54,789 bases of DNA, taken from positions 1-54,789 of IMG/VR virus record IMGVR_UViG_3300044627_002836; one strand, written 5' to 3'. Below the pieces are notes generated by a model. The model did no database searches and was not told the DNA's origin. It saw nothing but the letters and a program-made list of their open reading frames with translations. Shown here piece by piece: positions 1-54,789 of this stretch. This stretch comes from a virus. A program made the translations under genes and the position numbers. Positions within the stretch are counted from its first letter, which is position 1. Each line of letters opens with the position of its first letter.

Positions 1-114
1 GTAACAATAAATAGTCAAAGTGGTTATTTAAAAATAGGGGTGAGATATTCAGCAGTAACTCTTATTAAAATAGGAACAAACGAATGGTATTGTATTGGTA
101 ATCTAGTAGCTTAA
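1..114 (+). CDS. C-terminal end of a tail fibre-type protein (partial)
   Basis: The window opens inside a reading frame that runs to a TAA at 112-114 and gives the last 37 residues of a protein. The residues are beta-rich and end in a pattern IKIGTNEWYCIGNL, resembling the closing strands of phage fibre and tip proteins. The next gene starts two bases later, so both are probably in one transcript. The start and the rest of the protein lie upstream of the window. The role as a structural fibre is inferred from composition and from the adsorption-gene neighbours. Confidence 0.6.
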   Translation, partial: VTINSQSGYLKIGVRYSAVTLIKIGTNEWYCIGNLVA

Positions 115-116
115 AA

Positions 117-863
117 ATGAAAGCAGGGATAGTAGATAATGTTCAAAGAATAGTTACAAGTGGACTTGTATTAAACCTAGATGCAGGAAACCCACTATCG
201 TATCCTGGAACAGGAACAGTATGGACTGATTTAAGTGGATATGGAAATAATGCCACGTTAACAAATGGGCCAACATATTCAACAGACGGAGGTGGAAGTA
301 TATACTTCGATGGCTCTGATGATTATGCACCAATAGGAACTAATGGATTTCCATTTGGAGCTAGTCCTGGGACATTGTCTGCTTGGACTAAAAGACAAGG
401 AGGACCTTCTAATGAGAATATGTACCAATGGTTTATAACTTATGGAACAGGTTCTCCAGGAAGAGCTAGATTTATAGGTGCTATTGATTATCAAGATAAC
501 TTTTATCCCCTACCTACTCTTGGTTCATTAATTGCAGGAGGATATGCAGGAGGACCTTGTCCACCAGGGTCTATAGGATGTGATGCTAGTTATGAACTTA
601 TAAAAGTGCCAGAGTTAACTTGGTTTAATTTAACAGGAACTTATGATGGACAATACGCTAGAGTATATTACAACGGGATACTTTATTTAACATATAGAGT
701 AGACTGGAATGCATTATCTGGTAATGCTCAGCTAGCAAGACAAGTAAATGGGGGTGAATATTATAATGGATATATAGCTACTGCGTATAATTACAATCGT
801 GCATTATCTGATGCAGAAGTCTTGCAAAACTTTAACGCACTAAAATCAAGATATGGATTATAA
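117..863 (+). CDS. LamG / concanavalin A-like lectin domain protein
   Basis: A 248-residue protein that fits one LamG-type (concanavalin A-like) jelly-roll domain. Visible hallmarks are the opening GLVLNLDAGNP, then WTDLSGYGNNATLTNG (about residues 36-52), SIYFDGSDDY (about 61-70), TGTYDGQYARVYYNG (about 174-188), and the closing YNRALSDAEVLQNFNALKSR typical of phage LamG proteins. Such domains bind or recognise carbohydrates, so the likely role is receptor binding at the virion surface. It starts two bases after the upstream fibre end and is followed closely by small tail proteins. There is no signal peptide. An enzymatic glucanase role is possible for the fold, but no catalytic pair is obvious. 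Confidence 0.8.
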   Translation: MKAGIVDNVQRIVTSGLVLNLDAGNPLSYPGTGTVWTDLSGYGNNATLTNGPTYSTDGGGSIYFDGSDDYAPIGTNGFPFGASPGTLSAWTKRQGGPSNENMYQWFITYGTGSPGRARFIGAIDYQDNFYPLPTLGSLIAGGYAGGPCPPGSIGCDASYELIKVPELTWFNLTGTYDGQYARVYYNGILYLTYRVDWNALSGNAQLARQVNGGEYYNGYIATAYNYNRALSDAEVLQNFNALKSRYGL

Positions 864-875
864 AAACAAAATAAT

Positions 876-1148
876 ATGTTAACACAACCACCATTAAACA
901 GAATCTTTATGATTCTAAACGTAAGTGAAGTATCAAAAATAGACTTCAACCAAGTTGAAGAAACTGATGCTACCACTATTAGAAAATCAATAGACGGTAC
1001 AAAAACTTTTATTAAATATGAAAGTGGGTCAAATCCATCATTTTTAGGTAGTTTGACTACTAAAGAGGGTCCCTATACATATCCTCAGATATTAAATGTT
1101 TTAACCGGTTCTGCATGGACTGCTCCTATAACTGGTTCTCTTAACTAA
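876..1148 (+). CDS. Small putative structural protein (90 aa)
   Basis: A 90-residue protein starting at an ATG 12 bases after the lectin gene. I do not recognise a family. It has an N-terminal beta/alpha stretch (RIFMILNVSEVSKIDFNQVEE) and a C-terminal half rich in Gly, Ser and Thr that ends in WTAPITGSLN. The ending resembles that of the 92-residue protein two genes on, which also closes with a Trp-rich strand. Its position between a lectin and fibre genes suggests a small virion tip or assembly protein. Confidence 0.55.
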   Translation: MLTQPPLNRIFMILNVSEVSKIDFNQVEETDATTIRKSIDGTKTFIKYESGSNPSFLGSLTTKEGPYTYPQILNVLTGSAWTAPITGSLN

Positions 1149-1158
1149 ATTTTAAAAT

Positions 1159-1308
1159 ATGGGATTTAGAATTAATAGTGGAGGATTCAGAGTTAGTAGT
1201 GGTGTGATGAATATTAAACCACCTATGCAGTTGGAGACTCCGTGCTTGGAGATATTTATTTACAATATGTTTAAAACTATAAAAAATGAAAAAGATACAA
1301 CCATTTAA
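1159..1308 (+). CDS. Possible very small ORF (49 aa)
   Basis: An ATG at 1159, ten bases after the preceding stop, opens a 49-codon frame ending with TAA at 1306-1308. It begins MGFRINSGGFRVSSGVMN, a short strand repeat (GFRINSG/GFRVSSG) of the sort seen in small phage tip proteins. The frame overlaps the next gene by 23 bases. Without it the stretch 1149-1285 would be empty inside an otherwise gapless operon. The second half is less protein-like, so it may be real, truncated or chance. Confidence 0.35.
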   Translation: MGFRINSGGFRVSSGVMNIKPPMQLETPCLEIFIYNMFKTIKNEKDTTI

Positions 1309-1564
1309 CATTTGGGTAAACGGACAAAATAAATCAGCAAAGTATATGTTTCTTCGTTGTGGAACAGATAACCTAGAAGATTCAGCAATGTTTTACTATT
1401 CACTACACGAAGCAACTTTAAACAAAGATGGTGAAGAAATTTCTGGAAATATTTTAACAGAAGGAAACATTACAATGACAGGAACACCATATACTAACTG
1501 GGAGACAAATCCTCAAGCATGGACCTGGGCTACAGGACAACTTGGTATAACAGTGTTAGTTTAA
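1286..1564 (+). CDS. Small putative structural protein (92 aa)
   Basis: A 92-residue protein beginning MKKIQPFNIWVNGQNKSA, with an A-rich stretch in front of its ATG. It looks like a single compact beta domain: alternating hydrophobic strands, a central acidic loop (NKDGEEISGN) and a Trp-rich end (WETNPQAWTWATGQLG). No known family is recognised. It is the last gene before the first non-coding gap and promoter-like element, so it probably ends a transcription unit. A virion role is inferred from neighbours only. Confidence 0.6.
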   Translation: MKKIQPFNIWVNGQNKSAKYMFLRCGTDNLEDSAMFYYSLHEATLNKDGEEISGNILTEGNITMTGTPYTNWETNPQAWTWATGQLGITVLV

Positions 1565-1575
1565 TATGTTGATTT

Positions 1576-1616
1576 TTTACACTGCAAAAAATTCAGTATA
1601 TTATTAGTGAGGAGTG
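1576..1616 (+). promoter_or_regulatory. Promoter-like element (copy 1)
   Basis: In the 106-base gap before the 149-aa gene lies TTTACA (1576-1581), 15 bases, then TATATT (1597-1602) and AGTG. The stretch from CTG at 1582 to GAGTG at 1616 can be aligned, with a few one-base gaps, to 9865-9896 in front of another late gene. Both contain GTATATTAT followed by AGTG. Recurrence in two intergenic gaps suggests a promoter; which polymerase uses it cannot be told. Confidence 0.45.
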
Positions 1617-1627
1617 TGTGTGTGTGT
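1614..1627. repeat. (GT)7 dinucleotide run
   Basis: Seven uninterrupted GT units lie just after the promoter-like element and about 45 bases before the next start codon. Such runs slip during replication and could alter leader length, but this is only a possibility. Confidence 0.8.
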
Positions 1628-1670
1628 ATGTTTTTCATATATTTATAAATAATAATATAACTATTCAATA

Positions 1671-2120
1671 ATGCCAGATAATGTAGGATATACCCCAGGT
1701 ATAGGGGCAACAGTAGCAGCAGAGGAAATACTTGGTATTTTATTCCAAAGAATAAAGCTGACTCTTGGTGCAGATGGTGTAAATGATGGAGATGTAAGTT
1801 CTTCAAATCCTATGCCAACACAAGCCCAAAAAACAGATGAATTGCTGTCAACCATACAGATGCTTATGGGAATCCTTGTAGGTATGTGCGAAAGCCTTCA
1901 AGTGGTAGATGCAGCACAAAGACAACGTATTGCTATTGATGCTATTGCAGCAGGATTAACACTTGCCACTGTAACTACTGTAGGCACTGTATCTACTGTA
2001 TCTACTGTAACAAACGTAGCTGCCCAAACTTCAATGGCAGGTATGGATAGAGAAATGTATATTAATATAGCAGACCAAACGTATGCATTGTGCATTCGTC
2101 AACACTTAAAATTTGAATAA
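1671..2120 (+). CDS. Putative tail/fibre-associated structural protein (149 aa)
   Basis: A 149-residue protein starting at an ATG after a 106-base leader. The N-terminal part (AAEEILGILFQRIKLTLGADG, then DVSSSNPMPT) resembles a segment seen in many phage tail proteins in which a short helix is followed by a GADG-VNDGDVS-NP turn. Residues 97-122 are a Thr/Val repeat (TVTTVGTVSTVSTV). The C-terminus overlaps the TTG-extended version of the next gene; I chose the downstream ATG for that gene, giving a one-base gap. I infer a fibre base or adaptor, with moderate confidence. Confidence 0.6.
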   Translation: MPDNVGYTPGIGATVAAEEILGILFQRIKLTLGADGVNDGDVSSSNPMPTQAQKTDELLSTIQMLMGILVGMCESLQVVDAAQRQRIAIDAIAAGLTLATVTTVGTVSTVSTVTNVAAQTSMAGMDREMYINIADQTYALCIRQHLKFE

Positions 2121-2121
2121 T

Positions 2122-4755
2122 ATGCCAGCTTTAGTATCAAATACATTAATGAGAGGAGTGGATAAACCTGTATGGCAATGGACACGTTTTGCCCCAGCAG
2201 TTAGTTCTGCAATATCAAGTTCTTGTGCCGCAGATAATGGTAACTTTTTGCCAGAAGAACATGGAAGATATATACCTTATTTAATTTCTGCAACATCTTT
2301 TGTAAAATATGATACTTGGACTGATATGTATCAACCTTTATCAGCCCCACCTATTGCACCTGTTACATTTTCCTCAATGAAATATAGTGCAGCTTTTGGT
2401 ATAGAGGGTAGTGTTATTGCAGCAGGAGCAAGCACACTAACTATACCATCTGTTACAATGCAATCATTACTTGGGTATGATGTAGAAATTATATCAGGAA
2501 CAGGTGCAGGACAAATACGAACTATTACGGGTGTAGCAGAACCTATTATTGCTGATAGTGGGATAGTAACTGCTGTAAATAACGTAGTAGGTGCTTTAAA
2601 CATTACAGATACATTAAAGGCTTTTGCAATTAATCAATATACAGGATATACACTTCGTATAACAGGTAATGCTGGGGTTAGTCAGATTAGAAGAATATTA
2701 TCAAACACTGCCACTCAAATAGTTTTGGGTGATGTAACCCAAGCAAATGAAATTTGGAACAACCCTGCTGTATTCAACCCTGCAATTAATGCAACAGCAG
2801 GTTCACAAGCTGCATATTCTATTGAATCACAAGTTGTAACTGTTGATTCTGCGTGGACTGTTCAACCTGATGCCACTTCTGTGTTTAAGGTTAAAACAGG
2901 AATTGTTATTTTAGTTTCTAGTGCTGCTGCTGCTCCGTTTTTCACTATGCAAGCCTATGACATGATTTCAGACACATGGTATATTATACCATCTATGTCT
3001 GGTATTTTTGCAGCAGTAGGTACAGATTGCAGTATTGAAAGTACTACTGAAAACTCATCCTTATGGTATCGTGGTATTGCTGCATCAACAAGCACTGTAA
3101 CTACATTGGTAGATTCTTCACTTGGAGTTGATAGAAAAGCATGGGAAGTTAACCAGTGGAAAGATTATTGGGTGTATATTTATTCAGGTGCAGGAGCAGG
3201 ACAAATTCGTAAGATTGATAGTAATACTGCTAACACGTTAACATGGACTACTCATATTAGTCCACATCCTAATGCAACAAGTAGATATTTTATTCTTGGA
3301 TTTGATGCAGGAATAGCAACAGCAGGAGCTGCTTCTAGCATCACTGATTCAACTAAATCTTGGGTAGTAGACCGTTGGAAAAACTATGCAGTTAGAATCA
3401 TGGCAGGTACGGGAGCAGGACAAGTAAAACCAATTGCATCTAATACAGCCACTGCACTAACTATTGTGGGCACTTGGGCAACTACACCTGATAACACATC
3501 TGTGTTTGTTATACAAGCTGACCCTAATAAAGTATATCTTCAATTAGGAAGTGTTGCAGGATTGCCTATTCATAATATTGATTCACAAACTCCTACTTTT
3601 GGTAGACAGCAAGATTTTGGTATAGCAAGAAGTGGTTCTGCAACAGTTGCAGGTAACAGACCTGTAGCAATCACTACATTTGCAAATGCTACAACAACTG
3701 CAACTGTTACAACTGCACATAACCATCAATTTAAGGTGGGTCAGTTGGTAACTGTTAGGGGTGCTACAGACGCAAATTTTAATGTGACGAATGTGGCTAT
3801 TGCCACTGTACCATCAGCTACAACTTTTACCTACACAATGGCAGGAACACCTGCTGCTACTACTATTGCAAGCAACCAATCAACAACTGTACTTGTTGAT
3901 GCTTCAAAGTCATGGACAGTAAACCAATGGGCAGGACAAACAGTGTATATGTACACAACAGCAGTTACAGGGGCTACGGGAGCTGTAACAGGACAATCTT
4001 TTAGAATTGCAAGTAATACAGCAACCACGTTAACACTTGTAGCTACTGCCACTGCTCCAACTAATGGTGTGAGTAGATATAGCATATCAACATCATCTGC
4101 TATTGGTGCTGCTGATTTTGGTGTAGCTACAGGTACTCAATCTACCACCACACTTCAAGACACTACAAAATCTTGGGCAGTTAATATTTGGGCAGGTAAA
4201 AGAGTAAGATATATAACCACAACGGGGGGACCAATAGAGGTTACAATTACCTCTAATACAGCAAATACACTTACTTTACCAACAACTAGTGCTGCAACTA
4301 CTCTCGTTACAGGATATGTAATATTGGAGCAAACAGTAAAAGGGCTTGGTGTTAGTATGAACTGGACATTTGGAACAAGTGATTTGCTGACAAGAGGTAG
4401 GTATATGTTTTCAACACGTGGTGGTGCTGCTATTGGATTTGATAGATTTGATTTAACTACCGATAGGTGTAATCTTATATTTACAACTCCATTAACAGAA
4501 ACCCTAACCACAGGTACAATGACTGCGTATGATGGTATGGACAATATATTCTTTCAGAAGGATGCTACACAAAGAGTGATGTCCTTGAACGTGGTAACGG
4601 GGAAGGTGAATGGTGGTTCTATGTATCCTTACGCAGCACCAACAGCAATTATTGGCAATAGGATGGAAATCTTTACAACCAAAGATGGACTAAAATACAT
4701 TTGGTTAAACCGGGCTTCTTTTGCAGAATGTTTCAAATGCTTAATCTTTTGGTAA
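2122..4755 (+). CDS. Large repeat-containing fibre protein (877 aa)
   Basis: An 877-residue beta-rich protein built of a degenerate repeat: a Thr/Ser strand, then KSW-V--W, a short loop, GAGAGQ--(R/K)-I-SNTA-TLT, and Y-I. Clear copies lie near residues 338, 412, 595 and 683, with a more diverged one near 167. Asn and Thr are abundant and Cys rare, as in trimeric phage fibres. I start it at the ATG at 2122 rather than at a TTG at 2113, because the ATG sits one base after the upstream stop. The last base of its TAA is the first base of the next ATG, implying coupled translation. The likely role is an elongated adsorption fibre. Confidence 0.7.
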   Translation: MPALVSNTLMRGVDKPVWQWTRFAPAVSSAISSSCAADNGNFLPEEHGRYIPYLISATSFVKYDTWTDMYQPLSAPPIAPVTFSSMKYSAAFGIEGSVIAAGASTLTIPSVTMQSLLGYDVEIISGTGAGQIRTITGVAEPIIADSGIVTAVNNVVGALNITDTLKAFAINQYTGYTLRITGNAGVSQIRRILSNTATQIVLGDVTQANEIWNNPAVFNPAINATAGSQAAYSIESQVVTVDSAWTVQPDATSVFKVKTGIVILVSSAAAAPFFTMQAYDMISDTWYIIPSMSGIFAAVGTDCSIESTTENSSLWYRGIAASTSTVTTLVDSSLGVDRKAWEVNQWKDYWVYIYSGAGAGQIRKIDSNTANTLTWTTHISPHPNATSRYFILGFDAGIATAGAASSITDSTKSWVVDRWKNYAVRIMAGTGAGQVKPIASNTATALTIVGTWATTPDNTSVFVIQADPNKVYLQLGSVAGLPIHNIDSQTPTFGRQQDFGIARSGSATVAGNRPVAITTFANATTTATVTTAHNHQFKVGQLVTVRGATDANFNVTNVAIATVPSATTFTYTMAGTPAATTIASNQSTTVLVDASKSWTVNQWAGQTVYMYTTAVTGATGAVTGQSFRIASNTATTLTLVATATAPTNGVSRYSISTSSAIGAADFGVATGTQSTTTLQDTTKSWAVNIWAGKRVRYITTTGGPIEVTITSNTANTLTLPTTSAATTLVTGYVILEQTVKGLGVSMNWTFGTSDLLTRGRYMFSTRGGAAIGFDRFDLTTDRCNLIFTTPLTETLTTGTMTAYDGMDNIFFQKDATQRVMSLNVVTGKVNGGSMYPYAAPTAIIGNRMEIFTTKDGLKYIWLNRASFAECFKCLIFW

Positions 4756-4916
4756 TGAATATAGCTAAATTAATAAATCAATGCGAGATACGCTTGGATT
4801 ATCTTAGAATTCAATTGTTGACTTACACTCAATTGGGTAATATTGAAATGATATTAAAGCTTGAAACGGAGATAGCTGAAACAGAGCAAACAATAGCCAT
4901 GCTAAAAAATAGTTAA
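4755..4916 (+). CDS. Small coiled-coil protein (53 aa)
   Basis: A 53-residue, mostly helical protein from an ATG that overlaps the preceding TAA (TAATG). Leu/Ile spacing and charge (IEMILKLETEIAETEQTIAML) predict a short coiled coil. A longer frame upstream has an unrelated, non-protein-like N-terminus inside the fibre gene, so I reject it. Its position between two fibre genes suggests a fibre assembly or trimerisation helper; no family is recognised. Confidence 0.6.
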   Translation: MNIAKLINQCEIRLDYLRIQLLTYTQLGNIEMILKLETEIAETEQTIAMLKNS

Positions 4917-4918
4917 CA

Positions 4919-5086
4919 ATGCTTCTTACGTTATTACAGTCACAGGGTGCTCCACCATCACCAAGTGGTGTTACTGTGTGGTTGAAAGTGGGAAGTGTTT
5001 GGAAACAAGCTACTATGTATATTAAGGTGGCTGGTACATGGAAGACTGCCACTACTTTTACAAAAATATCAGGAACTTGGAAATAA
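4919..5086 (+). CDS. Very small beta-repeat protein (55 aa)
   Basis: A 55-codon frame from ATG 4919 to TAA 5084-5086, two bases after the previous stop. The protein contains three short copies of one strand pattern: VWLKVGSVWKQ, MYIKVAGTWKT and FTKISGTWK. G-(S/T)-W-K strand repeats like this occur in phage tip proteins. The partial protein at the window start also ends in a K-G-T-N-x-W strand. Tight packing on both sides and the internal repeat argue that it is a real gene despite its size. Confidence 0.6.
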   Translation: MLLTLLQSQGAPPSPSGVTVWLKVGSVWKQATMYIKVAGTWKTATTFTKISGTWK

Positions 5087-5092
5087 TAAGAT

Positions 5093-8000
5093 GTGCCAAT
5101 ATATTCTACAACAAGACAGCCCGTACAACCAGAACAAGGAATACTTAGACAAGACTTAAATGTAATTAGTCCTGGTCATGCTGTTATTAGAAAAATCATT
5201 GCTGGTTCCAATATAGAATTAACATACACTGGAATAGATCCTGGTACAGGTGATGTTACAATAAGTTATGTTCCATCTTCTTCAAGTCCTAATCCAAATG
5301 TAGTTTTATTTAATAATACAGGGTCAGGTAATAGTTCTGGTTCTAGTTATAATGGATCTCAATCTATTACAATTAGTTATAACAGCATTGGTGCACAAGG
5401 AGAATCCCCAAGTCTTACCTCTCTTACTAATTTAGTTTATTCAGGCACTACAGCATTTGTAAAAATGACTGGTGCTAATCTATTTACATTAGACACAAAT
5501 GTCTATCTCACTGCTAATCAGACTATTACACTCTCAGGTGATATCACTGGCTCTGGTAATACAGCCATATCTACCCTTATTTCTAATAATGTTGTAACAT
5601 TAGCAAAGCTTGCTCAAGTATCTACGTCCACTATATTAGGTAGAGTGACAGGTGGCACTGGTAATGTAGAAGCACTAACTAGTGCACAAGCTACAACTGT
5701 TTTAAATGTTTTCACTGATCTTTTAAAAGGACTAGTTCCAGCTTCAGGTGGAGGTAGTACTAACTTCTTGAGATCTGATGGTGTATGGGCTGCTCCTCCT
5801 GGAGGTGGGGGAGGTAGTGCTGGAACCACTACTAACTCACTCACTATTAACAATTCAGGAAGTGGTAATTCATCAGGTATCACTTTTAATGGTAGTGCTG
5901 CTGTCACTATAAGTTATAACACTGTTGGGGCACAACAAGCTAGTTCAGTGCTATCTGGATTGGCTGCTCTTTCTTGGACTTCAGGTACACCGTTTGTTAA
6001 GATGACAGCAGCTGGAACATTTTCTCTTGACACTGCCACTTACTATTTAGCTTCCAATCCATCAGGTTATACAAATAATACAGGCACAGTTACATCTGTA
6101 GCCATTACTCTACCTGGAATATTTGGTTTAACAGGTTCTCCCATCACTACATCAGGCACTCTATCTGTCACCTTAGCTAGCCAAACTGCTAATACAGTGT
6201 TTATTGCTCCTAATGGATCAGCAGGTGCTCCTACATTTAGAGCTTTACTTTTAGCAGATCTTCCTTCTCTATCTACAACAAATGTAAGTGAGGGTACAAA
6301 TCTTTATTATACGGATGTACGTGTTCGTGCTGCAGTGAGTTTTGTAGCAGGTACTGGTGCATACAACTCTTCTACAGGTGTATTTACAATACCCACTAAT
6401 ACTAATCAACTTGTTAATGGTGCAGGTTATATAACAGGATATACGGAAACTGATACACTAGCTTCTGTAACAGGAAGAGGTGCTACTACAACAATTGCTA
6501 TTAGTGCTCCTAACTTTTATGATGCTATAGGATCTTATAATGTGAATTTAGGTTCAGGAGGTACTGAAGGCAGAGCACTAGTAGTAGGATATTCCGGAGG
6601 TAGTTATGGTGGTATAGGTTATAATGTTCGGCATACAACTACAGGTGGGTCTTATATAGCTCCAGGAACAGATACTTCTTCTTACATTTTATTTTCAGCT
6701 GGAGGAATTAATTTTTATGGTGCACCATCAGGAGCAGCAGGTCGTACTTTAAGTTATACAACTCTTGGAACTTTTAGTAGTTCAGGACTTTTTAATGCTG
6801 TAAATATTAATGTTAATGGAAACCAAGTTCTTCACGCAGCTAACTATAACTCATACTCTCCAACATTAACAGGAACTGGTGCAAGTGGTACTTGGGGAAT
6901 AAGCATATCAGGAACAGCTGCTAACAGTACACAATTTGCAGGAATAGGTTATGGTGGTGGGTATAGTTCTGGAACAGTGTCTTATTTCATGATATATAAT
7001 GGTACTAACTCAAGATGGGAAGCATATACAGCATCATCTTTAGGTCCAACATTCTTAGGACTTGGTTCTAATGCATACACTTCCACTGCTTATTTACCAC
7101 TTTCTGGTGGCACTATGGGAGGTCATATAAACATGGGTGCATGGAATATTACAAATATCACTACATTAGGAGCAGTCACTTTAAACCTAAGTGGAACAGC
7201 TACTGTAGGTGCTATTTCTACTCCTATTATACAAGGAAGTGGAGGTTCATATATACAATCCACATCAACAGGAGTTGCTTACACACAAAACTGGCAAATA
7301 AGAGAAAAGTCAGGAGGTAGTGGCAATACAAATGTGATTTATGCACCACAATTAGCATTCCACTGGGGAGGTGTAGTAGCTTCAAGTATTTTATTGGAGT
7401 CATCAGGTAGAGTTTCTGTAAGAGATAACCCAGGAACAAGCTATGAAAAATTCATAGCTGGTGCTACAACTATTGTTGGATATAGTGATTCTATATATTT
7501 ATATGTTAACTATAATAATACATTAAATGTTTGTACAGTTTCAGCTACTAGTACAGGTGTATCAGCACATGGTATTTTGGATCTATACAAAGGAGGTACA
7601 AGTAATATACAATTAAATGCCAATAATACTTCTAATAGTTATATAAATGCCGGTAATTTTGGAATAGGTACTACAAGTCCATCTCAACTTTTACATGTAA
7701 ATGGTAATGCTTTAGTTGCATCTTTTTTATATATTAATACTATAAGTGATAATGTAGTAAGTAACGCTAACCAAATAACAGGAAATAATACTGGTAGCAG
7801 TTATACTCAGTGGAGAATTAAAGGATCTAAAAACAGTTATGCGGGTTTTTTTGATGAATATAGTAGTGTTAACGGAATGATGTACGATAGTGGTGGTAAT
7901 GGTGGTATATATAGAGAAACTAATGGTCGTTGGTATTTATATCATAATGTAGGTAATAACTGTTTAGGAGTTGCTGCTTCTACTACATCATCTTCATACA

Positions 8001-8344
8001 GATTGTATGTAAGTGGTGCAATATATTCTACAGATGATATAGTGGCTTATTCTGATAGAAGAAAGAAGACAAACATTACAACTATTGACAATGCATTAGA
8101 TAAGGTGAATAGAATGCGGGGTGTATTTTATGATAAGATTGATGATATAAAAAAAGGTAGACAAACAGGAGTGATAGCTCAAGAAATAAATGAGGTGTTA
8201 CCTGAAGTGGTTACTTATGCTAAAGATGTAGATGAGTATGGTGTATCTTATGGAAACGTAGTGGGTGTACTTATTGAAGCTATTAAAGAACAACAATTGC
8301 AAATTGAACAGCTTAAAACTAAATTAGATGGCATTTCCAGCTAG
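5093..8344 (+). CDS. Tail fibre with C-terminal S74 intramolecular chaperone (1083 aa)
   Basis: A 1083-residue fibre. The N-terminal ~60 residues would attach it to the virion. A ~90-residue module occurs twice, from about residues 74 and 254; each copy has N-(T/S)-GSGNSSG, ISYN-(S/T)-(I/V)-GAQ and FVKM. A long Gly/Ser/Thr shaft follows. The C-terminus is a peptidase S74 (endosialidase-type) chaperone: SDRRKKTNI at residues 987-995 carries the Ser-Asp cleavage site and basic residues, then GVIAQEINEVLPEVV, then a terminal helix. In this family the domain guides trimer folding and then cuts itself off. The start is GTG, as the overlapping ATG at 5091 is out of frame. It ends with TAG and overlaps the next gene by 17 bases. 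Confidence 0.88.
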   Translation: MPIYSTTRQPVQPEQGILRQDLNVISPGHAVIRKIIAGSNIELTYTGIDPGTGDVTISYVPSSSSPNPNVVLFNNTGSGNSSGSSYNGSQSITISYNSIGAQGESPSLTSLTNLVYSGTTAFVKMTGANLFTLDTNVYLTANQTITLSGDITGSGNTAISTLISNNVVTLAKLAQVSTSTILGRVTGGTGNVEALTSAQATTVLNVFTDLLKGLVPASGGGSTNFLRSDGVWAAPPGGGGGSAGTTTNSLTINNSGSGNSSGITFNGSAAVTISYNTVGAQQASSVLSGLAALSWTSGTPFVKMTAAGTFSLDTATYYLASNPSGYTNNTGTVTSVAITLPGIFGLTGSPITTSGTLSVTLASQTANTVFIAPNGSAGAPTFRALLLADLPSLSTTNVSEGTNLYYTDVRVRAAVSFVAGTGAYNSSTGVFTIPTNTNQLVNGAGYITGYTETDTLASVTGRGATTTIAISAPNFYDAIGSYNVNLGSGGTEGRALVVGYSGGSYGGIGYNVRHTTTGGSYIAPGTDTSSYILFSAGGINFYGAPSGAAGRTLSYTTLGTFSSSGLFNAVNINVNGNQVLHAANYNSYSPTLTGTGASGTWGISISGTAANSTQFAGIGYGGGYSSGTVSYFMIYNGTNSRWEAYTASSLGPTFLGLGSNAYTSTAYLPLSGGTMGGHINMGAWNITNITTLGAVTLNLSGTATVGAISTPIIQGSGGSYIQSTSTGVAYTQNWQIREKSGGSGNTNVIYAPQLAFHWGGVVASSILLESSGRVSVRDNPGTSYEKFIAGATTIVGYSDSIYLYVNYNNTLNVCTVSATSTGVSAHGILDLYKGGTSNIQLNANNTSNSYINAGNFGIGTTSPSQLLHVNGNALVASFLYINTISDNVVSNANQITGNNTGSSYTQWRIKGSKNSYAGFFDEYSSVNGMMYDSGGNGGIYRETNGRWYLYHNVGNNCLGVAASTTSSSYRLYVSGAIYSTDDIVAYSDRRKKTNITTIDNALDKVNRMRGVFYDKIDDIKKGRQTGVIAQEINEVLPEVVTYAKDVDEYGVSYGNVVGVLIEAIKEQQLQIEQLKTKLDGISS

Positions 8345-8909
8345 TGGTACAATATCATTCAATAATGCAAGGACAGAAATGGGTCAATCTGCAATGACTG
8401 ATTATTCTTTTAGACGTTGGGCATCAGGTGCTGGTTGTGATAATGACACAACAAGTGGTCAAAGATATGCTCCTATAAATGTACATTCTTCTAATTCTGG
8501 AAAATATTCTACATCTTGTACAAATTATCAAATGTCAAACTGGTATAATTATGATCATAGTCTTAATTATGCTAGTGATGGAACATTTAGAAATCTTTTT
8601 CTATCCTATTTAGCAAGTTGTGTATGTTGTCAAGGATCAATGATTATATTTGATTTAGGTACAACTAATAAAACATTTGATATTACAATTGATGGTACAT
8701 CTACTGATTTTGCAAATATTTATAAAATTGCAGTTTTTTATGGAAAACCATGGTCTTCAAATGGTGTAGGTGCAGGTAGTAGTAGTCTTGTTTATGATTA
8801 TACTTATCCTTCTACTTCAGGTTTAACTGTAACAATTAATTATAATTACACTTATAATAGCAGTGTTGGTCAATATTTATATGTTGTTGTTTATACAACT
8901 TGTACTTAA
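8328..8909 (+). CDS. Putative tail tip/fibre protein (193 aa)
   Basis: A 193-residue protein opening with MAFPASGTISFNNARTEMGQS, a start common to phage tail tip and fibre proteins of many tailed phages. The rest is rich in Tyr, Asn, Ser and Thr, with several Cys (SCVCCQG about residues 97-103), and looks like beta-sandwich. It overlaps the end of the S74 fibre gene by 17 bases in another frame, suggesting coupled expression with that fibre. The precise role is unknown. Confidence 0.6.
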   Translation: MAFPASGTISFNNARTEMGQSAMTDYSFRRWASGAGCDNDTTSGQRYAPINVHSSNSGKYSTSCTNYQMSNWYNYDHSLNYASDGTFRNLFLSYLASCVCCQGSMIIFDLGTTNKTFDITIDGTSTDFANIYKIAVFYGKPWSSNGVGAGSSSLVYDYTYPSTSGLTVTINYNYTYNSSVGQYLYVVVYTTCT

Positions 8910-8923
8910 TTAAAATACTATTT

Positions 8924-9217
8924 ATGGCAATACAGGTAAAAGTTACACCAGGTGCGTCAAGTTATGAATATGATTTTGATGATTCTGGTTATAGCACTGG
9001 TTCTCAAGCATGTACTAATTATGCAGCATTAACAAGTGTATATGCTGCTGAGGCAACAGGTGACCTTGTCACTCAATTTTATACAAATTCTGGATTAACT
9101 ACCACATTTTCTGGTACATCTTCAACTTTCTATGCTTGGACAAGAGTAGGAGCAGGTACTACTTATCGTGGACAAGTGAATTCATCAGGAGTTACAAGTT
9201 TAATTAGCAATTGTTAA
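8924..9217 (+). CDS. Small tail-associated protein (97 aa)
   Basis: A 97-residue protein from ATG 8924, 14 bases after the previous stop. A TTG 24 bases earlier would extend it into the upstream gene's end and is less likely. It begins MAIQVKVTPGASSYEYDFDDSGYSTGSQAC and continues as Thr/Ser/Gly-rich strands, ending ISNC. Cys near both ends might bond. It resembles a single beta-sandwich domain and probably caps or decorates the neighbouring fibre; no family is recognised. Confidence 0.55.
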   Translation: MAIQVKVTPGASSYEYDFDDSGYSTGSQACTNYAALTSVYAAEATGDLVTQFYTNSGLTTTFSGTSSTFYAWTRVGAGTTYRGQVNSSGVTSLISNC

Positions 9218-9230
9218 ATTCGTATTATTT

Positions 9231-9244
9231 TTAACATATGTTAA
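9231..9244. promoter_or_regulatory. Perfect 14-bp palindrome in intergenic gap
   Basis: TTAACATATGTTAA is a perfect inverted repeat in the 85-base gap between two late genes. It could be an operator half-site pair or part of a promoter region. Nothing else in the gap is diagnostic, and AT-rich palindromes of this length also arise by chance. Confidence 0.3.
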
Positions 9245-9302
9245 TAACTTTTACAACATTACATTACATCTATTAATATCTTTGAGTTACAAAACCACAT
9301 TT

Positions 9303-9797
9303 ATGAAAAAAATTACATTAAAACTAGTTGAGTTCTACAATCTTGACGCAGAGCTGAATGGTATAGTTGATCAAACAACAGGTGCTAAAAAGTCTTTTGG
9401 TCTTCTAGGAGAGAAGCTTTCTCTTGTTACTAAGTATTGGCTTACTGATCTTGCTAAAAAAGTAGCTGCTGAAAAAGTTGCAATAGAAGAACTTAGAAAC
9501 GAACTTATTAAAAAATATGGTAAAGAAGAAAATGGGAATATTACAATCCCCATGTTAATAGATGATGATTCTAATGATGAAGAAACAGCAAGTAAAAAAT
9601 TAAATCCTGATTTTCAACAGTTTGAAAAAGAATTTAATGAGCTTTTACAAACAGAAAAAGAAGTTGAATATAAACCAATTAAGCTTTCTGAATTAGAAAA
9701 GGTTGAAACATCAGAAAACTATGCTACATTTTTCAAACTCTTAAATGAAGGAATCTCAGAAAATCCTGATAATGTTGTACCAATGACGCCTAGATAA
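9303..9797 (+). CDS. Conserved-looking helical acidic protein (164 aa)
   Basis: A 164-residue protein from ATG 9303 (MKKITLKLVEFYNLDAELNG). A TTG at 9282 gives a less convincing extension. Residues ~30-75 form a strongly charged helix (KVAAEKVAIEELRNELIKKYG) fitting a coiled coil. A strand, an acidic linker (DDDSNDEETASKK) and a second helical region follow. There is no signal or membrane segment. Unlike its neighbours it does not look like a fibre; an assembly chaperone or regulator is possible. It is followed directly by a strong intrinsic terminator, so it ends a transcription unit. Confidence 0.65.
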   Translation: MKKITLKLVEFYNLDAELNGIVDQTTGAKKSFGLLGEKLSLVTKYWLTDLAKKVAAEKVAIEELRNELIKKYGKEENGNITIPMLIDDDSNDEETASKKLNPDFQQFEKEFNELLQTEKEVEYKPIKLSELEKVETSENYATFFKLLNEGISENPDNVVPMTPR

Positions 9798-9819
9798 TGT
9801 GTGGGTTTTAGTATTTATT

Positions 9820-9851
9820 AAAGCACTCTCTTAAAATGAGGGTGCTTTTTT
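9820..9851 (+). terminator. Rho-independent terminator
   Basis: The stem AAAGCACTCTC (9820-9830) pairs with GAGGGTGCTTT (9838-9848) through one G-T pair, with a seven-base loop and a following T run. It lies 22 bases after a stop codon and just before a promoter-like element, as expected for an operon end. Confidence 0.88.
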
Positions 9852-9854
9852 ATT

Positions 9855-9896
9855 TTGGTACTATCTGTAAAATTTTGTATATTATAGTGTAGAGTG
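9855..9896 (+). promoter_or_regulatory. Promoter-like element (copy 2)
   Basis: TTGGTA (9855-9860), 17 bases, then TATATT (9878-9883) and AGTG. It aligns with the element at 1576-1616, sharing GTATATTAT and AGTG and the preceding CTG-AAAA-TT. It sits immediately after a terminator and 22 bases before the next start codon, which is good placement for a promoter of the Cys-rich fibre operon. Confidence 0.55.
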
Positions 9897-9918
9897 ATTC
9901 TAATTTAAACTATAATAT

Positions 9919-10221
9919 ATGATTTTATTTTCATTTATTTCAGACAGGTATAAATATACATTTCCTCAAGCTATTGCTGAGGTTGTTTCTGTTACAAAAT
10001 CAAAATATGTAATGGCAGTGCCTCCTGGCTCTCAGCAACCTATTGAAGGTCAAGTGAATTTATATGCAAATTTTAATATATATGCTAGCCTTAATTCAAA
10101 AAATCAAGGTGGACAACCTATAGAATCTATTTCTAAAAACTATTTGTGTGATGAATTTGATGAAGCATTTACTAAAGCAGAAGAACTGTTTTTAGATGAA
10201 GTGGGTGGTACATCTGTTTAA
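9919..10221 (+). CDS. Small protein of unknown function (100 aa)
   Basis: A 100-residue protein, first gene after the terminator and promoter-like element. It looks like one alpha/beta domain: strands around SKYVMAVPPGSQQPIEGQVNLYANFNIYASL, then an acidic C-terminal helix (CDEFDEAFTKAEELFLDEV). No fibre-like repeats and no known family. As leader gene of the cluster encoding the Cys-rich fibres it may help assemble them, but that is inference from position. Confidence 0.55.
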   Translation: MILFSFISDRYKYTFPQAIAEVVSVTKSKYVMAVPPGSQQPIEGQVNLYANFNIYASLNSKNQGGQPIESISKNYLCDEFDEAFTKAEELFLDEVGGTSV

Positions 10222-10241
10222 TTTAATATATCTGATATAAT

Positions 10242-11468
10242 ATGTTACCTAAATCTAATGCTGCTAGTCAGGGTTGTATTCCTGTTTCTTCAAATTGTGT
10301 CGTATGGCAGGGACCTGATCTTTCCTGTCTTAACCTCTGCAACGGTGACACTGTTTCTGATGTAGTTTACAAGGTAGCTACAGACTTATGCACTATTAAG
10401 TCCACTCTGGATTTGACAAGCTTAGACCTCACTTGTTTGGTCTCTTTTTGCTCTTCTGTAAATCCGGCACCCACTACAAAAACCCTGTCAGCAGTATTAG
10501 ATTTTATTATAGATAAGGTTTGCTGTTTACAAGCTACTATTCCTGGAAGTCCAGGATCTACTTATACAGAACCCACTCTCACTCTTCCTACATGTTTACA
10601 ATATGTAGATGGTGGTACAGGACTTACAGTAACACAACTTGTTCATAATCAATACACTCTGCGAATAGCTAATCAGTATTGCTCTTTAAAAGCCACTGTT
10701 GATTCTCAAACAACTACACTTACTAGTCACAACGCACGAATTACAGCATTAGAAAATGCTCCTGCAATAACTCTTCCTACTGTTACACCTAATTGCATTC
10801 TTCCTAGTGTTCCTACACAAATGAACGTTGTATTAGATAAGTTAGAAGAAGAATATTGTCTTCTTAGAACAGCTTTAGGATCTAACACTCAAATTACAGC
10901 AGCTGCTTCTCAGCAGTGTACCGCATTAAGTGCTGCATCAGCACTTAGCCAAGCTGGTGCAATGTCATCTATAACTGGTTGGAATTCAACTGTTGCTAAC
11001 ATGTCACAAGCTATGCAGAATCTTTGGATCACTGTATGTGATATGAGAGCTGTTATAGCTGATCTTAAAAACTGCTGTGGTCAAACAGATTGTTCTGGAT
11101 TTATTCTTGAATACAGTGCTACAGCTAATGGTGCCCGTCAGGAAGTATATCTTGACTTTAACCCAACCACTATTATTCCTTCAGGCTTTATTCAGGCTGT
11201 TCAAAACACTACAGTTGTTATTTCTGATGGAACTAATAGTAAGTCTTTTGTAATTAACATTGTAACAGAAGCTGCTAATGTCAGTCCTTATACATTTATT
11301 GTAGCTGGTGGAAGTGTAGTGGGAACTCCTCTTAATAGCTCAATGCCATACACTGTTGTTGTTAATGCATTCATATCTAAGAGTAATAATGTATGTAATA
11401 AATCTGTAACTAAAAATATCACTGTACCTTGTCCAATTGTGACTAGTGTAAGTGCAACCTTAATATAA
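10242..11468 (+). CDS. Cys-rich fibre/appendage protein with helical repeats (408 aa)
   Basis: A 408-residue protein. Residues 19-27 (CVVWQGPDL) and the following N-GDTV--V--K match a segment of the 217-aa protein at 12042, suggesting a shared docking module. Residues ~30-290 contain repeated helical units, each with one or two Cys after a hydrophobic helix (VVYKVATDLC, VLDFIIDKVCC, LRIANQYCSL, VVLDKLEEEYCLL), separated by Pro/Thr-rich linkers. The C-terminal ~110 residues are beta-rich and finish CPIVTSVSATLI, the typical first strand of a fibronectin-III domain. The rest of that domain begins in the next gene, one base after this stop. It is likely a surface appendage with attachment at the N-terminus. 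Confidence 0.65.
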   Translation: MLPKSNAASQGCIPVSSNCVVWQGPDLSCLNLCNGDTVSDVVYKVATDLCTIKSTLDLTSLDLTCLVSFCSSVNPAPTTKTLSAVLDFIIDKVCCLQATIPGSPGSTYTEPTLTLPTCLQYVDGGTGLTVTQLVHNQYTLRIANQYCSLKATVDSQTTTLTSHNARITALENAPAITLPTVTPNCILPSVPTQMNVVLDKLEEEYCLLRTALGSNTQITAAASQQCTALSAASALSQAGAMSSITGWNSTVANMSQAMQNLWITVCDMRAVIADLKNCCGQTDCSGFILEYSATANGARQEVYLDFNPTTIIPSGFIQAVQNTTVVISDGTNSKSFVINIVTEAANVSPYTFIVAGGSVVGTPLNSSMPYTVVVNAFISKSNNVCNKSVTKNITVPCPIVTSVSATLI

Positions 11469-11469
11469 T

Positions 11470-12015
11470 ATGAATATTACATTAACATGGACTCCAGGTG
11501 CTGGTGCATCAAATCAAGATGTTCAGTATAAGTTATCTACTGAGCCAACTATTTGGACTACACATTCTAGTGTAGCTGCTGGTGTTGCTACAGCAACTAT
11601 AAATGGTTTGTTAGATAATAGAATATATGATTTTAGAGTGGTTACAAACTGTGCAGGAGGGATATCAACATCTGCTGCTACACAACAAATTAACATTATA
11701 TGTCCAACTGTCACTACCAATCCATCAAGTACTACCATTGGTTTTAGCTTTCCTGAAATTGGTGGTTCTATAACAGGTTACACTGCTAAGATATTTGACA
11801 CTACAGGAACTACATTAATATCTTCTCAAACACCAGCTGGTACCACTACAAGAACAGGATCATTCACTAGTTTAACCGCTAGTACAAATTATAAGATACG
11901 TATAGAAATAGCTGCAGGGTCTTTTTCTAAAACAAACTGTTCTTTTATAAGTGTTACGACCACTGCAAGTCCCACTTGTAATCCACCCACTGGTGTTACA
12001 GCTACCCTAGTATAA
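11470..12015 (+). CDS. Tandem fibronectin type III-like protein (181 aa)
   Basis: A 181-residue protein made of two fibronectin-III-like domains. The first begins abruptly at strand B (NITLTWTPGAG) and contains YDFRVVTNC; its strand A appears at the end of the upstream protein. The second runs from about residue 75 (ICPTVTTNPSSTTIGFSF) through NYKIRIEIA. The last residues, CNPPTGVTATLV, again form an unpaired strand A. The start codon is one base after the previous TAA, so translation is probably coupled. Domains of this kind on phages usually mediate adhesion or spacing on the virion. Confidence 0.7.
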   Translation: MNITLTWTPGAGASNQDVQYKLSTEPTIWTTHSSVAAGVATATINGLLDNRIYDFRVVTNCAGGISTSAATQQINIICPTVTTNPSSTTIGFSFPEIGGSITGYTAKIFDTTGTTLISSQTPAGTTTRTGSFTSLTASTNYKIRIEIAAGSFSKTNCSFISVTTTASPTCNPPTGVTATLV

Positions 12016-12041
12016 TTAAAAAACATTAAATAATACACACT

Positions 12042-12695
12042 ATGTCTTGCGGATGCACACATACACCTTGTGAACCTTGTTGCTCTAGTTACGGATCATC
12101 TGTAAGCTATGTTCTTCCAGATTGTCCTGGTGGAGAACCTTGTGATGAAATAAGTGAAGCACCTTGTGTTTTATATAAGGGACCTAATCTTCCTGCTCTT
12201 GGTATAAGTAATAATGATAGACTCATCACTATATTAACAAAACTTCATAAAGTGCTGAATGGTGTCATAACACCAACTATTCCATTAACTACTTATACAG
12301 CAACAAACACTACAACGCTACCTTCTATTCCTACATTTAATATTAGTTATTTAGGACTTGGTCCTGTTTATACATCAACAGCAGGAGCAACAAGTTCTTC
12401 AACCACAATAACAGTGGGTTCTACAACTAACCTTGTAATAGGTATGGTGGTAGAAGTTACTGCTGGTGTAGGTGCGTTTGCTACAAACACACTTGTTGTA
12501 ACTATTCCTAGTGCAACTACATTTACAGTTTCTCAAGTTCCTAGTACCCCTCTTTCTGGAGGAGCTACTGTTGTTACAGGAACGGGTTCTACACACACTA
12601 TATTTAGTTTAAAAGTGGTAAAAAATATTCCTCAATCTTTTAAAGCGTTTACAGGTTCTGTAGTAACAGACTCTGGAACAGGAACAGTTGTATAA
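12042..12695 (+). CDS. Cys-rich fibre/appendage protein (217 aa)
   Basis: A 217-residue protein. Its first 42 residues carry nine Cys (MSCGCTHTPCEPCC and later ones), unusual for a cytoplasmic phage protein and suggesting disulfides or metal binding. Residues 42-50 (CVLYKGPNL) and the following helix match the N-terminal module of the 408-aa protein. The C-terminal half is Thr/Val-rich beta structure (STTITVGSTTNLVIGMVVEV, then FTVSQVPS). It is likely a second appendage docking at the same kind of site. It lies between fibronectin-like genes with short gaps. Confidence 0.6.
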   Translation: MSCGCTHTPCEPCCSSYGSSVSYVLPDCPGGEPCDEISEAPCVLYKGPNLPALGISNNDRLITILTKLHKVLNGVITPTIPLTTYTATNTTTLPSIPTFNISYLGLGPVYTSTAGATSSSTTITVGSTTNLVIGMVVEVTAGVGAFATNTLVVTIPSATTFTVSQVPSTPLSGGATVVTGTGSTHTIFSLKVVKNIPQSFKAFTGSVVTDSGTGTVV

Positions 12696-12706
12696 AATTA
12701 TAATAT

Positions 12707-13135
12707 ATGGCTTCTTTGTGCAATACATATAAAACCTTACAAGTTGCTTTTACAGCACCGGCAGTATCTCCTGCTAATGGATATTTAGTTAAATGGAGAA
12801 TAGTTGGTGATACAAACTGGAATACAGTTACTCAAAATCAAAATCCCATCACTATAGCAGGTGTTCCTTCTTGTTATAATATTGAAGGTAGTATACAAGC
12901 TGATTGCGGTGGAGGAAACTTTGGTTCTCCTATAGTGTTTGCAATATCTTCAAGTTCTAATATTTGCAGACAAGTCACTCTATTACAGACAGCAGTTTAT
13001 TATTATGTTGCTTGTAATAGTTCTGAACAAGTGCAAATTATAAATAATGCTGCCACTCCACAAACAATCTGTATAAAAGATGGTACATTAAGTGGTGGAA
13101 CATTCACTGATTTAAATACAAGTTGTAATATATAA
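12707..13135 (+). CDS. Fibronectin III-like small surface protein (142 aa)
   Basis: A 142-residue protein. Residues ~8-80 form a fibronectin-III-like domain starting at strand B (LQVAFTAPAVSPANGYLVKW), with IEGSIQADCGGG near residues 58-69. A second Cys-containing beta stretch (YYYVACNSSEQ, then ICIKDGTLSGG) follows. The first domain is clearly paralogous to the next gene's (PANGY, I-ADCGGG). The start is an ATG 11 bases after the upstream stop. Like its neighbours it begins without a normal strand A. Role inferred: minor appendage protein. Confidence 0.62.
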   Translation: MASLCNTYKTLQVAFTAPAVSPANGYLVKWRIVGDTNWNTVTQNQNPITIAGVPSCYNIEGSIQADCGGGNFGSPIVFAISSSSNICRQVTLLQTAVYYYVACNSSEQVQIINNAATPQTICIKDGTLSGGTFTDLNTSCNI

Positions 13136-13142
13136 TTAAGTT

Positions 13143-14066
13143 ATGGCCACATTAAGTGTATCGTTTACTCCTCCTGGAACACCCCCTGCAAATGGTTATA
13201 GGGTGCAATACTGGCTTGCATCAGATCCTTCTACTATATTTACAGTGTCACCCAATCCTACATCATCTCCTGTTACTATTACAGGTCTTACTGGAACTTT
13301 TTATCAAGGTACTATAGAAGCTGATTGTGGTGGGGGGTTATATTCTTCTTTAAATACTTTTTCAGCCAATACAATAACAGGAGATCCTTGTTTATCAGGA
13401 AATACACTTGCTAATGCAAACTGTTCTCTTACTGAAACTAAAACATTTACACTATCTACAGGTTTTTCAACAACTGTAAATTTATATGGTTTTTATTATT
13501 CAGGAACAGGAATAAGAACTATATCAGGAAGACTGTTAAATAACAGTAATGCTTTAATCCAAGAGTTTACTTATACGCAAACAGGGGCTAGTGTAGGAAC
13601 GACTAGTCCTAGTTTTTATACACTTACTAATATATCAGGATCTGCTGTAAGTTATAAACTTCAAATTGACACTGTAATTTGCACCAACGGTACAGGTGTT
13701 GGAGCCATGACTGCTAGTGGTTGCACATCTACAAGTCCTTCTGTAGTAGTTAATAACGCTACATTCTCTGGTTTAACTATATCAGCAGTAACTGTTAATA
13801 GTGTTGCTGTAACATATGAAACAGGTGTTAACTTACCTATTGCATATTCAGGTTTAGGTTATTTTAGAACTACACAAGTGGGAACATTTAATATAGCTGT
13901 TTCATATAGCAATCCTGCTGTTTCTAGTCCAAGAGCTATACGTGTAACAGGTAGTAATGGTGTTTCTCAAACACAAACTTCTCAAGCAACAAGTGCAACA
14001 CTTACATTTAGTAACGTAGTGGTAAACACTTCACAATCTGTACAGATAGCTATTGTGCAGAGTTAA
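13143..14066 (+). CDS. Fibronectin III-like surface protein (307 aa)
   Basis: A 307-residue protein. The N-terminal ~80 residues are a fibronectin-III-like domain (LSVSFTPPGTPPANGYRVQYW, then GTIEADCGGG) paralogous to that of the preceding gene. Two further beta domains follow: one about 95-195 with Cys-bearing strands, and one about 200-307 with a repeat-like, Ser/Val-rich Ig fold ending SVQIAIVQS. It starts seven bases after the previous stop and is the last gene of the operon, followed by a terminator. It probably extends or tips the appendages. Confidence 0.62.
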   Translation: MATLSVSFTPPGTPPANGYRVQYWLASDPSTIFTVSPNPTSSPVTITGLTGTFYQGTIEADCGGGLYSSLNTFSANTITGDPCLSGNTLANANCSLTETKTFTLSTGFSTTVNLYGFYYSGTGIRTISGRLLNNSNALIQEFTYTQTGASVGTTSPSFYTLTNISGSAVSYKLQIDTVICTNGTGVGAMTASGCTSTSPSVVVNNATFSGLTISAVTVNSVAVTYETGVNLPIAYSGLGYFRTTQVGTFNIAVSYSNPAVSSPRAIRVTGSNGVSQTQTSQATSATLTFSNVVVNTSQSVQIAIVQS

Positions 14067-14105
14067 AATATAAAGTCAGTGGTTTTGTTGGTTTACCCAC
14101 ACGAC

Positions 14106-14143
14106 AGGTCTCGGTGTTTCTACATTGAGACCTTAATTTTATT
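14106..14143 (+). terminator. Rho-independent terminator
   Basis: AGGTCTC (14106-14112) pairs perfectly with GAGACCT (14127-14133), extendable by one G-T pair, and is followed by the T-rich TAATTTTATT. It stands 40 bases after the last fibre gene, ending the adsorption operon. Confidence 0.75.
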
Positions 14144-14160
14144 AAACTGTTTATAAAATG

Positions 14161-14206
14161 TGCATAAAATATGTTAGAGTTATATAATATAATCTAACTT
14201 TATGCA
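14161..14206 (+). promoter_or_regulatory. Long near-perfect hairpin covering a start codon
   Basis: TGCATAAA (14161-14168) pairs with TTTATGCA (14199-14206), GTTAGA (14173-14178) with TCTAAC (14193-14198), and TTATAT (14180-14185) with ATATAA (14187-14192) around a single A. That is 20 pairs with only a four-base and a one-base bulge. The right arm contains the ATG at 14202 of the metallophosphatase. In RNA it would hide this start; in DNA it could be an operator. A second in-frame ATG at 14229 lies outside it. Confidence 0.7.
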
Positions 14207-15545
14207 CCATATACCAAATACTAAAATTATGTCTTTAATTAATCAGGTGTATGGTTCTCTCAGATGGAAAAAAACTGATGAGTTCTGTGCGACAAAGTTA
14301 GGTGTTTCATTACAGAAATACCAAGAAATCAAAAAACAAATCTCAGAAACAAAACAACTGCTACAAGAAGAATTAGATTCTAGTCTTATAGAGTTTGTAG
14401 GTAAAAGAATGCTAGAACTTATTGATGACGAAGGAATTAAGAATGAGTATGTTTTAGATATGAAATACAATCTACAAGATGCTATACTTTCTGAGAAAGA
14501 AAAGGTGATAGAATTTAGAGAAAATTTAGATGACTGCACTGCTGAAATTAAAGGAATAGCTTTTGTAGAACCAAAAAGTCCTGAAGAAATAATAAGGATT
14601 TTAAAAATTGACACTACAAAATGGAAGCTTAGCTCCTATTGGAATAAGCAACATAAAGACCATTGGCTTATTTCTGCCATGGTTACTCAAAAGACTTTAG
14701 AAGAAAAAGATTTTTTAAAGGAAGTGATTGAAAACTTCCAGCCAAGTTATACACCAGTTGCAGAGGTGCATTTGAATGACACATTCGTTTTACCTACAGT
14801 GGGGGTTTTGAGTATTCAAGACCTTCACTTTGGTAAAGAAGGTAATGATGGAGTGGCTGATGACTTTAGAGAAGCTATTAGTAATTTAGTATTAAAGGCT
14901 TATAAAAGTCATAAACTTGATAAAATCATTTATGTATTTGGTGGTGATCTTTTAAACATGGATAGTTTTCATGGATCTACTACAAAGGGTACACCTGTAG
15001 ATAATGATTTAAGAGCACAAGATGCTTATAAAATAGCATTTGATTCATTATACTGGAGTGTAAACTTTGTAAAACAATTTTGTAATAATCTCCATGTAGT
15101 GTATCTACCTGGTAATCATGATAGACTTAGTAGCTATCATATGGCTCATGCTCTTTCCAAATGTTTTAATACAGCTTCTAATATCATATTTGATGTTGAA
15201 TATGCTGAAAGAAAAGTTATTACTTACGGTGATAACTTTTTTGCTTTTGAGCATGGTGATATTAGCTCAAAAAATACTCCTTTAGTATATGCAACAGAAT
15301 TTCCAAAACAGTGGGGTGCAACAAATTATAGAACTTGTTACACCGGTCACTGGCACCATAAGAAAACAACTCAGTATATATCTGAAAATGAAATACACGG
15401 ATTTGCCATTAAACATCTTCCTTCTCTCTCTAAACCTGACTACTGGCATTACCATAACAAATATACAGGTGCTAAACGCCAAGCTATTATTGAAATCCAT
15501 GATCAGAGGAAAGGTAAAATATCTGAGTTTGTATATACAGCGTAA
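14202..15545 (+). CDS. Calcineurin-like metallophosphatase (447 aa)
   Basis: A 447-residue protein with the five metallophosphoesterase motifs in order: D207-L-H209 (SIQDLHFG), GGD249, GNHD (304-307), EHGD with H351, and TGH383-W-H385. These residues hold two metal ions that cleave phosphomono- or diesters. The N-terminal ~180 residues are helical, with a segment (KTDEFCATKLGVSLQKYQEIKKQ) that could be a helix-turn-helix. Closest in style are SbcD/Mre11-like phage phosphatases, which crAss-like genomes often carry near structural genes. I keep the ATG at 14202, although it is inside a hairpin; ATG 14229 (MSLINQVYG) is a realistic alternative. The substrate is unknown. Confidence 0.85.
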   Translation: MHHIPNTKIMSLINQVYGSLRWKKTDEFCATKLGVSLQKYQEIKKQISETKQLLQEELDSSLIEFVGKRMLELIDDEGIKNEYVLDMKYNLQDAILSEKEKVIEFRENLDDCTAEIKGIAFVEPKSPEEIIRILKIDTTKWKLSSYWNKQHKDHWLISAMVTQKTLEEKDFLKEVIENFQPSYTPVAEVHLNDTFVLPTVGVLSIQDLHFGKEGNDGVADDFREAISNLVLKAYKSHKLDKIIYVFGGDLLNMDSFHGSTTKGTPVDNDLRAQDAYKIAFDSLYWSVNFVKQFCNNLHVVYLPGNHDRLSSYHMAHALSKCFNTASNIIFDVEYAERKVITYGDNFFAFEHGDISSKNTPLVYATEFPKQWGATNYRTCYTGHWHHKKTTQYISENEIHGFAIKHLPSLSKPDYWHYHNKYTGAKRQAIIEIHDQRKGKISEFVYTA

Positions 15546-15600
15546 ACCTGTAAGGTTTAGTTTTAAACTATAGAGATTTTTACGTAAATTATTAATGTAG
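15543..15600 (+). promoter_or_regulatory. Repeated intergenic element, copy 1 (putative operon leader)
   Basis: From the stop codon of the metallophosphatase to six bases before the next gene. It holds a small hairpin AAACCT-GTA-AGGTTT (15544-15558), then TTTTAAACT, then TTTTTACGTAAATTATTAATGTAG. The same arrangement with compensating stem changes occurs at 28780-28835 before the cargo genes. It is a strong candidate for a shared promoter or processing signal of the two late virion operons. Confidence 0.65.
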
Positions 15601-15606
15601 ACAACT

Positions 15607-16215
15607 GTGAGTAAACCATATAAAAAACCAGATCTTAACGCTCCTAGGTATAGACCAAAGAAGTTAAATTTTACCAATGCTACTTTTTATGAGCAATTTG
15701 TAAAAGATAATCCTAAGTATTCAAGTCTCATCACTCTAGAAATGTTTAAGAATATAATTACCACGTTCAATGGTAAAATCTGGAAAACTGTGGTAGAAGA
15801 CAGAGATGGTGTAGAACTTCCTGAGCAGCTTGGTTTTATTTTTATAGGTACATGTCCTCGTAAAAAAAGTAATATAGATTTTAATAAATCAGAGAAATAT
15901 GGAGTAACACTCCAGAATCAAAACTGGGAGTCTGATCAGTATATAGCTAAGATATTCTATACAAATTTTGAAACTAAGTATAGGTTTAAACATCATGAGA
16001 TGTGGGGATTTTCTGGTGTTAGAGATTTCAAAAGAACAATAGGTCAAACCTATCCCAAAGAGTGGAAGAAGTATTTAATGGTTGATAACTTAGTGAGAAT
16101 AAGTAGAATATTTAGAAAGCAAAGATTCAAACAACATAAACAAGAATTAACTAAAGACCTTCTTGAAACATATGATGAATTTAATTTAGAAAATCCATGG
16201 GCAGAACTACAATAG
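15607..16215 (+). CDS. Conserved crAss-like-type protein, unknown function (202 aa)
   Basis: A 202-residue, basic protein starting at GTG 15607. Features are a basic N-terminus (SKPYKKPDLNAPRYRPKK), helix FYEQFVKDNPKYSSLITLEMFK, the strand-turn LPEQLGFIFIGTCPRKK (about 74-90), NWESDQYIAKIFYTN, and a basic C-terminal helix (RISRIFRKQRFKQHKQ). It has the look of a conserved crAss-like protein next to ring genes, but I cannot name a function. A virion or assembly role follows from being first in the tail operon. It overlaps the next gene by 19 bases and ends in TAG. Confidence 0.65.
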   Translation: MSKPYKKPDLNAPRYRPKKLNFTNATFYEQFVKDNPKYSSLITLEMFKNIITTFNGKIWKTVVEDRDGVELPEQLGFIFIGTCPRKKSNIDFNKSEKYGVTLQNQNWESDQYIAKIFYTNFETKYRFKHHEMWGFSGVRDFKRTIGQTYPKEWKKYLMVDNLVRISRIFRKQRFKQHKQELTKDLLETYDEFNLENPWAELQ

Positions 16216-16871
16216 GAAACGTTATTTCAAGAATACGTACACAGGTTAAGGCTGTTAGGCAAGATGCTTTCTTGACTGATCGGGCCATTTATGCTTTTAT
16301 ATTAAAGCATAGTAAGTGGCTCATGAAAAGAGAAGATAGTAAAAATAAACTTCTTGGTTATTCTGGTATTATACAAACCTTGGATTTTGTTGAATTAGAA
16401 GAAATTGATAAAGTGGAAGCTAAGTGTACAGGAGTATCTTCAGATTGTGTTATTAAAAGAACTAAATCTGTAATGCCTGTATTTATGCAGGGATATTATG
16501 GTCCACTAATTAGAAGTGTAACTTCTTTAGATGCATCTGAAGAACTTCAAATTACCAATCCTAGTACGTATTTGGTAATGAGTAGAAGCAAAAACTTCAA
16601 ATATAATAAAACTAAATACTATTGGTATTTAAATGATTATTTATATTTTCCTAATTTAGAATGGGATGCTATTCGTGTAGAAGGAATATTTGAAGATGAT
16701 ATTTCTAATTTTACTTGTGCACAAGATAGTTGTGTTCAGAAAGTTGATCAACCTTTTAATGTACCTGATTATCTTTCTGGTGAGATAGAAAATAATGTAT
16801 TTAAAGATCTTGTAGGAATGCTTCAACTACCCTCAGATGTAAGTGCAGATAAGCAAAATATAAGTAGATGA
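16197..16871 (+). CDS. Tail ring-type structural protein (224 aa)
   Basis: A 224-residue protein beginning GRTTIGNVISRIRTQVKA, then FLTDRAIYAFILKHSKWLMKRED, a helical start like that of head-tail adaptor/ring proteins of crAss-like and other podoviruses. The middle is beta structure (residues ~60-160), with a long acidic loop carrying Cys (FTCAQDSCVQ) near residue 180. The C-terminus (PDYLSGEIENNVFKDLVGMLQLPSD) is a typical oligomer-contact tail. It overlaps its neighbours on both sides, by 19 and 4 bases. Position directly before another ring-like gene and the stabilization protein supports a portal-proximal tail ring. Confidence 0.65.
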   Translation: MGRTTIGNVISRIRTQVKAVRQDAFLTDRAIYAFILKHSKWLMKREDSKNKLLGYSGIIQTLDFVELEEIDKVEAKCTGVSSDCVIKRTKSVMPVFMQGYYGPLIRSVTSLDASEELQITNPSTYLVMSRSKNFKYNKTKYYWYLNDYLYFPNLEWDAIRVEGIFEDDISNFTCAQDSCVQKVDQPFNVPDYLSGEIENNVFKDLVGMLQLPSDVSADKQNISR

Positions 16872-17734
16872 AAACAGAACTTTCATATAAAACATTTGAT
16901 GAACTTCTTAGTGAGGTGGCAACAGACTTTGCCACTTATAACAATGAGGGGATGATTGAACCAGGTCAACTTATCAAGGTGGCTCAAAGAGTTAGTTATG
17001 ATTTGGGTCTTAGAATACATGGTACAAAAGAAAAAGTTTTAGAGGTAACAAATAAAAAAACAAAGCTTCCTGATGATTTTTATGTTTTAAACTATGCTTA
17101 TTTATGTGGTAAGTATAGTGTTACAAATGCTGTCCTATCAGGAAGACAAACAGAAGATGTTATTTTAAATAGTTCTTATTGTTCTAAATGTGGAGAGCCC
17201 GATCCTACATGCACTTGTGAAAAAACATACACTATTGAATGTAACACAGGAGAGAAGATATTTGTACAGGTGGTTGAAAAAAGAAAATATGAAACCAGGG
17301 TGTATGATAGTTTTACACCTATCAGCATTGCAACATCTACTGGAAGAATAGATGCTCTAGATGATTCTAAACCAGCTGGTTATATTAAGAACAAGTTTAT
17401 ATACACTAATATAGAAGAGGGAAGTTTGTTTATATCTTATGAAGGTGCTCTAGAAGATGAACATGGAAACTTGTTAGTATTAGATCACCCTATGATTAAT
17501 GAATATTATGAATATGCTTTTAAGCAAAGGATTCTTGAAAATCTATACATTAATGGAGAAGATGTAATGCAAAAAATGCAACTTATAGAACAGCGTCTTA
17601 GAGCTGCTCGTAATAATGCTTTAACAATAGTGAACACTCCAAATTTTTCAGAAATGAAGAAATTATGGGAAACAAACCGTAAAGCTCAATATGGACGATA
17701 TTATAATATGTTCAAATCAGGAGAAAGCTGGTAA
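16868..17734 (+). CDS. Tail ring-type structural protein with Cys cluster (288 aa)
   Basis: A 288-residue protein overlapping the upstream stop as ATGA. The N-terminal helices (FDELLSEVATDF, GQLIKVAQRVSYDLGLRIHG) and the C-terminal helices (EYYEYAFKQRILENLY and MQLIEQRLRAARNNALTIVNTPNF) are of the kind found in crAss-like ring proteins. The middle contains C105-x2-C108-x6-C115-x-C117, able to bind zinc or make disulfides. Beta structure follows (YETRVYDSFTPIS). It is expected to form a ring in the short tail between portal and muzzle. The assignment rests on operon order and fold-like pattern, not on alignment. Confidence 0.65.
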   Translation: MKTELSYKTFDELLSEVATDFATYNNEGMIEPGQLIKVAQRVSYDLGLRIHGTKEKVLEVTNKKTKLPDDFYVLNYAYLCGKYSVTNAVLSGRQTEDVILNSSYCSKCGEPDPTCTCEKTYTIECNTGEKIFVQVVEKRKYETRVYDSFTPISIATSTGRIDALDDSKPAGYIKNKFIYTNIEEGSLFISYEGALEDEHGNLLVLDHPMINEYYEYAFKQRILENLYINGEDVMQKMQLIEQRLRAARNNALTIVNTPNFSEMKKLWETNRKAQYGRYYNMFKSGESW

Positions 17735-18101
17735 CACCTTCAGACGTTGCAGCACAACTATACAGTTTACAACTTATGGATGTAAGCTTGTTATTGCTGT
17801 AGTGGATAGTGTTAAAAAAGAGGTGGAGAAATTATATAAAAAATACAAGATTGATGAGGAATTTGATGATGATGCAGAAGGGGCATTAGTAATGCCTGAT
17901 ATGAAAACTTATTATTTACTTCTAGGAAAGGCGTTCATCACTCATAACACTATAGCTCATGAAGTGTTTCATGCATCTGTAAGAATTACAGAACATCGTG
18001 GAATAACTGATGAAGAAACTCAAGCTTGGATGGCAGGGCACATTACAGAGATATTATATAAGTTTTTAGAAAAAAAGAAGTTAGAAGTAAAACATGGCTG
18101 A
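17691..18101 (+). CDS. Small HExxH metallopeptidase-like protein (up to 136 aa)
   Basis: The core is TIAHEVFHASVRITEHRG with H90-E91-V-F-H94, a zincin-type zinc site, followed by an acidic helix DEETQAWMAGHITEILYKF that can supply the third ligand. Ahead of it are CKLVIAVVDSVKKEVEKLYKKYKI and an acidic stretch. The start is uncertain. The ATG at 17691 makes a 44-base overlap with the ring gene and a poor N-terminus, while homology-like sequence seems to begin near residue 24, where only non-ATG codons exist; a GTG lies near 17801. It overlaps the stabilization gene by 8 bases. It may process virion proteins or act during entry. Confidence 0.68.
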   Translation: MDDIIICSNQEKAGNTFRRCSTTIQFTTYGCKLVIAVVDSVKKEVEKLYKKYKIDEEFDDDAEGALVMPDMKTYYLLLGKAFITHNTIAHEVFHASVRITEHRGITDEETQAWMAGHITEILYKFLEKKKLEVKHG

Positions 18102-21100
18102 GCAACAACAAAATCCTGGAGTGATCACTAACACCTTTAGTAATGGTATGGTGAAAGACTACAATGAAACATTTGTAGGAGAAGGATTATATACTCATGC
18201 TCGCAATGTTGTAAGTAATTCACATGATGGTCAGCTTGGTGTAAAAGGTAATGAGCCAGCTAACTTAAGTTGCATCACTCTTCCTTATAGCTTAATAGGA
18301 TGTATTCATCTTTCTGATGATCAATGGTCTGTATATACAACAGATGATACTAATTCTGAGATAGGAATATTTGATGAAAGTCAATGCACTTATACAAAGG
18401 TGGTAAATGATCCATGTTTAGGATTTAAAAGATCTAACTTAATTACAGGTGCTTCACGTAAACGTTATGATTGCGATAGACCTGTTTATTGGGTTGATGC
18501 ACTGAATCCAGATAGATTTATGGATCTTAGTAATCCCCCTTTTAAATATATAGAAACTATAGTTGATGGTTGTAAAGTAAAAACTATAACACAACCTTTA
18601 CAGCTTGATTGTGAAAAGATAAGACTTGCATCTTTAATACAACATCCTTGTTTAATCTTAAATAAAGGAAAAGTTGCAGGAACTTTACCTAATGGTTCTT
18701 ATCAAGTTGCTATAGCTTACACTGAAGATGGTGTTAGATTAACCGGGTATATTGGAATATCAGAAGTACAATCATTATTTACACATGAAAATGTTAGTTC
18801 TTCTTTAGAACTATCAATTACTACTATAGATACAACATTTGACGAATTTGAGTTAGTTGTAATTGGTCGTATTAATGGTACAACAGTAGTTAAAAAAATA
18901 GGAAACTACTCAACCTCACAAGGTAAAATATACATTGACAGGTGGGATCAAGAGTTTGAAACAGTGCCAATTAGTCAAGTGGTATTTAGAGGAGACTCTT
19001 CTGAAAAAAGTGATGCTATATACGAAGTGAATAATTATTTATTAAAAATTGGAGACTATTCAAAGTTTAAATTTAATTATCAAAAACAAGCTAATAATAT
19101 AAATGTTAGTTGGACAGCTGTTCAATATCCTTCTAATTATTATTTTAAAGGTGGAAATAATACTGGTTATTTAAGAGATGAACAATATTCATTTTTTATA
19201 AGATGGGTATACAACACTGGTGAACGTTCTGAGTCCTATCATATACCTGGAAGAGATGCTCTAGCTAGTGATAGAACTTTAGTAATGGGAGATGATGCTT
19301 TTGAAACATCTGGTATAGATTCTATTACAAGAGAAAGATGGCAGGTGTATAATACAGCCACTTTAGATAATCTAAATAGTTACACTCTTTCTGATGGAGG
19401 GCTTGTTATAGCATCAGGTAAAATGGGATTTTGGGAAAGCACTGAAAAATATCCAGATAACACTCCTGATATTTGGGGAACATTATGTGGAAAAAACATT
19501 AGACATCATAAGATGCCTGATGAAACTACAGCTCCATCCTTAAATTTATTTTCAAATAATGGTAAATTTATTAATATTCTTGGAGTTAACTTTAGTAATA
19601 TAACTCATCCTTTAGACAACCAAGGTAATCCTATACAGTCAATTGTAGGATATGAATTATTAAGAGGATCTAGAGAAGGTAATAAATCTATTATTGGAAA
19701 AGGACTGCTTAATAATATGAGGGAATATTCTATTCCTAATCAAACAACTAAAGGGCTTTTTCAAAATTATCCATACAATGATTTAAGACCAGATCCTTAT
19801 TTAACAGATTCTCCTAATTTAGATGGTCAATCTGCATTAAAAGGACAAGCTAATGTTTCCACTTCAAAAATGAGTGGCTATAAAAAGAATATATTTTCAT
19901 TTCATAGTCCTGATGTAACTTTTTCCAATCCTTTTTTAAATGCCAATGAACTAACTATTTATCAGGAAGTGTATGGTGAATCTAATGGTAGATTTGTTAA
20001 TTCTTGGAAACATCCTAAATTTAAAGTTTTAAGTAATTTTAGTTCAGTTTTCGGAGATGTAGCTTCTATAATAAGCACAGTTCAAACAGCTCTTGGAGCA
20101 CTTGGAGGAGGTCTTGATTTAAAAATTGAAGCTGATAAAGATGCTCCTGTATCAACAGGACTAACTTTAAATCCAAACTATGCTGGAGATACAGTTACTG
20201 TTTTTGGTTCAGGTGCCTCACCTTTAACTATTGCACAGTTTATTGCAGCAGGTGTTGCAAATGGACTTTTAATAGGTGCGTTGATAGGAACAGGTATTCT
20301 ACCAGCAATGTATAAACAACAGTATTTAAGACTTTTTATATATTTAATTCCTAAAAAACAATACTCAGCTCAATATAATTCACATGGTGTTTATGATGGA
20401 GGAGCCATACCAAAAAAAATAGGTAATAAAAGAAGAAAGATTAAAGAAGCATTATATATAGGAAGTGGAAATAGCCAGTTTAATTCTGACTATTTTGTTA
20501 ATAACACAGCTAGAAGTAATGTAGTTGTTTTAGAAACTGAAAAAGATTTGGATGATCCAACCACTACAGACAATAGTAGAGTGACATTAGGTGAAGCAAA
20601 TAGTAATTTATATCAAAATATTAAAACAACTATATCAAGTCACTATGGTGCTTTAAAAATTAGCATACCTTCTCAATATGGTCAATTAGGTGGAATAAAA
20701 CAATTTCCTATAAATGGAGGTTGTATTTTTAACACTACACCTGATAAGACTAAAAAGTTTAATACATCTTCTCCACTTTTTAACGGAGACACTTATATAA
20801 ATAAATTTACTGAAAAAAACACAATGTTCTTTTTCACTGATTGGATGATTGGTGAGCCTGATAGAACTGAATGGGATTACACTTTATATATGTATATTCC
20901 CTATCCAAGATTTTGGATAAATAATGTAGAAGAAAATGTAGCTTTTTTAGAAGCAGCTGATAATTATAGATCATTAGATAAAAGAACATCTGGTTTCTTA
21001 CATGTAAGTTCTGGATATTTTTATTTATTTAATTCTGGTGTTAGAGAGTTTTTTGTTGAAAGTGAGGTTAATTTAGCATATAGAGATTGGGAAGAAGATC

Positions 21101-22692
21101 CATCTAAGCGTCATTATGATTCTGATAGATACACTGATCTTGATAGTATGTTTAGAAGTGACATTATAAAAAGTGGAAACTTTTATAAATATGATTATAA
21201 CTTAAGTGTATCTAAATTATTTAATTCTCATATTACTTGGGGAAATATATTAGGTCTTGATTATGATCCTACCACTGCAGAAAAATGTTACGTATATAGA
21301 CCTAGTAGAGTTAGATATTCTCTTCCTCAATTTCAAGAATCAAAAAAAGATAACTGGAGAATATATTTAACTAACAATTATAAAGATTTTGACTCTCCTG
21401 TAACATCTATAAAATCTGTAAATAAAACAGGTGCTTTGTTTATGATGTCAAGACAGAGTCCTATGCAGTTTATGGGTGTAGAAGAACTGAAGCTAGATGG
21501 AACGGGTGCTAAAATTACAATAGGTGATGGGGGGCTTTTTAATCAACCTTTACAACAAATTGTAAATACCGAAAGTTCTTTTGAGTATGGTTCTTGCCAA
21601 AGTAAGTATTGTTCTATTAATACAATACACGGTGTTTTTTGGGTGAGTCAAAATCAGGGAAAGATATTTCAGTATGCTGGACAAATAAAAGAGATATCTA
21701 AAAATGGTCTTAAGTGGTGGTTTGCTAGATATTTACCTAGTGAACTATTAGCAGCGTATCCCACCTATCCTTATTTTGATAACCCGGTAATTGGTGTAGG
21801 GGTACAAATAATGTATGACAATACTAATGAGATTGTATATATTACTAAGAAAGACTATAAACCACTAAAAACCAATTTGTTATTTGACTCAAAAGGTTTT
21901 TATGAAATAAGTTCATCTAATGGTAAGGTGTACATTCCTTTAACTAACACTAGTTATTTTGAAGATGCTAGCTGGACTATATCATATGATCCAAACGGGA
22001 ATGATGGTAAAGGTGCTTGGGTTAGTTTTCATGACTGGATACCTAGCTTTTTAATTCCTGGGAAAGCTCATTTTATGAGTGTCAATCAAAATTCTATATG
22101 GAAGCATAATGTAAGATGTGATAAGTTCTGTAATTTTTATGGTGTAGATTATCCTTTTGAAATTGAGTTTATATCATCTACGGGTCAGCAAGTTGTTTCT
22201 ATGAGAAACGTAGAGTATATATTAGAAGCTTATAAAATTCACAATGAATGCAGAGATGAGTTCCATGTATTAGATGCAAACTTTGATCAGGCTATTATAT
22301 ATAATTCAGAACAAGTATCTGGACTTTTAGAACTAGAACTTAAGAATAAAACCAACCCGGTGGCAATGCTTAGTTATCCTCAGATAAGAGCACAATCTAT
22401 AGGAATAAACTATTCTAAAGAAGAGCAAAAGATTAGATTTAATCAATTTTGGGATATAACAAAAGAAAGAGGAGAGTTTGCCCCAAATACAAACATTCCA
22501 ATGTTTATTACAGAGGCTAATGGATATAAGTTTAAAATCAATCCAGCTTATGTAAACTATCAAAAGTCACCATTAGAGCGTAAGAAGTTTCGTCACAATT
22601 TAAATAAAGTGTTCTTAAGAAAGTTTAAAAGTGATGATGTAAAGATGTTATTTAAAATATCTAATCAGAAAATACAACTTAGTCAAAGGTAA
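18094..22692 (+). CDS. Tail stabilization (muzzle-like) protein of crAss type (1532 aa)
   Basis: A 1532-residue protein with the start layout of crAss-like tail stabilization proteins: NPGVITNTFSNGMVKDYNETFVGEGLYTHARNVVS. This is followed by beta-propeller-like repeats (IGCIHLSDDQWSVYTT, VYWVDALNPDRFMDLS) and a long, Tyr/Asn-rich beta body. In crassviruses this protein forms the muzzle around the tail exit. Residues ~710-742 are an unusually hydrophobic stretch (IAQFIAAGVANGLLIGALIG) that may be buried or membrane-active. The C-terminus is basic (KKFRHNLNKVFLRKFKSDD). Its ATG overlaps the peptidase gene by 8 bases, and its TAA overlaps the next ATG by one, so the operon is translationally coupled. 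Confidence 0.78.
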   Translation: MAEQQQNPGVITNTFSNGMVKDYNETFVGEGLYTHARNVVSNSHDGQLGVKGNEPANLSCITLPYSLIGCIHLSDDQWSVYTTDDTNSEIGIFDESQCTYTKVVNDPCLGFKRSNLITGASRKRYDCDRPVYWVDALNPDRFMDLSNPPFKYIETIVDGCKVKTITQPLQLDCEKIRLASLIQHPCLILNKGKVAGTLPNGSYQVAIAYTEDGVRLTGYIGISEVQSLFTHENVSSSLELSITTIDTTFDEFELVVIGRINGTTVVKKIGNYSTSQGKIYIDRWDQEFETVPISQVVFRGDSSEKSDAIYEVNNYLLKIGDYSKFKFNYQKQANNINVSWTAVQYPSNYYFKGGNNTGYLRDEQYSFFIRWVYNTGERSESYHIPGRDALASDRTLVMGDDAFETSGIDSITRERWQVYNTATLDNLNSYTLSDGGLVIASGKMGFWESTEKYPDNTPDIWGTLCGKNIRHHKMPDETTAPSLNLFSNNGKFINILGVNFSNITHPLDNQGNPIQSIVGYELLRGSREGNKSIIGKGLLNNMREYSIPNQTTKGLFQNYPYNDLRPDPYLTDSPNLDGQSALKGQANVSTSKMSGYKKNIFSFHSPDVTFSNPFLNANELTIYQEVYGESNGRFVNSWKHPKFKVLSNFSSVFGDVASIISTVQTALGALGGGLDLKIEADKDAPVSTGLTLNPNYAGDTVTVFGSGASPLTIAQFIAAGVANGLLIGALIGTGILPAMYKQQYLRLFIYLIPKKQYSAQYNSHGVYDGGAIPKKIGNKRRKIKEALYIGSGNSQFNSDYFVNNTARSNVVVLETEKDLDDPTTTDNSRVTLGEANSNLYQNIKTTISSHYGALKISIPSQYGQLGGIKQFPINGGCIFNTTPDKTKKFNTSSPLFNGDTYINKFTEKNTMFFFTDWMIGEPDRTEWDYTLYMYIPYPRFWINNVEENVAFLEAADNYRSLDKRTSGFLHVSSGYFYLFNSGVREFFVESEVNLAYRDWEEDPSKRHYDSDRYTDLDSMFRSDIIKSGNFYKYDYNLSVSKLFNSHITWGNILGLDYDPTTAEKCYVYRPSRVRYSLPQFQESKKDNWRIYLTNNYKDFDSPVTSIKSVNKTGALFMMSRQSPMQFMGVEELKLDGTGAKITIGDGGLFNQPLQQIVNTESSFEYGSCQSKYCSINTIHGVFWVSQNQGKIFQYAGQIKEISKNGLKWWFARYLPSELLAAYPTYPYFDNPVIGVGVQIMYDNTNEIVYITKKDYKPLKTNLLFDSKGFYEISSSNGKVYIPLTNTSYFEDASWTISYDPNGNDGKGAWVSFHDWIPSFLIPGKAHFMSVNQNSIWKHNVRCDKFCNFYGVDYPFEIEFISSTGQQVVSMRNVEYILEAYKIHNECRDEFHVLDANFDQAIIYNSEQVSGLLELELKNKTNPVAMLSYPQIRAQSIGINYSKEEQKIRFNQFWDITKERGEFAPNTNIPMFITEANGYKFKINPAYVNYQKSPLERKKFRHNLNKVFLRKFKSDDVKMLFKISNQKIQLSQR

Positions 22693-25637
22693 TGAAACGG
22701 ACAGATTCTATATTACAGCAGTTTTATATGTCTAGGCTTCCTAAAGCTCAGATGGGACTAGCCATATCTGATGGTACAAGGGTGGCACCAAGACCAAAAG
22801 CTTTAACTGAAGCTGAATATCAAGAAAATGAACGTGCTAGAAAAATAACAAAAGAAGGCACTGAAAGACGAAATAAGCAAATTTTAGAAGAAAGACAAAA
22901 AGCAAGAAATACAAAAGGTACATTTAAGGAAAAGAACTTTAACATAGGTGAGAAGTTTAGAATGTTTCCTGGTAGTGTAGGTGGTGCAGGAGAACTCTTT
23001 GATGACTATATCAATCCTTTAAAGTTTGTTGGAGACATGGCTTCAAATCTAGGTAATTCTAGAACACCCCAAGAAGCAGCTCTAAATGTAGCAATGACAG
23101 CAGGACTTGGTGCTCTTGGATTTGACCCATTAGGTAGTGGATTAAAATCTTCAGCTTTTAAAGAAGCACGTGCATCTTTTCCAAAATTTATAGATGAAGT
23201 TTCATATTCTATAAATAAACCTAAGTCTGTAGAACAAATAACTAATAAGAATTTATATAAAGAATTAGGATCTCCTTTGAATATTTCAGAAGGATTAAAT
23301 AATCAAGGTGTATTTAGTTTAAAAAGATTTCCTGACCATGTTGTAAAATTTGAGCCTGTTGAAACAGTAGGTAGAGGTATTGGTTATCCTGAATATACAA
23401 ATTTTGATTTTGTAAGTGCTATGAAAAATATAAAAGATAAACCTAACATAGCAAAGGTTAAAAATCAACTTAATGTAGAAAATAACAAGAGAGCTCTTAT
23501 AATGAATAGGATTGATGATGGATACCGTCCTTTAGATCTTAATCCTATCAATTATAGAAAAATGCCAGATGACTCAGTTCGTAAAATGTACTATGACTTA
23601 AAAGATGTTATTAACAATGATTTAGGTTTTGATTTTATGGGTAACAACTACCTATACAATCCTAAAACAAAAGATTTTTCATTATTTGATTTTTCTCCAC
23701 AATTTAAAGCAGGTAATGATGGTAATTCACAATTCTGGATTAATGATGTTTTAGGTAATACTAATAGTAATTTACTTGGTAAAGCTCAAGCTAATAAAAA
23801 CTTAAAAACAGCAATTATATCTAAGCTTGTTAATGATCATAGAGTGGCTGGACAAAATTTATTTAAAGAGATTGGTACAGGATATACATTACGAAGTCAT
23901 GCTGATATTTCAAAACTTCTTGATAAAGGTGATAAGTTTGCTTTTCAAAAATTTAATAATGCACTTAAAGATGTTGATATATATCAGCAAGGTGGTGTAA
24001 TAAAAGATGACAGAGGACAATGGGCACATCCAGGTAAAGTAACTCGTATATCTAGTCCTAATATAACTATGAAGGGTGTACCCTATCCTGTACTAGGTGT
24101 AGGTTCTAATGGTGAAGAACAAATGATGTATCCAGGACAAGAATATAATTTTGGTGGTGCATCTTATGTAGATGAATATCCTATGATGAAAAATGGTGGA
24201 GAAATGATTAAACGTAAAGATGGTAGTTATTCTAAAAGAGGACTCTGGGATAACATTAGAGCTAATAAAGGCTCAGGTAAAAAACCTAGTAAAGAAATGC
24301 TAGAACAAGAACGTAAAATAAAATCTAAAGAAATGAAATACGGAGGAACAAATAACTCAGGCTTTGAAGCTTTACCAGAATATGTACAAGCTAAAATATT
24401 AGCTAACATGGGATATGGTGGATATTATAATCCAATGATGGAAGAAGGTGGTGAACCTAATGGTGGCATGGCACTAGGTCAGATAATGGCTGTTTCAGAT
24501 AAGATGAATAAGCTTCGTCAGTTTATATCTCCTGATAAAAACTTAGATCCATGGATTGCTTCTAAGCTTGCAGTTATGGATGATAGTGCAGATGCTATTG
24601 CTAATTATATGATGTACAATCCTGAAGCTCAGGGTGATGAAGAAGAAATCTCACAAATGAGTAGAGGAGGATATGTTGTAAGTAGAAGTAGTGCACGTAA
24701 GGGTAAGACACATAAAGTGACAGGTCCTGATGGAACTGTTAAATACTTTGGTGATTCTAAGTTAGGACAGCATCCTGATGATCCTGAAAGAAAAAAAGCA
24801 TTCTATGCTCGTCATAAAAAGAATTTAGATTCTAATCCATATTTTAGAGCCTTTGCTAAAGAAACATGGCAGCAGGGTGGACAACCTGGTTTATCATTTT
24901 GGAATGCTAGTAAAACTCCACAAGGTGCTGTTACACCTACAGGAATGTCAAATTATTTTAATGATAATAAACAAGGTTTTGATCAAGCAAATTTTACTAA
25001 AAAGATGCAGGAGTTAAATCTTGATACATCAAGTAATGTATCATTACAACAAGATATGATGAAAAAATATCCTGATCTTGTAAATCAAGTGATGTCTGAA
25101 TATGGTGATACAAATGCAGGTAGATTTGATGATGGTATTATAGGAGCTAGAGTTATTAATGCTGCTAGTAAAATTCCTACTCAAACTAAACAAGTTCCTC
25201 CTCAAATACAACAATCAATGGCACCTCCTCCTGCTACATATAAAAATCCAAATGCAGGATATGTAGTTAATGTAAGAGGAGATGATAATGACGGAGCTTA
25301 TTATTTTCCTAGCTCTGAAAACTTTGACAAACTTAGTTCAGCAATACCTGGTGGTAAAGAATACAGAGATGGTTATAAAGGAGCAACAGTTAATATGACT
25401 AATGCAAACTTTATGAAACAATACGGAAACAACTACAAAGAAGCACTAGGTCAAGCATACAAACGTAATCCACAAAATCCTGAGCAGTATATTCCAATGC
25501 AAAGAAATGGAGGATCTACTTGGTCTGGTAATAACTGGTATCAAAATGGAGGTTTAGTAAATGGTGCAGAAATGGAAGTGACACCTGAACAAGCTGAGAT
25601 GTTACGTCAACAAGGTTATGAATTTGAAATAATTTAA
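22692..25637 (+). CDS. crAss-type Gly-rich virion protein with possible kinase-like domain (981 aa)
   Basis: A 981-residue multi-module protein. The N-terminus carries LPKAQMG, shared in style with the next gene. Residues ~180-345 resemble a kinase/aminoglycoside-phosphotransferase fold: VVKFEP with K219, a hinge-like RALIMNRIDDGYRPL, D314-FMGNN319 as catalytic loop, and FD333FS in the place of DFG, with D-D spacing of 19. Residues ~500-560 (KRKDGSYSKRGLWDNIRANK) and ~670-720 (KVTGPDGTVKYFGDSKLGQHP, YARHKKNL) are modules recurrent in crAss-like genomes. The C-terminus has Gly-rich short repeats (QNGGL). It is probably a virion or cargo protein. The kinase idea is an inference from motif spacing only. 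Confidence 0.6.
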   Translation: MKRTDSILQQFYMSRLPKAQMGLAISDGTRVAPRPKALTEAEYQENERARKITKEGTERRNKQILEERQKARNTKGTFKEKNFNIGEKFRMFPGSVGGAGELFDDYINPLKFVGDMASNLGNSRTPQEAALNVAMTAGLGALGFDPLGSGLKSSAFKEARASFPKFIDEVSYSINKPKSVEQITNKNLYKELGSPLNISEGLNNQGVFSLKRFPDHVVKFEPVETVGRGIGYPEYTNFDFVSAMKNIKDKPNIAKVKNQLNVENNKRALIMNRIDDGYRPLDLNPINYRKMPDDSVRKMYYDLKDVINNDLGFDFMGNNYLYNPKTKDFSLFDFSPQFKAGNDGNSQFWINDVLGNTNSNLLGKAQANKNLKTAIISKLVNDHRVAGQNLFKEIGTGYTLRSHADISKLLDKGDKFAFQKFNNALKDVDIYQQGGVIKDDRGQWAHPGKVTRISSPNITMKGVPYPVLGVGSNGEEQMMYPGQEYNFGGASYVDEYPMMKNGGEMIKRKDGSYSKRGLWDNIRANKGSGKKPSKEMLEQERKIKSKEMKYGGTNNSGFEALPEYVQAKILANMGYGGYYNPMMEEGGEPNGGMALGQIMAVSDKMNKLRQFISPDKNLDPWIASKLAVMDDSADAIANYMMYNPEAQGDEEEISQMSRGGYVVSRSSARKGKTHKVTGPDGTVKYFGDSKLGQHPDDPERKKAFYARHKKNLDSNPYFRAFAKETWQQGGQPGLSFWNASKTPQGAVTPTGMSNYFNDNKQGFDQANFTKKMQELNLDTSSNVSLQQDMMKKYPDLVNQVMSEYGDTNAGRFDDGIIGARVINAASKIPTQTKQVPPQIQQSMAPPPATYKNPNAGYVVNVRGDDNDGAYYFPSSENFDKLSSAIPGGKEYRDGYKGATVNMTNANFMKQYGNNYKEALGQAYKRNPQNPEQYIPMQRNGGSTWSGNNWYQNGGLVNGAEMEVTPEQAEMLRQQGYEFEII

Positions 25638-25641
25638 TATT

Positions 25642-28600
25642 ATGAAAATACGCATTACAAAAAAAGGATTGCCTAAAGCACAATGGCAAAATAGTCAAAT
25701 ACCAGGAGGTCAAGCTATTAATCCAAGAAAAGTAGCAGGAAAGGAAAACTTGACCTCTTGGAATGTTTTTGATAATGCACCACAGCAAGGTGTTCCTACA
25801 CAATTTATTGATCCTCAATCAGTTGTAAACACAGAACGTAATGTTTGGAATTATAGTCCCTATCGTAATAGTCAAGGTGAAAGTATAACAGGTGATGAGT
25901 ATTATAATCAATTTTGGACTCCTCCTAACACTCCTGCAAAAACTGCTCCTAATATAAATAAAAAATCTACTTATAAAAAAACAAATAACTTTAATGATTA
26001 TTTTGCTGCAGGAGCAATGACATTAAATGCTTTAGATAATAGACAAACTGATAAGGAGTTGGAAGCTTCTTGGCGGAATGGTCTTATTAGTCCTGGTATT
26101 ATTGATTATTCTCAAAACAGAGGAGATTATGAAATGAACACTGGTATGGTAGACCCTTATAATACAGGAGCAAAAAACAAAGGACAATTTACTAATTCTT
26201 TTTATACTTCACAGTTTCAAGAAGGTGGTATATTTACACTAAATGAGGTGCAACAAGCTATATTACCTAATATGTTATCGGTAGCTTATGAAAGAAACAC
26301 ACCTGCATCAACATATGTTAATCCACCTAATAATTCATTAAAAATAGATTACACAGATGCTGCTGATTTTATTAAATCACAGGAAGGATTTATACCAAAA
26401 GCAAAATGGGACTATGCTCAATATAGTGTAGGATATGGCACAAAAGCTAAAAATAAGAATGAAGTTATTTCTAAAGAAGAAGCTGAAAATAGATTAAAAT
26501 TAGAACTTGCTCCTGTAATGGAAAAAATACAGAGCAAGCTTAAAGTTCCTATTAATTCAGGTCAACTTATAGCTCTTGCTTCTATAAATTATAATACAGG
26601 TTCTTTAGCAAATAAATTAATTGATAGAATTAATAAGGGTGAAAGTCCTGACATTATAGCAAATACTATTAAAAGCATGGCATTAACTGGTGTGGGTAGT
26701 AATAAAATATTACCGGGATTAGTTAAACGTAGGAATGAAGAAGCTGGCTTATTTTTACGTGGTTATGAAAATGGTGGTGAAAATACAGAAATTATGAAAA
26801 TACGTATTACAAATTCTCCTGAGAAAATGGAGTATGGTGGTCAATCTAATTATGCATTAGATCTTGGAAGAAAGAATATGTACACTGATATGCCTACTTC
26901 TCCATATGAAAGTGTAAGTAAAACAATTCAGGAAGTTCCTGAAGAGTTTGCTACAATAGAAGCAGAAAAAGGAGAAACTATTCTTACTGATGTAGATGGT
27001 GATGGTATCAGAGAACATATGAATATTGAAGGTAAATATCATGAATATGGTGGTACTAATCTTGCAGCTAATCCTGGTGATTTTGTTTTTTCTAATCATA
27101 AACCAAAGATGGCAATCAAAGATCCAACTGTTTTAAAACTATTTGATAAGAAGTTTAAGAAAGGTGGTTACACTCCTGCTGAAATAGCAAAGCAGTATGA
27201 CTTAAATAAATACAAAGCAGTGTTAGAAAATAAAGATGCTGATAAGTATGATAAAAATACAGCAGAATTAATGTCTAATAATATTAATAAAAAGTTAGGT
27301 ATGTTGTCTTTTGTACAAGAAGCTATAAAAGGTTTTCCACAAGGAATACCTGAAGTGGCTAAGTCAACAATGGGTCAAAATAATCAAGTTGCATATGGTG
27401 GGTATATTCCTGAAATGGCTTATGGTGGTTATCTGGAACAATATCAAGATAAGGGGCAAGTTACTCCTTCTTGGCTTAAACCATGGTTAAAATCTAATAC
27501 ACAAAAAGGTAGAACAAGTCCCACTGGAAAAATGACAACTTATAATCCAGATGTAGATAATATATACAAAGAGCTTGACTATTGGCAGAAAAGAGCAGGA
27601 AGAAATTTTAAGAGTGCTGATGATATGCAATCTTTTATATATTCTTCAATAGAAAAGGAAGATCCTTCTATAATAGAAGATATGTGGAAGAAGTGGGGGA
27701 ACACAGCAAAAAGTAAAAACACTGATCTAGCTAATTTTGCTGATAATACAATAGGAGCAAGAACTGCTGATTTACTAAATACTTATAGAACAAAAAGAGG
27801 GCAACCTGTTTCTATACCTAGAAATGTTAAATCTAATTTTAATCTTCCTCCTTTAAATACAAATTCTATAGATTTGCCATTAACTGTTCCTAATCCATTT
27901 ACACCACCTTCAGATAAAGTTCCTGATTTTAATGAATCAAAAGGTAATACTCCTTATGGTTGGACAAATCCTGATAAAAGAAATTTAGCTAATGCTCTTA
28001 TAAATAGAAGCTATATTAAAAAATATCCTAGTGTAAGGTCAGATGTTAATCCTGCTATGTCTGATTTTAGAAATATGGATTGGAGAGGAAAGGCAGCGGA
28101 GCTTCAAGGAACTTATAATAGCCAACTTAATACATTAGGTAATTTTCAGTCACCCACCTCTTTAGCTGCAAATATGTCCTTTATGGCAGGACAGCAGGGT
28201 GAAAATTTAGTTAATCGTGCTATAGAACCTACAGAACAACAAAATGTAAATATTTATAATCAAGTGGCTGGACAGAATGCAAACATTATGAATAACGCAT
28301 TAGCTAATGCTGCACAAAATAAGTTCTTACGTTCTGGAGAGAGAGCAGTAGTAAATCAGAGGTATAATCAAGAAATGATTGATTTTAACAATGCATATAC
28401 ACAAGCACGAAATCAAGGAGAGAATAATGCTGCTGGTATATATAATACTAATGTAACAGAAAGTCCTTATTATTATATAGATCCTGCTACACAAAGAATG
28501 AAGTTTAATTCTGATAATGCACGTGCTGCTTTTGAAGCAGCTAGAAGAAGTGCTGGCCCGTCTGATAATGATGTAGTAGCTAAGTATCTTCAAATACGTA

Positions 28601-28779
28601 GTTCTTTAACAGGTGTTCCTGATGATGAAAAGGATGATGTAACAAGAGCTATAATGGGTCTTGATAAATCAGCTAGAGGTAGAATGTCTCAGACAACATT
28701 TCCTTTTGATCAAATACGAAATAGAACTACAGTACAACAACCTGTTACAGGTAATTATTCACAAAATCCTAACGGATAA
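25642..28779 (+). CDS. Lysozyme-containing virion protein (1045 aa)
   Basis: A 1045-residue protein. Residues ~234-380 are a GH24 (T4-type) lysozyme: E248-GFIPKAKW-D257-YAQY-S262-VGYGT matches the Glu/Asp/Thr active-site strip, with Ser at the Thr place and one residue fewer between. INSGQLIALASINYNTG and LPGLVKRRNEEAGLFLRG close the domain. At residue 385 the opening MKIRIT of the protein reappears and starts a crAss-like module (EFATIEAEKGETILTDVDGDG, KYHEYGGTNL). The C-terminal third is helical and Gln/Asn-rich. It would cut peptidoglycan during DNA entry and be incorporated in the virion. It starts four bases after the previous stop. Confidence 0.82.
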   Translation: MKIRITKKGLPKAQWQNSQIPGGQAINPRKVAGKENLTSWNVFDNAPQQGVPTQFIDPQSVVNTERNVWNYSPYRNSQGESITGDEYYNQFWTPPNTPAKTAPNINKKSTYKKTNNFNDYFAAGAMTLNALDNRQTDKELEASWRNGLISPGIIDYSQNRGDYEMNTGMVDPYNTGAKNKGQFTNSFYTSQFQEGGIFTLNEVQQAILPNMLSVAYERNTPASTYVNPPNNSLKIDYTDAADFIKSQEGFIPKAKWDYAQYSVGYGTKAKNKNEVISKEEAENRLKLELAPVMEKIQSKLKVPINSGQLIALASINYNTGSLANKLIDRINKGESPDIIANTIKSMALTGVGSNKILPGLVKRRNEEAGLFLRGYENGGENTEIMKIRITNSPEKMEYGGQSNYALDLGRKNMYTDMPTSPYESVSKTIQEVPEEFATIEAEKGETILTDVDGDGIREHMNIEGKYHEYGGTNLAANPGDFVFSNHKPKMAIKDPTVLKLFDKKFKKGGYTPAEIAKQYDLNKYKAVLENKDADKYDKNTAELMSNNINKKLGMLSFVQEAIKGFPQGIPEVAKSTMGQNNQVAYGGYIPEMAYGGYLEQYQDKGQVTPSWLKPWLKSNTQKGRTSPTGKMTTYNPDVDNIYKELDYWQKRAGRNFKSADDMQSFIYSSIEKEDPSIIEDMWKKWGNTAKSKNTDLANFADNTIGARTADLLNTYRTKRGQPVSIPRNVKSNFNLPPLNTNSIDLPLTVPNPFTPPSDKVPDFNESKGNTPYGWTNPDKRNLANALINRSYIKKYPSVRSDVNPAMSDFRNMDWRGKAAELQGTYNSQLNTLGNFQSPTSLAANMSFMAGQQGENLVNRAIEPTEQQNVNIYNQVAGQNANIMNNALANAAQNKFLRSGERAVVNQRYNQEMIDFNNAYTQARNQGENNAAGIYNTNVTESPYYYIDPATQRMKFNSDNARAAFEAARRSAGPSDNDVVAKYLQIRSSLTGVPDDEKDDVTRAIMGLDKSARGRMSQTTFPFDQIRNRTTVQQPVTGNYSQNPNG

Positions 28780-28835
28780 TAAACTTAGCAAGTTTAATTT
28801 TAAACTTTAATAGTTTTTGCTTAAATTAATAGTAG
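28780..28835 (+). promoter_or_regulatory. Repeated intergenic element, copy 2 (putative operon leader)
   Basis: It fills the 56-base gap before the cargo operon. Hairpin AAACTT-AGC-AAGTTT (28781-28795), then TTTTAAACT, then GTTTTTGCTTAAATTA and GTAG directly before the ATG. It aligns along its whole length with 15543-15600; the two stems differ but both pair, i.e. compensatory change. Confidence 0.65.
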
Positions 28836-31800
28836 ATGGCAACCTTTATACCAGGAGATCAACCCTTAAGAATGGATCCGGTGTTATACACTCCGGACTA
28901 TAATTTTTTGCGATATGTATTGCAGAAGAAAGATGCACAATATGAACAAGGTTTAAAATCAGTAAGTGGTACTATAGGTTCTTTGAAAAAAGAAATGTCA
29001 GACCCAACTAATGTACAAAGACGAGATGAGTATTTTAAACTTGCTGAAAGTCAACTTAAAAAAATCTCTTCTGCTGATTTATCTTTACAGCAAAATGTAA
29101 ATAGTGCTAATGCAATATTTGATCCTATAGCTACAGATCCTGGTATTGTATATGATATGTATCACACTGCTAATAATAGAAAGCAGTTAGCTGCAATGGA
29201 ATCATGGGCCAGTTCAGATGATATGGCAACACGTAAAAAATTTAATCCTGAAATATATAATTGGGTTAAAAAAGATTTAGATAGTTTGAAAAATGGTAAT
29301 GGTGATATTAATAGTTATAAGGTTCAGGGTAGAAAAGCTTTTGCTTATATAGATGCCCAAGATATTATTAATGAAGCTGCAAAGCAACAAGGTTTTAAAA
29401 CAGAAAAAGATGATAAAGGTAATCCTTACTTAATAACTACTACAGAAGGTCCTGATTTTGCACCTAATTACAAAGTGTTTGCAGAAAATGTTTTAGGTGC
29501 AAACTCTATTTATCAGCAACAACTAAGTATTCTAGGTCAAGCTGCTAACGAACGGGTACTAGATGAAGCTCGTTTTAATTCTGCATATGCAGATCTTTCA
29601 CAGACTCAGATACTTAAAAAATACTTTACAGACAATTATGATAAAGATAGAAAGGAAAATGAAAGTTATTTATCTCAACTAACTGATGATTTTGCTACAC
29701 AAAGAAAAGAGTTACTTGCTTATGGTGAAAGTAATAGAGATAAACTTAATAGTGATTCAAAACTTGCTAATGCTTATGCTCAAAAAGTTTATTCATTAGA
29801 AAGTCAAGAAGCTCAGTTAGAAAATCAACGTCGTGCTTTTAATACTCGTTTTGGTTCAGATAACACTGCTAAAATTGCTCTAAAAGAAAAGTATGTAACT
29901 GATGCTGTAAACAATCCAGAAGGATTTTTTGCTCAAAGATATAAGCTTAATGATATAATGCGTTTTAGTAATATGCGTTCAGCATCTTTTAGCCAGACTA
30001 TAAAAGCTGATCAAGCTTATTTAGGTATATTAAATGCTAGAGATAAAAGTTTAAATACAATAAATAATATAAAAGATGATCAGTTTGATAATAAAATTGA
30101 TGCTATTGGTTTAGGAATAAAAACTACTGAAACAGCTTATAAGTTACAAGGTAAAGATAGTAAAGGTGAAAGAACAAAGAATAGTAGTGGTGAGAATAAA
30201 GAAGCTGATATTGAGTTTGCAGGAAATAGTCAAACTCAAGTAACTGTTCAAAGACATATTTCTAACTTAAATAACAGTATAGCTTTAAACACTGCTAGTG
30301 CTATTCAAGAGCTTACATCACCTGTTGGTGGATTAGCTATTTTAGAAAGCATGGGTGTTAAGCCAGAAGCAATAGGTTTTATCAGACAATATTATACAAG
30401 ATCTATGATTGATCCTAAAACTAAAATTAGGCTTGATGAGTCTAATGCTTTATCAGAAGCTTATAGATCTTTATTTGCTTTTGCTAAGAATAATAATAGT
30501 GCTGACGTCGTGGATAAAATGAGAGATCAAGTAAAAGAGGGAGTAACAAAGGATAAAGTAGACATACCTAGTCTTTTACGTATGGCTGTAAAAAACTACA
30601 CACCAAAGAATGAAAATGAAATTGCTTCTATTAGTGCGTTAATTGAATATGAAAAAAACCTGTCTCAGGTAAACAACTTATCTGGACAGCTTGAAGTTGC
30701 TACTAATAGTGTAATTTCAAATATAATTAAAGATCCAAAAAAAACTAAGGAGTTTTCAAATGTCATTGTTAATGATAATGGAAAGAATAGAGTGGTAGAT
30801 CCTAGTGATATTGTTAAGAAACTACCATCTAAAGGATGGATGATAAAAGGTATAATTGGAAATAATCCTACTACATTAACTGAAGAAGATAAAAAAATTA
30901 TTTCTAATGGTATGTTTAGCGGTACATTAAATGTAGAAGTTAATGGTCGAGGTAACTCTGACTCAGGTGAATATTTTGAAACAACATTTGAATATAAAGG
31001 AGAAAGCTATAGACTTAGAACAGATGAGCCAATTATACCTGCAACTAAAGAATTGAATAGTAAGTTAAATAAGTTAAATGAGATGGTTCCTATACCTGCA
31101 TTATCTTCTGAAGAAGGTGTTATTGGAGCTGCCCGTTTTTATTTACGTAATGATCTTAAAGAAAACATGCGTATTATAATAGCTGGTGACGCTACTACTA
31201 CATCTTCTAATATTATAGATGGTGATACTGAAAAGCAAGTTGATCCTGAAATGCAAAAAAAAGTAAGAGCTGCTATTGGTGATAAAAAGATGATAGACTC
31301 AGGATCAATGTATATAATTAAAGGTTCACCCTTAAATAATGGTGGGCAAGTTGTTTCAATTACATTTCCTCAAGGTGAGTTAACATCTGACGGTAAACCT
31401 AAAAATGAAATAGCGGGGAAAACTTTTTATTTTCCTATTAATGTAGATAGTAAAAGTCCTGAAATAATAAAGGTGTTTGATCAGATGGATCAATTAGATG
31501 AATGGATGAATGTATCTAATAAAAATAAACCATATGTTATGGATCACTTTGAAGGACTTGGTATAAAAGTTGAAGTGATACCTAGTCAACCAGGATCTAA
31601 AGTGGGAACTGTAAAAATGTATTCTAAATTTAATCCAGATAGCTCTAAATACGAGGATGAAATGCGTGTAGTTGATAATATTACTTTTGATTTAAATAAG
31701 ATAACATTTTCTGAATTAAAACAAGAGATGTTTCAAAAATTTATTATGCCTTCTGTAAAAGCACGTATGAGTTATAACAAACAAGTTAGTGTTCAAGGTT

Positions 31801-31838
31801 TTGGAGTAGAAAGTATAATTAATCGTCTTCGTAAATAA
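28836..31838 (+). CDS. crAss-type helical cargo protein (1000 aa)
   Basis: A 1000-residue, mainly alpha-helical protein. The start FIPGDQPLRMDPVLYTPDYNFLRYVLQKKDAQYEQGL resembles the N-terminus of conserved crAss-like head cargo proteins encoded just before the RNA polymerase genes. Long charged helices fill residues ~20-130 and ~250-400. Residues ~640-960 are mixed alpha/beta (RFYLRNDLKENMRIIIAGDAT, KTFYFPINVDSKSPE). There is no membrane segment or enzyme motif. It opens the operon behind the repeated leader element. I infer packaging in the capsid with the giant proteins that follow. Confidence 0.65.
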   Translation: MATFIPGDQPLRMDPVLYTPDYNFLRYVLQKKDAQYEQGLKSVSGTIGSLKKEMSDPTNVQRRDEYFKLAESQLKKISSADLSLQQNVNSANAIFDPIATDPGIVYDMYHTANNRKQLAAMESWASSDDMATRKKFNPEIYNWVKKDLDSLKNGNGDINSYKVQGRKAFAYIDAQDIINEAAKQQGFKTEKDDKGNPYLITTTEGPDFAPNYKVFAENVLGANSIYQQQLSILGQAANERVLDEARFNSAYADLSQTQILKKYFTDNYDKDRKENESYLSQLTDDFATQRKELLAYGESNRDKLNSDSKLANAYAQKVYSLESQEAQLENQRRAFNTRFGSDNTAKIALKEKYVTDAVNNPEGFFAQRYKLNDIMRFSNMRSASFSQTIKADQAYLGILNARDKSLNTINNIKDDQFDNKIDAIGLGIKTTETAYKLQGKDSKGERTKNSSGENKEADIEFAGNSQTQVTVQRHISNLNNSIALNTASAIQELTSPVGGLAILESMGVKPEAIGFIRQYYTRSMIDPKTKIRLDESNALSEAYRSLFAFAKNNNSADVVDKMRDQVKEGVTKDKVDIPSLLRMAVKNYTPKNENEIASISALIEYEKNLSQVNNLSGQLEVATNSVISNIIKDPKKTKEFSNVIVNDNGKNRVVDPSDIVKKLPSKGWMIKGIIGNNPTTLTEEDKKIISNGMFSGTLNVEVNGRGNSDSGEYFETTFEYKGESYRLRTDEPIIPATKELNSKLNKLNEMVPIPALSSEEGVIGAARFYLRNDLKENMRIIIAGDATTTSSNIIDGDTEKQVDPEMQKKVRAAIGDKKMIDSGSMYIIKGSPLNNGGQVVSITFPQGELTSDGKPKNEIAGKTFYFPINVDSKSPEIIKVFDQMDQLDEWMNVSNKNKPYVMDHFEGLGIKVEVIPSQPGSKVGTVKMYSKFNPDSSKYEDEMRVVDNITFDLNKITFSELKQEMFQKFIMPSVKARMSYNKQVSVQGFGVESIINRLRK

Positions 31839-31851
31839 CTGACATCCTTTT

Positions 31852-34800
31852 ATGGAAAACTTCAAAATAAATACAAATTTATATATACCTTCTACACCAA
31901 ATGTTGAGCAACAGCTGAAAGAAACTCAAGCTAGTGAAAACTACATTCAATCTGTAATACCTAGTTCTTCTGATATTGCAGCTAGTATATCAATGCCTGG
32001 AGATAGTATTGTAGATCTTATTAATCAGATAGAAAAGTATAATGCTGAGAGTGAAGCTTTACTAGCTCAATCCAACTCTGAAATATCAACTATCGGGTCA
32101 TACCAATTTGATCAACGAGCTGCCATAAATGATATTGCTAAGAAACTAAATCCTAAAGCACCTACATTAAAATCATCTGCTTCAGGTGCTTATTTAGGTA
32201 CAGTTGGTGAACTAGAACGTTATTCTAGTTCAGATAATTTTAAAATCTTTGGTTTTAATAGTGCTTTAGGAGAAGAACAAGAATATAAATATGGTCGTGC
32301 TATGACCTGGGGTGATACATTAGGTAAAGCTTTTGCTGGTGGTGGAGCTATTGCTGCTGATACTTTTATAGAAGGATGGAAAGGCTGGGGACGTATGGCT
32401 GAAGCTTTATATACATGGGATTCTTCTAAACTTATGGGTTCCAAAGAAGAACGTTATGAAATTGCTAAACAGCAAGAAGCAATCTTTAATAAGTATGCTA
32501 TATATAATACAGCTGAATCAGAAGATTCTCTTTTAAATAGACAGTTCTTTGGTAACATGTTACAACAAGCTGGTTTTACAATTGGTGCATTTGGTCAAAT
32601 GATTGTAGAAAACTATTTAACTGCAGGTATAGGAAAAGCCATTAGTGCATCAGTTGGTATGTTTGCAAAAGCTAAAGGGCTTAGCACAGCTATGAACGTA
32701 GGTGAGCTCATCAACGACACCCGTAAAGCTCAACAGGTTATTTCAAACACACAAAGAGTAAACAACGCTCTTAAGCAGATACCTCGTGCCTTAGTACCAT
32801 TATTTGGTACAATAGAAGATGCAGTCAAAGCCGGTAAGGCTGGAGCTGGTACACTTCAGTTGGGTATGATTGGTCTAGGTGGTATCAAAAGAGAGCTTAG
32901 TATATTTAACATGGCTCGTTCAGAAGCCATCTTTGAAGCTGCTTCCACTTATAAAGAGATGGAAGATAAACTACTAAAAGAGTTTATAAATACAAACGGA
33001 AGACAACCTACTAATACAGAACTGGAAAACATCCGTAAAACAGCTGACGACGCTTCGTCTGATAACTTTGCTTCCAACTTGGGCATCCTGACACTGATGA
33101 ATAGGATACAGTTTGGTAACATGTTCAAAAACTTTAACACCTCTAAGAAGATCTTTTCTAAGAACGCTGCTGCTTTTGCAGATGATGTATTTGAGGTGAG
33201 CGGTAAGGTAGGAGGTAAAATAGTAACCAAGGTTTATGAGAAAGGCTTTATAGGAAGACTTGGATCAGTTGGAGATATTGCTAAAACTTTTGGCAAGAAG
33301 AAAGCTGCCTGGGAAGCCAGTAAGTCCATGGGTCTTGGTCTAATGAAGTTTGAAGGATCTGAAGGAGCCCAGGAACTTATACAGGAAGCGTCTAATAAAG
33401 GATTGAGTCAGTATCATTATGACCTATATCATGGTAAGAAAGGATACGGTAGTAAACTAGACAATGTACTGGAAAGCATTCAAAACCCTATCACAGATAT
33501 TGATGGGGCCAAAACCTTTTTGATGGGTGCTCTTACAGGACGTTTCATTGCTCCTGTATCATATGCCGGTGGTAAAATATTTGGTGGTAAACAAGCTCAA
33601 GAAATAGCTGCTCAGAAAAGACAGGCTATTGATGTCATCAACAGTTTCTACAGTGATCCTACACAATACACTAAAGAGTGGATTGCTAACGTGAAGGTTC
33701 AGAACAAAGCTGCTGAAACAATGGAACAAGCTGTTGCCAACGGTGACAAGTATACATTCTATAATGCTAAAGATTCTGCTTTTGCAAAAGCTATATCATC
33801 AGCTATTAAACTTAATATGTATGAATCTTTAAAAGACACAATGAATGAGTTGGGTAAAAACTTAAGTGATACAGAGTTTAAAGAAGCTTTTAATATGGAT
33901 GCTAGTGAAACTAGTCGTCAAGGAGTATCAGAGTTTATGAATAATGTTACTCAACAAATGGATGATTATTTTACTTTATATACCAACTTAAAAGATAAAT
34001 ATGGAGACAGGATTGTTCCTGAGCTATATCGTTATAATAAACCAGAAGAATATGAGAATGTAAAAATTTCTAAGATTGCATTAGACAATGCTATAGAAAT
34101 GCTTACTACTAATGTATATAAAGCAAGACAGTCTACTAAAAGAGCAGTGCAATTGCAACGTGAGATGGCTGCTAATATAAATATAGGAGCTTCTTCTATA
34201 GAAGTTTTAAACAAACTAGGAAGTGAACAATCTATTAATGATCATGTAGATATCCTTCAAAAAGAAGTTTCTTTTTATGAGAGTGTTGATACATTATCAC
34301 CTGAGCAAAGAAAAGAATTTAATAGAAAGAAGCAAGAACTTAAATTAGCTGAGGGTTGGAAAAACGCGTTTGAAGATGTAATGACTGGTCAGGGAGAAAG
34401 TTATTTTGATCCTAAGACAATTCGTGAAATATATGCTGCTTATGAAGAGTTAGTTAACTTTTATAATAAGTCTGAAGAAAAAAATGTTGCAGTTTCTATA
34501 GAAGATATAGAAGACAACTTTAGTAAGTTCTTAGATTATATACAGCTTAATAAAGATAATAAGGCTTATATAGATGCTATGAATATTTTGGCTGATCCTT
34601 ATAATATAAGCTTGATTATAGAAGCTACAAAAAGCTCGCTTAAGGAAATAGGTACACGTAATCAAAAAGAACACATACAAGAAGTGCAGGCCATTACAGA
34701 AGATAAGATAGAAGAACCTGCTGAACTAATAGAACTTGTAGAAGAAGCTAAGTATCCTGATTTACCATCTATAAACAAACCTGAAGAACCTGCTCCATCT

Positions 34801-35163
34801 GCTCCTGAGCAATCACTTAATAAAGAACAAAAGGCTGCTTTAGAAAAAGCTTATCAGGAAGCATATGCTAAGTATAAACAAGATGCAGAAGCTGCAGGTA
34901 ATAGTATTGCTAACTACGGACAATGGAAAGATTTTAGTGTTGCTGCTAAAGATATACGTAAAAAATTTGATTTAGGTGGTGTTTCTGAAAAAAAAGAACC
35001 TGAAACTTACGTAGAGAATTTTGATGTAGCTACAGTTAACACAGAAAATATTTCCACAGATGTTGTAGATGAGATTTTGAGTTCTAGAGAATCAAAAAAA
35101 AGTGATAACTTTGATAGTAATACGGATGAATTTTTCACTAACCTTACTGTTTGTAATATCTAA
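31852..35163 (+). CDS. Large helical, partly hydrophobic cargo/ejection protein (1103 aa)
   Basis: An 1103-residue protein. Residues ~150-300 hold Gly/Ala-rich hydrophobic patches (FAGGGAIAADTFIEGWKGWG, QQAGFTIGAFGQMIVENYLT) and another lies near 560-590 (MGALTGRFIAPVSYAGGKIF). These are like segments of podovirus ejection proteins that cross membranes. The rest is charged coiled coil, ending in a Pro/Glu-rich linker (SINKPEEPAPSAPEQS) and an acidic tail. About 32690-33740 is richer in G/C-ending codons than the flanks. The next gene begins only eight bases after the stop, and both may function together. No enzyme motif is seen. Confidence 0.6.
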   Translation: MENFKINTNLYIPSTPNVEQQLKETQASENYIQSVIPSSSDIAASISMPGDSIVDLINQIEKYNAESEALLAQSNSEISTIGSYQFDQRAAINDIAKKLNPKAPTLKSSASGAYLGTVGELERYSSSDNFKIFGFNSALGEEQEYKYGRAMTWGDTLGKAFAGGGAIAADTFIEGWKGWGRMAEALYTWDSSKLMGSKEERYEIAKQQEAIFNKYAIYNTAESEDSLLNRQFFGNMLQQAGFTIGAFGQMIVENYLTAGIGKAISASVGMFAKAKGLSTAMNVGELINDTRKAQQVISNTQRVNNALKQIPRALVPLFGTIEDAVKAGKAGAGTLQLGMIGLGGIKRELSIFNMARSEAIFEAASTYKEMEDKLLKEFINTNGRQPTNTELENIRKTADDASSDNFASNLGILTLMNRIQFGNMFKNFNTSKKIFSKNAAAFADDVFEVSGKVGGKIVTKVYEKGFIGRLGSVGDIAKTFGKKKAAWEASKSMGLGLMKFEGSEGAQELIQEASNKGLSQYHYDLYHGKKGYGSKLDNVLESIQNPITDIDGAKTFLMGALTGRFIAPVSYAGGKIFGGKQAQEIAAQKRQAIDVINSFYSDPTQYTKEWIANVKVQNKAAETMEQAVANGDKYTFYNAKDSAFAKAISSAIKLNMYESLKDTMNELGKNLSDTEFKEAFNMDASETSRQGVSEFMNNVTQQMDDYFTLYTNLKDKYGDRIVPELYRYNKPEEYENVKISKIALDNAIEMLTTNVYKARQSTKRAVQLQREMAANINIGASSIEVLNKLGSEQSINDHVDILQKEVSFYESVDTLSPEQRKEFNRKKQELKLAEGWKNAFEDVMTGQGESYFDPKTIREIYAAYEELVNFYNKSEEKNVAVSIEDIEDNFSKFLDYIQLNKDNKAYIDAMNILADPYNISLIIEATKSSLKEIGTRNQKEHIQEVQAITEDKIEEPAELIELVEEAKYPDLPSINKPEEPAPSAPEQSLNKEQKAALEKAYQEAYAKYKQDAEAAGNSIANYGQWKDFSVAAKDIRKKFDLGGVSEKKEPETYVENFDVATVNTENISTDVVDEILSSRESKKSDNFDSNTDEFFTNLTVCNI

Positions 35164-35171
35164 TATATTCT

Positions 35172-38100
35172 ATGAATAAGTGTAGTATAAGTATACAGAT
35201 TTTTGCCAATTTTACTAAGCAACTGTTAGCTCAAGATGCTAAGTATAAAAACTTTGCTGAAGTTGCAACGTTTATTATCAAGCGTCCTGGACAACCTGAT
35301 AGTGTAAAGATGGTTGCTCTTAAAGGACTTGCTAAGATATATGATCAGCTGGCTAAAAAAGACCAGACCTTTAGCTTTTCTGCAGATGACAGCAAAATCA
35401 TTGATGTAGATTTGGAAAAAGATGATTTAGAAACACAGTTTAAAAACATTGCTGCTAACTACCAAGTACGTCCTTCAGCTCCTCTTTCTATAGATACTAT
35501 CAAGAATGATATAAAAAATCTTTCTTCTCTTCCAGTTTTGCAATTGCAGGACGCTGTTACTAAAATCGTAAAAGACATAGCTGCTCTTGCCAAAACTAAT
35601 TTTCGTAAGAGTGCAGACGACATGGTTAAAATCATTGGTGAGCTTTATGATAGAGCTATTACTGAGCTAGATAAAAATACAGCAGTGAGTCCTATTATTC
35701 GGAACTCACTTACACAGCTTCTTAATACCGAAAAGAATATTGCTACAGAAGCTGCCAGTGATTATATTCCTTTAAAGAATACAATATACGGGGATACTAA
35801 AATCATAGTCAAGAAAGACGGTGGAATATTTGAAGTTTTAAGAGACACTACTGGAAAATATATTGACATTAATTCATCAGATAGTTCAGAAGTAATATTT
35901 GATAGATCTGTTGGAGATCAGTTATTTAATCTTAGAGTGGACAGTTCACCTTTTGTAGGTGGTAACGATGGCACTCAATATATATTTTCTCACAATGAGT
36001 TGAGAAATGGTATGACCTTACGTGATCGTACCGGGAAAGTTATAACTAACCAATTGCTTAGTTTTGATAATCCACTTTCTGCTCTTGAAGTGGTAGCTTC
36101 CCGTACAGAAATACAACGTAACCAAGACCGCATTAGTAGAATTCGTTCAGAAATACCTACACGTACTCTTGAAACACAAGAGGTAGTCTCACAACAAAAA
36201 GCTTTGCTAGCAGGTAATCCTGTGCTTAGTGTATTTTCTCCTTTAGAAGGTGCACAAATACAGTTTCGTATTCCAGGGCAGCAAGGAGCTATGATATTAT
36301 ATGGTATAGATAACTATGCTATTATCTATCCTGATAATCGTACAGTGGCTGTAGACTTTTCTGAGACTCAGAAACAACTTATTTTAAAGCTTGCCCGCAA
36401 GAATACTACTAATGAAAATGGAATAAATGTAACAGAACCTATTACAGAAGAAGACTTTTATAATCTGAAAGCCAGTTATGAAAAATTTAAAGATTTTAAG
36501 AAAGCTGTACAAGAAATCCTTGATCAAAATAAAAACCAATCTGAAATTATTTTACCACAAGCTTTAGTTACTGCTTATATTAATCTTGCCCGTACTGGTG
36601 AAGCTATTGCTGTTGCACCCAGTGCAGATCAACAAGCTAGTCTAACTACATTGTTAAACAAAGAAGGAGGTCCTGGACAGATTAGTTTTAATGTAGTAGA
36701 AGCTTTAGATGATAATTCTTATTCTGAACCACGTCGTGTTACTAAACCTATTATAGTAGCTAAACAAGGTGGTGTTTGGACATTTATATCAGACCTTAAG
36801 GGTAATGAGATGGTTGCTGTTGATCGTGATGATAGAAAAGAATATATGTCTTTTTCTGATTATATGCAAAATGAACTTAAAATATCTCCAGATATTAACA
36901 TACAAAAGTTTCCAAGTTCTTTTGCATGGCTTTATCAGAAACCTAATGGTAAATTACAACCTATTGCTCTTAAGTATATACCAGTAGAAAATAGTGCAGA
37001 TATTGCACGACTTGCTATGGGGTTTGGTCAGTTACTAAAAAAAATGAGTGATCCTCAAACAGAAGGACCAAAAGAACTCAGAAACTTTAACTTGAACGTC
37101 TTTGGTTTTTCTCCCTATAATCCAACAGGTGCTACAAGTTTTGCAGGTGACTTTGACGTATTTAAAGATCCAAGTGGTGAACGCAGTGTGTCTATTCAGA
37201 TTCGTCCTATGACTATGAACTGGAGCCAAGTACCTCGGGATGTAAGAAAGGCTTTAACTGTATATATAGATGTTCCTGTTATGACTGCTTTTTTAAAAGT
37301 GGTACGTATAGCTGCAGAAATACCTGCATTTAAATCACAGAAAAATGACCTTAATACAGCGGCTGGTAAAAATGCTTTGGTAAAATTTATAGATGAAGAT
37401 CCCCAGCTTCGTAAACAACTTATGAGTGCTTATGAAGATATTAATACACACCTCTATCGTAAGTTTCAGTCTATAGGTGAAAAACTTACTAAGACTTCTT
37501 ATAATGGCGAGTTTGATATACCTAAGATTTACACACTGATGGAAAATGAAAAAAGTGATCTTAGTGGAAGATGGAAGCTTAAAATAAAAGATCGTCAAAC
37601 TGGTAATGATGTAACTAACTTTAACAACTATCGTAGCATGACTACGGAAGAAGTGTTTACATTTGGTGGTATTCAGGCTGTGTTTGCAGGACCAAACGTT
37701 TCTGCTATACAGACAGTTAATAAACCAGCTCCAGTAACACAAAATCCTGCTAACAACACTACAGCAGATAATGTTCCTGGTACTGCTGGAACTATAGAGA
37801 TAGATCTTAATTTTGAAGATGGTGCTTTTGAACTTGCTATGGATACTGAACTTTTCCAAGCATATCAAGCAGGGCAGTTTCAGCAAGAACTAGATTGGAT
37901 TAAAGCAAATCTACCAAAAGAAATCAGCGTAGAAGACCTAGCTGATATTATGGATAATCTTAAAGCTGAAGGTCGTGTACTTGGTTATTTTAGAGACCGA
38001 GTTATCTATCTCAATGAACAGCTTTCTGGTAGAGGATCAGGATATCATGAAGCATTCCATGGTGTGTTTAGAAAACTAATGGATGCTTCTACTCGTGATC

Positions 38101-41100
38101 GTTACTTAAAACTTACCAAAGAAAAAATAGGAGCTGTTTCTAAAGAGCAGATTCAAGAATTCCGTCAAAGACGTTCTCTTTATCATTTATCTAATGCTCA
38201 GGTTATAGATCGTATAGCAGAAGAATATTTAGCTGATAAATTTAAAGCATATAAGTTAGAAGGTCGTGGTGCTCAGGAAGGTTGGCTAAATAAGCTAATG
38301 AACTTAATAGATAGTATCATTCGTTTTTTTAACAAAAATTATAAAGAAATAGATAACCTGTTTCAAAGAATTGATACAGGATTCTATAAGAATGCAAAGA
38401 TTGTAGGTGAGTTTAAGGAAGGTGCGTTTGAAATGCTATCTACCCGTAGTACACTAGTAACAGGTCCTACAGGAAAAGCTATACAAAGAAAGAACTTTCT
38501 TAATAAAATTGACCAAGCACAGTTGATAAATAGACTAGCTGAACTAACTTCTTTTTCAGTAGGTAAAAACTTTGAAGAAAAGTTTGCAGGAGCTCGTAAA
38601 GAGCTAATAGCAGAAATGAACATAGATAACCTAATTGCTCAAAATCCTTCTGAAGAATTAGCTATTCGTACACGTTATGAATCCATTCTTCAGGATAAAC
38701 TTTATACTCTAGGTGTACCTGTATCTATGATTAATGAAACAGGTAATGTTACTATGGATCAGAACTTAAATTTAATACAAAAGGATCCTGTACAGCTAGC
38801 AGCTTATAATAAGCAGCAAGCTGATACATTAAAGTCTTTAAAGCAACAAGTTAGTCAAAAGATAAACAACATTTCTATATCAAACATATACTTTGATCCC
38901 GACGCTATGCTGAATGAAGAAGAGTTTGATGAAGATGATCTAGGTGATGAAACAAATTATGAAGATAGCTTTGTAAACATAAATACTTTGGACGGCTTGA
39001 GCCGTCAGTTTCGTTCATTTTTTGGTCTAATTTCTTATATTCATACAGACGATCTGGGAGTACAAACCACCCGTATGGTAGATGGAGCTACAGTTTTTGA
39101 TACCATGATGAAAATCTTAGCTGACACACCTGTAGAAAAGATGATGTCTCGTATGGAAGAAACTCTAGAAAAAATGCTAGAGTCTGATAACATGGTAGCA
39201 TATGATCGTCTTAATGCAGTGTGGGATAAGATGAAAAAATACTTTGGTCTTAATGAAAATAATCAACCTACACGTAATACAAATCTTTATAATCAGTTTA
39301 TTGATGTATTTAATGTAGCAGATCTATCTACAGATGTATACTATGTAAACACTCGTAATGATTCTTCTAGTCTTAGAGTTATTGATGCCACTATACAAAA
39401 TGATATTAATCAGTATTATGAAAAGTTAAGAAGAAAGTATGAGAATGGTTTTATGAAAAAGTCTACCAAAGATCGTGAAGATATTCTTCGTGTATCCAAA
39501 GCTATTCTTAAAACTGAAGTGACTGTACCAACAGACCTTGGTAGTCAAAGTTATAATTCAATAAAAGCTAAAGCAAAAAAAGTACACAAGGCTCTTAATG
39601 ATATAGGTATTATATTACCTCTGCATACCGTTATTTACTCTTTAATTGCAATTGATGTAAAAGAAAATAAAGTAGAGTTAAAACCTAAAAGTAAATCTTT
39701 AAAGCAATACATATTAGATCAAGAACTTATTAATACAGGAGCTTATCTTGATAAAGATTTTTTTGATAAAATTGTTAGATATGTAGATGAAAATACAAAT
39801 ATTTTTGATAAGTCTGTAGATAAAGATGTTGCTACAGAAGGAACTCTTGGTCTTACTGACTTAGAAAAGAATCAGCTTCGTTTAAAGAAAAGAGGACTGG
39901 GTTTAATTAATTCTGTACTAAAAAAGACAGGACGTTATGTTGTTAAGTATGATCTTGATACTGTAGTGTCTGTATTTCGTAATGCAGAAGGTAAAAATGT
40001 TTATCGTTATGTACGTAAAAGTCCACCATTATTAATAGCACAGTCATTGAGAGAAAAAGGATGGCAAGATACTTATTCTGATTTTTCAACTGTTGCTAAG
40101 TTCTTACAAGACAACCCACTTACAGCTAATAAGCCTGAAAATTTGCTCTACTTACAAAACATTGAGCTTAGAAGTTTTGGTGGAGCTCGTCAAACACTTA
40201 AAGGTGTAGAACGAGATGGTGTTACAGCTAAGACTATTGATACAGCAGGTTACTATCTAAGCTATGTCCTGATGTCTATGAACCGTAAAACAACTATAAA
40301 TAATAACGCTGCTATTACAACTTTTTCTAGGATGCTTACTCAAAATGAAGCTTCTAATACTATATATATGATACCAAATCTATATAAAAGAATGGTAACA
40401 AATAATGGATATATAGTTGAAAATAAAGAAAATATAGTGGTTAAAGGTTTTGTAGACGTTATCAAACAAGAATACCAGCGTATACAAAGAGAATGGACTA
40501 CACGTAAAGATCAGAATAAAGAAAAATTTAATAATTATAATGCTGTTTTAAATCCTGATGGATCTGTAAACACAGAAGATCCATCTTTGCGTGCGTACAA
40601 CTTTAATATGCTTGCTGATTTTTTTGAGTTTAATAATCTTGCATCTAAAACATCTAATCCACTACGTGCTGATATCCGCAATCAACTTATACAAAGTGCA
40701 AAAGATGGAATAAAGTTTGATAAGCTTGATATTGGTTTACTGCAGCGTGAACTTCTTAATTATGCAGAAGAAAAGTTTACTGCTCATTTAAACATACTAA
40801 AGTCTTACAAACTAGTTGAAGAAAATGAACAGACTAGTGAACTTATGAGCCGTCTTATTCCTGATAGTTACACCGTTGATGGTACAACTGTAAGTATTGA
40901 ATCAGAGGATTCTAATCTAGAGTCTTATCTAAAAGATGTCTATTTTAACGTATTTATAAACAACTTGCAGGTGTCACAGTTTTTTGATGGTGATATAGCA
41001 ATGGGTGTTAAAAACTTTGCTGACTACTTTAAGCGTCAGAAAATGAACGTTGCTGCTGGACCTTCTATGAAGAGTGGTAATCATACTGTAGCATATGTAG

Positions 41101-44100
41101 ATGAAATTACTGTTCTTATTAATGATAACAATCTTGAAGAAGGGCAGTATGACGAGAATGATGAAATGCCTGAAGGATTTATAAATCGTTCACAAAAAGT
41201 CAAAAGTTTTGATGGTCAGTCTGTTACAACAATAGAACATCGTATTGAACAATATCGTAAACAGGGAAGACTTGTTGATAATGCAGAAGAGCAAAAATCT
41301 GTAGAAGAGATTCTTAAAGCTAGCCGTTACAGTAAACTTACTGAAGAAGAAGTAGACTTCTTGAGAAGTAACAAGGTAGTGCTTGGACCAAAGAAAACAG
41401 TAACGGGTGCTTTAGTATACTATCATAAACAAGCAGAACACGTTTTGTTTCGTACAGATAGTTCTTATATGGTTGTACCAGATGGAATGACGCGTGCTCA
41501 GGTTGAAAAAAGACTAGCAGAATTATATAATCAAACTGACATTCTCCGGTCCAAGCTTCGTAATGCAGATACATATGATATCACAGCAGAGGGAGGTGTG
41601 CAATTTATAGAAGATCAGCTTCGTGATGTTTACTCTCAAATCCATAGATATTGGGAACCATTACCAAATCGTGCTGCTCATCACTATATGCTTAATTCTA
41701 TGGAATTTAATGATATTGACCAGCTTATGGATCTCACTTCTTCTAAAAAAGCTACATTACTTCCTACAAAAGTTAACAGTGGTGCTATTACTGATCTCAG
41801 TAAATCTAAACTTTTAGTACCAAATATTTATAAGTTTGATCAGGTAGAAACTTCTAAAGTTTCTACAGATATTAGTTCTACTACACAGCTTCAACATCTG
41901 ATAGATACAGATATTAATCTTGATGATAAAGAAGTTGACTCTAATTTAAAAGATGCTATTCTGCAATATCGTAAGTTAACTGGTAGACTATCTCAAGTAG
42001 GTCTTGACAGACTAAATAACATCATTAAAGATGAAAATGGTAATGTAGAAGTACGTGAGATTATCCGTAGTATGAGAGATGGTCTTGAAACTCAGGGAGC
42101 TGATAGTAACACTTTAAAGTTCTTTGAGATAAGAGATGATCAGCCTGTACACAACATTAATCTTCCTTTGTTGAAGAAGATGTTTACTTATTACTACTTT
42201 GCTTTTTATTCTAATAATGTATTTAGTAAACGTCAAAGTGGTAGAAAAGATTATATAGTTACTAGCTGGGGATATAAACTTATTGAAAATCGTACTACTG
42301 GTGAAGTTATTAAAAGTGATGAGATTGCAAAAAATCCACAAAAGTATAATGACACTTCTAAATATAAGCTTCGCTACCCTGGTGTAAAGTATGATAAAGT
42401 TAACAACCGTTACATTGTAGAAGTTATGGTTCCTCGTCCGTATTTTAAGAACCAGGAAGAGATTGAACTTTTTGAACGTAAACTTAGTGAGTTTTTATCT
42501 ACACGTATTCCAACAGAAGATAAACGTTCTATGATTGTAGCTAAAGTTGTAGATTTTATTGATGGAGCTTACCAAAATACTATTGTTATACCACAGCTTA
42601 TTCACGTACTTTCAGGTTCTGACCTTGACATTGACTCTTTATATTCTCATACGTTTGCTACTTATGAAGACTTTAACGGTAAGCAAAAAGTATATGGTGA
42701 GGCAAACACTCCTAAAGAACAGTTTGTAGAATATTTACAAAGTATGATGCAAGATGAAACACTAGCCTCACTTATAAAAGTAGAATTAGATAAAGTGTAT
42801 AAAGAAAAAATCACTGATGTTCCTGAATCTTTACAAGATTTAGCAGAAGATTTAAATTTACCTTTTTACAATTACACTAAAGAACAGTGGATGGCTGCTT
42901 TAGATGAACTCAGAATACAACGTAACAATATATATGAGCAGGTGCAGTCTACAAAAGAAAAGCGTAAGCAGACTCAAGAGATTTATGAAAAAGTAAAAGC
43001 TGAAAATGAACAAATGGTTCAGCAAATTACTGATAGTCTCAAAGCTTTTTTAAAAGAGCAAGACATAAAAACTACTCCAGATAAATTTGCTGAATTACTT
43101 TGGGAACAGACAGCTATAATGAAATCTAATTTCCGTGAGCAGGGTGATCTTCGTGTTTCTTTAGAAAAAATGAATAGCCGTATTAAAGATAGTTATGAAA
43201 ATATAGCTACAGCTAATAAAAGAATTACTAATTCATCTAATGAATTACAACGTATTAGTAGATTGATGAAAGTTTTAGCCACTTTGAACATACTTGCTCG
43301 AAAAAATATGCCTATTACAGCAAAACAGTATGCTAAAGAAGTTTCTAAAAAAGGATCACTTGTTCCTGAAACATTGCAAAATGATCTACTTCAGGTCAAG
43401 ATAGATATACTTAGTAATCCTTATACATTTAAAAAATTATATATACAAGAACGTTCTGATATATCTAGGTTTGAAAATATAGCAGTGGCTATGAAAAAAA
43501 GTATTAAAGATGTTATTAATAAAAATAATATTTTTTCACCAGATGGTATCATTGGATCTCGTGATATGGTTAAAAGTTCTGGTGCAGGTATTGGTATAGC
43601 AGCTAACGTTAATAAGTTTGCAGCTTTTGCTTCTAAGAAAGGCTTGAAGCTAAGTAATCCTATATGGAATGTTAACGGTAAAAACTATTCAGACTTTACA
43701 GCTGATAGTGAAAACCGGCCGATATCAGACATTGGTAATGCATTAGGTATGCAGGCAGATGCTAAAAGTAATCCTATTCCTGCTGTACTTAATCTTAATG
43801 AAGTTAGTTTACCTATCACACTAGTTATGATTGCACAAAAGCTTCCTTTAGAGATGGCTATTACAATCAATTCTGTACCACTTATATATAAAGTGATACA
43901 ACGTGTTATGGAAGAAAAACGTGAAATACGTACAATAGCAGATTTGTTTAACAAACGTAGTCTTACAAGCATTGCTCGTGATGAGATGAGTGAGGCCATT
44001 GAAAAACTTAAAGAAGATGGTTTGCAGGCAGAGCTTTTTGAAGTAGATGATGAACAAAACATTATCTATGATATGGCTGGTAATCCTAAATTTAAAACTG

Positions 44101-46676
44101 ATTTGTTTTTAGATTATGACTTTAATTATACTCCCACAGATAGATCTTCCGCTGAAGACTTTGGTTTTAAACTTAACAACAAACTGGGTATTCCATTGTC
44201 AGATGATTCTACACAAGTTTATTTGCTGCATAAATATATTCAGACAAGTAATCTAAACAATGATGTATTTGCTTTAGGTTCTATCTTAAACTTGTATAAA
44301 AAACTTAAACCAAGTTGGAAGTCTGTAGACCGGACATTAAAGAATTATGCTTATCTAACTGGTGTACTTACAGAGAAGAGTCAGTTTGCTAATATTGAGG
44401 AGATTCTAAAAAACTCTCCAGAGTTTAAACCTTTAATACAAGGTTTAAAAGAACTTTCTGAAAATGCTGAAGTTATTCTTATAGAGCGTCATCCTGTAAT
44501 GAAAGCTATTGATGATACTATTAAAGGAGGTTTACAAGCATTTAATTTAGATGAACAAGTAGAACAAAGAATCACGGATCAAATTACTAAATACTTTATT
44601 ATTAACAAGTTTCGTCAGCAAACAGAAACAGAGCTTAATGAAGAATTACTTAAACCTACTCCTAATCTTCTTGTTGTACAGTCACTTAAAACTGCTCTTG
44701 AAATGTTTAATGCTGATTTTTGGAAAGGAGAACCTACAAATGCAGATGTTACTTCTATAGAGCAGGACTTTCAATATCTTAAAGATAATCATGAGGGTAA
44801 TCCTTTTGTAGACTATTTAAAAGAGCGTACACGTCAAGGAATAAGTTTTATTGAAGCTCTTAGTAGAATGAAACTTGAAAAGGAGTATGCAGAAAATGTT
44901 AATGATGGATTTTTACTATTGCAGAATTCACCTGATACTCGTAGTAAACTTATAGCTCGTAAACTATTTCACTATACACTTGTAAAAGATGGACTAGGGT
45001 ATGGTTCAAATACTTTTATCAATTATATAAACCCGCAGGATCCACAAACATTTGAGAAAATATCCAAGTATTTGAATGAGTTTCAAACAACTTTGGTTGA
45101 GTTTAACAAGAAGAATCGTGTTCTTATACAAAAAGGTAAAGCAGAAAGTTATTACAAAAAGTTCAATGATTTGCTTAATGACTTCTTTGGTAAGAAAGCT
45201 GATTTGAATGTATACATGAGTTCTATCATTAACCGTATAGGACTTTACGCTGGCAACAATGACATTATGGTTAAGAGTCGTATGGCACTTATCAAAAGTA
45301 AGAAAAGCCGATTTGCAGGTATAGAGCCTGCGTTGATAATGGAAGAGATGAAATACTTACTTCCTGATACACATGCTCTCACTCCTAAAGATGTTTATAC
45401 AGAGCTGGAAGAGAATCCAGAGAATATTGAGTTTTGGTTGCCTACTTCTAAAGAAACTGGTATAGGTAAACTTGTAATAGATACCGCTAAAACCTATTCT
45501 AATATTTCTAATATTATTCTTTCTCAAATGAATGTTCGCCAGGGTGCACAATTTAATGGCGATGATGGTAAAACTCAGACTTATGTGTTTCCACTGTTTG
45601 TAAAGAATAACTTTGGTCAAATACTACGTTTAACAGAAGTGGATGGTGCACGCCTTAGTGAGAAAGTTATTAACAATCTTACTTCAAAACTTCAGGGAAA
45701 ATCTTATAATGACAGTGTATCTGGTGTTCGTGCTACTTATATAGTGGCTGAACAAGAAGGTACTGATAGTATTCTTAATCTTGGATTTAGTGAGCAAGAA
45801 GCTCGTGAACTTTACAAGTTTGCACAGGAAGATAACGACAATCAATTTTTGGATATAAGTATTACTGCTAAATTTGATCAAGTACTTCAAAAACTACGTA
45901 ATGTTTATAAGGTAGAGCCCAAACGTCTTAATTTATTAGCTCGTATTGTTAAGAGTGAAGTGATGAATAGTGCTGCCATTACATTTGAAAAGCAAAAGAA
46001 TAATTTGTTTTATATTGACTACACAGTAGATACAAAAGATCGTGGTCCTGTACAACGTAAACTTTATCTTCGTCCAAGTGTTACTGATCCTTTAAGTATT
46101 ACTATAGAAATGAGGGAACGTGAAATAGTAACTGGAATAGAAACTTTGGTACAGCTTGAAGATAATATGCGTGAGTTTCCTGCAGTAGAGATTGAATTTG
46201 TAAAACGTGGTAAGCAATTCCGTGGACCTAGGGTTACAAAGCCAGCTAATCCTATCACTAAAGAAATGGTAGCTGAAGTGGTAAAAAATTATCAAGTTCC
46301 ACAAGATAGAAAGCTTAAAACAAAATTAACATTTACTATATTTGCAGATACTCAGTGGAATCTTCTAAAAGAAAATCTTAATCTAGATAAACTTGTTCAG
46401 ATATTTAATGATGTACATACTATTTCAGTAAATCAACAAGCTCCTATACAAGAATCTTCTAGTGCTTTTTCTTCATTTACTATTCCAGCTGGTTTTGTAT
46501 TACGTCCTAATGCTCCTGATATAAAAGCTTATATTTCTCAAATGCGTAAAGTTAGTGATAAGAGTGAAACTGAGCTTATAGAAATGTATAAGAAGATTAA
46601 TCTTATTGCTACTTCTACTAGAGATATAAATGATGTAAGAAAGGATAAAGATTCTGGTGATTGTATTATTTTATAA
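35172..46676 (+). CDS. Giant virion RNA polymerase polyprotein with zincin motif (3834 aa)
   Basis: A 3834-residue protein. Residues ~2340-2900 carry the core of crAss-like/YonO-type single-chain RNA polymerases: RIPTEDKRSMIVAKVVDF leads into SGSD2484-L-D2486-I-D2488-S, the metal-binding DxDxD loop of the second double-psi barrel, and GAGIGIAANVNKF lies at 2804-2816. Known relatives such as gp66 of phage phi14:2 are injected and transcribe early genes. Separately, H959-EAF-H963 followed by DRIAEEYLADKF (E1017/E1018) forms a zincin-type peptidase site, as in phage polyvalent proteins. The C-terminal ~900 residues are unassigned. The length exceeds the usual ~2200 residues, so other cargo modules appear fused to the polymerase. 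It uses TAA and overlaps only the untenable TTG extension of the next gene. Confidence 0.8.
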   Translation: MNKCSISIQIFANFTKQLLAQDAKYKNFAEVATFIIKRPGQPDSVKMVALKGLAKIYDQLAKKDQTFSFSADDSKIIDVDLEKDDLETQFKNIAANYQVRPSAPLSIDTIKNDIKNLSSLPVLQLQDAVTKIVKDIAALAKTNFRKSADDMVKIIGELYDRAITELDKNTAVSPIIRNSLTQLLNTEKNIATEAASDYIPLKNTIYGDTKIIVKKDGGIFEVLRDTTGKYIDINSSDSSEVIFDRSVGDQLFNLRVDSSPFVGGNDGTQYIFSHNELRNGMTLRDRTGKVITNQLLSFDNPLSALEVVASRTEIQRNQDRISRIRSEIPTRTLETQEVVSQQKALLAGNPVLSVFSPLEGAQIQFRIPGQQGAMILYGIDNYAIIYPDNRTVAVDFSETQKQLILKLARKNTTNENGINVTEPITEEDFYNLKASYEKFKDFKKAVQEILDQNKNQSEIILPQALVTAYINLARTGEAIAVAPSADQQASLTTLLNKEGGPGQISFNVVEALDDNSYSEPRRVTKPIIVAKQGGVWTFISDLKGNEMVAVDRDDRKEYMSFSDYMQNELKISPDINIQKFPSSFAWLYQKPNGKLQPIALKYIPVENSADIARLAMGFGQLLKKMSDPQTEGPKELRNFNLNVFGFSPYNPTGATSFAGDFDVFKDPSGERSVSIQIRPMTMNWSQVPRDVRKALTVYIDVPVMTAFLKVVRIAAEIPAFKSQKNDLNTAAGKNALVKFIDEDPQLRKQLMSAYEDINTHLYRKFQSIGEKLTKTSYNGEFDIPKIYTLMENEKSDLSGRWKLKIKDRQTGNDVTNFNNYRSMTTEEVFTFGGIQAVFAGPNVSAIQTVNKPAPVTQNPANNTTADNVPGTAGTIEIDLNFEDGAFELAMDTELFQAYQAGQFQQELDWIKANLPKEISVEDLADIMDNLKAEGRVLGYFRDRVIYLNEQLSGRGSGYHEAFHGVFRKLMDASTRDRYLKLTKEKIGAVSKEQIQEFRQRRSLYHLSNAQVIDRIAEEYLADKFKAYKLEGRGAQEGWLNKLMNLIDSIIRFFNKNYKEIDNLFQRIDTGFYKNAKIVGEFKEGAFEMLSTRSTLVTGPTGKAIQRKNFLNKIDQAQLINRLAELTSFSVGKNFEEKFAGARKELIAEMNIDNLIAQNPSEELAIRTRYESILQDKLYTLGVPVSMINETGNVTMDQNLNLIQKDPVQLAAYNKQQADTLKSLKQQVSQKINNISISNIYFDPDAMLNEEEFDEDDLGDETNYEDSFVNINTLDGLSRQFRSFFGLISYIHTDDLGVQTTRMVDGATVFDTMMKILADTPVEKMMSRMEETLEKMLESDNMVAYDRLNAVWDKMKKYFGLNENNQPTRNTNLYNQFIDVFNVADLSTDVYYVNTRNDSSSLRVIDATIQNDINQYYEKLRRKYENGFMKKSTKDREDILRVSKAILKTEVTVPTDLGSQSYNSIKAKAKKVHKALNDIGIILPLHTVIYSLIAIDVKENKVELKPKSKSLKQYILDQELINTGAYLDKDFFDKIVRYVDENTNIFDKSVDKDVATEGTLGLTDLEKNQLRLKKRGLGLINSVLKKTGRYVVKYDLDTVVSVFRNAEGKNVYRYVRKSPPLLIAQSLREKGWQDTYSDFSTVAKFLQDNPLTANKPENLLYLQNIELRSFGGARQTLKGVERDGVTAKTIDTAGYYLSYVLMSMNRKTTINNNAAITTFSRMLTQNEASNTIYMIPNLYKRMVTNNGYIVENKENIVVKGFVDVIKQEYQRIQREWTTRKDQNKEKFNNYNAVLNPDGSVNTEDPSLRAYNFNMLADFFEFNNLASKTSNPLRADIRNQLIQSAKDGIKFDKLDIGLLQRELLNYAEEKFTAHLNILKSYKLVEENEQTSELMSRLIPDSYTVDGTTVSIESEDSNLESYLKDVYFNVFINNLQVSQFFDGDIAMGVKNFADYFKRQKMNVAAGPSMKSGNHTVAYVDEITVLINDNNLEEGQYDENDEMPEGFINRSQKVKSFDGQSVTTIEHRIEQYRKQGRLVDNAEEQKSVEEILKASRYSKLTEEEVDFLRSNKVVLGPKKTVTGALVYYHKQAEHVLFRTDSSYMVVPDGMTRAQVEKRLAELYNQTDILRSKLRNADTYDITAEGGVQFIEDQLRDVYSQIHRYWEPLPNRAAHHYMLNSMEFNDIDQLMDLTSSKKATLLPTKVNSGAITDLSKSKLLVPNIYKFDQVETSKVSTDISSTTQLQHLIDTDINLDDKEVDSNLKDAILQYRKLTGRLSQVGLDRLNNIIKDENGNVEVREIIRSMRDGLETQGADSNTLKFFEIRDDQPVHNINLPLLKKMFTYYYFAFYSNNVFSKRQSGRKDYIVTSWGYKLIENRTTGEVIKSDEIAKNPQKYNDTSKYKLRYPGVKYDKVNNRYIVEVMVPRPYFKNQEEIELFERKLSEFLSTRIPTEDKRSMIVAKVVDFIDGAYQNTIVIPQLIHVLSGSDLDIDSLYSHTFATYEDFNGKQKVYGEANTPKEQFVEYLQSMMQDETLASLIKVELDKVYKEKITDVPESLQDLAEDLNLPFYNYTKEQWMAALDELRIQRNNIYEQVQSTKEKRKQTQEIYEKVKAENEQMVQQITDSLKAFLKEQDIKTTPDKFAELLWEQTAIMKSNFREQGDLRVSLEKMNSRIKDSYENIATANKRITNSSNELQRISRLMKVLATLNILARKNMPITAKQYAKEVSKKGSLVPETLQNDLLQVKIDILSNPYTFKKLYIQERSDISRFENIAVAMKKSIKDVINKNNIFSPDGIIGSRDMVKSSGAGIGIAANVNKFAAFASKKGLKLSNPIWNVNGKNYSDFTADSENRPISDIGNALGMQADAKSNPIPAVLNLNEVSLPITLVMIAQKLPLEMAITINSVPLIYKVIQRVMEEKREIRTIADLFNKRSLTSIARDEMSEAIEKLKEDGLQAELFEVDDEQNIIYDMAGNPKFKTDLFLDYDFNYTPTDRSSAEDFGFKLNNKLGIPLSDDSTQVYLLHKYIQTSNLNNDVFALGSILNLYKKLKPSWKSVDRTLKNYAYLTGVLTEKSQFANIEEILKNSPEFKPLIQGLKELSENAEVILIERHPVMKAIDDTIKGGLQAFNLDEQVEQRITDQITKYFIINKFRQQTETELNEELLKPTPNLLVVQSLKTALEMFNADFWKGEPTNADVTSIEQDFQYLKDNHEGNPFVDYLKERTRQGISFIEALSRMKLEKEYAENVNDGFLLLQNSPDTRSKLIARKLFHYTLVKDGLGYGSNTFINYINPQDPQTFEKISKYLNEFQTTLVEFNKKNRVLIQKGKAESYYKKFNDLLNDFFGKKADLNVYMSSIINRIGLYAGNNDIMVKSRMALIKSKKSRFAGIEPALIMEEMKYLLPDTHALTPKDVYTELEENPENIEFWLPTSKETGIGKLVIDTAKTYSNISNIILSQMNVRQGAQFNGDDGKTQTYVFPLFVKNNFGQILRLTEVDGARLSEKVINNLTSKLQGKSYNDSVSGVRATYIVAEQEGTDSILNLGFSEQEARELYKFAQEDNDNQFLDISITAKFDQVLQKLRNVYKVEPKRLNLLARIVKSEVMNSAAITFEKQKNNLFYIDYTVDTKDRGPVQRKLYLRPSVTDPLSITIEMREREIVTGIETLVQLEDNMREFPAVEIEFVKRGKQFRGPRVTKPANPITKEMVAEVVKNYQVPQDRKLKTKLTFTIFADTQWNLLKENLNLDKLVQIFNDVHTISVNQQAPIQESSSAFSSFTIPAGFVLRPNAPDIKAYISQMRKVSDKSETELIEMYKKINLIATSTRDINDVRKDKDSGDCIIL

Positions 46677-46693
46677 ACCTACCAAATATTAAT

Positions 46694-49600
46694 ATGCCCT
46701 GTCAAGTATTTAGAAATTCCAAACGTGAAATTGTTAAAGTGGTTGCACCTAATGGACAACCTTCCAAGTTATATAAAGACATTCTTGCTCGTCCTGAAAT
46801 TGAGGGTAATAAAGAAGCTGCTCTTGATGTATGGTTGTCTGCCTATACAGACGACTTTAAAAAGAAGTATGGTGACTGGGAGAATACTACAACGTCTACT
46901 ACTGTTAATCAGTCATCCATAGTGGTAGATCAAAACGGAGAACCTTTAGCAAAGTATGTACTTCCTAATGCAACTTATAATCTTTCTGAAATTGCTGAGC
47001 AATTTAATTATCAGCAATCTGAGCTTCAAAGAAACTTTATGTTTACTTCAGGTTTAACTTTAATGAGTCGTGACAAGGCCCAGAGAATAGTAGACTGGGT
47101 CGCTAAGAATAATAAGTATAACTCTATTGAAGTGAATATTCGTGGTGTCAATGACGGTTCTAAAATTATGTATACTGTAAACATATCTGAAAAACCTTTA
47201 AAACAACTTTATGAGCTGCAGTCTCAACAGTTGATTGAGCTTCAAAAATTTCAGATAAATCAAGTAATTAATAGATTAGCTATTAAGTTTCCAAAGCTGC
47301 AGACTAAATGGATTACAGCTGAAGATCTTATGCAGCAAGATCATCCTGTAGATGTATCTACTATACGTGGTTTTGTACGTGACGGTATAATATATCTTGT
47401 AGAAGGTAGAGCTACTGAGTCTATTGCTATAGAAGAAATTTTACATCCTTTTATTGAATCACTTTTTCAAGATAATCGTGCTTTATTTACAGGATTATTT
47501 AACAAAGGAAAAGAGCGTTACCCGGAGTTATGGAAAAAGATCCAAGGAGCATATCTTGAAAGTCGTAGTTTTATTGAGGTTGATCGTAAAAAAGAACTAG
47601 TTACTCGTGTACTTCAGCAAGTATTACAGGAAGATATAAGTAATCCTGAGAAATCTTTTCAGGAACTAAAATCTCTTTTACAAAGATTCTTTAATTGGCT
47701 TAGTGAATTAATGCAGGAGGTTTTTGATATCCGTACGGATGGCAATATTATGATACAGGCTTACAACCTTCCTACTAAGATTAGTTACGAAGAGCTGTCT
47801 GATATCATTAACACTAAAAATGTACAGCTTTCTACAGCTGTTGCAGATGCCAACTCTTATAACACAGACGGTGAAATGGACAACCAGGAATTAAACAATT
47901 CCAAGGACCGTAAACTTGCCCGTGTTGAAGAGCAAATGGACATCGTGCGTAGTGTAATTACAGACCTGAAAAAGGCTAAAGGAACTGACGCTAAGATTGC
48001 CACACTTGAAAAAGTGTTGATCAACCTTAATAAGTATCGTCAGATTATACAAAATGATGAATACACTGTATCAGTTACCAATCTTACTGGTGGTGGCCAG
48101 ATAGATAACCAGGAGACTTATAATGACTTTAAAGAGTTTGGAACATTTATTCACTTTGTGCTGGAGAATGTACAGAAGATGAGTGTTGAATCTAATAAAA
48201 AAGTGACTACTATTCTTACTCGTGAAATGTTTGACATGCTGGCTGATAACTATCCTGGTGAATTTAATATTGTAAACCTGGACAGAGATCAGATGTATGA
48301 TATGAGCCAGGAGATGATTAGCTATTTGCAATACTATATTACTAGTGGGTACACGCTTCTTCCTGAAATATCAGTAGTTGGTAAGGATCGTAACGACCGT
48401 AACGTAGTAGGACGTGTGGACATCATGGCCATAGCCCCTAGTGGTGCTATAGAAATTGTGGACCTGAAAACCAAGAAAGTGTACACTAATGCACAAATCG
48501 GTTTAATGTTTAATAAACCATATCCTGTTGCTACAACTGAGCAAACAGATACTGCATTTTCTAATACCAGGAGATCTGTATATGACAGTTGGGACACTCA
48601 GCTTGGTATATATGAAAGACTATATGCACAAGAAGGAATTCCGGTAGGTCGTAAAAGTGTACTGGTTTTAGTATACCGTGGTGACATGGTAGACGTTACA
48701 GATATTAATACTCCTGGTCAATTTCAGTTTGAATACTCAGGATATGAATTTTTAAACTACAGCTCAGATCAACGTCAGAATGGAACTGATCTTGAAAAGC
48801 TTAACTATGCAAACACTGATCGTAAAGTTAAACGTGTTATTCCTGTAGCAGGAGAAGTTTTAGAAGATACAAAGACTTCTAAAGAGCCTATTATCTTTAA
48901 CCTTAAAGATGAAGATTACAAACGTCTTTTAGCTAACCTGGAATCTATTGCTGCAGAAGAAATTAAAAAGATTGAAAAGTCTTTATCTGAACTGGATGAA
49001 AACAATGAGAACGATAAAAAGCTCAGGGATTATTATAAAGCACGCCGTGAGTCTATTCGTAAAATACAAGATAGTTTTAAGAAAGAAACTTGGGAACCTG
49101 CGTATAAGCTCACTGCTATTATGCAGTTTATGAGTGACAACACTGCTGCTATGAAGCAGACAGCACAGGACATTGCTAACATTAAAGATCCTGTAGAAAA
49201 AGCCCGTAAGCTGGACGACCTGAAGAACAAGGCTGTAGCCTTTAACTATTTTCTTTCAGACATCCGTGAGTTGTTGATCAATCTTAATGATGAGCGTAAT
49301 GATAAAGCTATCAACCTTCTTGATAATATCCAATCTAATATTGATTACACTATAGGTATATTTAATGAGCTTGGTTTTAATTATCTAGTTGATATACTTA
49401 AAGATTCTATGAGTCCTGAGACTTTGCAAAAACTTAATGCGGAAAGATTTGAGAGTATAGATCCACTAATTACTCATCTTAAAAAGAAATTAGAAAAGCT
49501 TAAAAACCAAAAAGATCAAGGAGGTACTGGTACCACTATATCTTATTCTATTTGGCAGGGTCTATCTAATATCGCCCGCAGTATTGCAAAGGTGCCTATT

Positions 49601-52600
49601 GATACCAAAAATGAAATAGAGGCTTTAGAAGTACGTATTAAATCTTTAGAGCTGCGTAAGCAGGGCATTAACCTGGATGATAAGTCTGTACGTCAATATA
49701 TTCAGGGTATTTTAGATAAAAACTCTTTGTATTATATTGGATCAGATACTACAGTGCTAACTGATTTTATAGCAGCATCATCAAATGCAGATTTAGGTGT
49801 TTCTGGTTTTGCCAATCATTTAAAGTTTATTGAGGTAAGAGCTAAACAACTCTATGTAAACTTTATGGAAAAAAATAAATTTCAGAGTCTTTATGATAAA
49901 TTCCGTAAAGGAAAAATGGACATTGATAAAATTAATGCTCCTATATCAGAGATTAGAGAAGTTACTGAATATAATGCAGAAGGTCAACCTGTACTTAAAA
50001 GATTTCGTTCTTTTGTTGATCCTGTTACTGAAGAGTATAAAAATGTATTTAAAAAGTACTGGAATGACATGAGAATGCTAAATAAGCAGATTCGTGAAAC
50101 TGGTGACGTAGATCAGAAAAAAGAACTTGCTCGTCAAAAAGCTGCTTTAGTACAGGCACAAAAAACATGGAGACTTGAAAACTCCCAGATGCCATACGTA
50201 GACGAGATCTATGAATTGGATAAGTTTTTGCCTGAAGAATTTAAGCAAAAAAGAGATGAGCTGTATGAAGAGCGTGAAGCTATAATGGCACAAGTAGGAC
50301 TTAATGAAGAAGAGAAACTTTCTGAGGAAGACCTGGAAAGTCTTGCTGAAATAGAAATTCAGCTTAAAAAACTTAAGCAGGAAACCATTGAAAAAAACTC
50401 TTCTTACCAGGAGTATTTAGATAAGATGGAAAAATACTACAGCTATGAACCTAATGTATTTTTCTTTGAGCGTATTAAAAGTTCCAAACAGATTGAGTAT
50501 GCAGATGACCCGGTAGCTTTTAAAAAGTGGATGGAGCTGAATACATACAAAACACCCAAGCAGGAATATTATGATACCCTTGCTGATCTGTATGATTCTT
50601 TATACAACTTACTTCCTAAGAATGAAGTTATCCAAGAGCTCAGAGAAAAACAGCGTTCTTTACTTAGAGCTTATAAACGTAATGGTTATGTTGATACACG
50701 TTTCTTATCGGCTGAAGACATTAAGCTTTATGAAGAAATAGAACAGCAGCTTTCAGAAATCCGTGAAGGCAGTGGAAGTATTATGGCAGGTCTTGGCAAA
50801 GAAGACAAAGATGCTGTACGTGAGATTTTTGATGAACTTAACTCTATAACTGCAATATTTGTTAATCCTTATTATGATAGGGACTATTCTGCAAGAATGG
50901 AGGCGTTAGATCAAAAACTTTTTATATATAATGAAGCTAAACGTAAAAGTGAAGTGGCTACAGGTATAGATAAAATGCAGTTAGAGCGTGAAACTGTGCA
51001 AGCTCTTGAAAACTTTTATGAAGAAGAAAAAGAGTTTGAGACATGGTATAATATAAATCATGATAATGTATATGAGTCTAAGTTGTTAGGTAAATCTTTA
51101 AATCCTGTTGCTAAAGCATTTAACTTTGTAAGGCTTCCAAGTGATCCTAATATGATGGAGGTAAAACCTTCACCAAAGTATAGTATCCGTAAGTTAAAAG
51201 AGGAAGCATTTAATAAGAACTACCAGGAAACAGTAGACGGGTTTCCAATGCCGCGTGGTATGAAATCTGTAGATGGTGTAGTAAAAATAGACAAGACATC
51301 TAAGTGGGTTAACTCCCGTTACGAGCAGCTCACTAAAGAAACAGATAACTTTGATTTCTATACAAAGTTTGTTGGTCAATTTATTAAGATGCAAGACGAG
51401 ACTTATGGTCGTAACCTAGGGTACTTCTTTCCTGGTTTTGAAGAGACTTCCCTGCAGATCTATAAAGACAAAGGTTTTACAGAAGGTTTTAAAAAGAACT
51501 TTGAGATCTTCAAACAGAAGAACTTCTCTGCCAGCAGTATATTTGATTACTCTGTTAATGAGATAGCTACTGGTAATGATACCATGGTAAGGATGAAGTT
51601 TAATCGTCCTATCAATCTTAATGAAGCACAAGCTACTGTAGATGGTATTGGCTCTGTGATTAGATGGTATGAAGAAGCATTTATTAATCAAGCTGTAGGA
51701 GAAGCTCAGCCTTTGGTAAGTTCTACGCTTTCTTATCTAAATAATCTTTATAAACAGCTTGACCAGTCTAATATTGCTGATAAAGAAGTTCGTAAAACTA
51801 ATTTAAAAAGAGTAATAGACTCTTACACTTTTGAATATGAAAAAATAATTAAAGGTGAAACCAAGCTTAATCAGGGAAATATGAGTAAGTTAGGTGATAC
51901 TTTATTAAAAACAATTGGTTTTACCCGTCTTGGTTTTGACCTGGCTAACCAGGTTGGTAACTACTTTTCAGGAAATGTTCAGACATTCCTGGGTGGTCAC
52001 AAAACAGGACAGTATAACAATAAGAACCTGGCTGTAGCTAAAAAACAATTCTATGGTTCAGATGGTTTGATGGCGTCATTACTGAGGGATTCTAATAAGA
52101 TGTCAGGGTTTACCCACATGACCAAGATGTATCTTTTTTTTAATCCTGCTCAAGCTGATCTTAAAAATACATATGACAAAACTCGTTCTACTAGTCAGCG
52201 TATTGGTCAAGGAGCTATGGACTTACAACCTGCTTTTTGGATACAAGATAAAGGAGAAATAGAAATATCTTCTACTATATGGCTTGCTATGATGGATAAC
52301 CGCAGGGTTAAACTGGTAGCTGAGCGTAATGCAGATGGTACTATTAAGACCTACCAGACTGAAGCTGATGGTACTGTAAAAACTATTTCTGCTTTTGAAG
52401 CATATGTTTCTAATGCTGAAGGAGAGATTGTTATACGTGATGATGTTGACTGGACAAAGAATGATGAAAAAAGTATTATGAGTGCTATATATTCTGAAAT
52501 ACGTAGAACTCAGGGTAACTATGCATCAGCAGATAAGACCAGAGCAGAACGTGGTATTCTTGGAAGGTTCTTGGTATTCTATCGTAAGTACTTAATGCCT

Positions 52601-53242
52601 TTTGTACTAAACCGTTTTGGTGCTAGAAGAGATAGTGCTGAATCTGGTGAGGTGGCAATGGGTTATTATAATGCTTTAATACGTGGTTTATACTACTATC
52701 GTTGGAAGCTTTTTGCAGGTATGATTGGTAAAGATGATTCTGTCTCTCCATTCTATGCAAAAAAAGCTTATTATGCTGTAAGAGAAATAGTAATGGCTTC
52801 TATGTTATATATTCTTGGTACTTTTTTACAAAGTATGGTAAAACGTATGGATGATGATGATGATGATAAAATAGCCAAGAATATTGCTTATCAACTCTTG
52901 GCTATTTATATCAAAACTGAGCGTGAAACTCGTTCAATGGTACCAGTTCCTGTTATTGGTTCTATAGATGAATATATTAATCAATTTACTTCTTTTACTA
53001 ACTTTGGTAGAGACATCACTCGTGTAATTAAACTTACTGAGCATGGTCTTGCTTTAGGTGGAGCACAAGTTTTTGATTCTGAAATGATAGATAGAGCTGC
53101 TTACTACCAAAGAAAGACAGGTATATTTGATAAAGGAGATGCTAAAATTATGAAAGATATTTATGACGTTTCAGGTTTTATGAACTTTTATGAACTTTAT
53201 AATCCTGAAGTGAGAGTAGAAGATGCTTTCAAAAGAAGATGA
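46694..53242 (+). CDS. Giant cargo protein with RecB-like nuclease domain (2182 aa)
   Basis: A 2182-residue protein from ATG 46694, chosen over a TTG at 46661 inside the upstream gene. The start MPCQVFRNSKREIVKVVAPNG with FKKKYGDWEN is the opening of crAss-like giant virion proteins. Residues ~235-300 resemble a zincin region, but the first His is replaced (E247-EIL-H251-P). Residues ~480-660 show RecB-family PD-(D/E)xK motifs: H487 (GTFIHFVLE), D576 (GRVDIMA), D590-L-K592 and Q636-LGI-Y640. The middle is long coiled coil. The C-terminus has a hydrophobic helix (VMASMLYILGTFLQSM, ~2032-2049), six Asp (2053-2058) and further helices. It is probably carried in the head and injected. Confidence 0.7.
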   Translation: MPCQVFRNSKREIVKVVAPNGQPSKLYKDILARPEIEGNKEAALDVWLSAYTDDFKKKYGDWENTTTSTTVNQSSIVVDQNGEPLAKYVLPNATYNLSEIAEQFNYQQSELQRNFMFTSGLTLMSRDKAQRIVDWVAKNNKYNSIEVNIRGVNDGSKIMYTVNISEKPLKQLYELQSQQLIELQKFQINQVINRLAIKFPKLQTKWITAEDLMQQDHPVDVSTIRGFVRDGIIYLVEGRATESIAIEEILHPFIESLFQDNRALFTGLFNKGKERYPELWKKIQGAYLESRSFIEVDRKKELVTRVLQQVLQEDISNPEKSFQELKSLLQRFFNWLSELMQEVFDIRTDGNIMIQAYNLPTKISYEELSDIINTKNVQLSTAVADANSYNTDGEMDNQELNNSKDRKLARVEEQMDIVRSVITDLKKAKGTDAKIATLEKVLINLNKYRQIIQNDEYTVSVTNLTGGGQIDNQETYNDFKEFGTFIHFVLENVQKMSVESNKKVTTILTREMFDMLADNYPGEFNIVNLDRDQMYDMSQEMISYLQYYITSGYTLLPEISVVGKDRNDRNVVGRVDIMAIAPSGAIEIVDLKTKKVYTNAQIGLMFNKPYPVATTEQTDTAFSNTRRSVYDSWDTQLGIYERLYAQEGIPVGRKSVLVLVYRGDMVDVTDINTPGQFQFEYSGYEFLNYSSDQRQNGTDLEKLNYANTDRKVKRVIPVAGEVLEDTKTSKEPIIFNLKDEDYKRLLANLESIAAEEIKKIEKSLSELDENNENDKKLRDYYKARRESIRKIQDSFKKETWEPAYKLTAIMQFMSDNTAAMKQTAQDIANIKDPVEKARKLDDLKNKAVAFNYFLSDIRELLINLNDERNDKAINLLDNIQSNIDYTIGIFNELGFNYLVDILKDSMSPETLQKLNAERFESIDPLITHLKKKLEKLKNQKDQGGTGTTISYSIWQGLSNIARSIAKVPIDTKNEIEALEVRIKSLELRKQGINLDDKSVRQYIQGILDKNSLYYIGSDTTVLTDFIAASSNADLGVSGFANHLKFIEVRAKQLYVNFMEKNKFQSLYDKFRKGKMDIDKINAPISEIREVTEYNAEGQPVLKRFRSFVDPVTEEYKNVFKKYWNDMRMLNKQIRETGDVDQKKELARQKAALVQAQKTWRLENSQMPYVDEIYELDKFLPEEFKQKRDELYEEREAIMAQVGLNEEEKLSEEDLESLAEIEIQLKKLKQETIEKNSSYQEYLDKMEKYYSYEPNVFFFERIKSSKQIEYADDPVAFKKWMELNTYKTPKQEYYDTLADLYDSLYNLLPKNEVIQELREKQRSLLRAYKRNGYVDTRFLSAEDIKLYEEIEQQLSEIREGSGSIMAGLGKEDKDAVREIFDELNSITAIFVNPYYDRDYSARMEALDQKLFIYNEAKRKSEVATGIDKMQLERETVQALENFYEEEKEFETWYNINHDNVYESKLLGKSLNPVAKAFNFVRLPSDPNMMEVKPSPKYSIRKLKEEAFNKNYQETVDGFPMPRGMKSVDGVVKIDKTSKWVNSRYEQLTKETDNFDFYTKFVGQFIKMQDETYGRNLGYFFPGFEETSLQIYKDKGFTEGFKKNFEIFKQKNFSASSIFDYSVNEIATGNDTMVRMKFNRPINLNEAQATVDGIGSVIRWYEEAFINQAVGEAQPLVSSTLSYLNNLYKQLDQSNIADKEVRKTNLKRVIDSYTFEYEKIIKGETKLNQGNMSKLGDTLLKTIGFTRLGFDLANQVGNYFSGNVQTFLGGHKTGQYNNKNLAVAKKQFYGSDGLMASLLRDSNKMSGFTHMTKMYLFFNPAQADLKNTYDKTRSTSQRIGQGAMDLQPAFWIQDKGEIEISSTIWLAMMDNRRVKLVAERNADGTIKTYQTEADGTVKTISAFEAYVSNAEGEIVIRDDVDWTKNDEKSIMSAIYSEIRRTQGNYASADKTRAERGILGRFLVFYRKYLMPFVLNRFGARRDSAESGEVAMGYYNALIRGLYYYRWKLFAGMIGKDDSVSPFYAKKAYYAVREIVMASMLYILGTFLQSMVKRMDDDDDDKIAKNIAYQLLAIYIKTERETRSMVPVPVIGSIDEYINQFTSFTNFGRDITRVIKLTEHGLALGGAQVFDSEMIDRAAYYQRKTGIFDKGDAKIMKDIYDVSGFMNFYELYNPEVRVEDAFKRR

Positions 53243-53243
53243 T

Positions 53244-53275
53244 AAAAAAAGGGGGGGTTAACTATTCCCTTTTTT
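53244..53275. terminator. Bidirectional terminator between convergent operons
   Basis: A run of seven A and seven G (53244-53257) pairs through AAAAAAGGG with CCCTTTTTT (53267-53275). T runs follow in both directions, so it can stop the plus-strand cargo operon and the minus-strand module. It overlaps the last codons of the 61-aa minus-strand gene. Confidence 0.8.
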
Positions 53276-53443
53276 ATTTAATATTGTTATACTAAATAAC
53301 AATATTCCTATACCAACTTCTATGTCTACACCATCATAATATTTTTCTGTAGATGTTTCAAACGTTTGAATAACATTAACATTAATACCAATAAGTATTT
53401 GGTATTTAGGTAGAAATTTTAAACGGATATCCTGTATTCCCAT
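53258..53443 (-). CDS. Small protein with hydrophobic C-terminal strand/helix (61 aa)
   Basis: A 61-residue protein on the minus strand, starting two bases after the cREC stop and so probably co-transcribed. It is beta-rich: KYQILIGINVNVIQTFE, then YYDGVDIEVGIGILLFSITIL. The last 20 residues are hydrophobic enough for a membrane anchor, but the alternation fits strands equally well. Its stop lies in the bidirectional terminator. I do not recognise the family. The convergent orientation suggests an expression time different from the late genes. Confidence 0.6.
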   Translation of the reverse strand: MGIQDIRLKFLPKYQILIGINVNVIQTFETSTEKYYDGVDIEVGIGILLFSITILNKKGNS

Positions 53444-53445
53444 AT

Positions 53446-53901
53446 TTAATTTTTATTAGTTTCTATTATAAATGGATGACGGCCGAGATAGCAATCTTGC
53501 TCCCATCCCATGTGTTTTTTAAGACCGTTAATATAACTTTGTATGTTGGTAGCTCCCACTGGATTGTGTGAATGTACACATACAGAGTTTAACATTGCAT
53601 TATTCTTTTGTACATATTCTCCTAACCACTGAGCACAATCAAGCCCTGTTTTTTCTTTATAGCTTTCATAATCAGGAATTTGATATCCTTGTGCAGTTGT
53701 TTGATTTATATAGTCTGTCATGTGTTCGTTTGCAAGATCATGATCAAAACTAATAAGATCTGGAATACCATTCTTACTAATCCAATCAACAAACTCTTTA
53801 TAGTTTCTCACTACTACCCATTCTTCATATCCTGGAATGGTCGTTGTTGGTGTACGGCAGTCATCTAAGTAAAGACTCCTTCGGAGTTTTTGTACTTCCA
53901 T
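53446..53901 (-). CDS. Cyclic-phosphate processing receiver (cREC) domain protein (151 aa)
   Basis: A 151-residue protein matching the cREC family (receiver-like domain linked to 2',3'-cyclic phosphate RNA ends). LYLDD (D13, D14) with R16-T-P, then GIPDLISFDHDL (D53, H54, D55), TGLDCAQWL, and VHSHNP with H110 and H112. Known families of this type occur in phages beside RNA repair or nuclease genes, so a role in trimming or sealing RNA ends is plausible but unproved. The first 12 codons overlap the end of the homing endonuclease gene in another frame, and codons for KLRRSL form a perfect small hairpin. A truncated second copy of the 5' end lies beyond the endonuclease gene. Confidence 0.82.
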   Translation of the reverse strand: MEVQKLRRSLYLDDCRTPTTTIPGYEEWVVVRNYKEFVDWISKNGIPDLISFDHDLANEHMTDYINQTTAQGYQIPDYESYKEKTGLDCAQWLGEYVQKNNAMLNSVCVHSHNPVGATNIQSYINGLKKHMGWEQDCYLGRHPFIIETNKN

Positions 53902-54665
53902 ATGTGGTTTTTATAGGGTTTATTACTTTTTAAAACAAGTGTCATGTATGAGTTTGACACGTTGAACTCTCTTGCTATTTCTGTTATAGAAGACCATTCT
54001 TTTACAATTATTCCTGCTAGATCATATTGTATAATGTTTTTAGTAGGATGCTTGCGTTGTTTAGGTTTAGGTATTTTAAAAGACTCTATGTTGCTTTTTA
54101 AGCACCAGTAGTACCCACCAGTACGTTGCATAGTTCCATTTAAACACATGCTTATACCAGGACTATGAACACCTGTGGCTTTTACAGCTTCTTGTAAAGA
54201 AGAATAGGTTTTTATTATTTTACCTGTAGAGTCTATTTGACACACTGGTTTGCTTTGTGTAGCAGATATTTTAGTCTGAGTTTCAGGACTGCGTTTGTGA
54301 CCTATGTGAGCTAAACTCAACTTTTTTCTTGTTTGCTCACTAGCTTTTATACCTAAGTTCGTACTAGCTTGAAGTCTTTTATTGTATCCGATTTTACTAG
54401 TATTTACAGAACACAGGTCAATCCAGTATTGCTCAGCTTTCATTAACAGTTCTTTAGGTACACTTTCTATTATTTCAAACATAAAATTGTTTTCACCGTA
54501 CTTATTCCAAGCAGCTTGAAGATGTGTGTTAAAGTGTTGATTTTGAGAAAGCAGTCTACGGTGTTGTCTAAAACGGGCATGTATACTGACAGCACTACCT
54601 ATATAAAACTTGTTGTTTGCTTTGTTTACAATACGGTATACTCCAGGTATGGGTTTATAGGGCAC
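53865..54665 (-). CDS. GIY-YIG homing endonuclease with NUMOD modules (266 aa)
   Basis: A 266-residue protein. G8-V-Y10 and Y21-I-G23 form the GIY-YIG signature, followed by Arg/His (R31-FRQH) and the catalytic Glu in KAEQYW (E78). Residues ~109-135 (SEQTRKKLSLAHIGHKRSPE) are a NUMOD3 DNA-binding motif. Residues ~140-185 and ~210-262 are NUMOD1-like helix-turn-helix units (IIKTYSSLQEAVKATGV; IVKEWSSITEIAREFNVS). This is the standard design of free-standing phage homing endonucleases, which cut a specific site and spread by repair. Its 3' end overlaps the cREC start by 37 bases, and its upstream side abuts a broken copy of the cREC 5' end, so it seems to have inserted in that gene. Confidence 0.88.
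   Translation of the reverse strand: MPYKPIPGVYRIVNKANNKFYIGSAVSIHARFRQHRRLLSQNQHFNTHLQAAWNKYGENNFMFEIIESVPKELLMKAEQYWIDLCSVNTSKIGYNKRLQASTNLGIKASEQTRKKLSLAHIGHKRSPETQTKISATQSKPVCQIDSTGKIIKTYSSLQEAVKATGVHSPGISMCLNGTMQRTGGYYWCLKSNIESFKIPKPKQRKHPTKNIIQYDLAGIIVKEWSSITEIAREFNVSNSYMTLVLKSNKPYKNHIWKYKNSEGVFT
53871..53891. repeat. Nine-pair hairpin at the cREC 5' end
   Basis: AAAGACTCC (53871-53879) pairs with GGAGTTTTT (53883-53891) around TTC, with one G-T pair on the plus strand. On the plus strand it resembles a terminator. On the minus strand it lies in the first codons of the cREC gene, at the endonuclease/cREC junction, and could reduce translation or mark the insertion joint. Confidence 0.55.
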
Positions 54666-54676
54666 GGAAAAAGGGT

Positions 54677-54772
54677 TTAGTACAATACTAAGATACTAAA
54701 ATATTTAATTTTTTCCAAAACAATATCATCAAGATATAAGCTACGTTTAAGTTGTTTTGTTAGCATGTTCAT
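54677..54772 (-). pseudogene. Truncated 5' end of a cREC gene, separated by the homing endonuclease
   Basis: A 31-codon minus-strand frame begins MNMLTKQLKRSLYLDDI and then runs into unrelated residues and a TAA 11 bases before the endonuclease start codon. QLKRSLYLDD matches the start of the intact cREC protein (KLRRSLYLDD) at the protein level, though the codons differ widely. An in-frame TAA just upstream fixes the start. The most likely reading is a remnant of the original gene start, cut off by endonuclease insertion. A short independent peptide cannot be excluded. Confidence 0.6.
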
Positions 54773-54789
54773 GGGTTATAAGTTCTTTT

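Follow-up and report, generated by a model that had tools for sequence, protein, structure and literature searches.

An 865-bp insert near the end of a 54,789-nt stretch of viral DNA (hereafter the window, meaning the whole stretch that was analysed) is very probably a free-standing homing element, with no recognisable intron or intein, that entered a cREC gene where the LDD motif is encoded and brings a rescue with it. We observed that the insertion is clean, that alleles exist with and without it, that the cREC frame is open, and that near-identical units, replacement sequence included, occur in diverged phages. A preliminary description of this DNA had placed three elements on the minus strand, and all three were found where it put them: a 31-codon ORF (54677..54772), then a GIY-YIG homing endonuclease gene (53865..54665; 266 aa, GTG start), then a cREC ORF at the window's end (53446-53901; 151 aa), which starts within the final 37 bases of the endonuclease ORF. 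The endonuclease has a GIY-YIG domain over residues 8-84 (Pfam PF01541, E = 2.1e-10, 41.2 bits against a cut-off of 22.6) and NUMOD1 over residues 139-175 (Pfam, E = 1.3e-7), and it matches PHROG homing endonuclease families; an I-HmuI NUMOD-like domain at this locus is also above the Pfam cut-off. The cREC product matches Pfam cREC_REC (PF20274) with E = 1.5e-22 (80.5 bits against a cut-off of 27), and the 31-residue peptide has no Pfam match. The flank-duplication score of the window is 47, a value that none of 60 shuffles reached (shuffle mean 23.2; z = 8.7). That the same peptide motif flanks the endonuclease gene in diverged DNA, as previously described, was borne out: LKRSLYLDD and LRRSLYLDD are encoded with 15 of 27 bases identical, and seven of their eight same-amino-acid codons differ where 4.5 would be expected (window alone).

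A cREC protein scan of viral contigs returned 18 relatives, among them L002, the same phage without the endonuclease. Its cREC gene is a single ORF of 153 codons that reads MNMLTKQLKRSLYLDDI and then RTPTTTIPGY. Around the insert, the window and L002 are identical at 68 of 68 bases on the left (54722..54789, minus strand) and 4,407 of 4,408 on the right, and L002 joins these two flanks with no gap and no duplicated bases; the whole shared sequence outside the insert has one difference in 53,924 bases. The insert itself (53857..54721, minus strand) begins GTTTTGG, finishes GATGACTGC, and gave no match when searched against the L002 contig. Its junction lies between L002 cREC codons I17 and R18 (window 54722/54721 on the left, 53857/53856 on the right), and neither edge can be slid by even one base. 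Fixed-site presence and absence in like genomes is therefore met for this pair. Within the left flank are native cREC codons 1-17, MNMLTKQLKRSLYLDDI (54722-54772, minus strand; L002 3995-4045); the 31-codon ORF is a displaced 5′ stub made of these 17 codons followed by 14 codons of insert and a stop. The native body of cREC, from RTPTTTIPGY to the stop (53446..53856, minus strand), is kept. The preliminary description had predicted just such a relative, with a cREC start equal to the upstream copy up to LDDI and a remainder equal to the downstream copy, and L002 fits both parts except for one base. Its claim of entry at the LDD codons is right as to the neighbourhood, but the exact junction is one codon past LDD.

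Outside the insert, the sole base that differs is at 53826 (minus strand), where L002 has A and the window has G, changing Lys to Glu; counted from the insert's right edge, it is the 31st base. Chance would seldom place a lone difference so near the edge (about 31 in 53,924, on that side), and we therefore infer that it is likely a co-conversion mark left by the donor.

The LDD motif on either side of the endonuclease could also be taken to mean that two adjacent cREC genes once stood here, one of which decayed to a stub, with the endonuclease landing between them, and one related contig (L127) does carry a second cREC copy (771-1172) about 0.8 kb upstream of its endonuclease. For the window this is refuted by L002, in which one gene occupies the site with no bases missing or duplicated. 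Moreover, an [YF][LI]DD motif 60-330 nt upstream of cREC was found in 0 of 75 distinct endonuclease-free contigs (three others were too short and were skipped), and we regard an origin from two genes as practically untenable. Either two separate cREC-like genes in relatives, or the 31-codon peptide as an independent conserved gene, would have overturned the preliminary description; neither is the case, the former because L002 has a single cREC gene at this place and the latter because the last 14 codons of the peptide are insert.

Comparison with L002 further shows that the final 45 bp of the insert (MEVQKLRRSLYLDDC; 53857..53901, minus strand) encode 15 codons, M-E-V-Q-K-L-R-R-S-L-Y-L-D-D-C, that substitute for the 17 native codons. 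The last two bases of the new cREC start codon (53899..53901, minus strand) are the first two of an endonuclease Trp codon (TGG, 53898-53900) in the C-terminal sequence HIWKYK. Since the ATG shares these two bases, the first residues of the new cREC are read from the last codons of the endonuclease in another frame.

The window had been taken as a single case, and it instead belongs to a family. Among 98 cREC loci (83 distinct contigs), five had a related endonuclease directly upstream and a second LDD-type motif beyond it; one of the scans behind this sample kept 80 of 566 relatives. A separate scan kept 80 of 83, and all scans were made with short peptide patterns. An alignment of four cREC-linked endonucleases scanned against viral contigs gave 65 loci. 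The clade was reached only through cREC relatives and then through its own endonuclease alignment: peptides of the window endonuclease itself found no relatives in viral contigs, the alignment found none among genome contigs, and the exact DNA of the replacement segment had no match in viral contigs. The contigs of relatives with this architecture come from metagenomes. In the 28 closest loci (L112-L139, on 28 contigs) cREC lies just 3′ of the endonuclease, and the remaining 37 gave no cREC match at E ≤ 1e-3 in the locus DNA examined. A displaced stub was found in 26 of the 28, 25 of them by motif and L136 by MNLFLD only, and the stub ends about one codon past LDD in 25 of 28. No stub was found in L137, the L138 contig begins inside the endonuclease, and the L121 stub has no in-frame ATG after the last stop. 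As a control, we looked for [YF][LI]DD at most 230 nt upstream of the endonuclease: it was present in 25 of 27 clade loci (L138 dropped) and in none of 37 other GIY-YIG loci; among background tiles, 4 of 136 had it.

The cREC frame is open in all 28 clade contigs (135-164 codons; in L138 it is listed from an ATT, with its ATG one codon later), and all 28 have LDD or IDD in frame after the endonuclease. In 21 of 28, the end of the endonuclease gene supplies an ATGG as the cREC start; its TGG is in the open frame of the endonuclease in 19 of these and in a frameshifted remainder in the other two (L115 and L116). In L130-L133, L136, L137 and L138 the start lies beyond the endonuclease frame. The cREC frame is still whole in L112, L113 and L115, whose endonucleases are shortened or frameshifted. 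Flank-duplication scores of several members are weak and no better than shuffles (L130, z = 0.5; L119, z = 1.0; L121, z = 1.4), because the shared motif is short; the stub in these members rests on position and, for L130, also on empty relatives. Two higher scores of the same test were not counted, those of L170 (z = 7.8), which was read as a zinc-finger-like stretch, and L137 (z = 5.6), which was read as a repeat of the endonuclease's own. Further empty relatives are L071 and L093 for L115/L116, L105 and L106 for L130, and L057 and L062 for L113. L071 is 94% identical on both sides of the L115/L116 insert, and L115/L116 are about 90-94% like L071 and L093 near the site, so that presence and absence at a fixed site is met here too.

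The recurrence of this arrangement bears on whether the window is an assembly chimera in which an endonuclease fragment of another phage was joined to the contig. The window contig terminates 68 bp to the left of the insert and there are no read data, which leaves room for such an artefact. However, both edges of the insert map to a single position in the empty allele, without any bases in common between the edges, and the same arrangement is seen in 26 of the 28 closest other contigs; we give a chimera very little credence.

A self-splicing group I intron with an endonuclease gene, whose splicing would restore the native cREC, would also account for a clean insertion: exact excision would give back the L002 frame, and a T ends the left exon. 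Nevertheless, Rfam group I and II intron families gave no match up to E = 5 over 52400-54789. Group I introns end in G, whereas the last base of the insert is C and the edge cannot be slid to another position; neither a ribozyme core nor a 3′ terminal G, the criteria for a mobile group I intron, is met. Splicing also needs no in-frame LDD replacement, yet LDD or IDD follows the endonuclease in frame in every clade contig (28 of 28). We consider an intron very improbable.

The preliminary description had called the replacement recoded. We compared sixteen stub/replacement pairs, omitting near-identical copies (L114, L116, L118, L123, L126, L129, L131-L133 and L139) and incomplete ones (L136-L138); L124, L125 and L128 were all included and share nearly one element. 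Between stub and replacement, 51 of 95 same-amino-acid codons differ, where independent codon choice would predict 47.2 (P = 0.24). Hence, stub and replacement are as different as protein function allows at random, and not more. The claim stands insofar as DNA similarity is at the level of independent codon choice, but there is no excess of codon differences, and selected avoidance of cutting is thus not shown. A simple rule based on the Leu codon of LDD was dropped: this codon differs in 14 of 16 pairs, which is unremarkable since six Leu codons exist. A base consensus of 89 empty sites likewise gave no clear distinction. The L115 stub differs from L071 in nine bases before GATGAC, and the left edge of the L115 insert too may carry a short converted tract.

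Comparison of related elements in different phages shows independently that the replacement is part of the mobile unit. In L124 and L128, which are different phages, the element including the replacement is identical at 832 of 835 positions, a span that runs from just past the stub to just before the LDD of the replacement. The left flanks of the same two contigs match at 79 of 98 positions, cREC from the LDD of the replacement matches at 334 of 393 before the first gap and at 364 of 450 in a gapped alignment to the stop, and the flanks overall are about 81-85% identical. Identity thus breaks at the two LDD sites, which indicates that endonuclease and replacement travel together. In L124 and L125 the element is identical at 834 of 835 positions, with 718 of 809 (ungapped) on the left and 430 of 456 on the right; the left value is a low estimate since its far part is out of register. 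Two other pairs have 787 of 836 in the element against 303 of 435 in cREC (L120/L122), and 788 of 834 against 252 of 387 (L127/L134). The replacement is shown to move with the endonuclease.

An ordinary gene-splitting insertion, which would make the downstream ORF a remnant in decay whose start arose by chance, remains to be weighed. There are no expression data to set against it, and endonucleases that split phage genes are known, as recounted in the available portions of PMC2988022. However, an aspartate pair of cREC, D15 and D16, is invariant in the 12 relatives aligned, and in the 28 clade contigs the replacement restores this pair, in the same frame as an ATG. The movement of the replacement with the endonuclease and the survival of the cREC frame in L112, L113 and L115 also speak against a remnant, as does the AlphaFold2 model of the window cREC (made with 23 cREC sequences), which has a mean pLDDT of 92.5. 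We conclude that a decaying remnant is quite improbable. In the model, residues 1-10 average a pLDDT of 80, the last three residues are below 50, and the LDD, residues 12-14, is at the end of the first strand.

In the 23 aligned cREC sequences, D13, D14 and D53 of the window protein are invariant. The accessible parts of PMC7824862 posit, without showing it, that cREC processes cyclic phosphates at RNA ends or cADPR by means of catalytic aspartates. No Foldseek match to the cREC model reached E = 0.001; receiver domains head the ranking (7qz2, E = 9.7e-3, and also 3h5i), with unrelated folds such as thiamin pyrophosphokinase ranking just below them. The invariance of D13 and D14 suggests that the element strikes codons that its target can hardly change, an inference from conservation. 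In ten cREC pairs tried, dN was lower than dS, with dS saturated in three; this is weak evidence for purifying selection on the repaired cREC, because the divergence largely predates recent insertions. Separately, in L015 (4001-5107) an HNH endonuclease with NUMOD4 and NUMOD1 is inserted in frame inside cREC, after residue ~99, and the two are read as one continuous frame (368 codons in L015); no intron match was found at this locus. The same arrangement is present in L016 and L017 (L015-L017 are contigs of L088-L090). cREC is thus struck at a second site by another type of endonuclease.

We propose that the endonuclease would cut the uninterrupted cREC allele near LDD-x-R; cleavage is inferred here, as there are no cleavage data. 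Repair templated by the occupied genome, homing by break repair that is likewise an inference, would then copy in the entire unit and sever the native first codons, which would remain as a surplus stub. From its final bases, the unit would give cREC a new start (M...LYLDDx), with its ATG overlapping the Trp codon at the endonuclease end, and the repaired cREC would probably be translated by coupling to termination of endonuclease translation; in the absence of expression data, both this coupling and the activity of the repaired cREC are inferred. Because the replacement DNA differs from the stub, the unit would have no usable flanking direct repeat and would probably not be recut, a resistance that is also inferred.

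To our knowledge, free-standing homing genes are found next to other genes, inside introns or inteins, or within genes that they split. We recognised no description of a phage element that replaces a 5′ end in the literature searched, which mostly excluded subscription journals. The closest precedent is the fungal mitochondrial mobile ORF, of which the phage element is a 5′ counterpart. According to the portions available of two reports (PMC3630166, PMC4019555), such ORFs replace gene 3′ ends with diverged copies, in Allomyces atp6, in Glomus atp6, atp9, cox2 and nad3, and in Phlebia cox2. As far as those portions describe them, they share with the phage element an endonuclease ORF in a gene, accompanied by a diverged copy of whichever gene end it displaces, a hybrid gene in frame, and a native end left beyond the ORF. 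They differ in that they are mitochondrial and replace the 3′ end, whereas the phage element replaces the 5′ end and does not meet their C-terminal criterion; the phage element also has its new start codon inside the endonuclease gene.

Gene-splitting endonucleases include mobE in nrdA of Aeh1, mobA between T4 genes 39 and 60, and a seg gene in gene 43 of phage 25, and the split-gene products are separate polypeptides that reassemble (PMC2988022, PMC3014915, PMC5009743, each available in part). As in those cases, a free-standing homing endonuclease lies within a conserved phage gene with no intron. In contrast to them, the cREC element restores one full-length frame by means of its replacement, and the stub is surplus; the mobE/mobA criterion of complementary partial polypeptides without duplication is not met, as there is a duplicated segment and a full-length downstream ORF. 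The window endonuclease resembles I-TevI and seg-type GIY-YIG endonucleases in having a GIY-YIG catalytic domain and NUMOD1, but unlike them its element carries a piece of its target gene. HomeR drives, in what is available of PMC7968924, consist of a nuclease cassette in the target gene with a re-coded rescue that uses the native promoter, and they share with the cREC element the insertion of a nuclease in the target gene with a rescue copy. As described there, HomeR is synthetic, CRISPR-based and placed at the 3′ end of an insect gene, whereas the cREC element is natural, has a GIY-YIG endonuclease, acts at the 5′ end and resides in phage. The resemblance is an analogy, not kinship.

We applied a both-sides peptide test to 114 GIY-YIG loci outside the cREC clade (three were skipped, and some contigs occur twice: L164 and L165 are contigs of L177 and L178). 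Eleven loci had z ≥ 4. One of these, L225 (z = 17.4), is an artefact in which the ‘endonuclease’ is only 30 nt, leaving 10 loci on 8 contigs; tests at a few other loci mean little, since the ORFs are of 57-252 nt. In an SF2-type helicase gene (L200; ResIII and Helicase_C), MITKDDVQDIAISKTDDHRRCTIVLGT precedes the endonuclease and MIREDVQREALSLTDDHRRCTIVLAT follows it, the latter just ahead of the Walker A loop. A DHFR gene with an endonuclease (L181, 1919-2815) again has its new ATG within a Trp codon at the endonuclease end. Whereas the cREC copies are diverged, the copies on either side of this endonuclease have 30 identical bases in a row, indicating that divergence of the copies is not always needed; judged by this run, L181 is perhaps a young insertion. 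The same anatomy is present in a PD-(D/E)XK exonuclease gene (L178, L180 and L177). L216-L218 present a mirror image, in which the endonuclease ORF ends with a repeat of the upstream gene's C-terminus (endonuclease 1995-2633 in L216): the upstream gene finishes FGSGFADSILRPKEKRTA and the endonuclease ORF finishes FGGGFAESILRPKPKHTA, as if the 3′ end of the gene had been replaced.

We lean towards the view that natural home-and-rescue is a common lifestyle of phage GIY-YIG homing genes, with each lineage specialised and the rescue outlasting the endonuclease. On this reading, each lineage would target one gene, at codons close to its start that encode a conserved motif: the LDD of cREC, the first motif of DHFR, the stretch just ahead of the Walker A loop of a helicase, or a CPxxFxY-like motif of a PD-(D/E)XK exonuclease. 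The replacement 5′ end would be read from, or just past, the last codons of the endonuclease. Host gene and parasite would then overlap, such that neither could simply be deleted. If this is true, the endonuclease decays, the rescue remains, and the start of the target gene is permanently re-written. The cREC element of the window would hit conserved-motif codons where the target cannot easily mutate away, and itself supplies the replacement start. It would thereby meet two problems of engineered rescue drives, that of keeping the target functional (which is inferred) and that of not losing the insert by recombination with the native copy. The near-isogenic pair formed by the window and L002, together with the near-identical elements in diverged phages, makes homing, co-conversion and cut-site resistance directly testable. 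For annotation, a gene start can be parasite-supplied, and a displaced original start can show up as a short ORF 5′ of a homing gene.

In 12 annotated phage records (L026, L027, L028, L030 and L257-L264) we found no clear flanking duplication; the best was L258 (z = 3.4; 1 of 100 shuffles as high). One of these records, crAssphage cr56_1 (L028, 1453-2271), has an annotated homing endonuclease with two table-11 stops that overlaps both neighbouring genes; the stops may reflect stop-codon reassignment in that record. Two further loci are similar by eye and were not counted. In L019 (850-2792) the last codons of a GIY-YIG endonuclease overlap the start of a dATP/dGTP diphosphohydrolase gene and a weak stub-like peptide lies upstream; its score is not significant (z = 0.1), and a scan for empty relatives of the gene returned its own contig only. 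In L039 (1380-2575) an endonuclease lies inside a dNMP kinase gene with REFLQ on either side (z = 2.2). Elsewhere in the window there are two giant ORFs, one of 3,834 aa (35172-46676) with no Pfam match and one of 2,193 aa (46661-53242) with a weak PD-(D/E)XK nuclease match; a 1,080-aa piece of the window's last large ORF has one weak match among annotated phages.
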